A stretch of 64,000 nucleotides of DNA, taken from Paraburkholderia sp. BL10I2N1. GTDB lineage: Bacteria; Pseudomonadota; Gammaproteobacteria; Burkholderiales; Burkholderiaceae. The position numbers and the translations under genes are program-made. The notes below the pieces were generated by a model. That model saw nothing but the letters and a program-made list of their open reading frames with translations, did not search any database and had not been told where the DNA came from. Where the stretch lies: NCBI RefSeq assembly GCF_004361815.1, contig NZ_SNWA01000004.1:316915-380914 (forward strand), in the 5' to 3' direction. Positions 1 through 64,000 of the stretch are shown piece by piece (within the stretch, counting starts at the first letter, position 1; every line of letters begins with the position of its first letter).

Positions 1-1
1 A

Positions 2-787
2 TTGCGCGAGCTTGCGCAAGCGAACCTCGTGCATCGCGAATGTCTGACCGTGTCGGGCCGGACCATCGGCGAGATCGCCGCGGACGCGCCGTCGGGGGAT
101 CGCGAGGTCATCAGGACAACGGAAGATCCGCTCAAGCACGGCGCGGGTTTCATAGTGCTGTCGGGCAACTTCTTCAACAGCGCGATCATGAAGATGTCGG
201 TGGTCGGCGACGCGTTCCGGCAGACCTATCTGAGCGAGCCCGGTGCGGAAAACACGTTCGAGGCGCGGGCTATCGTGTTCGATGGCCCCGAGGACTATCA
301 CGCGCGCATCGACGATCCGTCGCTCGAAATCGACCAGCACTGCATTCTGGTGATTCGCGGCGCCGGGCCCGTGGGCTATCCGGGCAGCGCCGAAGTCGTC
401 AACATGGCGCCGCCGGCGGCGCTCGTGCGTCAGGGCATCAACTCGCTGCCGACGCTTGGCGACGGGCGGCAAAGCGGCACGTCCGCGAGCCCGTCGATTC
501 TGAACATGTCGCCGGAAGCGGCCGTGGGCGGCGGGCTCGCGCTGTTGCGCACGAATGACCGCATTCGCGTGGATCTGAATGCGCGCAGCGTCAACGTGCT
601 GGTCGATGACGACGAACTCGCGCGGCGCCGTGAGACGGCGACCTTCAAGATTCCGCCGGCGCAAACGCCGTGGCAGGAACTGTACCGCCAGACGGTGGGC
701 CAGCTCTCGACCGGCGGCTGCCTCGAGCCCGCCACGCTCTACCTGAAGGTGATTGCCGAGCGCGGCAATCCGCGGCATTCGCACTGA
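2..787 (+). CDS. IlvD/Edd-family sugar-acid dehydratase, C-terminal part (cut by window edge)
   Basis: This is the C-terminal 261 residues of an IlvD/Edd-family Fe-S dehydratase; the start lies outside the window. The family removes water from sugar acids (arabinonate, xylonate, gluconate) or dihydroxy-acids to give 2-keto-3-deoxy acids. Visible family hallmarks are the segment GDGRQSGTSASPSILNMSPE, the following GGGLALLRTNDRIRVDLN, and an ELARRR helix, all from the swivelling C-terminal domain. The two genes downstream encode an XylX-like 2-keto-3-deoxy-acid dehydratase and a ketoglutarate semialdehyde dehydrogenase, so a pentonate dehydratase role in a Weimberg-type pathway is likely (inference). 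Whether the substrate is D-xylonate, L-arabinonate or D-arabinonate cannot be told. The leading TTG in frame is not a real start. Confidence 0.88.
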   Translation: MRELAQANLVHRECLTVSGRTIGEIAADAPSGDREVIRTTEDPLKHGAGFIVLSGNFFNSAIMKMSVVGDAFRQTYLSEPGAENTFEARAIVFDGPEDYHARIDDPSLEIDQHCILVIRGAGPVGYPGSAEVVNMAPPAALVRQGINSLPTLGDGRQSGTSASPSILNMSPEAAVGGGLALLRTNDRIRVDLNARSVNVLVDDDELARRRETATFKIPPAQTPWQELYRQTVGQLSTGGCLEPATLYLKVIAERGNPRHSH

Positions 788-871
788 AATGCAGGTGGCA
801 GCGCCTGGCTCGGATCTCATATCGAGCCAGGCGCGCCTGGTTTCCCAACTCTCCTGAAGAACTCAACTTCC

Positions 872-2059
872 ATGTCCGCAATTTCCCAATCCAGTTTCCT
901 TCCGGACGACCTCGATGAGGCGCTGCTCGTCGGGCGCGTGTGGCGCAAGACCGACACGCATGAAGGCCCGTGCGTGGTCGTCGTGCGCGGCGGCGAGCTG
1001 TTCGATATCACCGCGACCGTGCCGACCACGGCGGACCTGTTCGAGCGCGAGAACGCCGCGCAGGTCGCGCGTACCGCGCCGGGCGTGTCGCTCGGCACGG
1101 CCGCGCAGTTGATCGCCGCCAATTTGCCTCACGCGGCCGCGCCGGTCGTACGGCTGCTCGCGCCATGCGACATTCAGGCGATCAAGGCGTGCGGCGTGAC
1201 GTTCGCGGTGAGTCTGATCGAGCGCGTGATCGAGGAGCAGGCGGGCGGCGATCCGGCGAAGGCGAAGGAGGTCCGCGAGACCATCGCTTCGATGATCGGC
1301 ACCGACCTGTCGAAGATCGAACCGGGCTCGGACGCGGCGATGAAGCTGAAGTCGGAACTCGAGCGGCGCGGTGCGTGGTCGCAATACATGGAAGTGGGCA
1401 TCGGTCCTGACGCGGAAGTGTTTTCGAAGTCGCAGCCAATGTCGGCGGTCGGCTTCGGCGCCGATGTGGGACTGCTCGCCGCATCGAACTGGAACAATCC
1501 GGAACCGGAGATCGTGCTGGCGGTGAATAGCCGTGGTGAGATCGTCGGCGCGACGCTCGGCAACGACGTCAACCTGCGCGATATCGAGGGCCGCTCGGCG
1601 CTGCTCTTGGGCAAGTGCAAGGACAACAACGGCTCGTGCGCGATCGGCCCGTTCGTGCGCCTGTTCGACGAGCGCTTCTCGCTCGACTCGGTGCGCACGG
1701 CCAGCGTCTCGCTGCGCGTGGAAGGCGCCGACGACGACTTCCTGCTCGAAGGTGTGAGCCACATGAGCGAAATCAGCCGTGATCCGGCGGACCTCGTTGC
1801 GCAGACGTGGGGACGGCATCATCAGTATCCGGACGGCTTCATGCTGTTCCTCGGTACCATGTTCTCGCCGATCAAGGACCGTGACGCGCCCGGCGCGGGG
1901 TTCACGCACCACCTCGGCGACCTGGTGACGGTTGCGACGCCGCAACTCGGCGCGTTGACCAACACGGTTCGGCTGAGCACCGAAATCGAGCCGTGGACGT
2001 TCGGGGTGCGCGCGCTGTATCAGAACCTGGCCGCGCGCGGCCTGCTTGCGTCGGCCTGA
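872..2059 (+). CDS. xylX: FAH-family 2-keto-3-deoxypentonate dehydratase (XylX-like)
   Basis: This 395-residue protein belongs to the fumarylacetoacetate hydrolase family and resembles Caulobacter XylX, which dehydrates 2-keto-3-deoxy-xylonate to alpha-ketoglutarate semialdehyde. The metal-binding pattern is present: WNNPEPEIVL supplies the Glu-x-Glu pair, GNDVNLRD the aspartate, and the run GRSALLLGKCKDNNGSCAIG the catalytic lysine region. Length and the C-terminal YPDGFMLFLGTMF block match XylX rather than short FAH hydrolases. It lies 84 bp after the upstream dehydratase and 140 bp before the semialdehyde dehydrogenase, consistent with one operon. The alternative is a D-arabinonate-pathway paralogue; the fold and the dehydratase role are much surer than the stereochemistry of the substrate. 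Confidence 0.85.
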   Translation: MSAISQSSFLPDDLDEALLVGRVWRKTDTHEGPCVVVVRGGELFDITATVPTTADLFERENAAQVARTAPGVSLGTAAQLIAANLPHAAAPVVRLLAPCDIQAIKACGVTFAVSLIERVIEEQAGGDPAKAKEVRETIASMIGTDLSKIEPGSDAAMKLKSELERRGAWSQYMEVGIGPDAEVFSKSQPMSAVGFGADVGLLAASNWNNPEPEIVLAVNSRGEIVGATLGNDVNLRDIEGRSALLLGKCKDNNGSCAIGPFVRLFDERFSLDSVRTASVSLRVEGADDDFLLEGVSHMSEISRDPADLVAQTWGRHHQYPDGFMLFLGTMFSPIKDRDAPGAGFTHHLGDLVTVATPQLGALTNTVRLSTEIEPWTFGVRALYQNLAARGLLASA

Positions 2060-2199
2060 TTGAACTGATCAACCCGGGTGTCGCGAATGGCCGTCGTGCC
2101 ACGCGTCACCCAGGCGTATTGCCAGTCGCCTCCGCCCCGGCCTGACCGTCAGGTTGTGGTGGCGGAGGCGTTATTCCGTATCGACCGGAGAACCCGAAC

Positions 2200-3642
2200 A
2201 TGAGCCAGTTTGCAAACTACATCGACGGACAGTGGGTAGAAGGCGCAAGCGTGTCCCGCAACGTCAATCCGTCCAACCTCGACGACGTCATCGGCGAGTT
2301 CGCGCAGGCCGACGCCGACCAGACGCAACGCGCGATCCGCGCCGCGCGCAACGCGTTCGCGCAATGGTCGTTGTCCACGCCTCAGCAGCGCTTCGACCTG
2401 CTCGATCATGCAGGCAGCGCGATCCTCGCGCGCAAGGCCGAACTGGGCAAGCTTCTCGCGCGCGAAGAAGGCAAGACGCTGCCCGAAGCGATCGGCGAGG
2501 TGGGCCGCGCGGGGCAGATCTTCAAGTTCTTTGCGGGCGAAGCGCTGCGCCTCGGCGGCGAAATCGTGCCGTCCGTGCGCCCGGGCATGACCGTGGAAAT
2601 GACGCGCGAGCCGGTTGGTGTGATCGGCCTCATCACGCCGTGGAATTTCCCCATCGCGATTCCGGCCTGGAAGATTGCGCCGGCGCTCGCCTACGGCAAC
2701 ACCGTGGTCATCAAGCCGGCCGACCTCGTGCCGGGCAGCACGTGGGAACTCGTCAAGATCATCGCCGAAGCCGGCGCGCCGGCGGGCGTCATCAATCTCG
2801 TGATGGGGCGTGGTTCCGTAGTGGGCGAAGCGCTGGTCTCGTCGCCGGAAGTCGATGCCGTGAGCTTCACCGGTTCCGTGGCGACCGGTCGTGCGATCGG
2901 CGCGAAATGTTTCGCGTCGGGCAAGAAGTTCCAGCTGGAGATGGGCGGCAAGAACCCGATGGTGGTGCTCGACGACGCCGACCTCGACGTTGCGATCGAG
3001 GTGTGCATCAACGGTGCGTTCTACTCGACGGGCCAGCGTTGCACGGCGTCGAGCCGCTTGATCGTGACGGAAGGGATTTACGAGCGGTTCATCGACGGCA
3101 TGAAGAAGCGCATGCAAGCGTTGAAGGTCGGCGATGCGCTCGCTGACGGGACCCAGATCGGCCCGGTCGTCGACGACAAGCAGCTCGAGCAGGACGAACG
3201 CTATCTCGCCGTCGCGCGGGAAGAGGGCGGCAGCGTGTTCGGCGGCGAGCTGGTCGAGCGCGCCACGCGCGGCTATTTCCTCGCGCCGGCGCTGGTCACC
3301 GACACGACCCCTGCCATGCGCATCAACCGCGAAGAAGTGTTCGGCCCGGTGGCGTCGGTCGTCAAGGTCAAGGACTATCACGAAGCGCTCGCGGTCGCCA
3401 ACGACACCGAGTTCGGGCTCTCGGCAGGTATCTGCACGACGTCGCTCAAGTACGCGAGCCATTTCCGCCGACACGCGCAGGCCGGCATGGTGATGGTGAA
3501 CACGGCAACCGCCGGCGTCGATTATCACGTGCCGTTTGGTGGCCGCAAGGGTTCGAGCTACGGTCCGCGCGAGCAGGGCAGCTATGCGCGCGAGTTCTAT
3601 ACGGTGGTGAAGACCGCGTATGTGAGTCCGGGCGCGGTTTGA
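2200..3642 (+). CDS. alpha-ketoglutarate semialdehyde dehydrogenase (aldehyde dehydrogenase superfamily)
   Basis: A 480-residue NAD(P)-dependent aldehyde dehydrogenase that most likely oxidises 2,5-dioxopentanoate to 2-oxoglutarate, the last step of non-phosphorylative pentose oxidation. Visible elements: ITPWNFPIAIPAWK (cofactor-binding), FTGSVATGRAIG (glycine loop), LEMGGKNP with the general-base glutamate, and STGQRCTASSRLIV with the nucleophilic cysteine. GVDYHVPFGGRKGSSYGPRE is typical of the KGSADH subgroup. The start is supported by a GGAG at 2187-2190. It follows the dehydratase and XylX-like genes on the same strand, so substrate assignment rests on family plus neighbours. A GC hairpin (3650-3671) follows the stop but lacks a T run. 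Confidence 0.88.
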   Translation: MSQFANYIDGQWVEGASVSRNVNPSNLDDVIGEFAQADADQTQRAIRAARNAFAQWSLSTPQQRFDLLDHAGSAILARKAELGKLLAREEGKTLPEAIGEVGRAGQIFKFFAGEALRLGGEIVPSVRPGMTVEMTREPVGVIGLITPWNFPIAIPAWKIAPALAYGNTVVIKPADLVPGSTWELVKIIAEAGAPAGVINLVMGRGSVVGEALVSSPEVDAVSFTGSVATGRAIGAKCFASGKKFQLEMGGKNPMVVLDDADLDVAIEVCINGAFYSTGQRCTASSRLIVTEGIYERFIDGMKKRMQALKVGDALADGTQIGPVVDDKQLEQDERYLAVAREEGGSVFGGELVERATRGYFLAPALVTDTTPAMRINREEVFGPVASVVKVKDYHEALAVANDTEFGLSAGICTTSLKYASHFRRHAQAGMVMVNTATAGVDYHVPFGGRKGSSYGPREQGSYAREFYTVVKTAYVSPGAV

Positions 3643-3683
3643 TCGCGAGGCGTGGCTTTGTCCGGCCACGCGTTCGCCAGGGC

Positions 3684-3715
3684 AACAAAAAACGCCCGGC
3701 CCCTGAAGGCCTGGC
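3684..3715 (-). terminator. Rho-independent terminator reading leftward
   Basis: On the minus strand an 8-bp GC stem with one mismatch (3708-3715 pairing with 3694-3701, 6-nt loop) is followed by six T residues (A run at 3687-3692 on the plus strand). It lies about 180 bp beyond the stop of the leftward DUF4148 gene and probably ends that transcript. It may also insulate the rightward dehydrogenase operon. Confidence 0.6.
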
Positions 3716-3897
3716 GAAGCCACCGGGAATCCGGGGCGGAGGGTTTGATGTAGAACCGGCCCGCTATCGCGGCGAAAGCGCGATGACGGGCCGGTGATCT
3801 CAAGCTGCCAGAGGCGGTGATCGTGTGCGCTGCGGCAAGCTACGACAAGCTACGGCCCAGCAAATATCAAACAACAGCGGCGGGCTGGCCTGAAGCC

Positions 3898-4167
3898 TTA
3901 TTGCGCGACCGCGTGACCTTGCTGCGACGAACCGCTGGCCACTCCACCCGCTGCGCTGTTCTGCGCCGCTACGCGTGCTTCAGCGGCCTGGATGTTCGAC
4001 GGGTATTCATTCGGGTTCGAACGGGCCGGGTTGTAGCCCGCCTTTTCGATCTGGACCAGTTGTTCACGGACTTGCGCGCGGGTCAGCGGCTGGTTCGACT
4101 GGGCGAACACGGCAACCGGAGCAGCGAGGGTAGCGGCGATAACGACGGCTTGAACGAGCGATTTCAT
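3898..4167 (-). CDS. DUF4148 family small secreted protein
   Basis: An 89-residue exported protein of the DUF4148 family, abundant in Burkholderiaceae and of unknown function. The first 23 residues (MKSLVQAVVIAATLAAPVAVFA) form a classical Sec signal peptide with an AxA-type cleavage site before QSNQPLTR. The mature part has the family pattern LTRAQVREQLVQIEKAGYNP followed by a low-complexity Ala/Ser/Gln tail. The start at 4167 was preferred over an earlier in-frame ATG because GGAGG lies just upstream of it and it places the signal peptide at the N terminus. It is monocistronic, convergent with the dehydrogenase operon, with a terminator at 3684-3715. Confidence 0.85.
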   Translation of the reverse strand: MKSLVQAVVIAATLAAPVAVFAQSNQPLTRAQVREQLVQIEKAGYNPARSNPNEYPSNIQAAEARVAAQNSAAGGVASGSSQQGHAVAQ

Positions 4168-4337
4168 GATGACTACCTCCAGGATTTGTCTTGTTTGAGC
4201 CGCAAACACTTTTGTTTGCGGCAGTGAGGACAGTCTAGGAGGGTGGCGACCTAGGGCAAATACCTAAGCCGGACGAGCCGGAACCAAACAGGTAGTACGA
4301 TGCGTAGCCATATAGCCAGCCGATGCCGAAGTGAACC

Positions 4338-5852
4338 ATGAAGGCCGATCTGATTGAGCGTTACGCGGCGAATTTGCACGGCGTGCTGTCGTGCTTTGAC
4401 CGAATCCTGATCACGGGCACGCTGCCTGGCGCGTGCTACGCAGCGGGCATGACGAGTTTTCTGAACGCCAACGGCATTCGCCTATTCGACTACGCCAGGT
4501 TCGCCGAACCGCTGCGCGAACGCATCCGTGTGCGCGCGCAAGAGGTCTGCGCTGCCGCCGGCATCGAGATTGAGCACGTCAACAAGAGCCACATCCGCAA
4601 GGAAGATCTGGTGGCACGCGTGCTGCAGGGGCGTGGCGATGCACCCGGGCTGGTGCACGTCATCTCGGCGATGGAGGCCTGCCCGAGCTACAAGCCGTGG
4701 CACGACAAGAGCAGCGGCAAGACCTACCTGCGCCCCGAGACGGGCAAGTGTCTGCACTACTACTTCTACTTCATCGATGACGAACTCGGGCTGTGCTACC
4801 TCAGGGTCCCGACCTGGGCACCGTTCGGCTTGCAGTTCTACTGCAATGGCCACGGCGCCGTGGCCCGTGCGCTCAAGCGCGAGGGCATCGGGTTCGTGCA
4901 GGCCGACAACGCCTTTTTGCGCATTGCCGATATGGACCGTGCACAGGCCATCGCCGACGCGCTGAGCCCCGATATGCTGCATGAGCGACTGGACCGCTAC
5001 GCGCAGTGGCTGTGCCCGGTGCTCGACGTGTTCGGCCAGACCTACCACTGGAGCCTGCGGCAGGCCGAGTATTCCACTGACCTGATGTTCCGCAGCCAAC
5101 AGACGCTGGTGCCGCTGTACGACGTGCTGTCGCGTCAGGCGGTGCTGGCCGCGCACGCCGGGAAAGTAGCCGGCTTCCTGGGCAAGAAGGTCACGCCGCA
5201 ATTGGCGCAGGAGATCGGCTCGCGGCTGTCCACCCGCATCGAGGGACGCTGCATCAAGCACCATATGGGCGTTGCCAGCGTCAAGGTTTACGACAAGTTC
5301 TCCCATGTGTTGCGGATAGAAACCACCATCAACGACGTGAGCTTCTTCAAACACCACCGCAAGGTGGAACACAGGAATGGCCAAAGCACCTACGAACTCG
5401 CAGCGTTGAGGAAAACCATCTACAGCCTGTTCGACCTGCGCGAGATCATGCTGGGCTGCAACCAGCGCTACCTCGCGTTTTTGTCGAGTCTGGATGACCC
5501 CAGCGCAGGTGAGCGCGACCTTCAACGTTTGAGCCAGTCCCGCGTGGGCAGTAATGAGCGCAGGGTCAAAGGACTCAACTTCTTCAACGGCGGCGAGCAA
5601 GCACTGCTGCGTGCCTTGCAGCGCGGCGAGTTCAACGTGCATGGCCTGCGCCGTGCCGATCTGGCCAGGCATGTGGACATGAGCGCCCCGGTGCTGTCCC
5701 GACAGCTCTCGCGACTGCGCACACTCGGCTTGATCAAGAAGGTGGCCCATACCTACCGCTACTACCTCACGCGTCTGGGCCGCGCCGCCATCGCTGCTGC
5801 CTGTTCTCTCACCCGTTTCAACATCGTTCCAATTCTGGCCGCAGCACACTGA
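4338..5852 (+). CDS. unclassified 504-residue protein with C-terminal winged helix, possibly a mobile-element protein
   Basis: I recognise this as a member of a family often auto-labelled as a MarR-like regulator, but it is far longer (504 residues) than MarR proteins, and relatives tend to occur as repeated copies in unrelated genomes (recollection, not checked). Its N terminus MKADLIERYAANLHGVLSCF and the central block YLRVPTWAPFGLQFYCNGHG are characteristic. Only residues about 430-490 look like a winged helix (RADLARHVDMSAPVLSRQL, then LRTLGLIKKV and an arginine/tyrosine wing). No DDE, HUH or serine/tyrosine recombinase motif was found. It stands alone between unrelated genes, with a good terminator directly after the stop. 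No terminal inverted repeats or target duplication could be found by eye, so element boundaries are unknown. Confidence 0.7.
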   Translation: MKADLIERYAANLHGVLSCFDRILITGTLPGACYAAGMTSFLNANGIRLFDYARFAEPLRERIRVRAQEVCAAAGIEIEHVNKSHIRKEDLVARVLQGRGDAPGLVHVISAMEACPSYKPWHDKSSGKTYLRPETGKCLHYYFYFIDDELGLCYLRVPTWAPFGLQFYCNGHGAVARALKREGIGFVQADNAFLRIADMDRAQAIADALSPDMLHERLDRYAQWLCPVLDVFGQTYHWSLRQAEYSTDLMFRSQQTLVPLYDVLSRQAVLAAHAGKVAGFLGKKVTPQLAQEIGSRLSTRIEGRCIKHHMGVASVKVYDKFSHVLRIETTINDVSFFKHHRKVEHRNGQSTYELAALRKTIYSLFDLREIMLGCNQRYLAFLSSLDDPSAGERDLQRLSQSRVGSNERRVKGLNFFNGGEQALLRALQRGEFNVHGLRRADLARHVDMSAPVLSRQLSRLRTLGLIKKVAHTYRYYLTRLGRAAIAAACSLTRFNIVPILAAAH

Positions 5853-5888
5853 AGTCTTCTCACAAATCGCGAAGACTTAACTTTTTAG
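5852..5888 (+). terminator. Rho-independent terminator after the 504-residue protein
   Basis: A perfect 8-bp inverted repeat, AAGTCTTC (5852-5859) and GAAGACTT (5871-5878), with an 11-nt loop is followed closely by TTTTT. It starts within the stop codon of the upstream gene, as in compact autonomous elements. Confidence 0.65.
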
Positions 5889-6046
5889 TTACTAATTTCC
5901 AAACTCTCTGTTCCGAAAAGTAAAACAATGGGGACAGGACGACGCGATGCCGTTGTGGCGCCGCTGGCTGATCGGCTGACGGTTGTCCGCCGCACCGGGA
6001 CAGATAGCCCAAGCGGGCCGACGGCGTCGCGGCGGCAACACCCGCA

Positions 6047-7375
6047 TCACGCGTGGTCGACGCGCGCGTCCCGTTCCGTGAACAGCACGACCGCCACGAA
6101 GCTCACGACGCACGCCGGCGCCACATACCAGGCGGCCGACATCGGATTGCCGGTCCATTTGACCAGCCCTGTGACGATGAACTGCGCGGTGCCGCCGAAC
6201 AGGGCAACGTTCAGCGCATGGGAGATCGCGATACCGCTCGCGCGCACGCGCGCGGGAAGCGCTTCGAGCACGAGCAGCGTGACGGTGCCGGCACCGAGCG
6301 CGATCGCGGCGCTGACGAGCCCGACGCCAGCCAGAATGGGCAGCGGGCCCGTCGCGCGGGTGATCAGCAGAAACGCGGGATACACCAGCAGCGCGGTGCA
6401 TCCCGAGCTGAACAGCACCAGCGGCTTGCGGCGCGGCAAGCGATCGACGAGACGGCCGGCCAGCGGCGGAATTATCACCAGCAGCAGCGCGGACGAGGTG
6501 GACGCGAGGAACCCGGTGAGCGCGGGCATGTGCATCACGCGAGTCACGTAGCTCGGCATGTAGTAGACGACCGCGTAGACGGGGATGGTTTGCCCCATCA
6601 TCATCAGCATGGCCAGCAGAATCGTCTTGCCATGTTCGCGCCACAGCTCGGCGCGCGGCGCGCCGTTATTCATGCGGTTCGCGGCGTTCGGGATGGCCGA
6701 GGCGGAATCCGGACTGTCGAGCAGCCGGCGCCGAACATAGAGTCCGACCGGCGCGATCAGCAGACCCATCACGAACGGAATCCGCCAGCCCCACGACGCA
6801 AGCGCGTGCGGCGGCATCGTGCCGCTGAGCAGCAGGCCGAGCGATGCGCCGAGCAACGCCGCCGCGCCCTGGCTCGCGGGCTGCCAGCTGACCCGGAAGC
6901 CGCGGCTCGATGCGGACCCCGCCTCCGTGACGAAGGTCGCGGCCACGCCGATGTCGCCGCCGAGCGCGAAGCCTTGCAGCGAGCGGCCAGCGATGACGAC
7001 CAGCGGCGCGGCGATGCCGATCGTGGCAAACGATGGAGACAGGCCCACCGCGGCAGTTCCCAGCGCCATCATCCAGGTGGTGCGCGTCATCGCGGCGCGG
7101 CGTCCGACGCGGTCCGCGTAGGCGCCGATCATCACCGCGCCCAGCGGGCGCATCAGGAAGCCGACGCCGAACGTGGCGACCGCCAGCAGTAACGACGTCA
7201 TCGGGTTGGTCGCCGGGAAGAAATGATCGCCGATCATCACCGCGAAAAAGCCAAACACGGTGAAGTCGAACATTTCGAGCGCAGTGACGAGCGACGTGGC
7301 GACGATGATTCTGACGATGTCGCCGCGAGTTTGCTCGCTTGCGGCTGACTGGGTGTCGAGCGCGTGCGGGGTCAT
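6047..7375 (-). CDS. MFS transporter, metabolite:H+ symporter (MHS) type
   Basis: A 442-residue inner-membrane transporter with about twelve hydrophobic segments. MHS-subfamily signatures are visible: FDFTVFGFFAVMIGDHFFP in TM1, the loop GAYADRVGRRAAM after TM2, and LQGFALGGDIGVAATFVTEA around TM4. The second half carries the related loop GRLVDRLPRRKPL. MHS proteins take up small organic acids or osmolytes with protons; the substrate here cannot be read from sequence. The start at 7375 was chosen because homologues begin near MTPHALD and AAAGGA lies upstream; a longer in-frame extension to 7459 is Arg-rich and unlikely. No co-directional partner gene is present. It is divergent from the frameshifted gene at 7638. 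Confidence 0.85.
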   Translation of the reverse strand: MTPHALDTQSAASEQTRGDIVRIIVATSLVTALEMFDFTVFGFFAVMIGDHFFPATNPMTSLLLAVATFGVGFLMRPLGAVMIGAYADRVGRRAAMTRTTWMMALGTAAVGLSPSFATIGIAAPLVVIAGRSLQGFALGGDIGVAATFVTEAGSASSRGFRVSWQPASQGAAALLGASLGLLLSGTMPPHALASWGWRIPFVMGLLIAPVGLYVRRRLLDSPDSASAIPNAANRMNNGAPRAELWREHGKTILLAMLMMMGQTIPVYAVVYYMPSYVTRVMHMPALTGFLASTSSALLLVIIPPLAGRLVDRLPRRKPLVLFSSGCTALLVYPAFLLITRATGPLPILAGVGLVSAAIALGAGTVTLLVLEALPARVRASGIAISHALNVALFGGTAQFIVTGLVKWTGNPMSAAWYVAPACVVSFVAVVLFTERDARVDHA

Positions 7376-7637
7376 GCGGAGGCGGGTTCCTTTTGAGGGA
7401 TTGTTACGGACGTTAGTCAAAGAGCGCCGACGCGGATCGGCACGGATCGACACGGCCATGACGGCCGGGCACGGCGATGTTCAGGTCGCGAATTGTCGCA
7501 TGTCCTACCGGCGCAGGCGTTGCGCGGCGCCGATCGGCTGGCATTCTTCGCAGCAGGCACGTGAGCCACTGACGAGCCAGATGACTGCTAGTATTGGCCG
7601 ATACCGCAAGCCGGTATCGATGCCAAGGGGGAGTCCG

Positions 7638-8351
7638 ATGCGAAACACTGGCAAAGCTTTCCATGCGGCCGTCACGTTCGCGGCTTGCGCGGCGCTCACG
7701 TTGGTTACGTTAATCGCGATGGGTTTGGCCAGTCATCCGGCGAGCGCAGCCGCCGCGTCTGAGCCGTTCGTCTGGCCCGCGTCGCTTGCGCCGATGGGTG
7801 ACGGCTATCCGAAGGCGGGCGACGCATGCCGCCGGCTCGGCGAGTGGGCTGCGACCGTCAACTATCTCGACCATATGGCGGTGCTGGTCGGTTGTCCGGG
7901 TGATAGCGACAGCGCCAGCGTGCGCGCGATACTTCGCGACCCGCACGCACGCGTGGTCGGCGCGGCAGACGGCGTCACGCTGATTTCGATTCCAACGGAG
8001 GGAAAGTGCGGAACAGGCGTGAGCGGGACGATGAATAGTACGCTGCCGGCCCACAACGGCAAGCACGCGAAGTCACCCGGCACGGCTTTCAGCGCGACCG
8101 GGACGCTGCCCTGTGCGCGCCGTGTGGGACAGCCGACGCATCTGTGCCGATTCGGTGTCGTGCGTGCCACAGCGACCACACCGCGATCGTCACCGTCTAC
8201 TGGCCTCATGGCGGTGCTCGCACGATCTTCTTCGGCGCGGACGGCACCGTGACCGGCGTGGGGACAAGCGCCACGGATTGGCCGATGCCCGGCAGGGCGA
8301 CCGTCAGAAAGAGGGCTGACGTTAATGTCATTGCCGATGCCATTCTCGTTG
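7638..8351 (+). pseudogene. frameshifted, 3'-truncated gene for a secreted protein of unknown function
   Basis: The gene starts at ATG 7638 behind AAGGGGGAG and encodes a signal peptide (hydrophobic residues about 8-36, ending ASAAAASEP). The frame reads well through GQPTHLCRFGVVR near 8150-8170. Then the matching continuation HTAIVTVYWPHGGARTIFF appears two frames away, so a frameshift lies near 8165-8180. The second frame runs directly into the insertion sequence at 8352, which removes the natural C terminus. The end pattern (GQP..C.FGVVR, then a Val-rich strand, PxGG.R.I.F) is one I have seen in proteobacterial secreted proteins of unknown role. Both lesions make it a pseudogene unless the frameshift is a sequence error. 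Confidence 0.6.
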
Positions 8352-9524
8352 AACTGGTTGCGGGTTTCCGTCCATTGCGAACGGAAGAACTACGGTGACC
8401 GTTGGTGATCGTGCGAAGCCAGGCACATCGTTGTGAAAAGCGACAGGTATCTCGATATCGAAGTGTGAATTATAATCAGGAATGCGAATGCAACAGGCGT
8501 GGGCAATCATGGCGCGTAGCGCCGTCAGTGAAGTGCGGGCCCCGCGCTGATTCAGCAGTAGTGGCGCAGGTTGATCATCGTATAGGCAAGCGCCTTGAAC
8601 GCGTAGTGAACGTCACTGATGCGCTCAAAGCGCAGCAGCAGACGGCGGAACTTGTCCTCCCAGGCGAAGACCCGCTCAATGGTCCTGAAGCGCTCCTCGA
8701 AGATGGCCGGATCATAGCGCTGCTTGCGGCCCCGTTTCGGCGTTTTGCGTCCGCGCGGATTCTCGGGGATGTTCGGGGTCATGCCGCGATTGAAGATCGC
8801 CTTGCGGTTGGCCCTGCAGTCGTAGACGCCATCCAGGCTGACGATTGAACCGTGCTGGTCCGCGCCAATGGCGCGGGCCATGGCGGTGAGGCTGGGCAGC
8901 GCGTCGCGCAACAGCGGTGATTCGTTGTGGTTGCCGGGAGCGCTGATGAATGGAGCAATGACGTTGCAGTTGCGATCGCACAAGGCCACCACCTTGTCGC
9001 CCTTCATATGCTTGTGCCCGCTATATCCGAGATTGTCGCCGCCTTTCTTCGCCGCCGTCGTGGTGCCGTCGCCGTGGATGACCGAAAGGTCAAGCAGCTG
9101 GTCCTGGTGAAGTTGCTGCACCGAGCCAGAAAAGATGGCATCGATGCAACCATCGGCCTGCCAGCGACGAAACGTTCGGTAGATGCGCGTATAGTGGATT
9201 TCAGGGTGACCTTCTGCATTCCTGTCGATCGGCAGCATCTTCCATTGACAACCCATGTACAGTGCCTGCAGGATGTAGTTGAAGATCTTGTGCAAGGCCA
9301 GCGTGGGGGGAGGTCCGCGACGGCCCAGGCTCAGATGCGGCCAGACAAATTGCTCGAACTGCTCCAGGCGCAATCTTGTTGGAATCTCTTGCCAGCATCG
9401 GCTTCGGGTCATTCGCTGCGTCCAGAAATCTGAACTTTAGCCGATCTGGCTACTCCGACCTGAAATCCAGTCCTGGCGTGGCTTGCAGACAATCTCCACG
9501 GCACTCGAAAACCCGCAACCAGTT
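8352..9524 (-). mobile_element. IS5-type insertion sequence, copy A (1173 bp)
   Basis: The element is bounded by imperfect terminal inverted repeats AACTGGTTGCGGGTTTYCG at 8352 and, inverted, ending at 9524. It contains one transposase gene on the minus strand. Copy B (12206-13378) has the same length and lies in opposite orientation; at least three single-base differences separate them. The bases outside each end do not form an obvious target duplication, so exact ends may be off by a few bases. It truncates the secreted-protein gene on the left and an oxidoreductase gene on the right. Confidence 0.85.
8552..9412 (-). CDS. IS5-type DDE transposase (copy A)
   Basis: A 286-residue transposase with an N-terminal DUF4096-like domain (LRLEQFEQFVWPHL, then LHKIFNYILQALYMGCQWKM) followed by a DDE domain. 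The probable catalytic acids are in VIHGDGTTT (first Asp), VSLDGVYDCR (second Asp) and RVFAWEDKFRRLLLRFER (Glu, near residue 245). A basic stretch GRKTPKRGRKQRYD lies between the second and third motifs. The frame is intact, so this copy could be active. It differs from copy B at two visible residues (Arg for Gly in IDRNAEG, Lys for Asn in HKHMKGD). The family call rests on domain order and catalytic spacing; I did not match a named IS. Confidence 0.88.
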   Translation of the reverse strand: MTRSRCWQEIPTRLRLEQFEQFVWPHLSLGRRGPPPTLALHKIFNYILQALYMGCQWKMLPIDRNAEGHPEIHYTRIYRTFRRWQADGCIDAIFSGSVQQLHQDQLLDLSVIHGDGTTTAAKKGGDNLGYSGHKHMKGDKVVALCDRNCNVIAPFISAPGNHNESPLLRDALPSLTAMARAIGADQHGSIVSLDGVYDCRANRKAIFNRGMTPNIPENPRGRKTPKRGRKQRYDPAIFEERFRTIERVFAWEDKFRRLLLRFERISDVHYAFKALAYTMINLRHYC

Positions 9525-9526
9525 GG

Positions 9527-9769
9527 ATGTTGACAAAACGGCTGACGCACATGGGCTCGACATTGCGCTCGCGTACGTCTGCGGACAAGGCGACCATCAT
9601 CAACGAACTGGAGCGGCAAGTCTGGCCGCTCATCGAGAGCGGCAGAATCAAGCCGGTCGTCTATAAGACCTTTGCGCTTACCGATGCTCGCGGCGCGCAT
9701 GAGCTGATCGATTCCGGCACGCACTTTGGAAAGATAGTCCTCACGACAGGTGCCGATCCCATTGGCTGA
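9527..9769 (+). pseudogene. C-terminal remnant of a quinone oxidoreductase-like MDR dehydrogenase
   Basis: About 80 residues of the C-terminal end of a medium-chain dehydrogenase/NAD(P)H:quinone oxidoreductase: KRLTHMGSTLRSR, then ELERQVWPLIESGRIKPVV and a final HFGKIVLT. These are the usual closing elements of that family (PIG3/Qor type). The first roughly 240 residues are missing because the insertion sequence ends immediately upstream, so no functional enzyme can be made. Confidence 0.75.
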
Positions 9770-10037
9770 AGCCTCAATGACCGGCGAAGCGGAAGTGCCA
9801 CGCCCTTTGCCGGTCTAGCGATGGACGCTATCAAGGAGTTAGCTCTAAAGGCCGCGACTGTTCCGCGCTGTTCGACCATCTGCCGAAGTCGCTTCGAAAG
9901 CGGACGGAGAAGAATCGTGCCTGCATGACTGAGACGGGTCGACTTCTGCCTGCCAGATCGGGCGTCATTTTGCCTCATCGGTACGTACCCTCGAGAGGCC
10001 GGGCCCGGCCAACTGGCGACGATCGCCTCTCGCTAAC

Positions 10038-10283
10038 GTGCTTTATTTTCCGTTTTCTGAAGCACCCCCAATAACGGCCAATCAGCCGTTCTCGGGCTGG
10101 AATGATGTCTTCCCTGACCCCGGCATGACGGTGGCCGCCATCGACCGGCTGGTCCATCACTCGACGATCTTCGAATTGAACGTTGAAAGCTATCGGCGCC
10201 GCAACGCCAGCGACAAACAGAAGGAGCGACGCCGTCAATTACCCGCCGACAACGCAAACGGAGCGACACCCATGCCTAACTAA
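10038..10283 (+). pseudogene. istB: istB-like helper ATPase, C-terminal remnant (IS21 family)
   Basis: The translated segment FSGWNDVFPDPGMTVAAIDR and the following LVHHSTIFELNVESYRRR match the conserved C-terminal end of IS21-family IstB helper ATPases. The Walker motifs and the partner transposase IstA are absent, so this is a fragment. It points to an earlier IS21 insertion in the graveyard between the two IS5-type copies. Confidence 0.65.
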
Positions 10284-10361
10284 CAGCGACAAACATTTCG
10301 ACCGACCGGCCAAGATGTTTGTCGGCAAACCGGACTTTCTGCTTGACGCTGTCCACTGGAG

Positions 10362-10620
10362 GAATTCATCGGCTATCTCGAGAACAACCAGCGCTCTATC
10401 GTGAACTACGGGGACCGCTACCGTCATGGCGAGCCGATCACGTCGAGCTTCGTCGAATCGGCGGTCAACCAGGTGGTCAGCAAGCGCTTTGTGAAACGGC
10501 AGCAGATGGCGTGGCGACCAACTCATGTCAAGGCCTTCTGCAGGTGAGGACGGCCATCCTGAATGAGCAGTTGCGATCTTGCTTCGAGCGATGGTACCCG
10601 GCGCTCGCGGACAACCCAGT
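10362..10620 (+). pseudogene. transposase C-terminal remnant, two frames
   Basis: Frame 10362 reads FIGYLENNQRSIVNYGDRYR, then FVESAVNQVVSKRFVKRQQM, until a stop. The continuation VRTAILNEQLRSCFERWYP lies in another frame just downstream. Together these resemble the C terminus of ISKra4-like transposases, where a NYG.RY.GE, FVES..N..SKR..K.QQM and R..LN...F.RWYP succession is usual. The frameshift and missing N terminus make it non-functional. The family name is from recollection and moderately sure. Confidence 0.5.
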
Positions 10621-10748
10621 CGGTAGTCAAATTTCCATACCTTCGAACCCGAGACCGACACCCGCAGATACATGGAGTCGCGGTCACGGATCTTATAGGG
10701 CTTGTCTTGCGGTTTGGCGTTCAGCAGTAGCGGGTAGGTCAGCTTCAT
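10615..10748 (-). pseudogene. phage-type tyrosine integrase, N-terminal remnant (DUF4102 domain)
   Basis: From ATG 10748, behind a strong GAGGAGG, the frame reads MKLTYPLLLNAKPQDKPYKI, then DRDSMYLRVSVSGSKVWKFD, the N-terminal arm-binding (DUF4102) domain of P4-type integrases. It then runs into the antisense of the transposase remnant, so catalytic Arg/His/Tyr motifs are missing. Upstream on the same strand are two close GCGGGT-containing repeats (about 10783-10801), as often seen before such integrases. Confidence 0.6.
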
Positions 10749-11781
10749 GGAGTCCTCCTCGACGGACAACTACCATGAATTTCACCCGCAATTTACCCGC
10801 AAAACTGGTGGAAGCAGGCGGATTCCTGTGGATGAAGCCGGACAGATTGCCATGCACTGGATGCGCAACCGGTGCGAACGCATAAAGCCTTAACCATTCG
10901 CTATATCCTTTAACCAGGAAGCCTCCCGAGCGTTCCATGTATTGCGCGCGGGACGTTTCATAGACTCTCCGGAGCGCAAACCACGGCACATGCGGCAAGT
11001 CATGATGAACCAGATGATAGTTGTTGTTCAGAAACACCAGCCGCCAGAACCGCGCCGCTTCATTAATGACAGTACGATGCTCACAGCTATGCGCGGCGCG
11101 ATGTTCCTGAAACGAGCGAATCGATCCGAGCGACAGCGATCCATAGCCCACGGCGACAATAAACACCCACGCCGGAATCGAGCACACGTACTGCAACCAC
11201 GCGGTCAGCGCGGCGAGCGCGGCGAAGTGCGCGAGCCAAATCGGCACGTCGCGCCAATCGCCGCGTCTGATTTTACGTAACGCATCGACACCAGTTGCAG
11301 CGATGGCGAATGCCGGTCCCAACAGCAAGCGGCCGGCAAACGTATTGCGCCACGTGAGCAGCCCGCGCATCGCCCAACCGGCGCGTTCCCATACACGGCT
11401 GTCGACGAGGTAGCTTTCCGGATCGCGCCCGGGTTGCGTCAAATGCGCATCGTCGTGATGTTGAAGATGTGAATCGCGATAGATGCGGTACGGAAACCAC
11501 ACCGCGAGCGGTGCAAAACCAAGCAGTGCGTTGAAGAGCGGCGAGCGCGTGGGGTGACCATGCAGCAACTCATGTTGCAGCGACATGTACCACGCGCCAA
11601 GCAAGGTGAGCAGCGCCGCGGTCAGGGGCAAACCGAGCACTCGCGCGTGAATTGCGACGCCGAACCATCCACCGTAGATCGTGACGGTCAGTACCCACGT
11701 CGGCCACTGTGTGCGCCATGTCCAACTCGTTGCCAGCCTGGCGATTGCTTTGCGCTGCGTGTCGTCGAGGTAAATCGTCAT
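10693..11781 (-). CDS. membrane fatty acid desaturase, C terminus probably altered
   Basis: A 362-residue integral-membrane di-iron desaturase. The three histidine clusters of the superfamily are present: HELLHGH (about residue 70), HLQHHDDAH (about residue 105) and HLVHHDLPH (about residue 255), with hydrophobic segments between them. It introduces double bonds or hydroxylates acyl or related chains; the substrate is unknown. The natural end is probably near residues 315-325 (PVAHPVHGNL). The last 40 or so residues (from about STSFAGKLRVKF) run through the regulatory region and start of the integrase remnant, so the original C terminus seems to have been replaced by mobile DNA. No clear ribosome binding site precedes the start. 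Confidence 0.75.
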   Translation of the reverse strand: MTIYLDDTQRKAIARLATSWTWRTQWPTWVLTVTIYGGWFGVAIHARVLGLPLTAALLTLLGAWYMSLQHELLHGHPTRSPLFNALLGFAPLAVWFPYRIYRDSHLQHHDDAHLTQPGRDPESYLVDSRVWERAGWAMRGLLTWRNTFAGRLLLGPAFAIAATGVDALRKIRRGDWRDVPIWLAHFAALAALTAWLQYVCSIPAWVFIVAVGYGSLSLGSIRSFQEHRAAHSCEHRTVINEAARFWRLVFLNNNYHLVHHDLPHVPWFALRRVYETSRAQYMERSGGFLVKGYSEWLRLYAFAPVAHPVHGNLSGFIHRNPPASTSFAGKLRVKFMVVVRRGGLHEADLPATAERQTARQAL

Positions 11782-11994
11782 GAGCTGAATCGGTCGGATG
11801 GATGTTTAGACCGATCCTACGGACCAATGCAGGGCGCCAGAACCATTTTGTTCAGCAATGCATCTGCGAAATCGTGCAAAAGACGCATGCGAAGACACGC
11901 ATGCTCGTTGGCCACCGCTTACCAAGCTGCTACGAAGCGTCGGCGACGTGGGGCTTTGTTCGGAAGGGTGCGAGTTTCCATACTACGGACGCAA

Positions 11995-12205
11995 CTATCC
12001 ATTTTTGAAGGAAACCGGCCTGCCAAACGAGTTCCACCGGTTAAGGATGTTCGCGATGATCACGCCCTCGCGTTCCTGCGACTCGATCTTCTGCGTGCGC
12101 AAGGTCGAGCCGATGCATCGCTTGATCCGGGAGATCTGCGCTTCGACCAACGAGCGCTGCCCATAACCATACTTCTTGTGGAACGCATAAATGCCTTTTT
12201 CCTGC
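11995..12205 (-). pseudogene. IS5-family transposase, C-terminal remnant
   Basis: Minus-strand frame ending at 11995 reads KYGYGQRSLVEAQISRIKRC, then REGVIIANILNRWNSFGRP, the typical C-terminal end of another IS5-group transposase (YGQRS.VE..ISR.KR, N..N.W...GRP). The 5' part is missing because insertion sequence copy B starts at 12206. The protein differs clearly from the transposase of copies A and B. Confidence 0.7.
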
Positions 12206-13378
12206 AACTGGTTGCGGGTTTTCGAGTGCCGTGGAGATTGTCTGCAAGCCACGCCAGGACTGGATTTCAGGTCGGAGTAGCCAGATCGGCTAAAGTTCAG
12301 ATTTCTGGACGCAGCGAATGACCCGAAGCCGATGCTGGCAAGAGATTCCAACAAGATTGCGCCTGGAGCAGTTCGAGCAATTTGTCTGGCCGCATCTGAG
12401 CCTGGGCCGTCGCGGACCTCCCCCCACGCTGGCCTTGCACAAGATCTTCAACTACATCCTGCAGGCACTGTACATGGGTTGTCAATGGAAGATGCTGCCG
12501 ATCGACGGGAATGCAGAAGGTCACCCTGAAATCCACTATACGCGCATCTACCGAACGTTTCGTCGCTGGCAGGCCGATGGTTGCATCGATGCCATCTTTT
12601 CTGGCTCGGTGCAGCAACTTCACCAGGACCAACTGCTTGACCTTTCGGTCATCCACGGCGACGGCACCACGACGGCGGCGAAGAAAGGCGGCGACAATCT
12701 CGGATATAGCGGGCACAAGCATATGAATGGCGACAAGGTGGTGGCCTTGTGCGATCGCAACTGCAACGTCATTGCTCCATTCATCAGCGCTCCCGGCAAC
12801 CACAACGAATCACCGCTGTTGCGCGACGCGCTGCCCAGCCTCACCGCCATGGCCCGCGCCATTGGCGCGGACCAGCACGGTTCAATCGTCAGCCTGGATG
12901 GCGTCTACGACTGCAGGGCCAACCGCAAGGCGATCTTCAATCGCGGCATGACCCCGAACATCCCCGAGAATCCGCGCGGACGCAAAACGCCGAAACGGGG
13001 CCGCAAGCAGCGCTATGATCCGGCCATCTTCGAGGAGCGCTTCAGGACCATTGAGCGGGTCTTCGCCTGGGAGGACAAGTTCCGCCGTCTGCTGCTGCGC
13101 TTTGAGCGCATCAGTGACGTTCACTACGCGTTCAAGGCGCTTGCCTATACGATGATCAACCTGCGCCACTACTGCTGAATCAGCGCGGGGCCCGCACTTC
13201 ACTGACGGCGCTACGCGCCATGATTGCCCACGCCTGTTGCATTCGCATTCCTGATTATAATTCACACTTCGATATCGAGATACCTGTCGCTTTTCACAAC
13301 GATGTGCCTGGCTTCGCACGATCACCAACGGTCACCGTAGTTCTTCCGTTCGCAATGGGCGGAAACCCGCAACCAGTT
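12206..13378 (+). mobile_element. IS5-type insertion sequence, copy B (1173 bp)
   Basis: Same length and terminal repeats as copy A (8352-9524) but in opposite orientation, so the two could form the arms of a composite transposon or permit inversion of the 2.7 kb between them. It is inserted into the older IS5-group transposase remnant on the left; to the right is a 253-bp stretch in which I recognise no gene. No target duplication is evident. Confidence 0.85.
12318..13178 (+). CDS. IS5-type DDE transposase (copy B)
   Basis: Intact 286-residue transposase, almost identical to the copy A protein, with the same DDE acids (HGDGTTT, SLDGVYD, ERVFAWEDKF). It reads Gly in IDGNAEG and Asn in HKHMNGD where copy A has Arg and Lys. 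High identity between the copies suggests recent duplication or gene conversion within this locus. Confidence 0.88.
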   Translation: MTRSRCWQEIPTRLRLEQFEQFVWPHLSLGRRGPPPTLALHKIFNYILQALYMGCQWKMLPIDGNAEGHPEIHYTRIYRTFRRWQADGCIDAIFSGSVQQLHQDQLLDLSVIHGDGTTTAAKKGGDNLGYSGHKHMNGDKVVALCDRNCNVIAPFISAPGNHNESPLLRDALPSLTAMARAIGADQHGSIVSLDGVYDCRANRKAIFNRGMTPNIPENPRGRKTPKRGRKQRYDPAIFEERFRTIERVFAWEDKFRRLLLRFERISDVHYAFKALAYTMINLRHYC

Positions 13379-13631
13379 CTGTCAAAATTATGCGAGTAGG
13401 GTTTTGCCGGGGCGAGCTGATCTGTGGAACTGTTTGGGGTTCGTCGGGCCCCATCCTGATGTCGACGATGCTCCGGCGTTCTTGAAAACGCAAGCACAGG
13501 TGAGTCCGACACCCGGCCACCCATCTCACGACAATGACTGACATGTCGCCGGCTCTGATGTGATGGACGACTCCCGCCCTTCGGGGCACCTTTTTACGTG
13601 ACCTCCAAGGAGGTGAAATTTCGGGGGAAGC

Positions 13632-14372
13632 TCAACCCAGTCGTACGCGGCCAGCTTTACCGTCCGCATCGTTGAGCGCAACTTTCTTGATGTCACTTCC
13701 GACCCAACGCTCTTCAGAAGACTTCAGATGCGATCGCATCGCCGCTTCTGCAGCAATGGGGTCTCCCGCTTGCAGCGCATGCAGGACTTTTTCGTGCTCT
13801 TCAACGGCAGCCATCCATGTGGCTGTATTTTCGGCGAGTTCGCTAATCCTCGCCCCGATCGGATCGCGCCGCGCGTCAAACAGATCGGCCACATACCGGC
13901 TCAACACCGTATTGCCGGCCGCTTCCGCAATGATCAGGTGGAACTGCCGGTCCGGTTCCAGAGGAGATTTGTTGGCAGAGGCGAGGCGATGCATCGCATC
14001 CACGCTGCGCCGCAACCGGTCCAGAGAGGCGGCCGTAAGCCGCGTGCTGGCGAGCACGACGAGGCTGCCTTCGATCACGGCCCGCGCCTGCATGATTTCC
14101 GTCGGACTTTCGCCTAATACAGCCAGTGAGCCTTCACTTTCGTTTGCAGTTTCGAGCACATAGACGCCCGAACCCATGCGGGTCTCGACGTTGCCGCCGA
14201 TTTCCAGTGCGATCAACGCCTCGCGCAGTGACGGGCGCGAAACACCCAGTTGCTGCGACAACTCGCGCTCCGGCGGCAGTCTAGACCCCGGAGGGAAATC
14301 GCCTCCGTGGATGAGGCCGCGAATCTGGTCGGCGACCAATTGGTAAAGCCGCTTTGGCTCGGTTTGTTTCAT
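13632..14372 (-). CDS. GntR family, FadR-subfamily transcriptional regulator of the adjacent sugar operon
   Basis: A 246-residue regulator. The N-terminal winged helix (residues about 6-70) contains the GntR hallmark GSRLPPERELSQQLGVSRPS and LREALIALE. The C-terminal all-helical FadR-like (FCD) ligand domain has the usual acid/histidine metal-site elements: DRQFHLIIAEAAGN and EEHEKVLHAL. It is transcribed away from the sugar ABC operon, and two copies of a 13-bp motif lie at the operon promoter (14514 and 14558). I infer that it represses the operon and is released by a sugar acid or sugar. The start at 14372 places the winged helix at the usual distance; no strong ribosome binding site helps. 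An upstream in-frame start at 14435 is possible. Confidence 0.85.
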   Translation of the reverse strand: MKQTEPKRLYQLVADQIRGLIHGGDFPPGSRLPPERELSQQLGVSRPSLREALIALEIGGNVETRMGSGVYVLETANESEGSLAVLGESPTEIMQARAVIEGSLVVLASTRLTAASLDRLRRSVDAMHRLASANKSPLEPDRQFHLIIAEAAGNTVLSRYVADLFDARRDPIGARISELAENTATWMAAVEEHEKVLHALQAGDPIAAEAAMRSHLKSSEERWVGSDIKKVALNDADGKAGRVRLG

Positions 14373-14490
14373 CTTGCTGGCAGAAGGAAAAGTGGCCCGG
14401 TCGCCTGTCGCCCGACGATCAAGTCTATCACGCAAGCTCCAGCAAGTTTTCCGCGTATTCGATAGGAAGGATGCGGGTTTGTGCCGGGTA

Positions 14491-14570
14491 AGGCCAATCT
14501 AGACATTACGAAAATTGGCTTGACCAAATGTGGTTTTTATTCTCTAATCTGCCTCATATTGGCCTGACCA
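14491..14570 (+). promoter_or_regulatory. promoter and repeated operator of the sugar ABC operon
   Basis: A sigma-70-like promoter is visible: TTGACC (14520-14525), 17-bp spacer, TCTAAT (14543-14548). The 13-mer ATTGGCYTGACCA occurs twice, at 14514-14526 (over the -35) and 14558-14570 (just after the predicted start point), 44 bp apart, about four helical turns. A reversed partial copy AGGCCAAT lies at 14491-14498. The core TTGGcttgaCCAA of the first copy is an inverted repeat. Position and symmetry suggest the binding site of the divergent GntR regulator (inference). Confidence 0.65.
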
Positions 14571-14603
14571 GCACCAGCGCCGCATTCAAGGAAGGAGACA
14601 CGC

Positions 14604-16152
<1,549 letters not shown>

Positions 16153-16160
<8 letters not shown>

Positions 16161-17181
16161 AATAACATCCGAACAGACCACTACTGTCGACACCAGCGCG
16201 AAGCTCCGGCGTCGCGACCTGATTCAGAAATTTGCCGCGCTCGGCAGTCTGATCATGCTGGTGGTCGTCTTTTCATTGACCAGTTCCGCTTTCTTCTCGG
16301 TCGACAATGGCATGACAGTGGCCTTGCAGGTGACGTCGATTGCCTATCTCGGCGTCGCGGCAACCTGCGTGATCATTACTGGCGGAATCGACCTGTCCGT
16401 GGGTTCCGTACTCGCGCTGTCTGGTGTGGTCGCCGCGTTGCTCGTCAAGGCTGGCGTGCCGATTCCTCTCGGCATGCTCGGCGGCGTCGTGGTGGGCGGC
16501 CTATGTGGATTCGTTAATGGCCTGTGCGTCACGCGTATGGGTCTGCCGCCTTTTATCGCCACGCTCGGCATGATGCTGGTCGCGCGTGGTCTCGCGCTTC
16601 AGATCACTGGCGCGCGCCCGGTTTCGGGACTTGGCGACGCGTTCGGCGAACTCGGAAATGGCGCGTTGTTCCGCATCTCGCACATCGGGGCTGACGGGTT
16701 CCCCGATACGGTATTTCCGGGGATTCCATATCCCGTGATCATCATGGTCGTGCTGGCGGTGGCCGTGTCGATCATGCTGACGCGTACCTCGCTTGGCCGC
16801 CACATCTACGCAGTCGGATCGAACGCCGAAGCCGCGCGGCTCTCCGGCGTCAACGTCCGCCGCGTCACTTTGATTACCTATGTGCTGTCCGGCGTGCTCG
16901 CCGGTCTGACGGGCTGCGTGCTGATGTCGCGCCTCGTCACGGCGCAACCGAACGAAGGCGTCATGTACGAACTCGATGCGATCGCCAGTGCCGTGATTGG
17001 CGGCACCTCGCTGATGGGCGGTGTCGGCACGATCTCCGGTACGGCTATCGGTGCATTCGTCATTGGCGTACTGCGCAACGGCCTGAATATGAACGGCGTA
17101 TCTAGTTTTATCCAGCAGATCATCATCGGACTGGTCATTCTCGGCACGGTCTGGATCGACCAGATCAGAAACCGTCGATAA
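16153..17181 (+). CDS. sugar ABC importer permease (RbsC type)
   Basis: A 342-residue inner-membrane permease of the CUT2 class with about eight to ten hydrophobic segments. The family motifs ITGGIDLSVGSVLALSGVV (about residue 78) and the EAA-like loop GSNAEAARLSGVNV followed by TYVLSGVLAGLTG are clear. The start ATG overlaps the ATPase stop (ATGCTTGA), indicating translational coupling. It forms the membrane channel for the importer with the preceding ATPase and the following binding protein. Confidence 0.93.
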
Positions 17182-17249
17182 AGCACATCGAATGATGCTA
17201 TTCGAGAAGTCCAACAAAGCAGTGCAATCACCAACCCAAGGAGTGAGAC

Positions 17250-18194
17250 ATGAGAAAGACGTATCTGGCATTGGCCGCCGCACTTTTGACCGCTGTGACG
17301 GTGCATGCGAATGCGGCGAGCGGAGAGATCGCCGTGATTGTCAAGACGGCCAACTCGAATTTTTGGCAGAACGTGCAAAAGGGTGCAACGGAGGGCATGA
17401 AAGGGCTGAACGGCTACACGATGACGTTTCAGGGACCGGCGACCGAGTCCGCCGTGGCCGACGAGGTCAATATGGTCGAGAACGCGGTGAACCGGCATGT
17501 CGCGGCGATCGTGCTCGCGCCGTCCGATCCCGACGCACTGGTCCCGGCTATGAAGAAGGCCTGGGAGGCAAAAATTCCGGTTGTCCTGATCGATTCGCTC
17601 GTGTCCGATTCCGGCAAGCAGTATTACCAGTCGTTTCTCTCGACCGATAACGCCAAGGCCGGTGAGTTGTGCGCGAAAGCGATGATCGACCGTGTCGGAC
17701 AGACGGGGAAAGTCGCTGTGATGTCGTACGTCGCCGGCGCGGGTTCCGAGATTGGCCGCGTGGGTGGGTTCAGGAAGTATCTCGCGCAGCACTCGAAGCT
17801 GCAGATTGTCGGACCGTTCTACTCGCAGTCGCAGATGGCGACCGCGCTCAATCAGACGACCGACGTGCTGTCGGCCAATCCGGATCTGAAGGGCATCTTC
17901 GGTGCGAATGAACCGACTGCTGTGGGGATGGGGCGCGCGTTGGCGCAGTCCGGGAAAGCGGGCAAGGTCGTCGCGATCGGCTTTGACGGCAACCAGGACC
18001 TCCAGGGCTTCGTCAAGGACGGAACCATCCAGGCCATCGCTGTTCAGGGCTCGTATCAGATGGGCTACAAGGGCGTCAAAACGGCGGTGGATGTCATCGA
18101 CCACAAACCGGTCGCAAAGCAACTGGATACCGGTGTCGTGATGGTCGAGAAGGACAACATCGATCAGCCCGTCGCGAAGAACGTGTTGTATTGA
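17250..18194 (+). CDS. periplasmic sugar-binding protein of the ABC importer
   Basis: A 314-residue exported protein of the ribose-binding-protein class (type I periplasmic binding fold). Residues 1-22 form a signal peptide (KTYLALAAALLTAVTVHANA). The mature protein starts with EIAVIVKTANSNFWQNVQKG, and carries VNRHVAAIVLAPSDPDALVP and GKVVAIGFDGNQDLQGFVKD, typical hinge-domain strands. AAGGAG precedes the start. Ligand identity is not readable; the downstream enzymes suggest an aldohexose such as L-galactose. Just after the stop (about 18195-18233) an imperfect GC-rich hairpin ending in TT could dampen read-through to the enzyme genes. Confidence 0.9.
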   Translation: MRKTYLALAAALLTAVTVHANAASGEIAVIVKTANSNFWQNVQKGATEGMKGLNGYTMTFQGPATESAVADEVNMVENAVNRHVAAIVLAPSDPDALVPAMKKAWEAKIPVVLIDSLVSDSGKQYYQSFLSTDNAKAGELCAKAMIDRVGQTGKVAVMSYVAGAGSEIGRVGGFRKYLAQHSKLQIVGPFYSQSQMATALNQTTDVLSANPDLKGIFGANEPTAVGMGRALAQSGKAGKVVAIGFDGNQDLQGFVKDGTIQAIAVQGSYQMGYKGVKTAVDVIDHKPVAKQLDTGVVMVEKDNIDQPVAKNVLY

Positions 18195-18307
18195 AGGGCG
18201 GCGCGGACGACGCAGAGGGCGTAGTCCGCCCTTAAGGGCCGTGCCGTTCGGGACGCGCTGTAAGGCGTTGAACATCGAGCAACGAGTCGGTGGAGGCGGA
18301 ATTTCTG

Positions 18308-19324
18308 ATGAAAGCAGGTGATCTTCGTGATCTGTCGCGCGGCGACGTGCAACTGAGCGCACTCGGCATGGGTTGTTCGCAACTTGGCGGCCTGTATCGC
18401 ACGATGCCGCCGCAACAGGCGCGCGCACTGATGGACGAAGCATGGTCGCTTGGTCTGCGCTACTTCGACACTGCGCCGTTCTACGGGTACACGCTTTCGG
18501 AGCGCCGCGTGGGCGACGCGTTGTCAGCGCGGCCACGCAACGAGTTCGTGCTGAGTACGAAAGTGGGCAGGCTTCTTCGGCCGGACCCGACTGTTCAATG
18601 CGGCGACGACGGGTGGGCCGAGCCGCTTCCTTTCCGGCCGCATTACGACTACAGCTTCGATGGCGTCATGCGGTCTTTCGAAGACAGCCAGCAGCGTCTC
18701 GGCTTTCCGCAGATCGATCTGCTGTATGTGCATGACGTCGGTCGGATGACGCATGGGGATGCAAACGTCGAATTCTGGAAACAGCTGACCGAGGGAGGGG
18801 GCTTTCTCGCACTCGACACGCTGCGTAGTGCAGGGCTGGTCAAAGCCATCGGCCTTGGCGTGAATGAATGGCAGGTGGTGCATGACGCCATGCAGGAGAT
18901 ACAGCTCGATGTGACGTTACTCGCGGGCCGTTATACGCTCCTCGAGCAGGATTGTCTCTCTCCGTTTCTCGACGATTGCGTGCGGCACGGAAATTCGATC
19001 GTGGTCGGCGGCGTGTTCAATTCCGGCGTGCTGGCAGGTAATGGCAAGTTCAATTACGGGGACGCCCCCGCCGGTGTCGTGTCGCGCGTCCATCGGCTGG
19101 CTGATGTTTGCCGCGAATTCGAGGTTCCGTTACCCGCTGCGGCACTGCAGTTTCCGCTTGCGCATCCCGCGGTTGTGTCGTGCGTGGTGGGCGCGCGCAG
19201 TGTCGAACAACTCCGGCAGAACGTCGCGTGGTTTGAGCAGGCGCTGCCGGCCGGATTGTGGCAAGAACTGAAGTCGAATGGTCTGATTGCAGACACCGCA
19301 CCTGTGGCCGAGGGGGTCCAGTGA
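18308..19324 (+). CDS. aldo/keto reductase, aldose 1-dehydrogenase (L-galactose/L-fucose dehydrogenase-like)
   Basis: A 338-residue aldo/keto reductase of the group containing D-threo-aldose 1-dehydrogenase and L-galactose dehydrogenase, which oxidise C1 of the sugar to the lactone. Catalytic tetrad elements are visible: YFDTAPFYGYTLSE (Asp and Tyr), LSTKVGRLL (Lys) and LLYVHDVGR (His). The cofactor loop near the C terminus is CVVGARSVEQL. The start ATG 18308 was preferred over GTG 18290 because GGAGG sits at 18292-18296. The stop overlaps the GTG start of the broken lactonase gene (GTGA), so oxidation and lactone hydrolysis were once coupled. The importer and the later enzymes favour L-galactose as substrate; L-fucose or D-arabinose are alternatives. 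Confidence 0.82.
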   Translation: MKAGDLRDLSRGDVQLSALGMGCSQLGGLYRTMPPQQARALMDEAWSLGLRYFDTAPFYGYTLSERRVGDALSARPRNEFVLSTKVGRLLRPDPTVQCGDDGWAEPLPFRPHYDYSFDGVMRSFEDSQQRLGFPQIDLLYVHDVGRMTHGDANVEFWKQLTEGGGFLALDTLRSAGLVKAIGLGVNEWQVVHDAMQEIQLDVTLLAGRYTLLEQDCLSPFLDDCVRHGNSIVVGGVFNSGVLAGNGKFNYGDAPAGVVSRVHRLADVCREFEVPLPAAALQFPLAHPAVVSCVVGARSVEQLRQNVAWFEQALPAGLWQELKSNGLIADTAPVAEGVQ

Positions 19325-19717
19325 GCCTGCGTATCGACGCACATCACCATTTCTGGCAATCATGCGGCCAAGCCACTGATCGCTATCGGCCAACTGGAGC
19401 CGTGGCGAACCGACATGGCAGATCTGGCCAGACTCGAAAATGTACATTGCAAGCTGTCCGGCTTATGGACGGAAGCGCCGCCAGATATTGGCGTTGCTGC
19501 TTTCGAGCCCTATGTGGAGACGCTATTTTCGCTGTTCGGCCCGCGCCGTCTTCTGTGGGGAAGTGACTGGCCTGTCCAGCGGCTCGCGACACATTTGGGC
19601 GACTACGCTGGTTGGCTTGCCGCCTGTGAAGACTACTGTGACCGGTATGCGGGCGATGAGGACAAAGACGCTGTATTCGGCGGCAATGCTTATCGCTTCT
19701 ACCGGCTCGAAGAATAG
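19321..19717 (+). pseudogene. sugar lactonase (amidohydrolase family) with a large internal deletion
   Basis: The N-terminal 15 residues from GTG 19321 (LRIDAHHHFW, the amidohydrolase HxH motif) are intact. The frame is then lost near 19362. In another frame the C-terminal part follows: AIGQLEPWRTDMADLARLEN, VHCKLSGLWTEAPPD, RRLLWGSDWPVQRL and GGNAYRFYRLEE. Amidohydrolase_2 lactonases are about 280 residues; roughly 150 are missing between the two parts, including the central metal-site histidines. The gene should have hydrolysed the sugar lactone made by the preceding dehydrogenase. As it stands it cannot be functional. Confidence 0.82.
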
Positions 19718-19727
19718 GGAGAGTGTG

Positions 19728-20057
19728 ATGCAACAAATGGGAATGGTCATCGGTATCGATCCGCAGCACATCGACGAATACAAACGCCTGCATGCGCAGG
19801 TGTGGCCGACGGTGCTCGATCGCCTGAAACGCTCGAATGTCACCCGCTACTCGATTTTCCTGCGGGAGCCCGAGAACCTGTTGTTCGGTTACTGGGAATA
19901 CGTTGGGACAGACTATGAAAGCGATATGGCCGAGATCGCGGGCGACCCGGAAACACAACGTTGGTGGAGCTTGTGCAGTCCGTGCCAGAAGCCGTTGCCG
20001 AGCCGTGCGTCGTCGGAACACTGGGCACGGATGGAACAGGTCTTTTACCTCGAATAG
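19728..20057 (+). CDS. L-rhamnose mutarotase-family (RhaM/FucU-like, DUF718) protein
   Basis: A 109-residue dimeric ferredoxin-like alpha/beta-barrel protein of the L-rhamnose mutarotase family, which interconverts alpha and beta anomers of aldoses. Diagnostic pattern: the His in YKRLHAQVWPTVLDRLKRS, then NVTRYSIFLRE, LLFGYWEY and a WW pair in PETQRWWSLCSPCQ, with the closing MEQVFYLE. GGGAGAG precedes ATG 19728. It lies between the broken lactonase and the zinc dehydrogenase, and probably supplies the anomer used by the aldose dehydrogenase. Confidence 0.85.
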   Translation: MQQMGMVIGIDPQHIDEYKRLHAQVWPTVLDRLKRSNVTRYSIFLREPENLLFGYWEYVGTDYESDMAEIAGDPETQRWWSLCSPCQKPLPSRASSEHWARMEQVFYLE

Positions 20058-20169
20058 TGTTGTCCCGACATCGCACTCGTTGACCTCGCCGCCAAGAGAC
20101 GAATTAATCGAACTCGCATCGAAACCGCACCATGGCTTCGCGGGTTCCGCACCTGAAAAAGGAAACCTC

Positions 20170-21180
20170 ATGCTCACTGTTATTTGTGAAACTCCTGGCG
20201 TACTACGCGCTGAGACGCGCGCAAGGCCATTGCGCGACCGCGGCGAAGTGTTGCTACGAGTGCGACGCGTCGGCGTATGCGGCACTGACCTGCACATTTT
20301 TACCGGCAATCAACCATTTCTCGCCTACCCTCGCGTGATGGGACACGAACTGTCGGGGACGGTCGAAGAAGCCGATGCGGATTCCGGCCTGACCGTCGGC
20401 GACCCGGTCTACGTGATGCCCTATCTGTCATGCGGTCAGTGCATTGCCTGCAGGAACGGAAAAACGAATTGCTGCGTGAATATTCAGGTATTGGGCGTGC
20501 ATCGGGATGGCGCATTGACGGAGTATCTAAGTTTGCCCCGTCAGTTCGTTCACAAGGCTGAAGGAATCACACTCGATCAGGCGGCAATGATCGAGTTTCT
20601 CGCCATTGGCGCGCACGCGGTTCGGCGCGCAGACGTTCAGACTGGACAGCGCGTGCTGGTAGTCGGTGCGGGTCCGATCGGTATGGCCGCAATGATCTTC
20701 TCACGCCTGCGCGGGGCCACGGTGACGGCACTCGATACACGGCTCGATCGTCTGAATTTCTGCGCCGGGCAAATCGAAGTGGCGGCTACCGTGCAGATCG
20801 GTGATGCCGACGTCGACGAGCTGACGAGACTCACCGACGGTGAATTCTTCGATGTGGTCTTCGATGCGACGGGCAATCCCTCTGCCATGGAGCGTGGCTT
20901 CGAGTTTATTGCGCACGGCGGAAAATACGTGCTGATCTCCGTGGTGCGAGACAAGATCACTTTCTCTGATCCGGAGTTCCACAAGCGCGAAGCCACCCTG
21001 ATTGGAAGCCGCAATGCGACTGCGGAGGATTTCGAAACGGTGCTCAGGGCCATGCGCGCCGGCCAGGTGCCCGATGCGGCACTCAACACGCACCGGATGA
21101 AACTTGCCGATGTCCCTGCGGAATTTTCGAAACTGCTCGAGCCGTCCGCGGGCGTAGTGAAAGCCATCGTCGAATGCTGA
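20170..21180 (+). CDS. zinc-dependent alcohol dehydrogenase, L-galactonate 5-dehydrogenase-like
   Basis: A 336-residue medium-chain Zn dehydrogenase. The catalytic zinc site is VGVCGTDLHIF and MGHELSG; the structural zinc cysteines are in SCGQCIACRNGKTNCC. The NAD-binding fold has VLVVGAGPIGMAAM. Family relatives act on sugar acids, for example L-galactonate or L-gulonate to tagaturonate or fructuronate. Since the two following genes encode a tagaturonate-reductase-like enzyme and altronate dehydratase, oxidation of L-galactonate to D-tagaturonate is the simplest role (inference). The start was placed at ATG 20170, where homologues begin (MLTVICETPG). No strong ribosome binding site is seen other than AAGGAAA. 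Confidence 0.82.
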   Translation: MLTVICETPGVLRAETRARPLRDRGEVLLRVRRVGVCGTDLHIFTGNQPFLAYPRVMGHELSGTVEEADADSGLTVGDPVYVMPYLSCGQCIACRNGKTNCCVNIQVLGVHRDGALTEYLSLPRQFVHKAEGITLDQAAMIEFLAIGAHAVRRADVQTGQRVLVVGAGPIGMAAMIFSRLRGATVTALDTRLDRLNFCAGQIEVAATVQIGDADVDELTRLTDGEFFDVVFDATGNPSAMERGFEFIAHGGKYVLISVVRDKITFSDPEFHKREATLIGSRNATAEDFETVLRAMRAGQVPDAALNTHRMKLADVPAEFSKLLEPSAGVVKAIVEC

Positions 21181-21205
21181 CTCTGACGCATATCGGATAT
21201 TTGCC

Positions 21206-22339
21206 ATGAGCCAGCCAATTCTCCAGTTCGGCACTAGCCGCTTTCTTCAGGCGCATGTCGACCTGTTTGTTTCGGAAGCCATGACACGGGGCGCCGCGCT
21301 CGGTGGCATCACGGTCGTGCAGACCACCAGCAGCGAGTCCAGTCAGAAGCGAATTGCGGCGCTGGCAGAGGGCGGGCCATATCCGGTACGGATTCGAGGT
21401 ATGCGCCGCGGAGTGCCGGTGGACGAGATGCTGAGCGGCAACGCGGTGCGCGCAGCATGGCACGCCGAGACTCATTGGGCACAGGTGCGGGACGCCGTAG
21501 CAGAACACGTCGAAGTGATTGTTTCCAATACGGGGGACAGGGGATTCTGTCTTGATGACCGGGATACCGCGGCGCTCGTGACTCACCCGGAGTGCGTGCC
21601 ACATAGCTTTCCGGCCAAGCTGCTGACGTTGCTGCATGCCCGTTGGGAACGAAACCCTGATGCGCCGCTCTCCCTTTTTCCATGCGAACTCGTTGTCAAG
21701 AACGGCGATACGCTGCGCGAACTTGTTGTGACTCTCGCGGCAAAGTGGCGGTTGCCGGAGCCGTTCACTACCTACCTTCGAACGCATTGCATATGGGCCA
21801 ATTCGCTCGTCGACCGCATTGTTTCGCAGGCGATTGAACCGGTAGGCGCAGTTGCCGAACCGTATGCGCTTTGGGCGATCGAGCAGCAATCGGGACTGGT
21901 TCTACCCTGCACACACGAGAACATCGTTTTGACTGACGACCTGCAGCGCTTCGAGCGTCTGAAGCTGTTCCTGCTCAATCTCGGTCATAGCTATCTGGCG
22001 GAGCGCTGGCTGGAGGACCGCAGGCCGGTTGACGAGACCGTATGTCAGGCAATGAACGACCCGATCCTGCGCGCCGGCCTGGAAACTGTCTGGGCAGAAG
22101 ACGTGCTCTCGACATTTGCGGCGCTGGGCCACCGCGAGCAGGCTCTGACCTATCTCGTCGAGCTACGTGATCGCCTGCTCAATCCGTTCCTTGAGCACCG
22201 GATAGCGGACATCGCGCAGAATCACACAGAAAAATTGCAGCGGCGTTTTCTGCCACTGGTGCAACTTGCCGACAAACTCGGCGTGAAGCCTGGGCCGCTG
22301 CGAATACGCGCGATGCTGGAGCGCGTCGCATCGGTTTAG
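21206..22339 (+). CDS. mannitol dehydrogenase-family reductase, tagaturonate reductase-like
   Basis: A 377-residue member of the long-chain mannitol dehydrogenase family (UxaB/UxuB/MtlD). It begins at once with the dinucleotide-binding strand (ILQFGTSRFLQAHVDLFVSE) rather than the long N-terminal extension of UxuB. VSNTGDRGF and SLFPCELVVKNGDTLREL (with the family Lys-Asn pair) are visible, plus IWANSLVDRIV. It probably reduces D-tagaturonate to D-altronate with NADH. It is 25 bp downstream of the Zn dehydrogenase and 19 bp upstream of altronate dehydratase, which together form the uronate-type end of the pathway. Confidence 0.83.
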   Translation: MSQPILQFGTSRFLQAHVDLFVSEAMTRGAALGGITVVQTTSSESSQKRIAALAEGGPYPVRIRGMRRGVPVDEMLSGNAVRAAWHAETHWAQVRDAVAEHVEVIVSNTGDRGFCLDDRDTAALVTHPECVPHSFPAKLLTLLHARWERNPDAPLSLFPCELVVKNGDTLRELVVTLAAKWRLPEPFTTYLRTHCIWANSLVDRIVSQAIEPVGAVAEPYALWAIEQQSGLVLPCTHENIVLTDDLQRFERLKLFLLNLGHSYLAERWLEDRRPVDETVCQAMNDPILRAGLETVWAEDVLSTFAALGHREQALTYLVELRDRLLNPFLEHRIADIAQNHTEKLQRRFLPLVQLADKLGVKPGPLRIRAMLERVASV

Positions 22340-22358
22340 GAACTGCCTCGGGAAAGTC

Positions 22359-23888
22359 ATGAACATGGAATCGGACTCTTTTATTCTCCTGCGCGAACAG
22401 GACAATGTCGCGGTCGCACGTCACGCTGTGCCGGCCGGGGTCGAGGTGAATCTCGGAGCGGCGACGTTGCGCACGCGTGCGTCGATCCCGTCTGGCCACA
22501 AAGTGGCTGTACGCCTCATTGAAAAGGGCGTTGCCGTTCTGAAGTACGGGCAGGTCATCGGTGTCGCGATGCGCGATATTGAGGCAGGGGAGCATGTTCA
22601 TACCCATAACGTCGGGATGAGCGCGGTCGGTCACGAACCCACCAGCGGTAGCGCTTTCGAAGCGACTGAAGTGAACGGCTCGCCGGCAACGTTTCGGGGA
22701 TATGTGCGAGCCAATGGAGACGTTGGTACACGAAACTTTATCGGCGTGATCGCGAGCGTAAATTGCTCGGCAACCGTATGCCGGCATATCGGCGAGGCCT
22801 TTAAGGACAATGCGCTCAAGGCGTTTCCATCAGTCGACGGAGTCGTGGCTATCACACATGGCAGCGGCTGCGGCATGGCCGGGTCAGGCGAGGGTATCGA
22901 ATTGCTGCGCCGTACCTTGCGCGGGTACGCGAACAATCCCAACTTCGCAGGCGTGTTGCTGGTCGGCCTCGGCTGCGAAGTGAATCAGATCGCGCCGTTG
23001 GTCGATACCTTGGCGGGCAGAGAAGACGGGTTGATCGCCACGCTGACGATTCAGGAAGAGGGCGGAACGCGTGAAACCATTCAAAGGGGCATCGAGATCG
23101 TCGGCAACATGCTGACGCTCGCCGATCGCGCGATCCGCAGTACCGTGTCGGCCGCGCACCTGAAAGTCGGGCTGCAGTGCGGCGGTTCGGACGGGTACTC
23201 GGGGATCAGCGCCAATCCCGCACTGGGTTGCGCCGTTGATCTTCTGGTGCGCAATGGAGGAACGGCCATACTGTCCGAAACGCCGGAGATATATGGTGCG
23301 GAGCACCTGCTGACGTCGCGTGCGGCCTCGCCACGGGTGGCGGACAAGCTATTGGGAAAGCTGCGCTGGTGGGAAGCGTATACGCGCACCCATCACGGTG
23401 ACATGAACAACAATCCCTCGCCGGGCAATAAGGCCGGAGGGATTACGACCATTCTGGAAAAATCACTGGGTGCGGTCGCCAAGGGCGGCAGTACGGGTTT
23501 GATGGAGGTGTATGAATACGCCGAAGCCGTCACGCAGCACGGACTGGTTTTCATGGACACCCCTGGCTATGACCCGGTATCGGCGACGGGGCAGGTCGCT
23601 GGCGGGGCGAACCTGATCTGTTTCACCACGGGCCGTGGGTCAGTGTACGGGTGCAAACCGACGCCCTCGCTGAAGCTCGCCACGAACACCCGGATGTTCG
23701 AGCAGATGAGTATGGATATGGATTTCAACTGTGGAGCGATCGTTGATGGAACGTTTGGCATTGCTCAGGCTGGAGCCCAGATATTCCAGTTGATGCTGGA
23801 CACGGCGTCAGGAAGAAAAACCTGTAGCGAGCAGCATGGCATGGGAGACAGCGAGTTTGTTCCGTGGCAACTCGGCGCTGTCATGTGA
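22359..23888 (+). CDS. uxaA: altronate dehydratase (UxaA), full length
   Basis: A 509-residue D-altronate dehydratase giving 2-keto-3-deoxy-D-gluconate. The N-terminal SAF domain (residues about 1-95, with ASIPSGHKVAVRLIEKG and HVHTHNV) is joined to the C-terminal catalytic domain. That domain carries FRGYVRANGDVGTRNFIGV, ITHGSGCGM, GLGCEVNQI, LQCGGSDGYSGISANPALG and NPSPGNKAGGITTILEKSLG, the cysteine-containing blocks that hold the iron centre. It closes the operon's enzymatic chain. In this setting it need not act in galacturonate breakdown; altronate would come from tagaturonate made from L-galactonate. Confidence 0.92.
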   Translation: MNMESDSFILLREQDNVAVARHAVPAGVEVNLGAATLRTRASIPSGHKVAVRLIEKGVAVLKYGQVIGVAMRDIEAGEHVHTHNVGMSAVGHEPTSGSAFEATEVNGSPATFRGYVRANGDVGTRNFIGVIASVNCSATVCRHIGEAFKDNALKAFPSVDGVVAITHGSGCGMAGSGEGIELLRRTLRGYANNPNFAGVLLVGLGCEVNQIAPLVDTLAGREDGLIATLTIQEEGGTRETIQRGIEIVGNMLTLADRAIRSTVSAAHLKVGLQCGGSDGYSGISANPALGCAVDLLVRNGGTAILSETPEIYGAEHLLTSRAASPRVADKLLGKLRWWEAYTRTHHGDMNNNPSPGNKAGGITTILEKSLGAVAKGGSTGLMEVYEYAEAVTQHGLVFMDTPGYDPVSATGQVAGGANLICFTTGRGSVYGCKPTPSLKLATNTRMFEQMSMDMDFNCGAIVDGTFGIAQAGAQIFQLMLDTASGRKTCSEQHGMGDSEFVPWQLGAVM

Positions 23889-23965
23889 AAGCAGGCGAGT
23901 CCCCCGAGATGCGAAGGCCATTTTACGGTTCGAGAATCGATACCGTTTTTAGACGGAGGTGCCAC

Positions 23966-24193
23966 ATGCCCATGACCCAATCGTCCGACAGCCCGGACGT
24001 CACAGAGGCTGACTACACCTTGCTGGTGGATGCGTTGTCGTCGCTTTTGAGAGAACGGTCTTCTGCGCTGCAAATTGCTACTGAAGTCGCGAAAAAAAGA
24101 GGGCTTGCGGCGCCGAACGTGTGGGACTTCGGACTCCCCGACATCCTGCGGCTGCGTCGCGTGTGGGAAGTGGCCAGTCGGACTTCCACCTGA
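23966..24193 (+). CDS. small hypothetical protein
   Basis: A 75-residue soluble protein starting at ATG 23966 behind ACGGAGGT. It has no signal peptide or membrane segment. Features are an acidic N terminus, a helix with TLLVDALSSLLRERSSALQI, and a C-terminal LRRVWEVA helix. I recognise no family. Good ribosome binding site and clean helices support it as a gene; it may share the end of the sugar-operon transcript, 77 bp after uxaA, but a functional link is unproven. Confidence 0.55.
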   Translation: MPMTQSSDSPDVTEADYTLLVDALSSLLRERSSALQIATEVAKKRGLAAPNVWDFGLPDILRLRRVWEVASRTST

Positions 24194-24256
24194 TTTCACG
24201 ATTTGGCTCCCGGCGTCAGGATAGCTATCGTGCCTTGCAGCGGAGGAACAGCGACG

Positions 24257-24415
24257 ATGTGCACTGTATCCAATTCGGGGATTGCAGTCCAGATACGGCG
24301 TCGTCGCGCAGTGACCTATCTGTCACCCGATCTCAGTGCGTTGATCTGTTTACGCGATCAATGCGTTTTCGGGGTCAACGTCTTTCTCGTGCGAAAACTG
24401 GCGGTTAGGTCCTAA
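24257..24415 (+). CDS. possible small ORF (52 residues)
   Basis: An ATG at 24257 has GGAGG about 10 bases upstream and opens 52 codons (starts MCTVSNSG, Arg-rich RRRR, ends VRKLAVRS). I recognise no homologue. The stretch 24194-24779 otherwise shows no gene, and this ORF may be chance; it is listed because of its ribosome binding site. Confidence 0.22.
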   Translation: MCTVSNSGIAVQIRRRRAVTYLSPDLSALICLRDQCVFGVNVFLVRKLAVRS

Positions 24416-24779
24416 AAATCGATGTTGGTCGAAGACTTACAGAATCGGGCGTTACGCGAAACCCGCAGAGCCTCGGAGCGTTGCCGCAGGCGGCTGTGCG
24501 GGGGCACCGCTACATACCCCCACGACAAGGACGATAACCCCCGATTACGCGTTCGCAGTCGCGCAGCAGTCGGCCGCATCGCGGCATGTCCAACTCTTCT
24601 TCGCACCAGCGGTGCCGTGCCGTGTATTCGACTATCGCGTCTCGTCGAGTGATCGTTCGGGTCAACCCTTGATCCCGACTCCGGTAGGCCCTCGCGCGCT
24701 ATCACCGAGTGTTGTCCTCGATGGGCGCTTTCACCCGCATCATGCAAAATAGCGACATCGAAAATGCGGAGAATGTCCT

Positions 24780-25709
24780 GTGGGTGTCAACTTCGACCTG
24801 AACGATCTGCAGGCGTTTCGAGCCGTCGTGGAGTTGGGAAGCTTCCGCAAAGCAGCGGAGTCGGTCAATATTTCCCAGCCAGCGCTGAGCCGGCGCATCG
24901 AGAAGCTCGAAGCGGCGCTCGGCGTGCGGCTCTTCGAGCGGACCACCCGCAGCGTGACGCTCACCACCATAGGTCGCGTGTTCGCCCCAAGCGCGGAACA
25001 ACTTCTCGACGATCTCGATGTCGCATTGCTCGGTATTCGCGACGTCTCCAGCAGCCGCCTCGGTCATGTGACCATCGCATGCGTGCCGTCGGTCGCCTAC
25101 TATTTCCTGCCGAGCGTCGTTGCCGCCTATCACAGCCGCTATCCGCGTATCCGGGTCAAGCTGCTGGACTCGAGCGCCAACGAAGTGCTCGGCTCGGTCA
25201 TCAGCGGTGAAGCCGATTTCGGCGTCAGCTTCATGGGCAGCCAGGAAACCGAGGTCGAGTTCAAGGTTCTGCTGCAGGAACGGTTCGTCGCCGCGTGCCG
25301 TCGCGATCATCCCCTTGCCCGGAAAAAGCAGGTGACCTGGAACGAGCTTTATGAACACGAATATGTATCCGTGGACAAGACTTCCGGCAACCGCCTGCTG
25401 CTCGATCAGGCGTTGACCAACGTGGCGCCGGCAGTGCCGAGCGTCTGCGAGACTCGCCATGTCACCACCATGCTCGGCCTGATCGAAGCGGGACTCGGTG
25501 TGGCAGCGGTGCCTTCAATGGCAATGCCCATACGCGATCATCCGGTTTTGACCGGCGTGCCGCTCGTCGATCCGGTCGTGACGAGGCGAGTCGGTATTGT
25601 CAGACGCCGGGGGCGTCCGCTCGCGCCGGCCGCGCAGCAGTTCTATCAGACGATTCTCGACACGAAGCGCAGCGGCATGGCCCGCGCGGTGAAGAAGACC
25701 TCGAAATGA
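24780..25709 (+). CDS. LysR-type transcriptional regulator
   Basis: A 309-residue LysR regulator with GTG start. Residues about 5-65 form the winged helix: DLNDLQAFRAVVELGSFRKA, AESVNISQPALSRRIEKLE and LFERTTRSVTLT. The C-terminal part has the two periplasmic-binding-like lobes that bind an inducer. Its stop overlaps the start of the DAACS symporter (ATGA), an unusual arrangement for LysR genes, which are more often divergent from targets. It probably controls carboxylate uptake genes around it (inference). Confidence 0.9.
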   Translation: MGVNFDLNDLQAFRAVVELGSFRKAAESVNISQPALSRRIEKLEAALGVRLFERTTRSVTLTTIGRVFAPSAEQLLDDLDVALLGIRDVSSSRLGHVTIACVPSVAYYFLPSVVAAYHSRYPRIRVKLLDSSANEVLGSVISGEADFGVSFMGSQETEVEFKVLLQERFVAACRRDHPLARKKQVTWNELYEHEYVSVDKTSGNRLLLDQALTNVAPAVPSVCETRHVTTMLGLIEAGLGVAAVPSMAMPIRDHPVLTGVPLVDPVVTRRVGIVRRRGRPLAPAAQQFYQTILDTKRSGMARAVKKTSK

Positions 25710-26965
25710 CACTGCCAAGGCCATTCCGGCTGCTTTACGTCCAGGTCCTGCTTGGAATGGGGATCGGCATGACCGTCGGCCACTTCTGGCCACAGGTCGG
25801 TGCGTCGCTGAAACCGCTCAGCGATGCGTTCGTCGCGCTGGTTCGCATGATGATCGCGCCAATCGTCTTCTGCACGATCGTCATGGGTATCACGTCGCTT
25901 GCGAGCGGCTCGAAAATCGGCCGGACCATCGTGAAGGCGCTCGCGTTGTTCTACGTTCTCACTATCGTTGCGCTAGTTCTGGGCCTCGCGACCGCGTTCG
26001 CGCTGCATCCGGGTGCGGGACTGCACATCGACGCGCATCATCTGGACACGGCCATTCTGGCGCAGTATTCGACGCGCACGCAGTCGCACGGGCTCGTCGA
26101 GTTCGCACTGCATCTGATTCCGGAGACGCTCGTCGGCGCCTTCGAGAAAGGCGAGGTTCTGCCGGTCCTGCTGCTTGCCATTCTGTTCGGCTTCGCATTG
26201 AACGCCGGCGGAAGCGCCGGCCGGCGAGGGCAGGAATTCATCGATAGCGTCGCACACGTGCTGTTCCGCATCCTCGCGCTGATCATGCGGCTTGCCCCCG
26301 TCGGGGCATTCGGCGCGATGGCGTTCACGGTGGGCCGTTTCGGCATCCATTCGATTGGCTCGCTCGGCATGCTGATGTTGTCGTTCTATGCGGCGTGCCT
26401 GCTGTTCGTCGTCTGCGTGCTCGGTCCCCTCACAAGCCTGCATCGCTTCTCCCTCTGGCGTTTGCTGCGCTACATTCGCGAGGAACTCGTCATCGTGCTC
26501 GCGACGTCGTCGACCGAACCGGTGCTGCCGCGCCTCATCGTCAAGCTCGAAGCGCTTGGCTGCGACAAGGGCATCGTGGGTCTCGTGCTGCCCGCCGGCT
26601 ATTCCTTCAATCTCGACGGCACGGCGATCTACCTGACGCTCACCTCGATGTTCATCGCGCAAGCGTGCGATGTACACCTCTCGGGCGGCCAGATTGCGAC
26701 GATGCTCCTGGTCATGCTGATCACGTCGAAGGGCGCGGCGGGCGTATCGGGCAGCGGACTGGTTGCGCTCGTCGCGACGCTCGCTGTCATTCCCGATCTG
26801 CCGGTTGCAGGCGTCGCGTTACTGGTGGGCATCGATCGCTTTATGTCCGAGGCGCGTGCCCTGACGAGCGTGATCAGCAACGCCTGCGCGGTGATCTTCG
26901 TCTCGATGTGGGAGCGCCGCCTGCGACCGAACGCGTCTGAAGGATGCATTGAGCCTGGCGCATGA
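25706..26965 (+). CDS. dicarboxylate/amino acid:cation symporter (DAACS family)
   Basis: A 419-residue inner-membrane symporter related to DctA and GltP, importing C4-dicarboxylates or acidic amino acids with protons or sodium. Family signatures: RMMIAPIVFCTIVMGI in an early helix, the serine-rich re-entrant loop ATSSTEPVLPRL, LPAGYSFNLDGTAIYLTLT and SKGAAGVSGSGLVAL, followed by IDRFMSEARALTSVISNACA. It starts within the LysR stop codon, so regulator and transporter are co-translated. Confidence 0.9.
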   Translation: MTLPRPFRLLYVQVLLGMGIGMTVGHFWPQVGASLKPLSDAFVALVRMMIAPIVFCTIVMGITSLASGSKIGRTIVKALALFYVLTIVALVLGLATAFALHPGAGLHIDAHHLDTAILAQYSTRTQSHGLVEFALHLIPETLVGAFEKGEVLPVLLLAILFGFALNAGGSAGRRGQEFIDSVAHVLFRILALIMRLAPVGAFGAMAFTVGRFGIHSIGSLGMLMLSFYAACLLFVVCVLGPLTSLHRFSLWRLLRYIREELVIVLATSSTEPVLPRLIVKLEALGCDKGIVGLVLPAGYSFNLDGTAIYLTLTSMFIAQACDVHLSGGQIATMLLVMLITSKGAAGVSGSGLVALVATLAVIPDLPVAGVALLVGIDRFMSEARALTSVISNACAVIFVSMWERRLRPNASEGCIEPGA

Positions 26966-27023
26966 GCCCGAAGAAGCCTTCGATCAGCCCGCCGACCTGC
27001 CGGGCTGAGTCGTTGCCGTCGTC

Positions 27024-27806
27024 TCAATGCGTGGCGACGGAATCGAGCCCGGTCGATGTCACCTCCGGCTGCACGGCGGGCGACGCGAGATAGTCGAGCA
27101 GCGCTTTCGCCTCCTTCGGATGCTGCGCGCCGACCGGTATGCCGGCCGCAAAGCGGGTGACGGACTGCATCGACTCCGGAATCTTGCCGACGTAAGCCGC
27201 GCCCTTCACCGGGAGCAACTCGCTCACCTGCTGAAATCCCACTTCGTAGTCGCCGGTTGCAACCACCGACGCTACCGGGATCTTCGGGATCATCTTCGCC
27301 TTGGTCTTCACCTGTTCCTCGATGCCGAGACGCTTGAACAACTCGCGCTCGATATAGACGCCGCTCGCGCTATCCGAGTAAGCGATCGACCGGGCATGCA
27401 GCAAGGTTTGCTTGAGCGCCGCCTCAGACCCGATGTCGGGCTTCGGCGCGCCATCGCGCACGACCATGCCGATGCGTGAATCCGCGAGCTCGACGCGCGA
27501 ATCGGGGATCACCTTGCCTTGTTTGATGAGGTCATCGAGCGCATAGCCGACCATGATCACCACATCGGCAGGCTCGCCGCGCTGGAGCCGGTTCGGAATG
27601 GCCTCCGGCGACTTGCCCATCGAGGGGCCGAGCGCGGTATCAAGCGTATTACCTGTTGACGCCGCAAACTTCGGGCCGAGCAGTTTGTAGGCGGCGGTGA
27701 AGCCGCCAGAGCTCATCACGTGCAGATCGGCGGCCTGCACGTTCGCCGCCGCCACGGCGCAGCCGAGCAGCGCAGCGCCGCAGAATTTCAGAAGGAAGGA
27801 GTTCAT
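27024..27806 (-). CDS. ModA-like extracellular substrate-binding protein without ABC partners
   Basis: A 260-residue exported protein. Residues 1-25 form a signal peptide (FLLKFCGAALLGCAVAAANVQA). The mature part matches the molybdate-binding-protein superfamily (SBP_bac_11): ADLHVMSSGGFTAAYKLLGP, then RGEPADVVIMVGYALDDLIK and SRIGMVVRDGAPKPDIG. No permease or ATPase gene is nearby. Such orphan ModA-like proteins are common in Burkholderia beside carboxylate genes, where they may sense or deliver an organic anion; that is inference. It is followed toward its 5' side by the MHS transporter gene, 45 bp away, on the same strand. Confidence 0.82.
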   Translation of the reverse strand: MNSFLLKFCGAALLGCAVAAANVQAADLHVMSSGGFTAAYKLLGPKFAASTGNTLDTALGPSMGKSPEAIPNRLQRGEPADVVIMVGYALDDLIKQGKVIPDSRVELADSRIGMVVRDGAPKPDIGSEAALKQTLLHARSIAYSDSASGVYIERELFKRLGIEEQVKTKAKMIPKIPVASVVATGDYEVGFQQVSELLPVKGAAYVGKIPESMQSVTRFAAGIPVGAQHPKEAKALLDYLASPAVQPEVTSTGLDSVATH

Positions 27807-27851
27807 GTTCGAAAGAATGTCTGTCTGAAGTGCGAGAAGGGCGGCAATACT

Positions 27852-29150
27852 TCAGGATGCCGCACGCAGCGGAACGGAACGACGCCGATAAAGTGCGAGC
27901 GTGGCACCGAGCCCGCATACCGCGGCGAAGCTCATCCAATAGCCTGGCGCGGCCTTGTCGCCCGTCATGTGAATGAGCGCGGTCGAGATAACGGGCGTGA
28001 AACCACCGAAGACCGCCGTCGCGAGGCTGTAGGCCAAAGAGAATCCAGCGACACGCACTTCGACCGGCATCACTTCGGTGAGCGCGACGACCATCGCGCC
28101 GTTATACATGCCGTACATGAACGAGAGCCAGAGCAGCACAAGCAGCATGTTGACGAAGCTCGGCGCATGAGCCAGCAGTGATAGCGCGGGGTAGGCGGTC
28201 GCAATCGCCAGGATCGTCATTCCGAGAAGGAGCGGACGGCGTCCGATCCGGTCCGACAGCGCGCCGCCGATCGGCAGCCAGATGAAGTTCGAGATGCCCA
28301 CGCACAGCGTGACCAGCAGACTATCGGCGGTGCTCAGATGCAGGACCGTCTTGCCAAAGGTCGGCGCATACACCGTGATCAGATAGAAGCTCGTGGTGGT
28401 CATGGCGACCAGCAGCACGCCCGCGCTTACGACGGTCCAGTTCTGCACGAGCGTCGTAAACACTTCCTTCATGCTCGGGCGATGCTGGCGCTGTTTGAAT
28501 TCCTGCGTTTCCTCGAGATTGCGCCGCAATATGAAGATAAAAGGCACGATCATGCAGCCGACGAAGAACGGCACGCGCCATCCCCACGCGGCGATCGCCG
28601 CCGTGTCCAGCCACTGATTGAGCGCGAAGCCGAGCGCGGCAGCGATGACGATCGCCACTTGCTGGCTCCCCGACTGCCAGCTCGTGAAGAAACCCTTGTG
28701 ACCCGGCGTCGCCATCTCTGCGAGATAAACCGATACCCCGCCCAGTTCCGCACCCGCGGAGAAGCCCTGCAGCAGACGGCCAATGAGAACCAGGGCGGGG
28801 GCGAATAGTCCGATCGTCGCATAGCCGGGCACGAACGCGATCAGGATGGTGCCGCTCGCCATGATCGACAGCGTGACAATCAGGCCCTTGCGGCGACCGA
28901 CATCGTCGATATATGCGCCGAGGATGATCGCGCCGAGCGGCCGCATCAGGAAGCCCGCGCCGAACACTGCGAACGTCATCATTAGCGAAGCGAACTCGCT
29001 CCCCGCCGGGAAAAAGACCGCGGCAATCTGCGTGGCATAGAAGCCGAACAGGAAGAAGTCAAACTGCTCCAGGAAATTGCCTGCCGTCACGCGTAGCACG
29101 GCGGAAGCCTTCGATTGCCCGGGGGCCAGCGGGGATGAGGAGGGATGCAT
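27852..29150 (-). CDS. MHS-family MFS transporter (citrate/tricarballylate/ketoglutarate type)
   Basis: A 432-residue inner-membrane proton symporter. MHS signatures: [54 protein letters not shown] and the second-half loop [15 protein letters not shown]. It resembles citrate/tricarballylate or alpha-ketoglutarate carriers. The start at 29150 has GGAG 8 bp upstream and begins [12 protein letters not shown]; a longer frame to 29225 is possible but less likely. It is transcribed with the ModA-like gene and lies downstream of the citrate-synthase-like gene, so a tricarboxylate substrate is plausible. Confidence 0.87.
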
Positions 29151-29435
29151 CGAGGTGTCTCCAGAATTTTGAACTTGCGGTGTTCGGGCGATTTGTTGTT
29201 TGTCGAATATTCGCCCGAACCGCACGAAACGATAAGTGCTATTTTCGGAACGATTGATGTTCGTTGGTTATCAATGTCGGCGAATCGCTCAAGCTACGAA
29301 GCGACACTGGGATGCGGGCGTTCGGGTGTCCATGTTGCGCCCCCGGTTCAGATGATCGTCGATTTCCGCCGCGCATCCGAGCATGCGGGGATAAAGGAAG
29401 ATCGTGAATGCGGCGGTTTCCAGATCGGTCTCAGT

Positions 29436-30839
29436 CTATTCACCACGTTGCAGCGGCTGCCACAACATCTTCAGCAGCAGCGCCGCGATCACGGCATCGA
29501 CGTTGACGCAGTACACATTGCGGGAGACGCCGGCATCAAACAAGACCTGCACCAGTTCGCGATAGAACGCATGGAACACGTTATATTCCCCGCGCTTTTC
29601 GCACAGTTGTGCGATGAACACCTCGCGTGGATCGTAGTTGACCGGCCTGTCCTTGAAGACGGGATGGTTCACGCCCGGCAGCTTCGCGATATCGAGGCTG
29701 CCGGCATGCTTCTGCCGCGCCTTGTGCTGCGCATAGCGCTCGACGGCGCGCTCGGCCAGCGAGCGCAGGTCTGCACCGTGCGCGGGGTCGGACGGGTCCG
29801 CAAGCCCGCTGTCCCTGAACGCTTCGATCAGGAACGCGATGCCTTCATAGCCGTTGCCGCCGTGCGTGTAGCCTGTATGGGTGAGAAAACCGACCAGCGC
29901 CTTGTTGAGTTGCACGCGCTCGGGGCTTTCCGGACCGTCAGCGGATACCGCGCCCTTTGCTCCCTGCGCCGAGATGGCTCCTGGGCCGTTGGTGAGCAGA
30001 AGACCGACGAGCGTCTTGCAGGCGAACAGATCGTTGAGGCCCGGCGCGAGGTTGAGCAACGCGGCAAAACAGATTTCCGTCAGGCTGCGTTCGTTCAGCA
30101 GCGCTTGCGTGGTAAAGCCGCAAAACCCGTCGGGACTGTGTCGCGAGGCGTCCGCCGATGCACCGATCAGCGTCCCGAACAACATGGTCCACCAGGGCAG
30201 GCTCTCGGCCGTGACGCGCGAAACGCGCTTGCGCATCAGCGGTCCCCACGCCAGCGTCATCGAGATCGCGGCCAGAACAGCGTCTGCCGTCGGGTGAGCG
30301 GGCTGGGAAGTGAGCCAGCGCACGAGGACCGATCTGACTCGACGCTCGGCGAGTCCCGCGAGCATCGCTTCGGCGCGCAAATCGCGGGTGTCGGTAAAGA
30401 GCGGCTCGCAGCCGCTGATGTCGATCCGTGCGATGTCGAAGTTCTCGTCGAGCGCACTCGTAAGGCCGGCTGCCGAGAAGCGTTCGATCATCCATTTCGC
30501 GGCATCCCGCGCCGCGCGCTGCCGATTCGGCCCGATGATCGAGGCCGCGGCGGCCAGGATGGCGTTGGGTGCATTGCCGGCCTCGCGTGCGGCTTGTGCT
30601 GCCGCGAGTTCCGGCGTCCCGTACAGATTGACGGACGCAGCGATCGCGACATTGATGAGCTTCTCGTCGTTTTCTCCGCCGAACTCGTGAAGCAGGGCAA
30701 GGCTGACGTTGGCTTCGAGCGAATGCGTCGCCGCTTCGAGCATCGAGGCGCCATACGGGGTATTCGTACCTTTCGTGCAATTTCTGGCGGTCATCGCCCG
30801 CAGAGCCCCGTCCAGCAAGGATTTCCCGTGCTGCACCAT
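29436..30839 (-). CDS. citrate synthase/citryl-CoA lyase-superfamily-like protein
   Basis: A 467-residue cytoplasmic protein (from ATG 30839; an in-frame TTG at 30863 would add 8). I recognise it as related to the citrate synthase/citryl-CoA lyase fold from NAPNAILAAAASIIGPNRQR, THTGYTHGGNGYEGIAFLIE, GVNHPVFKDRPVNYDPREVF and the final NVYCVNVDAVIAALLLKMLW. The last resembles the N-x-D strand of citryl-CoA lyases and ATP-citrate lyase. A clear catalytic His-His-Asp set could not be assigned by eye. Its place next to carboxylate transporters fits cleavage or synthesis of a citrate-like acid. A 35-bp inverted repeat covers codons 17-28, so the 5' end may be rearranged. Function is uncertain. Confidence 0.6.
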   Translation of the reverse strand: MVQHGKSLLDGALRAMTARNCTKGTNTPYGASMLEAATHSLEANVSLALLHEFGGENDEKLINVAIAASVNLYGTPELAAAQAAREAGNAPNAILAAAASIIGPNRQRAARDAAKWMIERFSAAGLTSALDENFDIARIDISGCEPLFTDTRDLRAEAMLAGLAERRVRSVLVRWLTSQPAHPTADAVLAAISMTLAWGPLMRKRVSRVTAESLPWWTMLFGTLIGASADASRHSPDGFCGFTTQALLNERSLTEICFAALLNLAPGLNDLFACKTLVGLLLTNGPGAISAQGAKGAVSADGPESPERVQLNKALVGFLTHTGYTHGGNGYEGIAFLIEAFRDSGLADPSDPAHGADLRSLAERAVERYAQHKARQKHAGSLDIAKLPGVNHPVFKDRPVNYDPREVFIAQLCEKRGEYNVFHAFYRELVQVLFDAGVSRNVYCVNVDAVIAALLLKMLWQPLQRGE

Positions 30840-30929
30840 TTCCTCAGAACACGAATTCACCAAGCCATTGATAAATAAACGTTTTTAGACACCAACCGCC
30901 AGAAATTGCACGAAAGGTACGAATACCCC
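30757..30929. repeat. perfect 35-bp inverted repeat, arms 103 bp apart
   Basis: Arm 1 is 30757-30791, inside the start of the citrate-synthase-like gene. Arm 2 is 30895-30929, upstream of it. Read on opposite strands both arms encode TARNCTKGTNTP. The length of the match (35 of 35) is far beyond chance and suggests a local inverted duplication or an inversion/recombination site at the edge of the island. Confidence 0.85.
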
Positions 30930-31158
30930 TGAGGATGGCGGCAAGCCGGAGAGCGCCGCTGGTGAAGGCAATGCGTCTTGTGCTGATCAGTCACACGGTT
31001 GATTGTCCGGATGCTGCGGGGATGGCGGAAGGTTCTGTGGGGAGCGGTGGTTGCGTTGCCGCCGCTTCGTATCGTCAACTTGACATAACATAATTTATCA
31101 ATTTTTGCGATGTAGGTCCAAAGTAGAAATGTCGCGTTTCCGCTAAATAGAAATGTCG

Positions 31159-31280
31159 GAGTGCATTTACAGAAATCGTTCGGGAAACTCGACAGAAATC
31201 GTTCGGAAATGGCGTATGCGTCTTTCCGGAGCGATTTACGTCGAAAAAAGAATGCATCGATAACCACGCGCCATTTCCGA
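31159..31280 (+). repeat. diverged direct repeat, copy 1
   Basis: Starts GAGTGCATTTACAGAAATCG, contains CTCGACAGAAATC and GATTTACGTC, and ends CCATTTCC. Copy 2 begins at 31543. The order and spacing of conserved blocks are kept although many bases differ. Confidence 0.6.
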
Positions 31281-31542
31281 GGGGATTCTGTTAATGGCAT
31301 CGGAAGTCCGTGAACGTAAGCTTCTAACCATTTTTCCTGAAACATGGCCGATTTCCCGGTTTTGGTGCAAATTTACCTTGAGTACGTAAATTAGGTACGA
31401 GAAGCGCTTCACATATTTAAGTAGGTTTTTTACGTCGCTTGCAAAATGCGACTCAAGCGGCCGGAAATCGCTCCGGCGAGCTACGATTGACAGCCCGTGC
31501 ATCGTCCTTGGCCTGAGTTGTCGCCAGGAAGCAAAATCATCA

Positions 31543-31665
31543 GAGTGCATTCACAGAAACCGTTATGAAAACTCGACAGAAATCATTGAGAAATGCCGTT
31601 GTCGGCTTTTCTAAGGGATTTACGTCATAGAAAGAACGCACAGACGAGGTTGTGTCATTTCTAAG
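31543..31665 (+). repeat. diverged direct repeat, copy 2
   Basis: Starts GAGTGCATTCACAGAAACCG, with CTCGACAGAAATC, GGATTTACGTC and TCATTTCTAAGCG in the same order as copy 1 (31159). Extra GATTTACGT blocks occur at the end. Function unknown. Confidence 0.6.
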
Positions 31666-31937
31666 CGATTTACGTTAAGTCTCTTGCCCGGCCGCGATCA
31701 TGGCGACTTCTCGGTTGACGGAGGCGAGAAAACTTGCCGCGGAGCCGGTGAGTGGGAACCGTTGGCGGCTGTTTAGGTGATTACAACGGCTTGCTGTCGA
31801 TCGGCTTATGCGTGCGGGGCGAGCGACCGCCCGACGACGAGGCATACGTTGATGCTCGCCAGCGACGGACCATCAAAATCGGCGGGAACGAACAGACTGT
31901 CGGGTACGGCTGCGTGCAGGCAGGGCTTCGGAGCTAA

Positions 31938-32015
31938 AATGTGAATGCGGGCAGGTTTTATTCGATATTCACAAATTCGCCCCCCTTGAATTGCATATTC
32001 ACAAGTTTGCTCCCC
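31938..32015. repeat. short TGTGAAT/ATTCACA iterated boxes
   Basis: AATGTGAATG at about 31938, then ATATTCACAAATTCGCCCCC at 31965 and ATATTCACAAGTTTGCTCCC at 31995: two direct copies 30 bp apart and one inverted core. This could be multiple transposase boxes at an IS end, or protein-binding sites. Confidence 0.45.
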
Positions 32016-32170
32016 GGCCGTTCTGGCCCGTTCGACATTCGGGGATTTGTTCCGAAGCACTGCACTCAGTGCTTCGATACGATTGCTCCGGCTATACGAG
32101 CATCAATGCAGAATGTAGCCCCGTCCGACGTAACGTCTGCCGTAGTTGGTCCCCGCTACCCAACACCGCC

Positions 32171-33355
32171 TTAACTGGAAAGAAGGCGATCCATCTCGCG
32201 GATCAGTTGTCCTACGTCGCCCGGTTTAGGCATCCGGAGATGCGCGATATCGTCCCGCACGGGCTTGGCGAGCCTGCAAACCTGCTCGGCGCAGATTTCG
32301 TCCGTCGTGGTTGCCACGAGCTTGCCCAGCTTGCACATGCCGACGATGTTGTTGTACTCGAGCTCGTCCGGATCCATCAGCATGACACGCGTCTGGTCGA
32401 TGGGGCGCGCAATCTTGCCGTTGTTCAAGGCAGCTTCCCGCTGCAGCTGGCTGCTGAACCGTCGAATGACTGACAGCCGTCGCTCCTCAAGCCAAGGAGT
32501 CAATGTCTTTACGCACGCTCGCCAGTATCGACGTCTGATCCGGTTAAGCGCGTCATCGCGGGCCTCGGGGCGGCCATGCTCTGCCATGTAGGCGTCGTTG
32601 AGCACGTGGGTTGCCTCTGGTGCTGCATTTGAGCAGGTTCGCATGAGCCAGGACCGGTTGCGCCATCGCGACGGCGTGTCGTTCATCAACTGCTGTAGAT
32701 GAGCGATGATATTGACGATCTGCGGCTCGCTCATCTGCATTATCCGTTCTGCGAGCTCCACATCGAAGCCAGCGAATTCAGCGACGATAGCCCGCGACAA
32801 TCTGGTCGTTCCCGGTCCGGGACGCGACAGCATGCGCAGGGAGACATACGCGTCCATCTCATCGGCTGAGAGACCTCCGTCGAACGTGATTACCTGAACT
32901 CCCCCTTCCCGTTCGTCTCGCGGCAGTGATTCCTCATGCACGCCGAGCACAATGTGAACGTTACCGTCCCCTGTGCCAATGGACCGAAGAAAAGTGCTCC
33001 CGTACCGTTCAATGTTCTCGACTCCGGAAGGTCCGTCAGGCATGAGAATAACGGCGCTGCGACGGTCCGCCTGCAGCAGGATCAGTTCGGCCGCCGTCAC
33101 ATGCTTGCGGCCGAAATGAACCCCGACGTCCGCCGCGATGTCAGTGCCGCCACTGATTTTGAGCGTAACGATCCGTTCGATATGTCCATGCCTGAGTCCA
33201 CGCTGGACCCCCTCCCATGTGCCGGGCAAGGTGTCGATGGGAAGGTTTATCCACAGTAGTCGAGAGCTCGCGGCCGTCTCTTCGATGCGCGTGACGAAGT
33301 CGCATGGTCCTGGCAGATTCCAGTACAGTTCGGGAACGATAGTTGGCTTGTCCAT
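32171..33355 (-). CDS. fourth gene of the pPIWI-RE operon: accessory protein of unknown function
   Basis: A 394-residue protein whose ATG lies one base after the stop of the giant pPIWI-RE gene (TAAGATG), so its synthesis is almost certainly coupled to it. Residues about 1-160 look like an alpha/beta P-loop-type core: strand LLWINLP, strand SAVILMPDGPSG at a Walker-B-like position, and strand NVHIVLGVHEESLP. No Walker A lysine motif is visible, so it may be a degenerate ATPase partner. The C-terminal half is helical (ERIMQMSEPQIVNIIAHLQQ, then many Arg/Leu repeats). I know no family for it. It could regulate or dock on the ATPase part of the neighbouring protein. No membrane segment is present. 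Confidence 0.75.
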   Translation of the reverse strand: MDKPTIVPELYWNLPGPCDFVTRIEETAASSRLLWINLPIDTLPGTWEGVQRGLRHGHIERIVTLKISGGTDIAADVGVHFGRKHVTAAELILLQADRRSAVILMPDGPSGVENIERYGSTFLRSIGTGDGNVHIVLGVHEESLPRDEREGGVQVITFDGGLSADEMDAYVSLRMLSRPGPGTTRLSRAIVAEFAGFDVELAERIMQMSEPQIVNIIAHLQQLMNDTPSRWRNRSWLMRTCSNAAPEATHVLNDAYMAEHGRPEARDDALNRIRRRYWRACVKTLTPWLEERRLSVIRRFSSQLQREAALNNGKIARPIDQTRVMLMDPDELEYNNIVGMCKLGKLVATTTDEICAEQVCRLAKPVRDDIAHLRMPKPGDVGQLIREMDRLLSS

Positions 33356-33356
33356 C

Positions 33357-36300
33357 TTATCTGGCAGTGAGAAGCTCGAAGTAGATTTCCGGCACAGTCC
33401 AGGTGCCACCAGCGCCTTCCTGAAGAATGCCCATCCAGTGGAGGAATTCCATCTCAGCCCGGGCCACGCCGAGCATGTCACGCACATCGTCCACTTCTGC
33501 CGACAAGCGAGGTGCTCCCTTGATTGTTTCGAGGAAGGAGTTCACAGCTTCGCGTCGCTCTGGCGCGAAAGTCGCCGGGAGATTGACGCGGCGGTAGAAC
33601 TCATCCAGATTTTCTCCAAAGGCCCGCTTCGCGAGATCAGGCGCCCGGAGCGCGTCGTCAACAGTCATGGTCGCGCTGCACACACGCTGCACTTCCTTAT
33701 CGAATCCGCACGATGCCCTGATAAGGGCCGATAGCGCATCGGAGTTTTCCGACACCTCGGAGTTTTCCTGCAGACGGAAGTAAACGGCATCCTCGGTCCA
33801 CTGGGGCAGCGGGACGACCCGCCAGCCAGCCGCGTCAATTTTCTTCGCCTCGATAGCCTGCGCAAGCTCGAGTGCGCGCTCCGGCATCGCGAGCAACGCG
33901 AAACGCACGTCGAGGTTCTGCTTCGCGGCCTTCTGGGCAGCCTGCACGAAGCCGGGAATGTGGGCAGTGTTCCAGGCTGCCGGACGTACTGCCACAATGC
34001 GTCTGACCGGGTGCGCTCCTCTGTTTCGACGCAAATTGACCAGATAGTCATTGGCGGAAATCGGGCCAATACCCGGCATCATCGTGTAGACGCCATCCTG
34101 GCCGATCTTCCATTCGTCTCTGCCGGCCGGTTTGTTCAGTTCCACGATCCCGCTCAGTTCATTTCCTGTAAGCACCAGCAGTTCGCCGTCCGACGAGTCC
34201 ATGTAACGACGCACCCAGGCGACCGGGAAAGGAAACGGGATACTGCTCGTGCCGTGATCCATGGTGACACGTCTCTCGCCGCGGTTACGCGTTTCCTCCG
34301 GCGGCTCCTTGGCGAGCTCGTCGAGCTTGTGGGCTACCCGATCGGCATCGCCCATCATCATGGCAATGTTAGGGTTCCGTAGCACATAGCGCGTGTTGAC
34401 CCGCTCCAGCACGTTGAGTTTGATCATTTCCTCAAGCAGGGCCTCGTAGACGCCCGGCCCGGCGTTCGCGAAATGGGTCGGTACAAGGGTTTCGCAAAGA
34501 TCGCTGATTTCCGAGATCGTGAGGCCTGCGTATGGGCCCGACGCGCTTTGGGAATAGTAGACATCCGCAAGCAGGAGCGCGATCGCCTTGTAGCGTTTGT
34601 CGAGATTCAGGTTCAGTTCGAACTTGTGGCGCAGTTCACTCAGCAACGAACTGTCATTCTCGACCGCATCCAGATCGTCTGCGCTGATATATAGCGGCGG
34701 CTTCGCATCCTGACGGCGGTTCATCAGCCGGTCGACAAGGCTCTTGCAGTAAAGCTGGATGAACGCCGGATAAAAGTTGCAAACAGACAGGATGCGCAGT
34801 GGAAGATCCTCCTCGCTATGCGAAAAAAGGAAACCCATGGCTGCCAGCGGCTTGGTGATGAGACGGATACCACGCTGGATGTCGGACGCAGAACTGAACG
34901 GTTCCAGTGCGATCGTTTCCGCCTTGCCGAGCACCGAGTTTTCCTCGGAGGTCATCCGCGTCATGTTGTGAAGGCCCGCGATCACGTAGCGGATGTGGCA
35001 TGCGTGATGAAGGTTTTCGACCATCTGCTGGAGACTTCGGACAAATCCGACTTCTCCCTTCGCGAGCCGTAACTCCCGCCCCATCAGTGAGTCGGCTTCA
35101 TCGATCAGCAGATAGATGGATTTCAGGTCAGTCCTTCCCTGGACCTCTTTCTCGATCCAGTCCCTGATATGCTGCCACTGCGTCGGTTGCCCCGACATCG
35201 GGCCGATGATTTTCCGGGAAAGTAGATTCCGGTACACGAAACTCCATGCAGCATGCACATGACTCGTCGACGAGTCGATCGTATCCATCGAGATATACAC
35301 CGCGGACATGCCGGGCGTACTTTGCGTCTCAAGTTCGACTTGTGCAAGGAGCGAGGACTTCCCGAGGCGACGCCCGCCGTAGAGAACGCCCAGACTCTTC
35401 ACATCGCGAAGCTTGGCGAGCTCGACCTGACGCCCAAAGAACATCTCCGTTGGCACCGGGCGGCCACCGTAGTCGTCGTACGGATTGGTATTGAAGCTCA
35501 GCATGCCGACCCGCATGAGCGCCTGCAGGCGCTCGCCAGGATGCAGCGCGACATATGCCACCAGTTCGTCATCGATCAGCAGCGCCGGCGCAGCGCCGCA
35601 TACACGAGCCCGGCGCGTCATGTTCAGACGCGCACGGGCGAGCACGACGGTCGGGGTTCCGCCAATCTCATGCATGAGCTGACGCAGACCATTTTCGGTC
35701 GAGTGACCGAACATCATGAATCCTTGAATGTGCACAGCCCGTGACCCAAGCACGGGCGGTATAAACATCTCGTCGTCAGCCGTCGTGGGGAACGTGAACG
35801 AACGGTCTGGCAGCACGAAGCGCAAGCGGTTTGTGCGGCCGTGCTCCGGAATCGTCGACGGTGTATGGTTGATCCCCAACAGGTGAAAAACGGTTTCCAG
35901 TTGCCTGCTATCGCCGGAGAGCTTCTGGCGTGGGCCTACGAACAGATCGAGCCACGCTCTGACGAGCTTAACCGCCTCATCCCGCTCGTCGCTGGAAAGC
36001 GCCTTCAACCATTCCGGATCGTCTTCGGTAACTGGTTGCTCAAGCGCCGTACACAGTGCGTCCAGCGGCGATTTATTGCTATGGACCGACTGATGGACCC
36101 GGCTCATGAACTGGTCGTAGTCCAACGCTACATCCGCACGGCCTCCAAGACGAACCGGAAGCTTGTGCGTTGCCTTCAGAAGCGCAAGTGCATCGTGAGC
36201 CGTGCGCAGGCTGGCGGCGTTGTCCGACTGCAGCATGGCGCGAATGCGCTGGATATCCTGGGAAGATGCAAGTCCCCGGTTTGCCTCAGCATATCCGTTG

Positions 36301-39300
36301 AGATCCTCTTCCAGCCGTCTGGCGACTTCGTTCAGTCGCGCTGCCAGCGGCATCAGGACACGATGACGCAACACTGCTGCCGCCTGAGGAAAGTCCGCAT
36401 ACATAACGCCGTCTGCGGAGGGGTGACCAATGCCCTTCTCCGGGCGTAGGGAGTCCTGCATTGCCTCGATCACACGCTGCATGCTGTTGGCCTCGTTCTG
36501 TGTCAGGGCAGATAGCGTCATCGCATGAGTGACCCGCTGTCGGGCCCTTTGCAGTTCTGCGCTGAAGGCGGTCTTGCGCTGGTTGTAAAGCCGAAGCACG
36601 GGCGCGTCGCCAGCGGTGAGCATGGAGCGCGGGAGGCACGAGTCAATGTGGAAGGCGGGGATGAAGCGCTGCGCCGCAAGGTGTTGGCGAAGCGCTTCTT
36701 TCAACGCCTCATCTATACTGTCGTCGTCTGCCCCGATAGATAGTCCTTCCCCCGCCCATCGCCCGGTTTCTTCAAGGATTGCGGCGGGTACGCAAAGTGC
36801 CGGCGTGTGTTCGTCAACCGGGGCGAGCACGGGCATGAGATCGCGACCGAGCGGCGCCTGAATGAGCAGCTTCTGCTTTTCCTGCGGGATACACGCGGGG
36901 GCCTGATTGTTGTCATAAAGCCGCAATGCGCACTTGATCGCCGAGATAGCTGCATCACGATAGAACGCTTCCAGGTTGCCTCGCGTTGCAATCGCGGTGA
37001 TCTCCACCAGCGAGTCCTCAAGATGCCGGTGCAGAGTCGCGAGAAAACTCAGCGTACTTTTAACGAGCTCGACGTTCGGGTTTTCCTGGCGCCGTGCGTG
37101 GTCGAGATAACTCTCAATGAATTTTCTTGTGACTTCGATGTTCTCGATCGCCCGAGACCTGAAAAGGCCATCGGGACGGGTACGTTCGCCGAGTTTGCGA
37201 AAAATTTCATCGACCATCGCCGCAGGCTTATCCATCTTGCGGCGCGCTTCTTCGTAGTGTGCACTCACCTTGTCCGGCGCGCCTTTGGTAATGCTCTCAA
37301 GGCATGAGCCAATCGGACTCCTCGGACTGAACATCTCCTCATGCATCGCCTTGAACCCGCGATGGTTCCAGCTTGAGTAAATCTCGGGTGCTGTTTTCCA
37401 GGTCGTGGCCCGGTGCTGAAAGCGCTGCAGTTCATGCTTCAATGCTTCTTTGTCGCCAATCTGCGAAACGAGGAACATGTCCCGGGTCAACTGCAGCCCG
37501 CGCTGGCGAATCGTGTCAATGTGTTCAATAAGCGCCCTGAGCCGCGGATGACCAGTCAGCGGAGCGCTGATCGCATGGCCGATGTTCCACTGGATGTCTG
37601 AACTGTCAAAAAGCATGCTCGAGAGACCGGCCGCAAGCACGCCAAGCGCGACCGATGCGGAATCGGTGAGGCTGCTGCCTGTCAGCGACTGCGTGATGAG
37701 CATCTCCTTGAGGGCCGGGTCCAGCCGTGTTTCGAACTCGAACTGGCAGTCCATCCTGTACAGAGACTCGACCAGCGCATGCAATACGACGTAGTGGGTA
37801 TTGGTCTCAGTGGGTACCATCTCTCCAAGAACCGGCTTCATTGCCTCCACGTGCACGGTGGCAAGACCATAGAGCCGTCGCCCGACAAGACGGTGCAAGA
37901 CGGCTGAGTGCTTCTCGACGAACTGATGCGCAGTTTCCAGCTCTTCATCGAGGTCGTCCGAAGCCTGATCGGTCGCGGGCACGACGGTGTCTGGCGCCGT
38001 CGAATTGACGCCGAGTTCATGGGCTGCATCGCTGTCTGAGAAGGACTGGCCTGTGTGCTCAGACAAAGACTCACCTGCGGCCGCGCCATTCTCACTTACA
38101 GATGAAAGGCCAACGGCAGTGTCTTCGACAGGAACGTCATTGTCACTCTGCTCTGGCACGGAAATCTCGTGCCGGACTTCCGACTCTACCAGCATGGTCT
38201 CAGCCAGATCGGCGTCACCGTCTCCAGGAAAAACTGGCTCCCTCATATCGACTGCCGGTGCAGGTTCGTAGGTCTCGGGCGACGTCGGGACCGCGGGCTG
38301 AGTCATGATTTGTTCTATCACCGCGGCCGCCTCGCTTACGTCCCCGCCGACGTCGCTCAACGAGTCAATGCCCGTATCTGTTGCCATCGTAAAGCAAGGG
38401 CTCTGAAGCACAAGCCCCTTCAGCTCCTCGGCGCTCCTCAGCATCGAGTCGACCGTCTCTGACAAAATCCGGTTGCGCTTCTGCCGCTCCGCGAGTACGG
38501 GCGTGGACGGCATGCTCTCGATCTTCTTCATCTGTGAGTCGAGAGCCTCGATGTCGCCGACAAGCACATCGATGCGCGCGATGCTTTCTTCGGCGACGTC
38601 CATGTCCTCCAGGTCCTCGACGCAGCTCACGGCTCCCAACCCGAGCTGCAGTTCGAGCGGCTTTATCTTCGACAGGAGATGCTGGCTACGCTCAAGCAGC
38701 GCCAAATGACGTTGGCGTGCCTGCTGGGCAGCATTTTTTCGTTCGAGCGCCCGGCGGTGCATCAACTCAAGTGTGACGAGAAACTCATTGATTTCGGCAA
38801 CAGATTCCGAAAATTCGGTGGTGCCGGGTTCAAGCTTCTGGACCTGCGTTGCAATTCTTGACCTGATACTCAGGAAAACGGCATCGTCAGATGAATCGCC
38901 GTCTTTGATGGAGGTCTCGGCAGCCTCTGTATTGGCGTGCGCCATCTGTATCTCCCGTAGCTGCGGTGTTGCAGAATCTGCGTGTTCAAATGAGTCGGTC
39001 TGCCCGGCATCTGCCAGTGACTCGCGCGGGACGGCATCTGCCGGCGTGCTTGCGGCTAGCGAATCCTCGTTGGTGTTCACAGACACCCTGCCCTCGGTGG
39101 CGGCGAGGCTGTCAACTACTGCCTGCATCTCAGGTTTGGGGCGACGCCTGAGGATGGTCTGAAACTTGTTGAGATGGTCGCACTGCGCAATGGCATCGTT
39201 GACCGCGGACGCGACGTCGAGGTAATACTTCAGCGCCTCCTCGGTCAATGGTCCGGGAATATCAGTGATATTTCCGATTACGGCATCGCGCCAGTCACCG

Positions 39301-42300
39301 ATGGGGTATTGGGCCACCAGGAAAATCAGCCAGCCCATCAGCTCATCATGACGTGTCTGCTGTGCCCATCCGGCTAACTGCTCGAGCACTGCCGGCTTGA
39401 GCGAGTGGCCCAAAAACTGTTCTTCGGTCGGTCGACCCGGGTTATATGCAGTATTGATGAGTTCGTGCAGACGCCTGAACGACAGCCCTCCAATGAGATC
39501 TGAGGCTGGCGCAAGTGCCATGGCTGACTGCGGCACCTGGAGCAGCGCCCCCATCCAGTCGAGCAGTTCACTTTCACGAGGCATGGGCGCACGCTCCCTG
39601 ACCACGCCCATGTCGCGTAAAGCCTTCCAGTAAGAAGCGGCCTTTCTGCGAACCGTCGTGTTGAACTCGCCGAATATGCCTTTGGTTTTTATCCAGTATG
39701 GCAACTCGACACGAACGCGCACCCCGGCATCCTGGTACATCATGCGTTGTCCGAGCCGGCGGACTCTCAGATCGCGTGAACCGTGCAACGTCGGCATCGG
39801 CGTCAGCTTGACGCGTGTCAGGAGATCGGTCTCATCGCTCGCGGTCGCTGCCCGGTTGACCTCGGGCAGTTCGACCTCATCCTGCGCTGTCAGACTGTCA
39901 GTTTTCGCTGAATTTTCAATGAGGCGCGAGACGTACGTCCGTGCACCCGGCGACTCATTCTTCTCTTCCGCTGCATCGCCGCCATCAGGCGGTGTTGCCT
40001 CATTCGACGGCGGTGGATCGTCATCCTCATCCTCAGGAAAGCGGATCACATAGTCTTCGATCTTGCGGCGGAAGAACAGCGGCGCAGGTAGCGTTGTCCA
40101 GTCATCATAGTGGGCGTAGCCGATGCGAAGTCCCATCACCAGCATGGCGACATTCCGGGCCATCACGCCTTGGGGCGCACGCAGTACGGTAATTTCCATA
40201 CTTGCGGGCAACGACGCATCCCATGCTGCAGGATCCATCATTTTCTGCGCGTATTCCTTCGCTCCCTTCCCGATCTGTTGCATGCGCGGAGTCGCGCGGT
40301 AGCAGGAAAGGCCGCGTTTTACCTGCACGGTCTTGGCATAGCCCATCGTCGCCATGAAATGACCATAGCCGCGTTCGATGGCCGGACCGTCTTCTGACAA
40401 TTCAACGAGCGATTTGCCGGTGCTGTAATAGGCATCGATGAACGTTTCGCCCGAATGGGTGCGCTCGTCACTGCTTAGCCACCCTTCGTAGGTGACCTTC
40501 ACCTCCGAGCGCAACGACAGTGTGTCCGCACCACGACGCAGCCGCACGAAGCTCATGTCCTTGAAATGTGCGAGATCAGCGCTTCCTAGCTTTACCGTAC
40601 CGCCCGTTGTCAGATCGGTGTCGCGGATTCCGCGCCACAGACCTGCCACGCTCTGCCAGTCGATCAGCACCACAGCACACGGATCGGTCTCGTGGATGGA
40701 AAGCAGCGTTTCCCTGATCGCATCCTCGAAGATGCTTTTCAGCCACCGGTCATCTCCTGCGTGCATCTGCCGCTGACTGCCTAGCCACTGCAGGCCCGCC
40801 GACAGCGGTTTCCATTCGGATCGTTGCGTACCCTTGCCTCCCTTGTAGATAAACTGCACCTCAGTGACACCGGTCTCGATCACGAGGCGCGTGTTTAGCA
40901 GGAAGGTGAAGCCGGTCTCTCCGCTGCCGAATCTGGCGCGGGAGCGTATGGCCTGCAGACCGTAGATACACCGAGGCATATGCTCCGGCGACAATAGTTG
41001 GGCCGCGAATTCGCGGGTGCCGAAAATGATCCCCGAGTGCGCGAGGAAGACGTCCAGGAGCGCGCTTTGGGTACGGTGCAGGAATGCCTGTTCGGCGGCC
41101 GGATCATCAGGCGCCTCGATAGGCAAAAGGTGGTGAACGTTCGCACCGATCGACGACATCGCGTGGATGCCAGCGTAATAATTGACACCGTCCTCGTTGC
41201 GCTGCCTGTACTTGTCTGGCGCGCAGATCAGCGCGATTACGGGTCGCGTGCCGCTGACCTGCCTGATCGTCGTCGTCGCCAACTGCCAGCGTTTGACGCG
41301 CTCGTCGAAACGCCCACGCGCATTCAGGTTTACGCCGTCCAGATCAGCGCGCAAACCGTGGGTACCAGCGGGCAGCGCCTCAAGCTTTATTTCTACGGCG
41401 TCACCAAAAAGCGTTTGAACTGAGTTGGCAATGATTTCCTGCTCGCGTGCGAGGTCGCACAATACCCACAATATCGGCTTGTTATCACCGTGAGAGAGCT
41501 TCAGCGCCCGTATGTTCTGTTCACGGTAGTCTGCGATCGAAGTGATGCGCTCGGTAGTACCTTCATCGCCCGACTCATCGTCGTCTACATCGACTTCTTC
41601 CGCATCAGAGCCGGACACGAGCGAATCACCGGCGGCACCGAATTCGAGGTCTGTCAGACGCAACATTTCCTGCAAGGGGCGCTTTTTCCGATTGATTGCG
41701 ATTTCGCGCAAGCCGATCGGACGCGAGGCGAGTGCGTAGCCGACGATTTCGCTAACAGTCTCCAGTAGTCGCGCTTCGTCGCCCTCGAAGACCGTCCGGG
41801 GAGAAACAAACTTGAAGAGCGTCGGCAATTCGGGGAGCCCTGCCCACCAGCCGGTGCGCTCGTCGAACTCCCTTCGACGCACTGCCTCCTCAAGCGTATC
41901 GGGAAGCGCGGAACGTGACTCGATCTGCGCCGCCGCGTAACCTTCGCCGAACTCCCAGCCCGTTTTTGCACGCTCCACCGGTATCATGACGGCGGGTCGT
42001 CCGGGGGCCAGCACGTATCCCGTGACACGCCTTGGCATCTTGCCATGGGCAAACGGCACCTTTTTCGCCCACACTCTTTTCATTGCCGAGACGCCCAGGA
42101 AAAGGTCGCGGCTGTATGGCATGGTGCTGACCGTCAGTCGTGCTACCATCGAGAAGACATCGTCACCCCGGGTTGCGCGTTGCGGCATTGACATCAGTTC
42201 GATCGCGTTGGATCGGCTCTCCGGACTGGCCACCAGTTCACATGCACCTAGCCCTTCGAAGAGTTCTTCGCCCATCAGGCTGCCACCGATGATGCGCACG

Positions 42301-42839
42301 ATGAGCGGAAAATCGGGCTGCCCGTCACTTTCGCGGATCAGGGGGGCCTCGATTTCGGTGGGCACAATCAGTTCCGACCGGATGGTGGCTTTCATACGGG
42401 ACGCAAGGCCGCCCATCTTGTGCCGCTCCGCCCAGGGCTCGACCTCGTTCATGAGCCACCGGCTGAGATAGCGTGCGATGCGCTCGCGCGTGGCGCTGTA
42501 GTTTCCGTCCTCACTGAGGTCTGGAAGCATCACGATCGCGCTGCCACGTCTGCCGTTTGCGTCGGGGAGCAGACCGAGGTCACGGTCAAGACGCACTATC
42601 TTGTCTAGCCCCGCCGTGAGAGCCGTGCGAAGCGACGTCACTGGCAGGTTCTTTTTCTCCTGCTTTGCGGACGCCAAGATCGCCGAAAAGCTGTTAAAGA
42701 GCTCACCGGAGAAGGAGAACTCGACCAGCGAAACTGCCTGCTTTAACCATTCGGGCGAAATCTTGCGACCGATAAGCATCGGCGCACGCACGGTATGACC
42801 GCCTACGCGGGTCCATGTGATTGTTTTCTCTTCAGACAT
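33357..42839 (-). CDS. giant pPIWI-RE protein with coiled-coil and STAND/ORC-like ATPase extension (3160 residues)
   Basis: Residues 1-935 look like a complete pPIWI-RE protein: an X-type N-terminal domain (LDRDLGLLPDANGRRGSAIV near residue 75), a MID-like strand NKPILWVLCDLAREQEII (about 450), and the RNase-H-like PIWI fold with AVVLIDWQSVAGLWRGIRD (Asp727), MSFVRLRR (Arg766) and YYSTGKSLVELSE, ending FFRRKIEDYVIRF. The rest is unlike a normal pPIWI-RE protein of roughly 900-1000 residues. It has helical regions to about 1200, acidic Ser/Ala/Glu-rich linkers (about 1210-1300 and 1470-1640), a coiled coil (about 1313-1400), long helical parts, a P-loop ATPase (FFGRQVELAKLRD, Walker A GGRRLGKSS with K2494, Walker B IYLLIDEAD with D2580/E2581) and a C-terminal region ending in a helix/wing-like fold. 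The start overlaps the helicase stop by 8 bp (ATGTCTGA). A guide-dependent nucleic-acid defence role is inferred from the family. Confidence 0.82.
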   Translation of the reverse strand: MSEEKTITWTRVGGHTVRAPMLIGRKISPEWLKQAVSLVEFSFSGELFNSFSAILASAKQEKKNLPVTSLRTALTAGLDKIVRLDRDLGLLPDANGRRGSAIVMLPDLSEDGNYSATRERIARYLSRWLMNEVEPWAERHKMGGLASRMKATIRSELIVPTEIEAPLIRESDGQPDFPLIVRIIGGSLMGEELFEGLGACELVASPESRSNAIELMSMPQRATRGDDVFSMVARLTVSTMPYSRDLFLGVSAMKRVWAKKVPFAHGKMPRRVTGYVLAPGRPAVMIPVERAKTGWEFGEGYAAAQIESRSALPDTLEEAVRRREFDERTGWWAGLPELPTLFKFVSPRTVFEGDEARLLETVSEIVGYALASRPIGLREIAINRKKRPLQEMLRLTDLEFGAAGDSLVSGSDAEEVDVDDDESGDEGTTERITSIADYREQNIRALKLSHGDNKPILWVLCDLAREQEIIANSVQTLFGDAVEIKLEALPAGTHGLRADLDGVNLNARGRFDERVKRWQLATTTIRQVSGTRPVIALICAPDKYRQRNEDGVNYYAGIHAMSSIGANVHHLLPIEAPDDPAAEQAFLHRTQSALLDVFLAHSGIIFGTREFAAQLLSPEHMPRCIYGLQAIRSRARFGSGETGFTFLLNTRLVIETGVTEVQFIYKGGKGTQRSEWKPLSAGLQWLGSQRQMHAGDDRWLKSIFEDAIRETLLSIHETDPCAVVLIDWQSVAGLWRGIRDTDLTTGGTVKLGSADLAHFKDMSFVRLRRGADTLSLRSEVKVTYEGWLSSDERTHSGETFIDAYYSTGKSLVELSEDGPAIERGYGHFMATMGYAKTVQVKRGLSCYRATPRMQQIGKGAKEYAQKMMDPAAWDASLPASMEITVLRAPQGVMARNVAMLVMGLRIGYAHYDDWTTLPAPLFFRRKIEDYVIRFPEDEDDDPPPSNEATPPDGGDAAEEKNESPGARTYVSRLIENSAKTDSLTAQDEVELPEVNRAATASDETDLLTRVKLTPMPTLHGSRDLRVRRLGQRMMYQDAGVRVRVELPYWIKTKGIFGEFNTTVRRKAASYWKALRDMGVVRERAPMPRESELLDWMGALLQVPQSAMALAPASDLIGGLSFRRLHELINTAYNPGRPTEEQFLGHSLKPAVLEQLAGWAQQTRHDELMGWLIFLVAQYPIGDWRDAVIGNITDIPGPLTEEALKYYLDVASAVNDAIAQCDHLNKFQTILRRRPKPEMQAVVDSLAATEGRVSVNTNEDSLAASTPADAVPRESLADAGQTDSFEHADSATPQLREIQMAHANTEAAETSIKDGDSSDDAVFLSIRSRIATQVQKLEPGTTEFSESVAEINEFLVTLELMHRRALERKNAAQQARQRHLALLERSQHLLSKIKPLELQLGLGAVSCVEDLEDMDVAEESIARIDVLVGDIEALDSQMKKIESMPSTPVLAERQKRNRILSETVDSMLRSAEELKGLVLQSPCFTMATDTGIDSLSDVGGDVSEAAAVIEQIMTQPAVPTSPETYEPAPAVDMREPVFPGDGDADLAETMLVESEVRHEISVPEQSDNDVPVEDTAVGLSSVSENGAAAGESLSEHTGQSFSDSDAAHELGVNSTAPDTVVPATDQASDDLDEELETAHQFVEKHSAVLHRLVGRRLYGLATVHVEAMKPVLGEMVPTETNTHYVVLHALVESLYRMDCQFEFETRLDPALKEMLITQSLTGSSLTDSASVALGVLAAGLSSMLFDSSDIQWNIGHAISAPLTGHPRLRALIEHIDTIRQRGLQLTRDMFLVSQIGDKEALKHELQRFQHRATTWKTAPEIYSSWNHRGFKAMHEEMFSPRSPIGSCLESITKGAPDKVSAHYEEARRKMDKPAAMVDEIFRKLGERTRPDGLFRSRAIENIEVTRKFIESYLDHARRQENPNVELVKSTLSFLATLHRHLEDSLVEITAIATRGNLEAFYRDAAISAIKCALRLYDNNQAPACIPQEKQKLLIQAPLGRDLMPVLAPVDEHTPALCVPAAILEETGRWAGEGLSIGADDDSIDEALKEALRQHLAAQRFIPAFHIDSCLPRSMLTAGDAPVLRLYNQRKTAFSAELQRARQRVTHAMTLSALTQNEANSMQRVIEAMQDSLRPEKGIGHPSADGVMYADFPQAAAVLRHRVLMPLAARLNEVARRLEEDLNGYAEANRGLASSQDIQRIRAMLQSDNAASLRTAHDALALLKATHKLPVRLGGRADVALDYDQFMSRVHQSVHSNKSPLDALCTALEQPVTEDDPEWLKALSSDERDEAVKLVRAWLDLFVGPRQKLSGDSRQLETVFHLLGINHTPSTIPEHGRTNRLRFVLPDRSFTFPTTADDEMFIPPVLGSRAVHIQGFMMFGHSTENGLRQLMHEIGGTPTVVLARARLNMTRRARVCGAAPALLIDDELVAYVALHPGERLQALMRVGMLSFNTNPYDDYGGRPVPTEMFFGRQVELAKLRDVKSLGVLYGGRRLGKSSLLAQVELETQSTPGMSAVYISMDTIDSSTSHVHAAWSFVYRNLLSRKIIGPMSGQPTQWQHIRDWIEKEVQGRTDLKSIYLLIDEADSLMGRELRLAKGEVGFVRSLQQMVENLHHACHIRYVIAGLHNMTRMTSEENSVLGKAETIALEPFSSASDIQRGIRLITKPLAAMGFLFSHSEEDLPLRILSVCNFYPAFIQLYCKSLVDRLMNRRQDAKPPLYISADDLDAVENDSSLLSELRHKFELNLNLDKRYKAIALLLADVYYSQSASGPYAGLTISEISDLCETLVPTHFANAGPGVYEALLEEMIKLNVLERVNTRYVLRNPNIAMMMGDADRVAHKLDELAKEPPEETRNRGERRVTMDHGTSSIPFPFPVAWVRRYMDSSDGELLVLTGNELSGIVELNKPAGRDEWKIGQDGVYTMMPGIGPISANDYLVNLRRNRGAHPVRRIVAVRPAAWNTAHIPGFVQAAQKAAKQNLDVRFALLAMPERALELAQAIEAKKIDAAGWRVVPLPQWTEDAVYFRLQENSEVSENSDALSALIRASCGFDKEVQRVCSATMTVDDALRAPDLAKRAFGENLDEFYRRVNLPATFAPERREAVNSFLETIKGAPRLSAEVDDVRDMLGVARAEMEFLHWMGILQEGAGGTWTVPEIYFELLTAR

Positions 42840-45800
42840 GCTGTCGGTCGTTCAGTAGGTTTTCAATTGCGCCCATGGGCACGGAGAAAGACTGGTAAAG
42901 ATTCTGGTAGCTCTCGCGCACGGCTGGATCGTGGTGCGCGAGACACTTTGCGAGGATCGTCTGCATCATCACAAGCATCGAGGTTCGGTCGTTGTCGGGC
43001 ATTCCCCTGGCAGAATTGGGCGCCCAGGCAGCATCCACGAAGTACACGAAGGCCGGGCAATCACCGCGCATCGCCCTCCCGATTGTCTGCAGGATCATGA
43101 TCATCTGGTCCGCCACAAATGGCTCCGCATACTCCCCTAATCTTTGCGCAACAAGTTGCATGCGCAGCAGATATTCAATGGTTGAGGACGTCCTGCGCCT
43201 CGCCTCGCGTAGCGCTCCCAGCGCCTCCTGCGTGGTGGCAAACTTGCGACGGTCGAACGTTTCCGAAGCCCTTCCGACGAGCCCCTGGATCAACTGCAGG
43301 CTGTCGCCGCGGGGGTGTGGCCGGGTAAGGAAAAAGAGTGACCCGATCATCGCCTTGTCGATCCGCGGGCCAAAGCGGTACACGATGTTCACGCCTCGGC
43401 CGATCGCGCTCATCGGGAAGATCAGCAGATCCCAGTTTTCGTCTTCGCCCAGACTTTCGACCTCTGAAGCGGTGACGGCCGCATCGTGAAGCGACCCGTG
43501 AATCTTCGGTTGCACGAGGTAGCGTACACGGCCGCGCCAGGATGGATGATTGGCGTAAATGTGGTCAAAGAGCTGCTCGCACTGTTCGTACGAGTTGACG
43601 ACAAAGGCCGCCTTGCGCCCCGCTCCGTCCACGACATCGTTGTTCAGAATCGCCTGCTCGACGTCGGAAAGTACGCCATGACGCAGCAGCTGATCGACGA
43701 TCGTTCTGAGGATGCGCTCCCTCTGCAGCAGTTTCGCGCCGCTGAAGCGCAACGGCATCTGCGTCTGCGGATCGAGCTTCGGGAGGAAGCAGTACCTCGA
43801 TTTCTCCCACCCGCTACCGGCGTTTGGACGGCGCAGAACGTAATGAGGTCCGACGCCAATGTGAAAGCTCGGGCTTTGCTCAAGCAGGGAGGTCGCACTC
43901 GTCATGAGTACGGCCATGCCCTCGCCCCGCTCCTTTCCGATCTCGATCATGCGCTGAGGGAGCAGGCGTGGGGTTCCGGCAAATCCCACGTGAGAAACGT
44001 CCACATTACCTTCCTCGCTGACGGTGTAGCGTATTCCGCTAAGGCGACCGATCAGTGATTCGGGCAGAACGCCGAGCTGGTCTCGCGAACAACGCGTCTC
44101 GAAGACGTTGTCGCTTACCAGCCCCATCGTGTTCATCAGGCGCAGGTGGGGAGCAAGACCAAAGTGCTGAAGGACGAGCAGCGTAACCGAGACGAGAAGC
44201 GTCGTATAACAGTAGAAGGTTTCATCATCGTGGCTGGTCGGCAGGCCGGGTACCGTGCGCAGCACTTTCGCAATGGCGTGGACGGCAGCCTCGTTGCCGT
44301 CGCGCTCCCACACTTCGATAGCATGAAGCAACCGGTCGTACAGGTCCCGGACCGCTTCGGTGCTCTGACTGGTAGCCTTTGCGGCTTCATCAAGCGTGCG
44401 GGCTAGGTCACTCATACCCTCATCTTCATCACCGTGAAGCGGTGTATGGCGAAATGCCACAACCTTGACGGCCGCATCGAATACACCTTCAAACGCCCGC
44501 CGTGCCTCCACGAACAAATCCCTTCTCGCGTCATCCCACTCGTCGTCAACCGCAAACATGTCCGAGATGATCGACAGCGACGTCAGCAGTACATTCGCAT
44601 GGGCCTTGCGAAAAGCAGGAGGGAGATGCAGCAGATGGGACACAAGTCTTTCCGTGGCACGTCCGAAGCGACCGGTCATCTCCAGCAGGGAAGGCACAGT
44701 AACGCCGGCCACGAACGCATTGTTTCCACGCGCAGCGGGATCGTGCAGGTCGCGGATCAACGTACTCCAGAGCGAATCGTAGTCGCCTGACAGTTTAAGC
44801 ATAGGTGTGCCGCGCCCGTCCAGATTGGTCTGGGCGCCGTCGCACTCGTCGACGACGAGTACATCAAAGGTCCGCGCCAGATACTCGAAGTGTCTGACTT
44901 CCGCATCGGTATAAAGTGGCGACACGCGGCGGTCCGTCGAGAGGATGTGACCGGCCCAGATCGTTGCGCTGCCGAGCATCCGCTCACCGTGCTGCAAGCC
45001 ACACACGGATGAGAGCGCGCATCGGTGCCGACGCGCACGCTTTCCTGTCTCCGGACGTTGCATCACCTGGAGGCACGGCGGGTTTGTGTGTGGAAATTCG
45101 ACGTCTTCGTCGCTGGCAAAGCCCGCAAGGGCGCAGTTTGTCGCGAAGAACGGCGCGATCTCGCGCGTGACTCCATAACCGTGGTTCTGGTTCGCCAGTG
45201 CGGTTGCAAAGTTGAGCACGTGTTTGGTACGTGCTGTCTCGCTTTGCCCCGAAAGAAGTCCAGCTGGTACTTCGTAGCGGGCCAGCGTCTCGATGAAGCC
45301 GCTCGCCACTTCGATAGAAGGGAAGAGGAAGCAGACCGAATAGCCCTGTGCTGACAGGTATCCTGCCAGCAAATGCAGGAGCGTGGTCTTTCCAGCGCCG
45401 GGAAGACCAATCAGATGCTTCAGTCCCGTTAGGTCAATAGCCTCGGCGAACACCAGTCCGTCGCTGCCTCGCTCCATGAGCACTGCCGTTGGGTTTCCCT
45501 GGGCATCGTGCAGCCGGTTAAACCAGCGGCTTTCCGAAGGCTGCTGACGCCCGGCCGTGACGTCGATGTCATCGAAACGTCGCGCAATCGCGATGAGGTC
45601 TTCCCAGCGTACCAGGCCCGGAGCCGTGCCGACGCGCTCCAGGTCGTACATTGGAGGTGCGGGAGGTGTAAATCCAAGCGGAGCGATGAGACCAGAATAG
45701 CCCTGATCGGCGTCGACCTCTGCGCGCCTGTCGGCAGCATGAACGGGAGGAAGTGCCCGAAGACGCAACGGCCTGATGGAGGTCAGGCACGCCAGTGCGA

Positions 45801-46176
45801 TCGTAATGTCTTCGGGAACGAGATGCGTCCAGGTTCGACTGATATTGAGGTTCTCATCGATCCGATATCGCTGCGGCAGTTCGTCTCGGACAGTTTCGTC
45901 GCCCCGGGACTTGCGCAGTTCGACCTGGCGGTAATGCTGCCGGTAGGCGTCTGACATCAGCTGTAGTTCGCTCAGCGTGCCCGGCGCGATTCCAGCGAGC
46001 CGGATATTTCGCAGAGCGAGCGCAACGTCCTCATTGAGCGTGTTTGTTACGCTCTCAAACCCCGCGGCGAGAGCTGGCATTGTTGCCAGACTGCTTTGCT
46101 TCAGAAGTTCGGAGGCGATGATGCACAGATAGTTAAGGCGGCTGACTCCGCTGAACGGCTGCAGGGGCTCACGCAT
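42832..46176 (-). CDS. DinG/XPD-like helicase of the pPIWI-RE operon
   Basis: A 1114-residue superfamily 2-type helicase. Walker A is IGLPGAGKTTLLHLLAGYL (K263), Walker B VLVVDECDGA (D443, E444), and motif VI QTIGRAMRGDC (Q1030, R1034, R1037). Between motifs I and II lie four cysteines (348, 368, 386, 392), the place where XPD/DinG helicases hold an Fe-S cluster; that assignment is inference. The N-terminal 240 residues carry a pPIWI_RE-associated (Z-like) region I cannot subdivide. DinG-type enzymes unwind R-loops and 5'-tailed duplexes. The start ATG 46176 overlaps the REase stop (ATGCGTGA); an upstream in-frame ATG at 46215 is less likely. It presumably opens target DNA for the PIWI protein. 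Confidence 0.82.
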   Translation of the reverse strand: MREPLQPFSGVSRLNYLCIIASELLKQSSLATMPALAAGFESVTNTLNEDVALALRNIRLAGIAPGTLSELQLMSDAYRQHYRQVELRKSRGDETVRDELPQRYRIDENLNISRTWTHLVPEDITIALACLTSIRPLRLRALPPVHAADRRAEVDADQGYSGLIAPLGFTPPAPPMYDLERVGTAPGLVRWEDLIAIARRFDDIDVTAGRQQPSESRWFNRLHDAQGNPTAVLMERGSDGLVFAEAIDLTGLKHLIGLPGAGKTTLLHLLAGYLSAQGYSVCFLFPSIEVASGFIETLARYEVPAGLLSGQSETARTKHVLNFATALANQNHGYGVTREIAPFFATNCALAGFASDEDVEFPHTNPPCLQVMQRPETGKRARRHRCALSSVCGLQHGERMLGSATIWAGHILSTDRRVSPLYTDAEVRHFEYLARTFDVLVVDECDGAQTNLDGRGTPMLKLSGDYDSLWSTLIRDLHDPAARGNNAFVAGVTVPSLLEMTGRFGRATERLVSHLLHLPPAFRKAHANVLLTSLSIISDMFAVDDEWDDARRDLFVEARRAFEGVFDAAVKVVAFRHTPLHGDEDEGMSDLARTLDEAAKATSQSTEAVRDLYDRLLHAIEVWERDGNEAAVHAIAKVLRTVPGLPTSHDDETFYCYTTLLVSVTLLVLQHFGLAPHLRLMNTMGLVSDNVFETRCSRDQLGVLPESLIGRLSGIRYTVSEEGNVDVSHVGFAGTPRLLPQRMIEIGKERGEGMAVLMTSATSLLEQSPSFHIGVGPHYVLRRPNAGSGWEKSRYCFLPKLDPQTQMPLRFSGAKLLQRERILRTIVDQLLRHGVLSDVEQAILNNDVVDGAGRKAAFVVNSYEQCEQLFDHIYANHPSWRGRVRYLVQPKIHGSLHDAAVTASEVESLGEDENWDLLIFPMSAIGRGVNIVYRFGPRIDKAMIGSLFFLTRPHPRGDSLQLIQGLVGRASETFDRRKFATTQEALGALREARRRTSSTIEYLLRMQLVAQRLGEYAEPFVADQMIMILQTIGRAMRGDCPAFVYFVDAAWAPNSARGMPDNDRTSMLVMMQTILAKCLAHHDPAVRESYQNLYQSFSVPMGAIENLLNDRQHV

Positions 46177-47365
46177 AACCCGATTCCTTTGAGCCGAGCC
46201 TGGCAAGCGCCTCACTGACGGTCAGGCAGGTGACGTCATCCCGGCCCATGGTCCGAGTGAGCCGGTACAGATACGAGGGCACTGATGCGACGTGCCAGTC
46301 CGGTATCACAAGCAGGCGCTGCGCGTAGTAAGCGAGGCCGCCGATGCTGCGCTTGAACTTCTGGCCGAGAGTCTCCGGGCTGACGTAGGTTTTGAGGTCG
46401 ATGCCTGTATCGCCCACTGCGATGTCGACTCGATCGCGAAACGGATAAAGTTCGGCTGGTGTGCCGCTCGCACGGAGCGCGTCATAAAGGCGAAGTTCGT
46501 CGATTCCCGGTTCGACCCAGTATTGCCGGATACCGCGTGCGACACGCATCACGGAACTGGCGGCGACGGATCGCGATGACCGCGCGGGATAGGTGGCAAC
46601 GCACGCGGCTGTACGGCAGACGAGCCCTGCTCGCCCCTTCTTCATTGCGTTTCCGCAGTGATCACAAATGGGAACCGTCCCGTCGACACACCACCCTGTT
46701 GGCACAGCCTCGTAAAATTCCCGCTGGATAATCAGCCACACACGGGCCGGCACCTCCTCCGTCAATCCGAGCTTGAAGTCGTCAAGATTGCACACAGGAT
46801 TGCGAACGACGAAGTCACGCACCTTCGTGTAGTAGGCGTTGGCCTGCCCTTCGGGATGACGGCTGAGGACATCCATGAACCTGGCGAATAGCTGTTCTTC
46901 GATCGCAGCCGTCATGCCGGTGAACCCTGCGGCCAGTTCCTCGGCCTCTGCTGTCGGAATGCCGTCGTCCGCGTGAATCAGCACCGTGTGATTGAGTCCG
47001 GCGTGCACGACCTCGGGAAGCGTCAACCATTCGCCCAATGGACGGGTGCACAGCGCCAGAAGATCATGGATTTCTGCGCCATGGTCGGGAAGACCCTGGA
47101 TAAGGCAGGCTCTCGAGATGGCACCCATTGCCCGGCGGTCATCGGGCCCCAGGCCGACCGGCGATCCATGCGTGCGGCTGGTCCCGGAGACCATTTTCCC
47201 TTCGAAAAGGGACATTCTCGCCAAGCGGATGACTAGCGCGGCCAGGCTGGCGATCAACCGGTCGTTGTTCGTCGATTCATGAAAGCCTGACTCATCGCCG
47301 TGTTCTGTTGCACCAGCATGCATTGCCTGCCGCATTTCTGCGGCACTCTCGGAGACATCGCGCAT
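46169..47365 (-). CDS. REase-fold protein with zinc ribbon (pPIWI_RE_Y-like), first gene of the operon
   Basis: A 398-residue protein. Residues about 1-220 are helical and unlike known folds to my eye. A treble-type zinc ribbon follows (Cys234, Cys237, Cys250, Cys255: CDHCG ... CRTAAC). The C-terminal part has a PD-(D/E)xK nuclease core: ELYPFRDRVDIAVG, then GIDLKTYVSPETLG (Asp323, Lys325), then a YYAQRLLVIPDW strand. This zinc ribbon plus REase arrangement and its position in front of a DinG-like helicase match the restriction-endonuclease-like gene of pPIWI-RE operons. It is probably the effector nuclease or a DNA-binding partner. The ribosome binding site before ATG 47365 is weak; starts at residues 11 or 15 are possible. 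Confidence 0.78.
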   Translation of the reverse strand: MRDVSESAAEMRQAMHAGATEHGDESGFHESTNNDRLIASLAALVIRLARMSLFEGKMVSGTSRTHGSPVGLGPDDRRAMGAISRACLIQGLPDHGAEIHDLLALCTRPLGEWLTLPEVVHAGLNHTVLIHADDGIPTAEAEELAAGFTGMTAAIEEQLFARFMDVLSRHPEGQANAYYTKVRDFVVRNPVCNLDDFKLGLTEEVPARVWLIIQREFYEAVPTGWCVDGTVPICDHCGNAMKKGRAGLVCRTAACVATYPARSSRSVAASSVMRVARGIRQYWVEPGIDELRLYDALRASGTPAELYPFRDRVDIAVGDTGIDLKTYVSPETLGQKFKRSIGGLAYYAQRLLVIPDWHVASVPSYLYRLTRTMGRDDVTCLTVSEALARLGSKESGYA

Positions 47366-48039
47366 GGTTCTCTAGCTTCGCTCGCCCTCTCGCTGTACCT
47401 GTTCGGTCACGGCATGGACGCGCGGCACATTTATCGTTGTTGTCGGGCAGCGTACACTTTCTGTCCGGTCAATATACCGACTCCAACGCGCCAGTCAAGG
47501 CCACGAACACACACACCCGTAAGTGTTTGCATGGGCGCTGTCCATCGCAATCTGTCCCGCCGACTTACCTGTTGTTTTCGACCGGATGCAAAGAAACTTG
47601 AACAGGCGACGCCCTTCGGTCACGCAATCGTTTGCGCATTTTTTCGAGTGCGTCTCTGGCCATGCGTATCGCATAAACACCCTTCAGATTCGTCCGTGAT
47701 TGCGGATTCGGAGCACTTGCATGGTATCCCCGTGATTTCAATACAGATTACGACGATAGCGCGATCTAGGTGCCACAAGGGCTAGCGCTCAGCCCCCAAT
47801 ACTATATTCAATAAAATCAAATATTTGCTGTCTGGTCTTTTTGTGTTACCTGAGAAACGGTCTGGCAAGGCTTATCCGGCCGTCAGGTGCTTTGACGGGC
47901 GACATGGGGCGTGTTTGGCAGCGATAATTTAATTTATCTTTGATAGCCTTTCATAGGCGAGTAGAAAAACCGTTTTATATCGTTATATCTGTATGAAATA
48001 ATATGGCGGAGATATCCTTTTCCCCGCCAGGAGTCCTGC
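47366..48039. other. intergenic region between two divergent island operons
   Basis: 674 bp between the divergent pPIWI-RE operon and the KfrA-like/recombinase pair. It contains the operon promoter (47471-47498). The part from 47800 to 48000 is A/T-rich with several TATA-like and TTTAT stretches and probably holds the promoter of the rightward genes. No further gene was recognised. Confidence 0.6.
47471..47498 (-). promoter_or_regulatory. sigma-70 promoter of the pPIWI-RE operon
   Basis: Read leftward: TTGACT (47498-47493), 16-bp spacer, TATATT (47476-47471). Both hexamers are close to consensus. The predicted start point near 47464 leaves about 100 bases of leader before ATG 47365. Confidence 0.6.
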
Positions 48040-49005
48040 ATGCCCCGCCCGGCCGCCGTTACCCCCGAACAGATCCGTTCCGCCGTGCTGTCGATGCTCG
48101 CCGAGGCCGGCGATGCAGCACCGCCCACTGGCGAACGCTTCCGCAAGGTCGTGTCGGTACGGAAACTCCGCGCGCGGCTCGGTGCGGGCGATCCGGCTAC
48201 CCTTGCGCGGGCACTCAACGCCGTCGAGGCCGAGGTCGTGCGCGCGGGACTCGCCGACATCGCGATGCCCGGCATTCCCGTCGAAATCGCCGAGCAGATG
48301 CGCGCGCTGTGGCAAGCGGCCGTGGCCGTGCAACTTGAGGACGTGGTGCGCCTGAAGGTAGATGCACAACAGGCGATTGCGGCGGCCGATGCGGCGCGCA
48401 CCGATGCCGAACTGCGCGTCGAACTGCTGCGCCAGGAATTGAGCGAGCTGCGAGCGGGGGTCTCCTCACGCGACATCGAACTGTCCGATCTGCGGGCCCA
48501 GAACGCGATGCTGCGCGAGCGGTGCGCGGCGCTCGATGCGGCAGCCCAGGAACGCCAGGCGCAACTCCACGCCGCGACAGCGGAGCGGGCGGCGGTTGAG
48601 CGCACGCACGCGGGCGCACTGGCGGACGTGCAACATCGGTACGAGGCGCTGTCGAAACAGTTGCTGCAGGAAACTGCCCACCAGCGCGAGGCCCTGAAAA
48701 AAGAGCATGCGCACTCCACGGCGCAACTCAAGTTCGCCGAGCGCCGTGTTGCCACGCTTGACGGCGAACGCGAACGGCTCGAAGGCGAACTCGCGAGCGA
48801 GCGCGAAGCCCGCCAGCAGGCGGTCGGCGAAGCGCTGGCGCTCAAGGCGATCAACGCGAGCCAGTATGCGCAGCTCGACGAACTGCTGCGCCTCGTGTCG
48901 GCACAGGAGGCCCGTCGCGCACCGGTGGCGTCCAGCCGTCTCGCGACCGCGAGGCGCACCACCGGCACTTCGAAGAGCGGCACGACTAAGCCCAGGAAGA
49001 CATGA
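48040..49005 (+). CDS. KfrA-like DNA-binding coiled-coil protein
   Basis: A 321-residue protein with a KfrA_N-type DNA-binding domain (VTPEQIRSAVLSMLAEAGDA, KVVSVRKLRARLGAGDPATL) and then an almost uninterrupted Ala/Glu/Gln/Arg-rich coiled coil from about residue 95 to 275. The tail is basic (RRTTGTSKSGTTKPRKT). KfrA-type proteins bind plasmid or island DNA and act in partition or regulation. AGGAG precedes the start. It overlaps the recombinase gene by 4 bp (ATGA), a pairing seen repeatedly on integrated islands in Burkholderia-like genomes (recollection). Confidence 0.82.
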   Translation: MPRPAAVTPEQIRSAVLSMLAEAGDAAPPTGERFRKVVSVRKLRARLGAGDPATLARALNAVEAEVVRAGLADIAMPGIPVEIAEQMRALWQAAVAVQLEDVVRLKVDAQQAIAAADAARTDAELRVELLRQELSELRAGVSSRDIELSDLRAQNAMLRERCAALDAAAQERQAQLHAATAERAAVERTHAGALADVQHRYEALSKQLLQETAHQREALKKEHAHSTAQLKFAERRVATLDGERERLEGELASEREARQQAVGEALALKAINASQYAQLDELLRLVSAQEARRAPVASSRLATARRTTGTSKSGTTKPRKT

Positions 49006-50495
49006 GCGAAACAACGAGCCCCGCCGACTGGATCGATGGCGGCATGACGCCACCGCGGCGGCTGCCGGCGGACACCAACGCGGCGCTCGCGTATCTGGCC
49101 GACACGCTCGGCCACGTCGTCTACACGCGCTGGACCCTGGCGGCGATCAAGGGCCGGTACGCCTCGCTCGCCGACGCGAAGGTGGCCCATCCCGCGGTCA
49201 TGCGGCAGTTGCTTGATCACGCGGTCGTGATCGAGTACTGGGATCGCGGCCGTGTGCGCACCGCGGCCATCGACGATGCGCCGACACCGGAGGCGGTGCT
49301 GCAACGCGTTCTGCATACGCAGCGGCGGCGCTTCAAGGTCTCGCCCGAAGCCGGGTTGCCGGCGGCGACCGGTGAGCCGATACGGGATACGACAGCGCTG
49401 GTCACGGTGCCGCAACCATTGATCGCGTGGCTTGCCCGGGCTGGACGCTTCGCGAATGTGGCGAGCGCAACCAACACGCTCGGCGTGGGCGACGACGCGC
49501 AGGCTGTCGCGCTCTTCCTGCGCGATCGCGCGAGCCGCTCGCCGCATACGCTGCGTGCATACCGGACCGAACTGCGGCGGCTGGTCACGTGGTGCGAAGC
49601 GCAGCAACTCGGTCCGCTGTCGGATCTCACGCGCCACGACCTGCTCGCGTACCGGCAGGCATTGCGCAAGCCCTCTCATGACGTCGTCGACGACAACAAC
49701 CGGACGGTGGCGGAAGCGACCCAGGCACGGGCACTCGCGGTCGTCGCGAGCCTGTTCCGCTACTGGACCGAGACCGGCTATCTGACCGCCAATCCGGCTG
49801 CAGGGCTCGTCCGTGGCGGACGCTCGCGCACGAGCTTCGCACCGCAACGGATGCTGCCGAGCGCGTTGCTTGCCGCATGTGACACGTGGGTCGCTGAAAG
49901 TTTCAACGACGACGACGCGCTGGTCGTCGCGCGGCGCCGCGCAATCTGGGCGCTATACCGGTACACCGGCGTGCGCCTGGTTGAACTCGTGTGGTCCGAC
50001 GACGCGCAGTTGCCGAAACTCGAGGTCGACCGCATCAACGGCATCGAGTGCTGGACGCTGCACGTGCTCGGCAAGGGTCGCAAGACGCGAGCGGTTCCGT
50101 TGCCGGGACTCTGCGTTCCGATCCTGAGAACGTACCGGCAACTGCGCGGCCTGCCGCCGCAGCCCAGTCTCTATGAGCATGCGGCACTGATTCACGGACT
50201 TAAGGGCGGCTCGCTGCACAGCTCCGGCCTCTACGATGAGGTGAAGGCAATCTTCATCGCGACGGCCGACCGCATCGAGAAAACCGATCATGCGGGCGCT
50301 GCGCGCCTGCGATCGGCATCACCGCACTGGCTGCGCCACGGCTATGCCAGGCAACTCGTGGTGGACCATCAGGTGCCATTGCCGGCCGCACAGGCTCTGC
50401 TCGGGCACGCGTCAGTGCAAACGACCGCGATCTACGCAAAAACCGACTTGTCGCAGTTGCGCGCCTTTGTGGACCAGACGTTCAGCGACAGTTGA
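49002..50495 (+). CDS. tyrosine recombinase/integrase
   Basis: A 497-residue site-specific recombinase. The core-binding (SAM-like) domain lies near residues 155-265 (DRASRSPHTLRAYRTELRRL ... SHDVVDDNN). The catalytic domain has the first arginine in RYTGVRLVELVWSDDA, the HxxR box in SPHWLRHGYARQLV, the second histidine in LLGHASVQTT and the tyrosine in TAIYAKTDL. The N-terminal 150 residues are an extra domain. It is translated with the KfrA-like protein and sits at the right border of the foreign block carrying the pPIWI-RE genes, so it is the likely integrase of that island. Confidence 0.88.
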   Translation: MSETTSPADWIDGGMTPPRRLPADTNAALAYLADTLGHVVYTRWTLAAIKGRYASLADAKVAHPAVMRQLLDHAVVIEYWDRGRVRTAAIDDAPTPEAVLQRVLHTQRRRFKVSPEAGLPAATGEPIRDTTALVTVPQPLIAWLARAGRFANVASATNTLGVGDDAQAVALFLRDRASRSPHTLRAYRTELRRLVTWCEAQQLGPLSDLTRHDLLAYRQALRKPSHDVVDDNNRTVAEATQARALAVVASLFRYWTETGYLTANPAAGLVRGGRSRTSFAPQRMLPSALLAACDTWVAESFNDDDALVVARRRAIWALYRYTGVRLVELVWSDDAQLPKLEVDRINGIECWTLHVLGKGRKTRAVPLPGLCVPILRTYRQLRGLPPQPSLYEHAALIHGLKGGSLHSSGLYDEVKAIFIATADRIEKTDHAGAARLRSASPHWLRHGYARQLVVDHQVPLPAAQALLGHASVQTTAIYAKTDLSQLRAFVDQTFSDS

Positions 50496-51237
50496 TCGAG
50501 GCCGTGTTGAGCGCGCCGCGCGGGTTGTGCTGCTTGCCTATCGGTTTGCGGTTCCGAATGCTGAGCGTGCTGGCGTTGCCTGATCGAGCACATACGCTAT
50601 CCAGTTCGGGAGCAGACAACTGAGTCCGGGCCACGAAGCGTCATTCGCTCGCACCATCGCTTAGACATCCTGGCGTCGGTTCCACTCAGGAATCGGCCAT
50701 TCAATTTGAAGCGGAGAGATGGGTGCTTGACCTCGCCTCTCGTTTGTAGTCCGGACGCAGTTAGCGGACCGAGTTCTCCGGTCGTGTGGCCCGATAGCAA
50801 CTTGATCGAAATGAGCCTTATCGTGGGGCGACCACCTTCACCGTTGCGGCGAACCGGTTCTGATTTTAGTGGCCGGATCGGTCTCGAGCGACATTGAAAC
50901 AACCAACGGGTCGGCATTAGGCGAGTTACGTTTGCAGTGATCTCGCTCATCGTCGCAACTTGAGCGGTCGCTTACGAACCAGTCCGACCAGCGGTATCGG
51001 ACCGTCTGCCGTTCCGATCAATGTCGGAACACCACTGCACGGATACCGTTGCAAGCGTCCCGGACGCGCGTCCTGCTGAGGCGGACTAAACTACCGGCTT
51101 GCGCGCGATCACCTGATCTGAAGACCACATGCATCTCATGCATCCGCATCATTTCGTGCGCCTTGTCGGAAGTGGCGATTCTCGGCCGGGCACCGGTGAC
51201 CAACGAGGCAAGGATTTCTCAAAACCCAACGCCGCTG
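50496..51237. other. unassigned 742-bp stretch
   Basis: No gene with a recognisable product. Open frames exist (for example 50597-50950 on the minus strand) but lack ribosome binding sites and known motifs. The right attachment site of the island may lie here; no tRNA and no direct repeat partner was found by eye. Confidence 0.4.
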
Positions 51238-52809
51238 CTATTGCTTTTGCTCTGCCTGAACCCAAACACGGAAGGCCGCGACTGCGCTTTGCAGCCGGTA
51301 CGCCTGCTCCTCAAGCGACGCGGCTGCGGCTGCTGCCTGCTCGACGAGCGCCGCGTTCTGCTGCGTTACCCGATCCATTTGCACGATCGCGCAATTGACC
51401 TGATCGATGCCGGATGACTGTTGATCCGAAGCAGCGCTGATTTCGCTCATGATGTCGGTCACGTGCTTCACGGCCAGCACAACCTCGTTCATTGTGCCGC
51501 CAGCGCGGATGACAAGTTCGCTGCCGCGTTGCACCTTGGCCGCCGTGTCGCCGATCAGTTCCCTGATCTCCCGGGCGGCCGTCGCCGAGCGTTGCGCCAG
51601 ACTCCGTACCTCGCCGGCCACCACCCCGAAACCACGCCCCTCTTCTCCCGCCCGCGCAGCTTCCACTGCGGCATTGAGCGCGAGAATGTTGGTCTGAAAC
51701 GCGATGCCTTCGATCACGGCGATGATATCGACGATCTCGCGCGAGCTTGCCGAAATTCCGTCCATCATTTCGACCACTTCACCCGCGACCTGACCGCCCG
51801 ATTGCGCGATACCGGACGCCCGGGCCGCGAGCGCGCTCGCCTCTCGCGCGTTTTCGGCATTCTGTCTGACCGTCGCCGTCAACTGCTCCATGCTCGCAGC
51901 CGTTTCTTCCAGCGAAGCGGCCTGCCGTTCGGTGCGCGCGGACAGATCATTGTTACCCGCCGCGATTTCGCGAATGCCATGACCGATTGCGTCCGCACTA
52001 CTGCGTACCTGCCCTACCGTATTGACCAATCCGCCCTGCATGCGGCCCAGCGCGGTGGCGAGCTGTCCCATCTCGTTGCGACTGCCCGCTTCGATGCGAC
52101 CGGTCAGGTCGCCTGCAGCGATTCTGGCGAAGTGCTGAATGGTCGTGTCGACAGGCCGCACGATCGCAGCGGCCAGCGCGATACGCGCGAAGAGGCCCAG
52201 CAGGACAACGCCAATACCGGTAGTGGCAGATATCCAAAGGCCCACCTCGAATCGCTTCGCGGACACTTCATAGCGCTGGCGCTGGCGCTCGCTGTGATAC
52301 CACTCGAGCGCGGCACTGGCAGTGCGGTAGTCCGCGTACGCTGAGTTTGCCGCTTGCGCCTGAATGGTGTGAAAGGTCAGAACGTCGTTCTGTTCCAGCG
52401 CCGCTATCTGCGGGGCCATTACCCTAGTCAGGAACGCATCCCGTTTTAGTCGCAGCGTGTCAGCGAGTGCCCGCTCGGTACCATCCACCGGATGCCCCGA
52501 CAGGCCAGAGCCGAGGAGCGCATCGCTCTCGCCCAGCAGTTTTCGTGCATGCGATAGGACCTGCTCCGCATTCCCCCCGACTCGCCCGGCCGTCTCTACT
52601 TCGTTCAATGCGAGGCGTGCCTGCAAGATGCGCTCAGCGCTCGCTTTCAGGTCCACCAGCGCGACCGTGTCATTGCTGTACATCTGTTCGAGTTCGACGT
52701 CGCGGCGATGGACGCCCATGGCAGCGGTCAGGATTGATGCGAGAAGCGCGATAGTGTAGACCGCTATAGTGACGCTCAGCCCGGTGCGGATAGTGAGGTT
52801 CTTGAACAT
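51238..52809 (-). CDS. methyl-accepting chemotaxis protein
   Basis: A 523-residue transmembrane chemoreceptor. TM1 is at residues about 10-30 ([20 protein letters not shown]), followed by a four-helix Tar-like periplasmic sensor (about 35-190), TM2 near 190-212, a HAMP domain ([20 protein letters not shown]) and the cytoplasmic signalling hairpin. The tip is highly conserved: [20 protein letters not shown] and [20 protein letters not shown]. Adaptation regions flank it. The C terminus (VWVQAEQKQ) lacks the NWETF pentapeptide that tethers CheR/CheB. Ligand unknown. It is transcribed alone. Confidence 0.93.
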
Positions 52810-52977
52810 GGCGTCGAACTGTGCGCGCCTGGAGTTGTAGGGGCGCGCACACCTTTTTTAGTGAGTTGTTGTAGTTCACACTGGGCGCCGCGCCGGTTCC
52901 CAGCGTGGCCTCAGGGTGGCTTTGCCTTCGACATGTAGCAGAACAGTTGGCCGCAAGTCTATCCGGTCCGCGTTATC

Positions 52978-53115
52978 TCAACGTTCAACAAGATCTCTGA
53001 CAGTAGTGAACGTCGTTGGCAAAGAGATGTTGCTGCTCCGCTCAAACGTATCGATGGATAACCAGAGGACCGCAGTGATCACGCCGAGCGCACCAAGGGT
53101 AATAATAGATTTCAT
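52978..53115 (-). CDS. possible 45-residue single-span membrane protein
   Basis: Too short for a usual ORF call. From ATG 53115 it reads MKSIITLGALGVITAVLWLS, a good membrane helix, then IDTFERSSNISLPTTFTTV and stops after DLVER. The basic residue before the helix and the short polar tail look like a genuine small membrane protein, although the ribosome binding site (GGCAGCGAG) is poor. The rest of 52810-53296 shows no gene. Confidence 0.38.
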   Translation of the reverse strand: MKSIITLGALGVITAVLWLSIDTFERSSNISLPTTFTTVRDLVER

Positions 53116-53255
53116 CTCGCTGCCTGCTTATACAAGGAATCGCACCGTACTTAATGATTGAGGAGCAGGACCACGGCATCTGTCCGGGCAGTCCGCGGCC
53201 TCTGTCCGCGGTCAGATCCGTGGAAGATCCCGCATGGTTGGTCAGGGACCAAGGA

Positions 53256-53280
53256 CTCGCGCGCAACGGCTGCGCGCGAG
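53256..53280 (-). terminator. strong hairpin after the porin gene
   Basis: A perfect 10-bp inverted repeat, CTCGCGCGCA (53256-53265) and TGCGCGCGAG (53271-53280), with a 5-nt loop begins 17 bp beyond the porin stop. No long T run follows, so it may act as a transcript-end stabiliser or weak terminator. Confidence 0.55.
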
Positions 53281-53296
53281 CCGGTCTTCCTGTCGA

Positions 53297-54442
53297 TCAG
53301 AAAGCGTGACGCAGGCCCAGCATGACCGCCACTGTCCCCATCCCCGGCGCCACCGGCTGCCCGTATGCGATCGTCTGGGTCATATCTCCATGGTTGTTCA
53401 CCCAACCCACCTGGGCATAGACCAGTGAAGTTTTGGAAAGGCTGTATTCGGCGCCTCCGGCGACCTCGAGCGATTTGTTGGCCGATTTGTTCCGGTCCTT
53501 CAAATAGTAAACGCCGCTGGTGACCTTCAATGCCGACGAGACCTGATAGCCGAGGCCGGCCGAATACAGGTCGAGGCTCGTACCACCGAAAGGATTCGAA
53601 GCGCTCTTCGCAGCCGGGTTCGCGCCATTGCTGTACGACGCGGACATCGAAATGCCGTTCAGCGTCGTATATTTCGCGCCGAGGTACCAGTAGCGATTGT
53701 TGTTCAGCCCGGTGGCGACCGTCGTCGGCCCTGGGTTGGTGTCATGCCCGCTGTAGTACACGGCCGACAGATTGAGACCATAGTTCGAATACTTCAGCAC
53801 TGCGGATTCGCGCGTGCCGCCCTGAAAGCTGCCGGGCACGCCGCCGGGCGCATATTCAAGCAAAGCGCTCGCACCATGGAACTTCGGGGATTCGTACACG
53901 ATTGCATTGCTGTCGTACAGCGCCCCGATCGGCCCGTTGGTGCTGGTGCCCGGCCAGCCTGCCGCCGTGTTCATGCCGATCCACGCGGTCAGAATACTGC
54001 CGAAATAGCCCCCCGAGCGAACATCGGTTTCAGCCATCGCGTACGCCATCGGTACGACCTGGCGGCCGGCGGTGACTGAGCCGAAAAATCCTGACATGCC
54101 GACAGTTGCGTACTGGTTGAACATCGCGGTCGCACCCGCCGTATCCGCAAGGCCAGACTTGCCGGTGCCACTGTCAAAAGACCCTTGCAGCCTGAAGTTT
54201 AAGTGATAACCGCCGCCGATATCCTCGGTACCCTTCATGCCCCACAGGCTCGAGTAGAGACCGGCATCCTTGTAGCGATAAACCGACCCGAGGTTTTTTG
54301 CTGTCGGGCTGAAAGATGCCGCCGACGTGCTTTGATACAACAGCCCTGAATCGACGACGCCGTACAGCGTCACCGACGATTGTGCATGAGCCGCCCCCCC
54401 GATTGCAGCCAGCGCGGCTGCTGCTACCCATTTCAATTTCAT
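53297..54442 (-). CDS. outer-membrane general porin (Burkholderia type)
   Basis: A 381-residue trimeric 16-strand porin. Residues 1-20 are a signal peptide (KLKWVAAAALAAIGGAAHA, cleavage before QSSVTLYG). The first strand SVTLYGVVDSGLLYQ, the alternating beta strands, and the C-terminal VMLGLRHAF ending in phenylalanine (BAM recognition) are typical. CAGGAGAC precedes the start. It lies downstream of and in the same direction as the biotin-carboxylase operon, 290 bp away, so it may have its own promoter but could take up that pathway's substrate. Confidence 0.93.
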   Translation of the reverse strand: MKLKWVAAAALAAIGGAAHAQSSVTLYGVVDSGLLYQSTSAASFSPTAKNLGSVYRYKDAGLYSSLWGMKGTEDIGGGYHLNFRLQGSFDSGTGKSGLADTAGATAMFNQYATVGMSGFFGSVTAGRQVVPMAYAMAETDVRSGGYFGSILTAWIGMNTAAGWPGTSTNGPIGALYDSNAIVYESPKFHGASALLEYAPGGVPGSFQGGTRESAVLKYSNYGLNLSAVYYSGHDTNPGPTTVATGLNNNRYWYLGAKYTTLNGISMSASYSNGANPAAKSASNPFGGTSLDLYSAGLGYQVSSALKVTSGVYYLKDRNKSANKSLEVAGGAEYSLSKTSLVYAQVGWVNNHGDMTQTIAYGQPVAPGMGTVAVMLGLRHAF

Positions 54443-54732
54443 TGCGTCTCCTGTTTCACTGCTTTCAAAAAAACGGAACAGGGTGTATTCGCACCCAACA
54501 AAAAAGGTCGACCACCGCTCCGTCAGAGCAGCATATGATTATTAAATAAGTACTACGAAATACGAGTGTAATCACTACGCCCGTACCTCATTAAACTCAA
54601 TGAATTTCTCCTCGAGCCCATGTTGCCGCCGACAATGCGACGGCATGATGAGCGCCAGAGCCTAACTACGAGGTGTTACGGCTACCAACGTAGGCACAAA
54701 TCCGAATCCCGAAGTCACCCCTGAACGAAAAA

Positions 54733-55563
54733 TCAGGAACCGGCTCGCGGATTTCGGTCATCGAGAATGTCGCGCATGCGGTTCTCGATTTGTTCCCTGG
54801 TCTCCGGATGCGGCAGAATGTAGAAGCGTCCAGCCTTGACCGCCTCAAGTGTCATCTGCGCAATATCGGCAGCGGAAAATCTGGCGTCGCGGATTCTTTC
54901 ATCGTGGCCCGTGCTGAGAAAGCGAGCACCCAGCGGATTCGTCGCTGCCAGTTCAGCGGGACGATTACGCGCCGCTTCGGCGATGCCGGTATTGACGAAG
55001 CCGGGGCAGAGCACGGATACGCCGATCTGCGCGCCGGCAGCTTCCAGTTCCAGTTGCAGGCACTCCGACATCGCGACCACGGCGTGTTTGCTTGCGCAAT
55101 AGATGCCGCCTCCCGGCACCGGCACCAGACCGGCCCGCGATGCGGTATTGACGATATGACATGGACTCTTCTGTTCCAGCATGTGCGGAACAAAACTGCG
55201 GATGCCGTGCGCCACGCCCATCACGTTGATGCCGAACACCCACTCCCAATCCTGCAGCGTGGTGGCCCAAAGCGGGCCGGCAAGCACAACGCCGGCATTG
55301 TTGAACAGCAGATGGGCAGCGCCGAAACGCTCAAAAGTCTTGATCGCCACCTGCTCAACCTGTTCCGCCTTGGCGACGTCGCATTTCAGGGCGAGAGTCT
55401 GGGTCGACTGTGGCAGCAGACCGACGGTATCCTGCAAACCCTTTTCATCGACATCGGTCAGCACCAGATGCATGCCTTCGCGGGCGCAACAAATCGCCAA
55501 TTCGCGACCGAAACCGCTGGCCGCACCAGTAATGACAGAAATTTTGTCTTTGAGCTGCTTCAC
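54733..55563 (-). CDS. short-chain dehydrogenase/reductase
   Basis: A 276-residue classical SDR. NAD(P)-binding motif ITGAASGFGRELA, structural NNAG (LLFNNAGVVLAG), catalytic serine in NTASRAGLVPV and YCASK with the Tyr/Lys pair. DVDEKG after the second strand, an acidic position, suggests NAD preference. As the last gene of the carboxylase/CoA operon it likely interconverts an alcohol and a ketone that enters or leaves the pathway (inference). Confidence 0.88.
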   Translation of the reverse strand: MKQLKDKISVITGAASGFGRELAICCAREGMHLVLTDVDEKGLQDTVGLLPQSTQTLALKCDVAKAEQVEQVAIKTFERFGAAHLLFNNAGVVLAGPLWATTLQDWEWVFGINVMGVAHGIRSFVPHMLEQKSPCHIVNTASRAGLVPVPGGGIYCASKHAVVAMSECLQLELEAAGAQIGVSVLCPGFVNTGIAEAARNRPAELAATNPLGARFLSTGHDERIRDARFSAADIAQMTLEAVKAGRFYILPHPETREQIENRMRDILDDRNPRAGS

Positions 55564-55635
55564 TGAACGTCTCCGTTTTATTCCGGTTTATCCGGGTACC
55601 TAACCGCCATCCAGCGTGATGCGTGCTGGCCTGAG

Positions 55636-56808
55636 CTACTCAGTTCCGAGCACCATCACCATATAAGCCGACATCACCATGCCGCCCGCCTGGACCAGGC
55701 AGGACTTTGCGTCCGGAACCTGGCGTGCGCCACATTCGCCGCGCAACTGTCGTACGGCTTCGATCATCAATTGCATGCCGAACATGCCCGAATGATTGAA
55801 CGAGAGACCGCCACCCGAGGTATTCAGTGGGAAATCGCCGCCCGGCGCGATGCGGCCGTCACGAACGAACTCGCCAGCTTCACCGGGTTCGCAAAAGCCA
55901 AGACTCTCCAGCCCGAACAGCACGTTGATCGTGAATGCATCATAGATCTGCACCAGGTCGAGGTCTTTGTGATCGAGTTGCGCCATTGCCAACGCATCTT
56001 TGGCGAGGGTTGAAAGGACCTTGTTATCGATCCAGTCGTCCGATCCGAACGGCGTCAAATGGTGGAGATATTTCTCGGAGAAGCCGCGAACCATCACGGG
56101 CTGCTGCTTCAGGTCGCGCGCCCGGTCGGCTCGCGTGAGGATCATCGCACCGGCACTGTCAGTCACCTGGCAGATGTCGAACTTGCGCAGCGGATCGGCC
56201 AGCATGGGCGCGGCCAGATACTGTTCCATCGTGAGGTCGTCACGTGCGAACGCGTTCGGGTTCAGTTGCGCCCATTTCCTTGATGCTAGCGCGATCTCGC
56301 CAAGGTCTTCCGCTCTGGTGCCGTAGCGATGCATGTGCAGTTGTGCCTGCATCGCATAGAAGCCGATCGGGCTCAGCATGCCGTAAGGCTGCACGAACTG
56401 TGCGACCGGATTGCGCGGCTCCTGGTTCATGCCGCCCGCTTTGCGGCTGCGATCGAGCCGCTGCGTGCTGCCGTAGGTGATCAGCGCGGTGTCGCACAGG
56501 CCTGCTTCGATCGCGGCTATCGCGTGGACCAGATGGGTGATGTTCGATTGCCCGCCTACGACGGTGTTGTCGACGAAGCGCGGCTGGATACCCAGATACT
56601 CCGATACTAGAAGAGCAGCAGCGCGGTCGTCCCAATGCGCAAAGACAGCATCGATATCGCCCGGCACCAGGCCTGCGTCGAGCATCGCCGATCTGGCAGC
56701 CTGGCATTGCAGCGATAGGGCGGTCTCCCCCTCTGCCGCCTTGCCGAGACCGGCCTCGCCGATGCCGACGATGGCGTAGCGATTTGCAAGTTGGTGTTTG
56801 TTGATCAT
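55636..56808 (-). CDS. thiolase-fold protein of the lipid-transfer (Ltp/SCP2-thiolase) type
   Basis: A 390-residue thiolase-superfamily protein: YAIVGIGEAGLGKA at the start, KDLDLVQIYDAFTINVLFGL with LESLGFCEPGEAGEF, and TSGGGLSFNHSGMFG near the end. The usual N-terminal nucleophilic cysteine of degradative thiolases is not present in the corresponding loop (VVGGQSNITHLVHAI). That is shared with Ltp-type thiolase-like proteins and Ltp2-type aldolases. Such proteins work as a complex with a DUF35 OB-fold partner, which is encoded two genes upstream (58362). Thus carbon-carbon cleavage of a CoA thioester is likely, by thiolysis or retro-aldol. Confidence 0.82.
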   Translation of the reverse strand: MINKHQLANRYAIVGIGEAGLGKAAEGETALSLQCQAARSAMLDAGLVPGDIDAVFAHWDDRAAALLVSEYLGIQPRFVDNTVVGGQSNITHLVHAIAAIEAGLCDTALITYGSTQRLDRSRKAGGMNQEPRNPVAQFVQPYGMLSPIGFYAMQAQLHMHRYGTRAEDLGEIALASRKWAQLNPNAFARDDLTMEQYLAAPMLADPLRKFDICQVTDSAGAMILTRADRARDLKQQPVMVRGFSEKYLHHLTPFGSDDWIDNKVLSTLAKDALAMAQLDHKDLDLVQIYDAFTINVLFGLESLGFCEPGEAGEFVRDGRIAPGGDFPLNTSGGGLSFNHSGMFGMQLMIEAVRQLRGECGARQVPDAKSCLVQAGGMVMSAYMVMVLGTE

Positions 56809-56814
56809 GCTGGG

Positions 56815-58365
56815 TCAGTCCTGCTTGAGCGCGTCGGCCAGAAACTTCGCGCGCACGTCTTTCTTCAGGACCTTGCCGATGGGGCTGCGCGGCAGGGTTT
56901 CCCAGATCTCCACATGCTTTGGCATCTTGAAACTGGCGAGGCGGTCCTTGCACAATGCGAAGACTTCCTCGGGTGTGATGGTCGTGCCGCGCTTGAGCTC
57001 GACGATGGCAGTAACCCGCTCGCCCCAGTCCGCGTCGGGCGTGCCTACGACGGCGCAATCCTGGACAGAAGGGTGGGAGAAGATCACCTGTTCGATCTCG
57101 CTCGGATAGATATTGAAGCCGCCGGAGATGATCATGTCCTTCTTGCGATCGACGATGTACAGATAGCCGCTTTCATCGAAGACACCGATGTCGCCGGTGT
57201 GATGCCAACCGAAGGCACGTACCTCGGCAGTCGCTTCCGGATTCTTGTAATAACCGGACGACACGAGGTCGCCCTTGGCTACGATTTCGCCTCGCTCTCC
57301 GAGCGCGACAATGTTGCCGTTGTCGTCCATCAAGGCCACTTCACATGCGCCGGATGGCCGCCCGGCCGAACCGAGGTGGCGATTCTGCGACGAATCGTCG
57401 CTGACGTAATGATCTTTGCGCGACAGACACGTGATGACGCCAGGAACTTCGGCCTGGCCATAGAATTGCGCGAAGACCTGTCCCCACAGTGCCAGCCCCT
57501 CGCGCAGTTTGTCGACTGACATCGGGGCCGCGCCATAGATGACGTATTCGAGTGACGAACAGTCGCGCGTCTTTACATCAGGGTGTGCCAGCAATCGGTA
57601 AATCAATGTCGGGGGCAGGAAGATATGCGTAACCTTTTCGCACTCGATCAGCGCCAGCAACTCGCCCGGATCTGTAGAAGGCGCAAGCACGTTGCGCGCG
57701 CCGAATCGCGCCAGTGCCATGAAGGTTGCGCCCGCGGCATGCGTGAACGGCGCAACGAACAGGTGGACGGGATCTTTGTCGGGTTGTGTGAACTGGTTCG
57801 AGATCCGGTAGGCCGTCTCAAGTGCGCGATGGGTTTGCATGATCGCTTTCGGCTTGCCGGTCGTGCCGCCGGAAGATTTGATGATCGCCACATCGTCGGC
57901 ATTCTTGTCGATCGTTTCCACCCGCTTGCCCGAAAACTGCTCACACCACGCGGACAGCGTCGGGCCGGACGGTTGTGCCGCTTGCGACAGGCCAATGACG
58001 GTTTTCAAAGCCGGCGCGCCACTGCGGATCTTTTCCATTTGCGGGAGGTACGTTTCGTGGCAGAACATGGCCGACACGTCCGTGAACTGCATAAACCACG
58101 CGATGTCGTCGATGGTATCGCGCGCGTTCAGGGGCACATAGACCGCGCCCGCGCGCATGATGCCGAGCATCGCGACGAGCGCCAATTCATGATTGGGCGA
58201 CAGCACGCCGATATGCGCGCTGCCGAGCCCTTGTTCCAGCAGCGCGTGCGCCACCGCATGCGATGCGTTTTCGATTTCCTGATAAGTCAGGCGAAGCTCA
58301 CCGCTTTGCAGGCAAATGCGATCAGGGAATTGCCGGACACCTGCGTCGAATGAATCGATAATCAT
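56815..58365 (-). CDS. AMP-forming acyl-CoA synthetase
   Basis: A 516-residue ANL-superfamily ligase that adenylates a carboxylic acid and transfers it to CoA. Motifs: SSGGTTGKPKAIMQTHR (A3), AQFYGQAEVPG (A5), HTGDIGVFDESGYLYIVDRK (A7/A8), GFNIYPSEIE and the catalytic lysine in PRSPIGKVLKKDVR. The start at 58365 overlaps the stop of the DUF35 gene (ATGA); the frame continues upstream but into another gene. It activates the acid made by the carboxylase or taken up from outside (inference). Confidence 0.9.
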   Translation of the reverse strand: MIIDSFDAGVRQFPDRICLQSGELRLTYQEIENASHAVAHALLEQGLGSAHIGVLSPNHELALVAMLGIMRAGAVYVPLNARDTIDDIAWFMQFTDVSAMFCHETYLPQMEKIRSGAPALKTVIGLSQAAQPSGPTLSAWCEQFSGKRVETIDKNADDVAIIKSSGGTTGKPKAIMQTHRALETAYRISNQFTQPDKDPVHLFVAPFTHAAGATFMALARFGARNVLAPSTDPGELLALIECEKVTHIFLPPTLIYRLLAHPDVKTRDCSSLEYVIYGAAPMSVDKLREGLALWGQVFAQFYGQAEVPGVITCLSRKDHYVSDDSSQNRHLGSAGRPSGACEVALMDDNGNIVALGERGEIVAKGDLVSSGYYKNPEATAEVRAFGWHHTGDIGVFDESGYLYIVDRKKDMIISGGFNIYPSEIEQVIFSHPSVQDCAVVGTPDADWGERVTAIVELKRGTTITPEEVFALCKDRLASFKMPKHVEIWETLPRSPIGKVLKKDVRAKFLADALKQD

Positions 58366-58793
58366 GAAGACGTACCTGTAGCAATTTTGAATTGGGGAAG
58401 CGCGTATTCGGCGCTGATGCGCTCGAAAGTCACTTCGACGGGGGCGCCGATGGCAACCTGTGCGAGATCGGAGTCGACGATCCCGGCCAGCATGCGCACG
58501 CCTTCGTCGAGGTCGATCATGGCCACTGCGTATGGCACCTTGTCCGCCATCGAGGGATGTCCCGCAATGTGGCAGATCGTGTACGTATAAATCGTGCCGC
58601 GACCGCTGCAATCGACCCACTCGACGGAATCGGACAGACAGGCAGTGCAAAATGCGCGCGGGTAGAACTGCCGGCGTCCGCATGAGCCGCAGCGCTGCAC
58701 CACCAGGCGGCCTTCGTTCGCCATGCGCCAGTAGGGGGCGGTTTCCCTCGTTGGCACCGGAAGCGCACGGGTAGTGTCAGATGCCTGCTTCAC
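58362..58793 (-). CDS. DUF35 OB-fold protein with rubredoxin-like zinc ribbon
   Basis: A 143-residue protein of the ChsH2/DUF35 class. It has an N-terminal helical part (YWRMANEGRLVVQRC), a zinc ribbon CGSCGRRQFYPRAFCTAC, and a C-terminal OB fold (RGTIYTYTICHIAG ... YAVAMIDLDEG). Such proteins form complexes with Ltp-type thiolases or with MaoC-type hydratases. It overlaps genes on both sides by 4 bp (58790-58793 and 58362-58365), so stoichiometric synthesis with its partners is expected. Confidence 0.87.
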   Translation of the reverse strand: MKQASDTTRALPVPTRETAPYWRMANEGRLVVQRCGSCGRRQFYPRAFCTACLSDSVEWVDCSGRGTIYTYTICHIAGHPSMADKVPYAVAMIDLDEGVRMLAGIVDSDLAQVAIGAPVEVTFERISAEYALPQFKIATGTSS

Positions 58794-60307
58794 GACCGGC
58801 CACCTTTGAGTTGGCAGTTCAGCGACCAGTCACCGCGCGAAACATGAATGCGGCCCTTGCGGGGCAATTTCGCCAGCGTCTCCACCAGGTCGACGATTGG
58901 GTGGGTGACACTGAACGCACTGTCTTGCGACGTAGGAACCAGGGCGTCAATCTTTTCATCGCCGAACATATAGCGCAGCAACATCTGGTCGTCGTCCATA
59001 CCCTTGTATCGCTGGCGCAGGCCTGGCAGGACCGGCTCTAGCGGCGGCGGCGTCAGGGCGACATCCCGGGAGCCGTTCGTGATGATGCGGTCGGCAATGT
59101 TCTGGTCCACTGGCAGCGGCAAGGCGCCAAAGTAGCCGCAGATGTATTTCTTGACTTCGTCAGGAACGACGCGATAGCGCTCGCCGTTGACCACGTTCAT
59201 GACCGCCTGGGCGGCCACGATGGCCGGAAACGGCGTCGCCATGACGGGCGAGCCGAGCTCTTCGCGCACGCGTGCGATTTCCTGGATCACCTCGGGCAGT
59301 TTGTCGCCCAAACCAGCTTGTTTGAGTTGCGCCTCCAGGTTGGAAATGGCGCCGCCCGCGAATTGCGATTTATAGAGAAACGGGTTGTACTCAGCTGCAA
59401 CGCCTACCGGCTGGCCCTCATGTTCAGCCAGGGCTGCGAGGTAAGGAGTGACATCGTCGAGCGCCGTGTCATCGAGATCGACAGAGAGTCCCAACGCGCG
59501 CAGGTTGCTGGCGATCATGTGACTCGAAGGCACAGAGTTGCCGTTGGTCAACGGGTCGACGGCGGTAAAGACGCAGTCCGCGCCGTGCACTGCGGCCTCG
59601 ATTGCGAGCAAGGGACCAAGCCCGGTCAGGCAGTGAGTATTGAATTCAAGCGTGCGATGGCCAATGGCGCGCTTGATGGCGGGAACGATGGTCCTGACAT
59701 CCTCCAGCGACATGATTCCCGCCGCACAACCGAAGACGATGTTTTGCACGTCGAAGCGCTCGACCACTTCTCTTGCTTTGGCCTCGTAGAAGGCCGCGTC
59801 ATAGCCTGGCGCGAGGTTGAATATCAGCCCTGCGCTGACTGTAGCGCCGAGCCGGCGAGCGGTCTGAATGGCGGGCGCGACGTTGTCCCAGCAATGCAAG
59901 GACTCCAGGAAGCCGAAATCGCGGATGCCGTTGGCAAACATGCGCTCGACGAACAGCTCGTTGATATCGGGCGCTACCGGATAAAAGCCGCTCATCAGAT
60001 TGCTACGTATCGCGGCGCGCAGCGGCGTGCGCGTGATCCGGTCGCGCAGTAGCCGGATGCGCTCAAACGGGTTCTGGTTCAGGGACCGTACCGCTACATC
60101 GAACTGAACCATGGCGATGGCTTCGATGAAGGAAAAGCCGGCACTGTCGAGCCGCTCGGCGATCGGAAGCATGTGTTCCGTGCGCATGCGGGTGGCCCAC
60201 AGGCATTGATGGGCATCGCGCAGCGTTCCGTCGGAAATACGGATGGCCGGACGGCTGCCGTCGCGGGCGCGCGCGTCCGCCATAGTCTGTTGAAGATGTG
60301 ACAGCAC
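58790..60307 (-). CDS. carboxyltransferase-like subunit 1 (HMGL-like/5S family)
   Basis: A 505-residue protein related to the carboxyltransferase of transcarboxylase 5S, oxaloacetate decarboxylase alpha and pyruvate carboxylase. The metal-site start RISDGTLRDAHQCLWATRMR (Asp31) is canonical, and FAGGAISNLEAQLKQAG of the C-terminal domain is kept. Two key sites differ: the carbamylated lysine region, normally ALKDMA, reads IVFGCAAGIM, and the metal His-x-His reads FNTHC, with Asn in place of the first His. It may therefore depend on the second subunit or act on another substrate. It follows subunit 2 directly (4 bp gap) and overlaps the DUF35 gene. Confidence 0.82.
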   Translation of the reverse strand: MLSHLQQTMADARARDGSRPAIRISDGTLRDAHQCLWATRMRTEHMLPIAERLDSAGFSFIEAIAMVQFDVAVRSLNQNPFERIRLLRDRITRTPLRAAIRSNLMSGFYPVAPDINELFVERMFANGIRDFGFLESLHCWDNVAPAIQTARRLGATVSAGLIFNLAPGYDAAFYEAKAREVVERFDVQNIVFGCAAGIMSLEDVRTIVPAIKRAIGHRTLEFNTHCLTGLGPLLAIEAAVHGADCVFTAVDPLTNGNSVPSSHMIASNLRALGLSVDLDDTALDDVTPYLAALAEHEGQPVGVAAEYNPFLYKSQFAGGAISNLEAQLKQAGLGDKLPEVIQEIARVREELGSPVMATPFPAIVAAQAVMNVVNGERYRVVPDEVKKYICGYFGALPLPVDQNIADRIITNGSRDVALTPPPLEPVLPGLRQRYKGMDDDQMLLRYMFGDEKIDALVPTSQDSAFSVTHPIVDLVETLAKLPRKGRIHVSRGDWSLNCQLKGGRS

Positions 60308-60311
60308 GACC

Positions 60312-61763
60312 TTATCCCTCTAACTGTTGGTAGACAATTTCCATGTCCGGACCTTTGACCCGCAACGACGCGTAGTGCGGGAGGCGTTCAAGCAGGCCGC
60401 GCGCCAGCGTCTCGAACGGAGACAGGGTCTGGTAGCGCAGCTGCGCCGGCGGCAACGGATGAGGCAAATTCTTGATGTTGAAGCCGGATACATGTGCGGT
60501 GAGCCGCGCAAGATCGGTTGCGCCGGGAGTGTTCTCGCGCAACGCCTCCATGGTCGCCGGCTTGCAAACTTCAAATGTACCGACGCGGCACTGCAGCTCC
60601 GCATTCACGACGCCTGGCAGGCTGCCGTAGATGCCCTGCACCAGACGGCGGATGCCGGGCCGCAGTTGCGCGTAGCGCGGCATGCCTGCGACGTGAAGGT
60701 GTGCCTGCTCGGCGATCGGGGTGGCGAACGGCTCGACCATCGGGGGCGTTCCCATGTCGCGGCGGATACGGTCGCATTCGACGGCAAACGCATTCAGGTG
60801 TCGGTTGCGGCCCGTGTCGGGCAAACTCCGCATCAAATCAGCGGCGAGCTCGCCAGGTAACTGATGCGCGTAAGGGGCAAGGTCGAATACCCAACATTCG
60901 GCGCGCGGAAAACCTTCACGCTCGGCGATATCGTCGGCGACGGCATTAGCGGAGCGGACCACGCTCATGTCCAGACCGTTCGTCGCGATATCGATCAGGC
61001 TCAGCGCACGGACCAGATTGGTGATCGAAGGCAGCGACGCGCCATTGGCGAGGCTTGGGAGTGCAGTGTCGATCCCGTCGACGCCGAGTCGCAGTGCTTC
61101 GAGCACCACCATCGGGCCCAGCGCCGTGTGGCAGCGGGTGTGCAAGTCCAGCGGGGTGTCACCCAACGCTGCCTTGAGGGCCGGAATGAGGGTGGCGACA
61201 CGATCCGGCGTTAGCAGTCCGCTTTCGTCACGCAGCATCATGCGTGCGGCGCCGGCCATGACGAGGGCCCTGGCCTGCTCGCCATACCATGCGTCGGAAT
61301 AAATGGCATCCTCGACGAATGGAAGCGCGGCGATTGCACTGAGTTCGAGTCGGCGCGCTGCCTGCAGCACGGGTGCCAGACGCGCGATAGCTATCAGCGG
61401 ATCCATGACGATGACCTGCTGCACGCCATGCGCGGCGAACTCCTTCAGCCAATGCGTTGCCACGTCGGTCGACAGGATATCCGTACCGTGTTTGCCATGG
61501 CCCGTCATCAGATTGATCGTGGTGCGGAACACGGTTTGCGGGCACTGTTCGCGCGCCGCTTCGATGAACTGCCACGGGTTCTCGCCGCGTGCCAGGCACT
61601 GCGTGAACAGCGCGGGGCTGGAGACCTCGATGGCGGTCAATCCGGCGCCATCGAGCCGCCGGATCACGTCGAGCCGCATCGGCGTGCTCATGGCACCCGA
61701 CCACACGGCATTTTGACCATCGGTAAGGCTGGCGTCGGTAAAGCGGACTGCGTGCGTGTTCAT
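60312..61763 (-). CDS. carboxyltransferase-like subunit 2, divergent
   Basis: A 483-residue paralogue of subunit 1 with the same TIM-barrel outline (SLTDGQNAVWSGAMSTPMR; MMLRDESGLLTPDRV; DLHTRCHTALGPMVVLEAL). Relative to 5S-type enzymes it keeps the first aspartate (D15) but loses the RDxHQ histidine/glutamine, has Arg for the carbamylated lysine, and has His-Thr-Arg instead of His-x-His. So it is complementary to subunit 1, which keeps the second His of that pair. The start at 61763 overlaps the biotin carboxylase stop (ATGA). A heteromeric carboxyltransferase, or one catalytic and one structural subunit, is the best guess. Confidence 0.75.
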   Translation of the reverse strand: MNTHAVRFTDASLTDGQNAVWSGAMSTPMRLDVIRRLDGAGLTAIEVSSPALFTQCLARGENPWQFIEAAREQCPQTVFRTTINLMTGHGKHGTDILSTDVATHWLKEFAAHGVQQVIVMDPLIAIARLAPVLQAARRLELSAIAALPFVEDAIYSDAWYGEQARALVMAGAARMMLRDESGLLTPDRVATLIPALKAALGDTPLDLHTRCHTALGPMVVLEALRLGVDGIDTALPSLANGASLPSITNLVRALSLIDIATNGLDMSVVRSANAVADDIAEREGFPRAECWVFDLAPYAHQLPGELAADLMRSLPDTGRNRHLNAFAVECDRIRRDMGTPPMVEPFATPIAEQAHLHVAGMPRYAQLRPGIRRLVQGIYGSLPGVVNAELQCRVGTFEVCKPATMEALRENTPGATDLARLTAHVSGFNIKNLPHPLPPAQLRYQTLSPFETLARGLLERLPHYASLRVKGPDMEIVYQQLEG

Positions 61764-63195
61764 GCTGCGATTCCTTTTGCTGCCTCGGCAGCTTTCGTCT
61801 TCTCCTTGAGTACTGCTTTCCAGGGGGGCATGAAGGTATCCTCGACCCAGCGCGTGGTCACACGACCTTCGGCAAAATCCGGATGCGCGAGCACCGCTTG
61901 ATGAAAACTGGCCGTGGTCGCGGGACCGGTGACGCGCAAGTCCGCGAGCGCTTCCTGCATGCGCTCGATGGCCTCGGCGCGCGTCGGCGCATGCACGATG
62001 AGCTTGCCGAGCAGCGAGTCGTAATACGGCGGGACGGTGTAGCCGCTGTAGCAGTGGGTATCAACCCGCACGCCATCGCCTTCGGGACTCTGCCATTCGG
62101 AAATCAGGCCGGCGCGCGGCAGAAAATTCCGTTCCGGGTCCTCTGCGTTGATGCGGCATTCAATCGCGTGGCCGCTGATCGAAATCTGGGCCTGCGTGAA
62201 CGACAGCGGCAGTCCGCATGCCACGCGCAATTGTTCGACCACGAGATCCTGCCCGGTGACCATCTCCGTGACCGGGTGCTCGACCTGGATACGGGTATTC
62301 ATTTCGAGGAAGTAGTACTTGCCGTCGCTGTCGTCGACCACAAACTCAATGGTTCCGGCGCCGCAATACCTGACATCGCGCGCGAGCCGCACCGCGCATT
62401 CGCCCATTTCGGCGCGCATCGCAGCGGTCAACTTTGGCGACGGTGCTTCCTCGATCAGCTTTTGATGGCGGCGCTGGGTAGAACACTCGCGCTCTCCAAG
62501 GTAAACCACGTTGCCGTGCTGATCCCCCATCACCTGGATCTCAATGTGGCGGGCCCGTTCAATGAATTTTTCGATGTACAGCGTGGAATCACCAAAGGCC
62601 GAGCCGGCCTCGTTCGCCGCGGAGCTGAACGCAGCTTCCATCTCGGATTCCGAACGCACCACACGCATACCGCGGCCACCACCACCGGCGGTAGCTTTCA
62701 CCAGCACTGGATAGCCGATGTCACGCGCGATGCTGCGCGCGTCTTCGACGTCGGCTACGGCGCCGGAGCCGGGCACGCGCGGCACGCCGGACCCGGCGGC
62801 CAGACCCACCGCAGTGATCTTGTCGCCCATCGCGTCGATCGCCTCCGGCGACGGGCCGATGAACGCCAGGTTGGCTTCGGCACAGGCGCGTGCAAACGCG
62901 GAGCGCTCTGCCAGAAAGCCATACCCGGGTGGACTGCGTCGCATTCGGTATCGCGCGCGGCTTTGACCAGATTGGACGCGATCAGATAACTCTCGGCAGC
63001 GGGGGGCGGGCCGATCACGACATAACGGTCGGCCAGTTGCGCCGCCATGCTTTCGACGTCGGCTTCGGAAACGCCGACGACGGTCTCCATGCCGAGTGCT
63101 CGGCAGGCGCGGATGATGCGCACGGCGATCTCGCCGCGATTGGCGACAAACACCCGGCGGATATCGCGGGTTGCCATTGAAGGTTGAGTGTTCAT
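61760..63195 (-). pseudogene. biotin carboxylase (AccC-like), disrupted by a 1-bp frameshift
   Basis: The gene encodes an ATP-grasp biotin carboxylase of about 478 residues. The N-terminal frame (from ATG 63195) reads RRVFVANRGEIAVRIIRACR through CDAVHPG. There the frame is lost, and the rest (GFLAERSAFARACAEANLAF, then KATAGGGGRGMRVV, EKFIERARHIEIQVMGD, FLEMNTRIQVEHPVTEMVTG) continues in another frame to 61760. A single base is missing in the CCCGG-TAT run at about 62923-62928, where VHPGYGFL is expected. All catalytic blocks are present, so this is either a recent mutation or a sequence error. It should carboxylate the biotin on the BCCP encoded 14 bp upstream. Confidence 0.85.
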
Positions 63196-63209
63196 TGGAT
63201 CGGGCCTTT

Positions 63210-63728
63210 CTAGTCGCGTGTAACGTCAATCAACATCAGGATCTGGTCGTGCTGGACCAGTTGACCGTGCCGGGCCACGACGCGATGCACCTTGCCGCTG
63301 ACGGTGGACTCGATCGAGTTGAACATCTTCATGACCTCGACAAGACAGACCGTATCGCCGACCTTGATATCGCTGCCAACGGCAACGAAAGGTGGGGCGT
63401 CCGGCTTCGGCGTGAGATAGAAGGTGCCGACCATCGGCGCACGGATCGCCGTCATGCCCTCCGGCACGGCGTCCGGCTGTGCGGGTGCCTCTGCGGCGGC
63501 AAAGTCGGACGGACTGACTGGTTTAGGTGTCGCCGACGGCGCGCCGGACGATGACGCCCCGATGCTCAACGCGACGCTGGAGTCGGTGAAATGGGCCGCG
63601 AGCGGTGCCGCGCCGGGTTTGCGGGCCTGCAGCAAATAATCTCCGACCTTGATCTCGAGCGACTCGAGCTGCTCCGCACGATCGAGGGTATCGAGGATGC
63701 GCCGCACATCGGCGTGAGAAAGACCCAT
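63210..63728 (-). CDS. biotin carboxyl carrier protein
   Basis: A 172-residue AccB-like protein. Residues about 1-40 form the N-terminal helical/strand part (LSHADVRRILDTLDRAEQLE), followed by an Ala/Pro-rich linker (about 60-90) and the biotinyl domain. The biotin acceptor is Lys134 in CLVEVMKMFNSIES; VMKM replaces the more common AMKM. APMVGTFYLTPKPDAPPFV is the preceding thumb-like region of AccB proteins. First gene of the operon, with a promoter at 63830-63859. Confidence 0.92.
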   Translation of the reverse strand: MGLSHADVRRILDTLDRAEQLESLEIKVGDYLLQARKPGAAPLAAHFTDSSVALSIGASSSGAPSATPKPVSPSDFAAAEAPAQPDAVPEGMTAIRAPMVGTFYLTPKPDAPPFVAVGSDIKVGDTVCLVEVMKMFNSIESTVSGKVHRVVARHGQLVQHDQILMLIDVTRD

Positions 63729-63829
63729 TGGCTACTCCCTGATTCCTTGGCCCCGCTTCCATGCCTGGGGCCGACTCCGCCACATTTCCCCACTGCCCCC
63801 CATGGACAGCGATGGTGACAACAGGGTCC

Positions 63830-63863
63830 ACTATAAAATGTCTTCATTAACATTGTCTACAAT
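63830..63863 (-). promoter_or_regulatory. promoter with overlapping palindromic operator for the biotin-carboxylase operon
   Basis: Read leftward: TAGACA (63859-63854), 18-bp spacer, TATAGT (63835-63830). The palindrome ATTGTCTACAAT (63852-63863) covers the -35 hexamer. TTGTnnACAA fits the short symmetric sites of FadR-type GntR regulators, so a regulator encoded outside the window may repress here (inference). Confidence 0.5.
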
Positions 63864-64000
63864 CTTAACTTGGGTGTAGTCTGAACACCATCGCATCGAC
63901 TAATAGCATTCGGTTGAAACAATAGTCCGAAAACTCTCGTTGTTATTTCATTATTTGAAATAATTCCGTCCAGGCTCAAACGTGGAAATGACTCGTCCAA

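Follow-up and report, generated by a model that had tools for sequence, protein, structure and literature searches.

A predicted four-gene pPIWI-RE immune operon whose PIWI protein is fused to a giant STAND/ORC-type ATPase

We describe a four-gene locus in a 64,000-nucleotide stretch of Paraburkholderia sp. BL10I2N1 DNA (the window) that adds, in our reading, a new subtype to a system already predicted, the three-gene pPIWI-RE system. Unlike the short pPIWI-RE proteins (918-1073 aa for the unbroken ones retrieved), the fusion found here adds a whole ATPase of about 2200 residues and is accompanied by a fourth gene. The sequence-only reading had proposed a distinct subtype in which a guided sensor is joined to a STAND/ORC-like switch; as an architecture, this was borne out by profile matches, by a model with an ORC/Cdc6/STAND fold and by the refutation of an assembly fusion. 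The system is best described as a predicted immune operon, with guide and mechanism proposed from sequence.

Layout of the operon

All four genes lie on the minus strand with ends that overlap or nearly touch. Gene 1 (46169..47365) encodes a protein of 398 residues with pPIWI_RE_Y and pPIWI_RE_REase domains (Pfam PF18154, 2.9e-15, and PF18156, 8.6e-10; PADLOC PprRE, 1.6e-44). It retains a PD-(D/E)XK-type motif (GIDLK), and the D..GID-x-K pattern is present in all eight REases aligned. Gene 2 (42832..46176) encodes the DinG-type SF2 helicase of pPIWI-RE systems (PADLOC PprDinG, 9.9e-158). Gene 3 (33357..42839), defined by its ORF, profile matches and relatives, encodes the pPIWI-RE/ATPase fusion of 3160 residues, and gene 4 (32171..33355), defined by predicted structure and relatives, a partner protein. 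The order of REase, DinG and pPIWI-RE, previously noted, was confirmed by ORFs, strand and both Pfam and PADLOC profiles. The junctions also read as described earlier (ATGxxTGA twice, then TAAGATG): ATGCGTGA between genes 1 and 2, ATGTCTGA between genes 2 and 3, and TAAGATG between genes 3 and 4. Two starts were revised. The GTG at 46215 was not kept for DinG, which most likely begins at the ATG at 46176, overlapping gene 1. The coupled fourth gene stood, with its start most likely at 33355 (394 aa) instead of 33487.

NCBIfam yielded no family for genes 1, 3 and 4, and gave only weak, below-cut-off matches for gene 2, mostly to P-loop ATPases. Divergent from the operon, on the plus strand, are a KfrA_N DNA-binding protein (48040-49005; PF11740, 1.1e-16) and a tyrosine integrase (49002-50495; PF00589, 2.2e-11), a pair (48040..50495) that suggests an integrated element. 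In an empty-site test, matches to the flanks in relatives were numerous and divergent.

The pPIWI-RE/ATPase fusion and its family

Residues 1-935 (40035..42839, minus strand) form a complete pPIWI-RE module, as the sequence-only reading had it, by Pfam, PADLOC and alignment. The X, MID and RNase H domains matched at residues 56-315, 475-607 and 626-932, the latter two above cut-offs (PF18157, 5.3e-14; PF13032, 2.1e-36), and PADLOC PprPIWI at residues 52-940. Q629 occupies the position of the presumed strand-1 catalytic Asp, whereas D727 and D740 are retained. In an alignment of 21 fused and two short forms this Asp is absent from all 21 fusions, from which the RNase H domain of the fused family probably lacks cutting activity of its own; a caveat is that both short forms lack the Asp as well. 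As to the conserved R and E of pPIWI-RE proteins (published as R639 and E718), this alignment of fused and short forms shows R766 and R768 in 21/21 fusions, and at position 882 E in 10 of them and D in the other 11. PsPIWI-RE of Pseudomonas stutzeri, according to PMC10991935, performs RNA-guided DNA cleavage via D525 and D610. Its module resembles ours in lying beside DinG and a nuclease gene; unlike PsPIWI-RE, the fused family has no presumed strand-1 Asp, PsPIWI-RE being outside that alignment.

The polypeptide continues on the minus strand with acidic linkers and a long arm, as seen in sequence and model (residues 936-2444; 35508..40034), of which residues 1961 to about 2320 were modelled as helices. 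For several relatives encoded as separate proteins, the best alignment begins at about residue 1610-1650. In the AlphaFold model mda58c7147587, residues 2445-2846 (34302..35507) are predicted to be a STAND/ORC-type AAA+ ATPase, its core followed by a winged helix as in the ORC/Cdc6/STAND fold, and residues 2847-3160 (33357..34301) an alpha/beta and helical region. The Walker A/B assignment to K2494 and D2580 proved sound: K2494 (codon 35358-35360) and D2580/E2581 (534, 620 and 621 in model numbering) are identical in 48/48 aligned sequences. The wing-like C-terminus of the earlier reading is indeed a winged helix, ending near 2846; roughly 310 further alpha/beta and helical residues lie beyond it, a tail equal in length to those of stand-alone ATPases. 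A PDB sequence search returned nothing for the whole fusion and five matches for the ATPase arm; the strongest of these, to PH0952 (0.0004), spans a short Walker A stretch.

Structural neighbours of the modelled ATPase core include ORC/Cdc6, TnsC, MuB, NLR proteins (NB-ARC) and PABY2304. The predicted STAND fold and its likeness to NB-ARC domains, together with the long modelled helical arm preceding the ATPase, raise the alternative that the arm itself is the sensor, recognizing a phage product in the manner of Avs/NLR-type STAND proteins, with PIWI, DinG and REase as the effector end. Avs3 (8dgc_B) was among the Foldseek neighbours at rank 32, but aligned poorly (TM-scores of 0.18 and 0.12; rmsd 26.1). 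Moreover, the sensor repeats of NLR and Avs proteins are C-terminal to the ATPase whereas this arm is N-terminal, and the PIWI module, from its sequence, looks non-cutting. We consider this alternative fairly unlikely.

The C-terminal ~2200 residues have a counterpart in a stand-alone ATPase family with a STAND/ORC fold, mostly of about 1750-2130 aa. We analyzed the best 80 of at least 400 confirmed ATPase genome loci, three of which (L038, L073 and L079) yielded no ATPase ORF. Among these loci, 58 of 66 non-fusion ORFs were 1750-2130 aa, and 650-720 residues follow Walker A in 63 of the 66 as well as in 9/9 genome fusions. Since lengths agree both overall and after Walker A, the arm of the fusion corresponds to the whole stand-alone ATPase.

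Could the long ORF instead be a sequencing or assembly artefact uniting two genes? A few relatives are indeed encoded separately: the survey for split versions that had been proposed earlier recovered P0123, P0125, P0126 and P0128, proteins of ~2170-2330 aa that start in or near the linker. However, the fusion has 224 relatives, 117 of the 120 among the matches listed being at least 2900 aa, and it occurs on alphaproteobacterial plasmids, as single genes in the annotated ones, and on one viral contig. P0125 and P0128, the two split forms placed in the tree, nest within the fused clade. An assembly fusion is refuted by the number and length of these relatives, and we regard the chance of an artefact as negligible. 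The architecture is that of a family and is not peculiar to one genome; Noviherbaspirillum autotrophicum (L006) and a Bradyrhizobium elkanii plasmid (L082), for example, carry homologous loci of four genes. In the ATPase tree (59 rows chosen among loci and proteins), beta- and alphaproteobacterial fusions fell apart, and a single clade including the two split forms gave an AU p of 0.148. The fusion may thus have arisen by one or two events, a single clade being compatible with this tree. The PIWI tree had three groups only, with L090, whose pPIWI-RE gene is in pieces, left out. Plasmids supplied the short pPIWI-RE forms used for comparison, because a protein search for such forms retrieved six proteins (827-1609 aa) that share 42-94% identity with the query and so lie near the fused family.

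A role in DNA repair or replication restart, with the integrase neighbourhood incidental, was also weighed. According to PMC10991935, P. stutzeri became more sensitive to ciprofloxacin on deletion of the PIWI-RE gene that adjoins dinG. Against such a role, the RNase H family is sporadic, since of 144 genomes of the genus and 369 drawn from the class, the window's own genome alone had it; the fusion is carried on the plasmids and viral contig mentioned above; and the same ATPase has defence-type partners elsewhere. We judge this explanation improbable.

The fourth protein and the ATPase outside pPIWI-RE

Gene 4 was modelled (m31fee53d9932, mean pLDDT 94.9) with a STAND/ORC-like fold without Walker A in residues 1 to ~261 and a helical domain bearing R367-x4-H372 in residues ~262-394. 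The G-x4-GK[ST] pattern is not in the window's protein and was found in the N-terminal domain of one of 35 members; this domain is, as modelled, an inactive (Walker-less) STAND-like one. In a fold search covering mainly residues 1-281, dynein AAA+ rows tied with STAND rows. The helical domain is probably HEPN, because of its motif, its helix layout and weak profile matches: HEPN_Swt1 matched 8 of 35 relatives weakly (best E 0.0042) and not the window's own protein. No HEPN-fold neighbours were among the 50 rows shown of either fold list, for which mostly residues 1-281 were tested. Profile comparison gave no match between gene 4 and the ATPase arm, nor did the N-terminal part of the beta-CASP partner match gene 4, and a PDB sequence search with gene 4 produced two chance-like matches. 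From its sequence, the gene 4 protein looks like an RNA-cutting enzyme.

By gene context, gene 4 goes with the ATPase and not with PIWI. A relative accompanies 13/13 verified fusions, a count outside which L005 and L007 fall because their ORFs are cut or partial; other genome loci among the best 80 of at least 400 ATPase loci carry one in 27 of 69 cases, short pPIWI-RE loci in 0/4. In forty-two of those 80 loci, some truncated at contig ends, gene 4 was not found, and plasmid L086, with its unannotated ATPase match, gave no gene 4 hit either. Without PIWI, the ATPase adjoins YprA/DruE helicases, DinG-DpdF helicases, SbcC-like, SNF2-PLD or beta-CASP proteins, the partner clusters having been profile-scanned through one or two representatives each. 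In the same best 80 of at least 400 loci, gene 4 was seen among non-PIWI partners only with YprA and SbcC-like ones: in four of the 18 loci with a DruE/YprA-like helicase cluster upstream and in one SbcC-like locus. It was absent from all beta-CASP (10, leaving out L032_-1_738), DinG-DpdF (5) and SNF2-PLD (2) loci; directly downstream in the beta-CASP and SNF2-PLD loci, a different enzyme takes its place.

The best structural neighbours (ORC/Cdc6, TnsC, MuB) and the many stand-alone ATPases that adjoin DNA helicases and nucleases with no gene 4 (again in the best 80 of at least 400 loci) would also suit an ORC/TnsC-like loader that puts DinG and REase on DNA. Gene 4 would then be a structural inactive-STAND subunit whose HEPN-like part is no RNase. 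However, R367 and H372 of the R-x4-H motif are conserved in 35/35 divergent gene 4 relatives, and a purely structural part needs no such constancy. We find this alternative rather doubtful.

Because the ATPase, often with its partner, stands beside unrelated DNA-processing machines, it looks like a reusable switch. We tentatively propose, as possible rather than probable, that it is a portable decision module common to six or more kinds of unrelated nucleic-acid machine (pPIWI-RE, YprA/DruE, DinG-DpdF, SbcC-like, SNF2-PLD and beta-CASP), each made an ATP-gated two-stage defence. It would bring its own inactive-STAND/HEPN RNase with pPIWI-RE, some YprA/DruE and one SbcC-like machine, and would have been absorbed into the guided protein in pPIWI-RE.

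Relation to known systems and a proposed mechanism

The three-gene pPIWI-RE system was predicted by Burroughs, Iyer and Aravind in 2013, and our locus shares its REase, DinG, pPIWI-RE order, overlapping ends and Pfam/PADLOC profiles (PMC3702460). The main text of that paper nowhere uses the word "ATPase", and the fusion described there is a rare N-terminal zincin-like one. The DruE/YprA-like clusters noted above recall Druantia III and III-like systems, in which the published partner of type III, DruH, is J/Ig-like and binds ATP as a dimer; the accessible parts of PMC12458937 and PMC13192584 make no mention of the ATPase or HEPN partner. Profiles of Druantia type III (DruE and DruH) matched none of the four operon proteins at E <= 1. 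A Walker-less STAND domain as a system part is also known from BREX and MoxR-vWA systems (PMC12839542 and PMC7159879). Unlike those components, partnered there with PglZ or MoxR-vWA, the gene 4 protein pairs with a giant STAND/ORC ATPase that has Walker motifs, and it ends in a HEPN-like domain. No description of the fusion/fourth-gene subtype was found in the open-access literature searched.

We propose, with just short of even confidence, that this subtype combines a guided sensor, an attached ATPase switch, and DNA-attack and RNase outputs. The pPIWI-RE module, probably non-cutting, would hold the guide and recognize invader nucleic acid. The covalently joined ATPase arm, to judge from its fold and conserved Walker residues, would turn recognition into an ATP-dependent switch. 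Of its two outputs, one would have the DinG helicase and the PD-(D/E)XK REase attack DNA; in the other, the fourth protein, a putative inactive-STAND/HEPN-like RNase, would be released or assembled. Counting against this reading are the viral locus L091, where the fusion and gene 4 were present and no convincing DinG or REase match was seen within the stretch examined, and the 42 of the best 80 of at least 400 ATPase loci in which gene 4 was not found. Elsewhere, the ATPase may serve as a portable relay for other DNA-processing machines without PIWI, some with the HEPN-like partner.

If this is true, a PIWI-type guided sensor and an NLR-like ATPase switch would lie within one polypeptide, and the ATPase would gain an effector candidate of its own in the gene 4 protein. 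Several predicted immune systems currently filed apart would have one common part, so that studying this ATPase together with its HEPN-like partner would bear on more than one of them. For pPIWI-RE, whose role was predicted in 2013, the subtype supplies defined residues (K2494, R367 and H372) with which that role may be probed.

The four-gene operon and its fused protein

Four minus-strand genes in the window are arranged in a manner consistent with a single transcription unit. The first (46169-47365) is an ORF for a 398-aa REase matching pPIWI_RE_REase and pPIWI_RE_Y, and the second (42832-46176, with an alternative GTG at 46215) encodes a DinG helicase (PprDinG match, 9.9e-158). The third (33357-42839) encodes a 3160-aa protein with pPIWI-RE X, MID and RNase H domains within residues 56-932, and the fourth is an ORF for a 394-aa HEPN-like partner (32171-33355; longest ORF from 33487). 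The junctions in the window DNA are ATGCGTGA, ATGTCTGA and TAAGATG; together with the domain and PADLOC-type matches of genes 1-3, they bear out the sequence-only reading of a pPIWI-RE operon with coupled genes. A KfrA_N protein and then a tyrosine integrase lie divergent from the operon at 48040-50495. With these adjoining, an integrated element may carry the operon as cargo; no borders of such an element were found around it.

The 3160-aa protein is real. The objection that its ORF might be an assembly fusion of two genes fails: the full-length query matched 224 proteins at E <= 0.001 out of 6146 candidates, and 117 of the 120 relatives listed are at least 2900 aa long. A G-x4-GK[ST] motif lies past residue 1500 in every one of these 120, and the closest named relative among the matches listed is from Burkholderia ubonensis (87% identity). 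The fusion is annotated as a single gene on Bradyrhizobium, Azospirillum and Microvirga plasmids and forms a single open frame on a contig classed as viral (L091, IMGVR_UViG_3300025116_000059), where fusion and fourth gene occupy 3182-13899. The RNase H family is sporadic: neither the 144 genomes of the genus nor a sample of 369 from the class yielded it outside the window's own genome.

Across 21 aligned fusions, the presumed RNase H strand-1 position holds Q in 16, S in 5 and D in none; the position of D727 is occupied by D in 19 of them and by E in the other 2. Two short pPIWI-RE forms in the same alignment have S and T at strand 1, so the loss of Asp is not special to fusions. Because Pseudomonas stutzeri PsPIWI-RE requires both of its aspartates (PMC10991935), the fused PIWI is by analogy probably a binder and not a cutter, the strand-1 position being presumed and PsPIWI-RE lying outside the alignment. 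The REase motif is retained in all eight aligned REases.

The ATPase arm and the fourth gene

Searching with residues 1461-3160 under a length filter yielded 18 proteins, five of which (1758-2037 aa, without any PIWI part) align to residues ~2270-3017. An arm profile scan of the genome collection gave at least 400 confirmed places. The best 80 comprised 9 verified fusions, 2 cut or partial ones, 3 loci without an ATPase ORF and 66 other ATPase ORFs. Among these best 80, 58 of the 66 non-fusion ORFs span 1750-2130 aa, the part following Walker A is 650-720 residues long in 63 (673-705 in all nine fusions), and none of the 66 matches the PIWI profile. The C-terminal arm is, by sequence comparison, a protein in its own right; since the stand-alone ATPases match it in length and tail and lack PIWI, the fusion joins a complete pPIWI-RE protein to a complete ATPase. 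By predicted secondary structure, residues 2847-3160 (33357-34301), an alpha/beta region after the winged helix, look like a second, degenerate NTPase-like domain.

The fourth-protein profile matches 38 of the best 80 of at least 400 genome loci (27 of them among the 69 loci left once verified and cut fusions are set aside), four plasmid loci and both viral loci. Where a matched locus has an ATPase ORF, the frame of the fourth gene starts no more than 190 nt from the end of the ATPase in 34 of 37 cases. The gene is present in all 13 verified full-length fusion loci (L002, L003, L004, L006, L008, L009, L010, L020, L024, L082, L083, L088, L091) and was found by profile in none of four short pPIWI-RE loci (L084, L085, L089, L090). 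Gene context ties the fourth protein to the ATPase. Its length rises to 525-552 aa in the six alphaproteobacterial fusions (L010, L020, L024, L082, L083, L088), and the L010 protein, the sole one of these profile-scanned, has a C-terminal AAA_33 kinase-like domain. Three plasmid loci among the alphaproteobacterial fusions have a WYL-domain regulator divergently upstream of the REase gene.

Beta- and alphaproteobacterial fusions separate in the ATPase tree. As a single-clade constraint was not rejected (p 0.148) and the PIWI tree, with three groups, is silent on the number of events, one or two fusion events are both compatible with the data.

Proposed mechanism and novelty

Sequence, model or context establish the operon, its domains, the fusion, the ATPase fold and the partnership. 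In the most likely mechanism, we infer that the PIWI part would bind a guide and a target and that the ATPase arm would then switch. Two outputs would follow: DinG and REase would attack DNA, and the fourth protein would attack RNA, as a putative RNase, or cause dormancy. Against this mechanism, neither DinG nor REase is convincingly matched in the stretch of L091 examined, and the fourth gene was not found by profile in 42 of the best 80 of at least 400 genome loci.

The word 'ATPase' is absent from the main text of the 2013 description of the three-gene pPIWI-RE system (PMC3702460), and no published description of the fusion or of the pair of ATPase and HEPN-like protein was found in the open-access literature searched. 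We file the fusion operon as a variant of pPIWI-RE systems previously undescribed in that literature.

ATPase partners other than PIWI

Partners were clustered by sequence similarity, with profile scans on representatives only. Among the best 80 of at least 400 loci, the ATPase stands beside a DruE/YprA-helicase cluster in 18 (the fourth gene accompanies four of these), a beta-CASP metallo-nuclease in 10, a DinG-DpdF helicase in 5, a SNF2-PLD helicase in 2 and an SbcC-like SMC in 2 (L016 and L021). L016 carries an SbcD-like calcineurin-like phosphoesterase, the SbcC-like SMC, the ATPase and the fourth gene in a single run (1300-13716). The helicase of L014 is DruE3 by PADLOC (residues 6-2004 of 2012), and L014, L017 and L080 resemble Druantia type III in having a DruE3-like helicase (that of L014 profile-scanned); the ATPase is their second component, and the fourth gene is present as well. 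On another contig classed as viral (L092, IMGVR_UViG_3300048575_000222), 270-13455 has YprA-like parts as two distinct proteins, a DEAD helicase and one with an MZB domain, together with a stand-alone ATPase and the fourth gene.

None of the beta-CASP, DinG-DpdF and SNF2-PLD loci among these best 80 has the fourth gene by profile, so the HEPN-like partner is less widespread than the ATPase. For this reason we have slightly lowered our estimate of a wider and less certain claim than that of the pPIWI-RE variant, which we now hold tentatively and at rather less than even odds: that the ATPase may be a decision module common to several machines.
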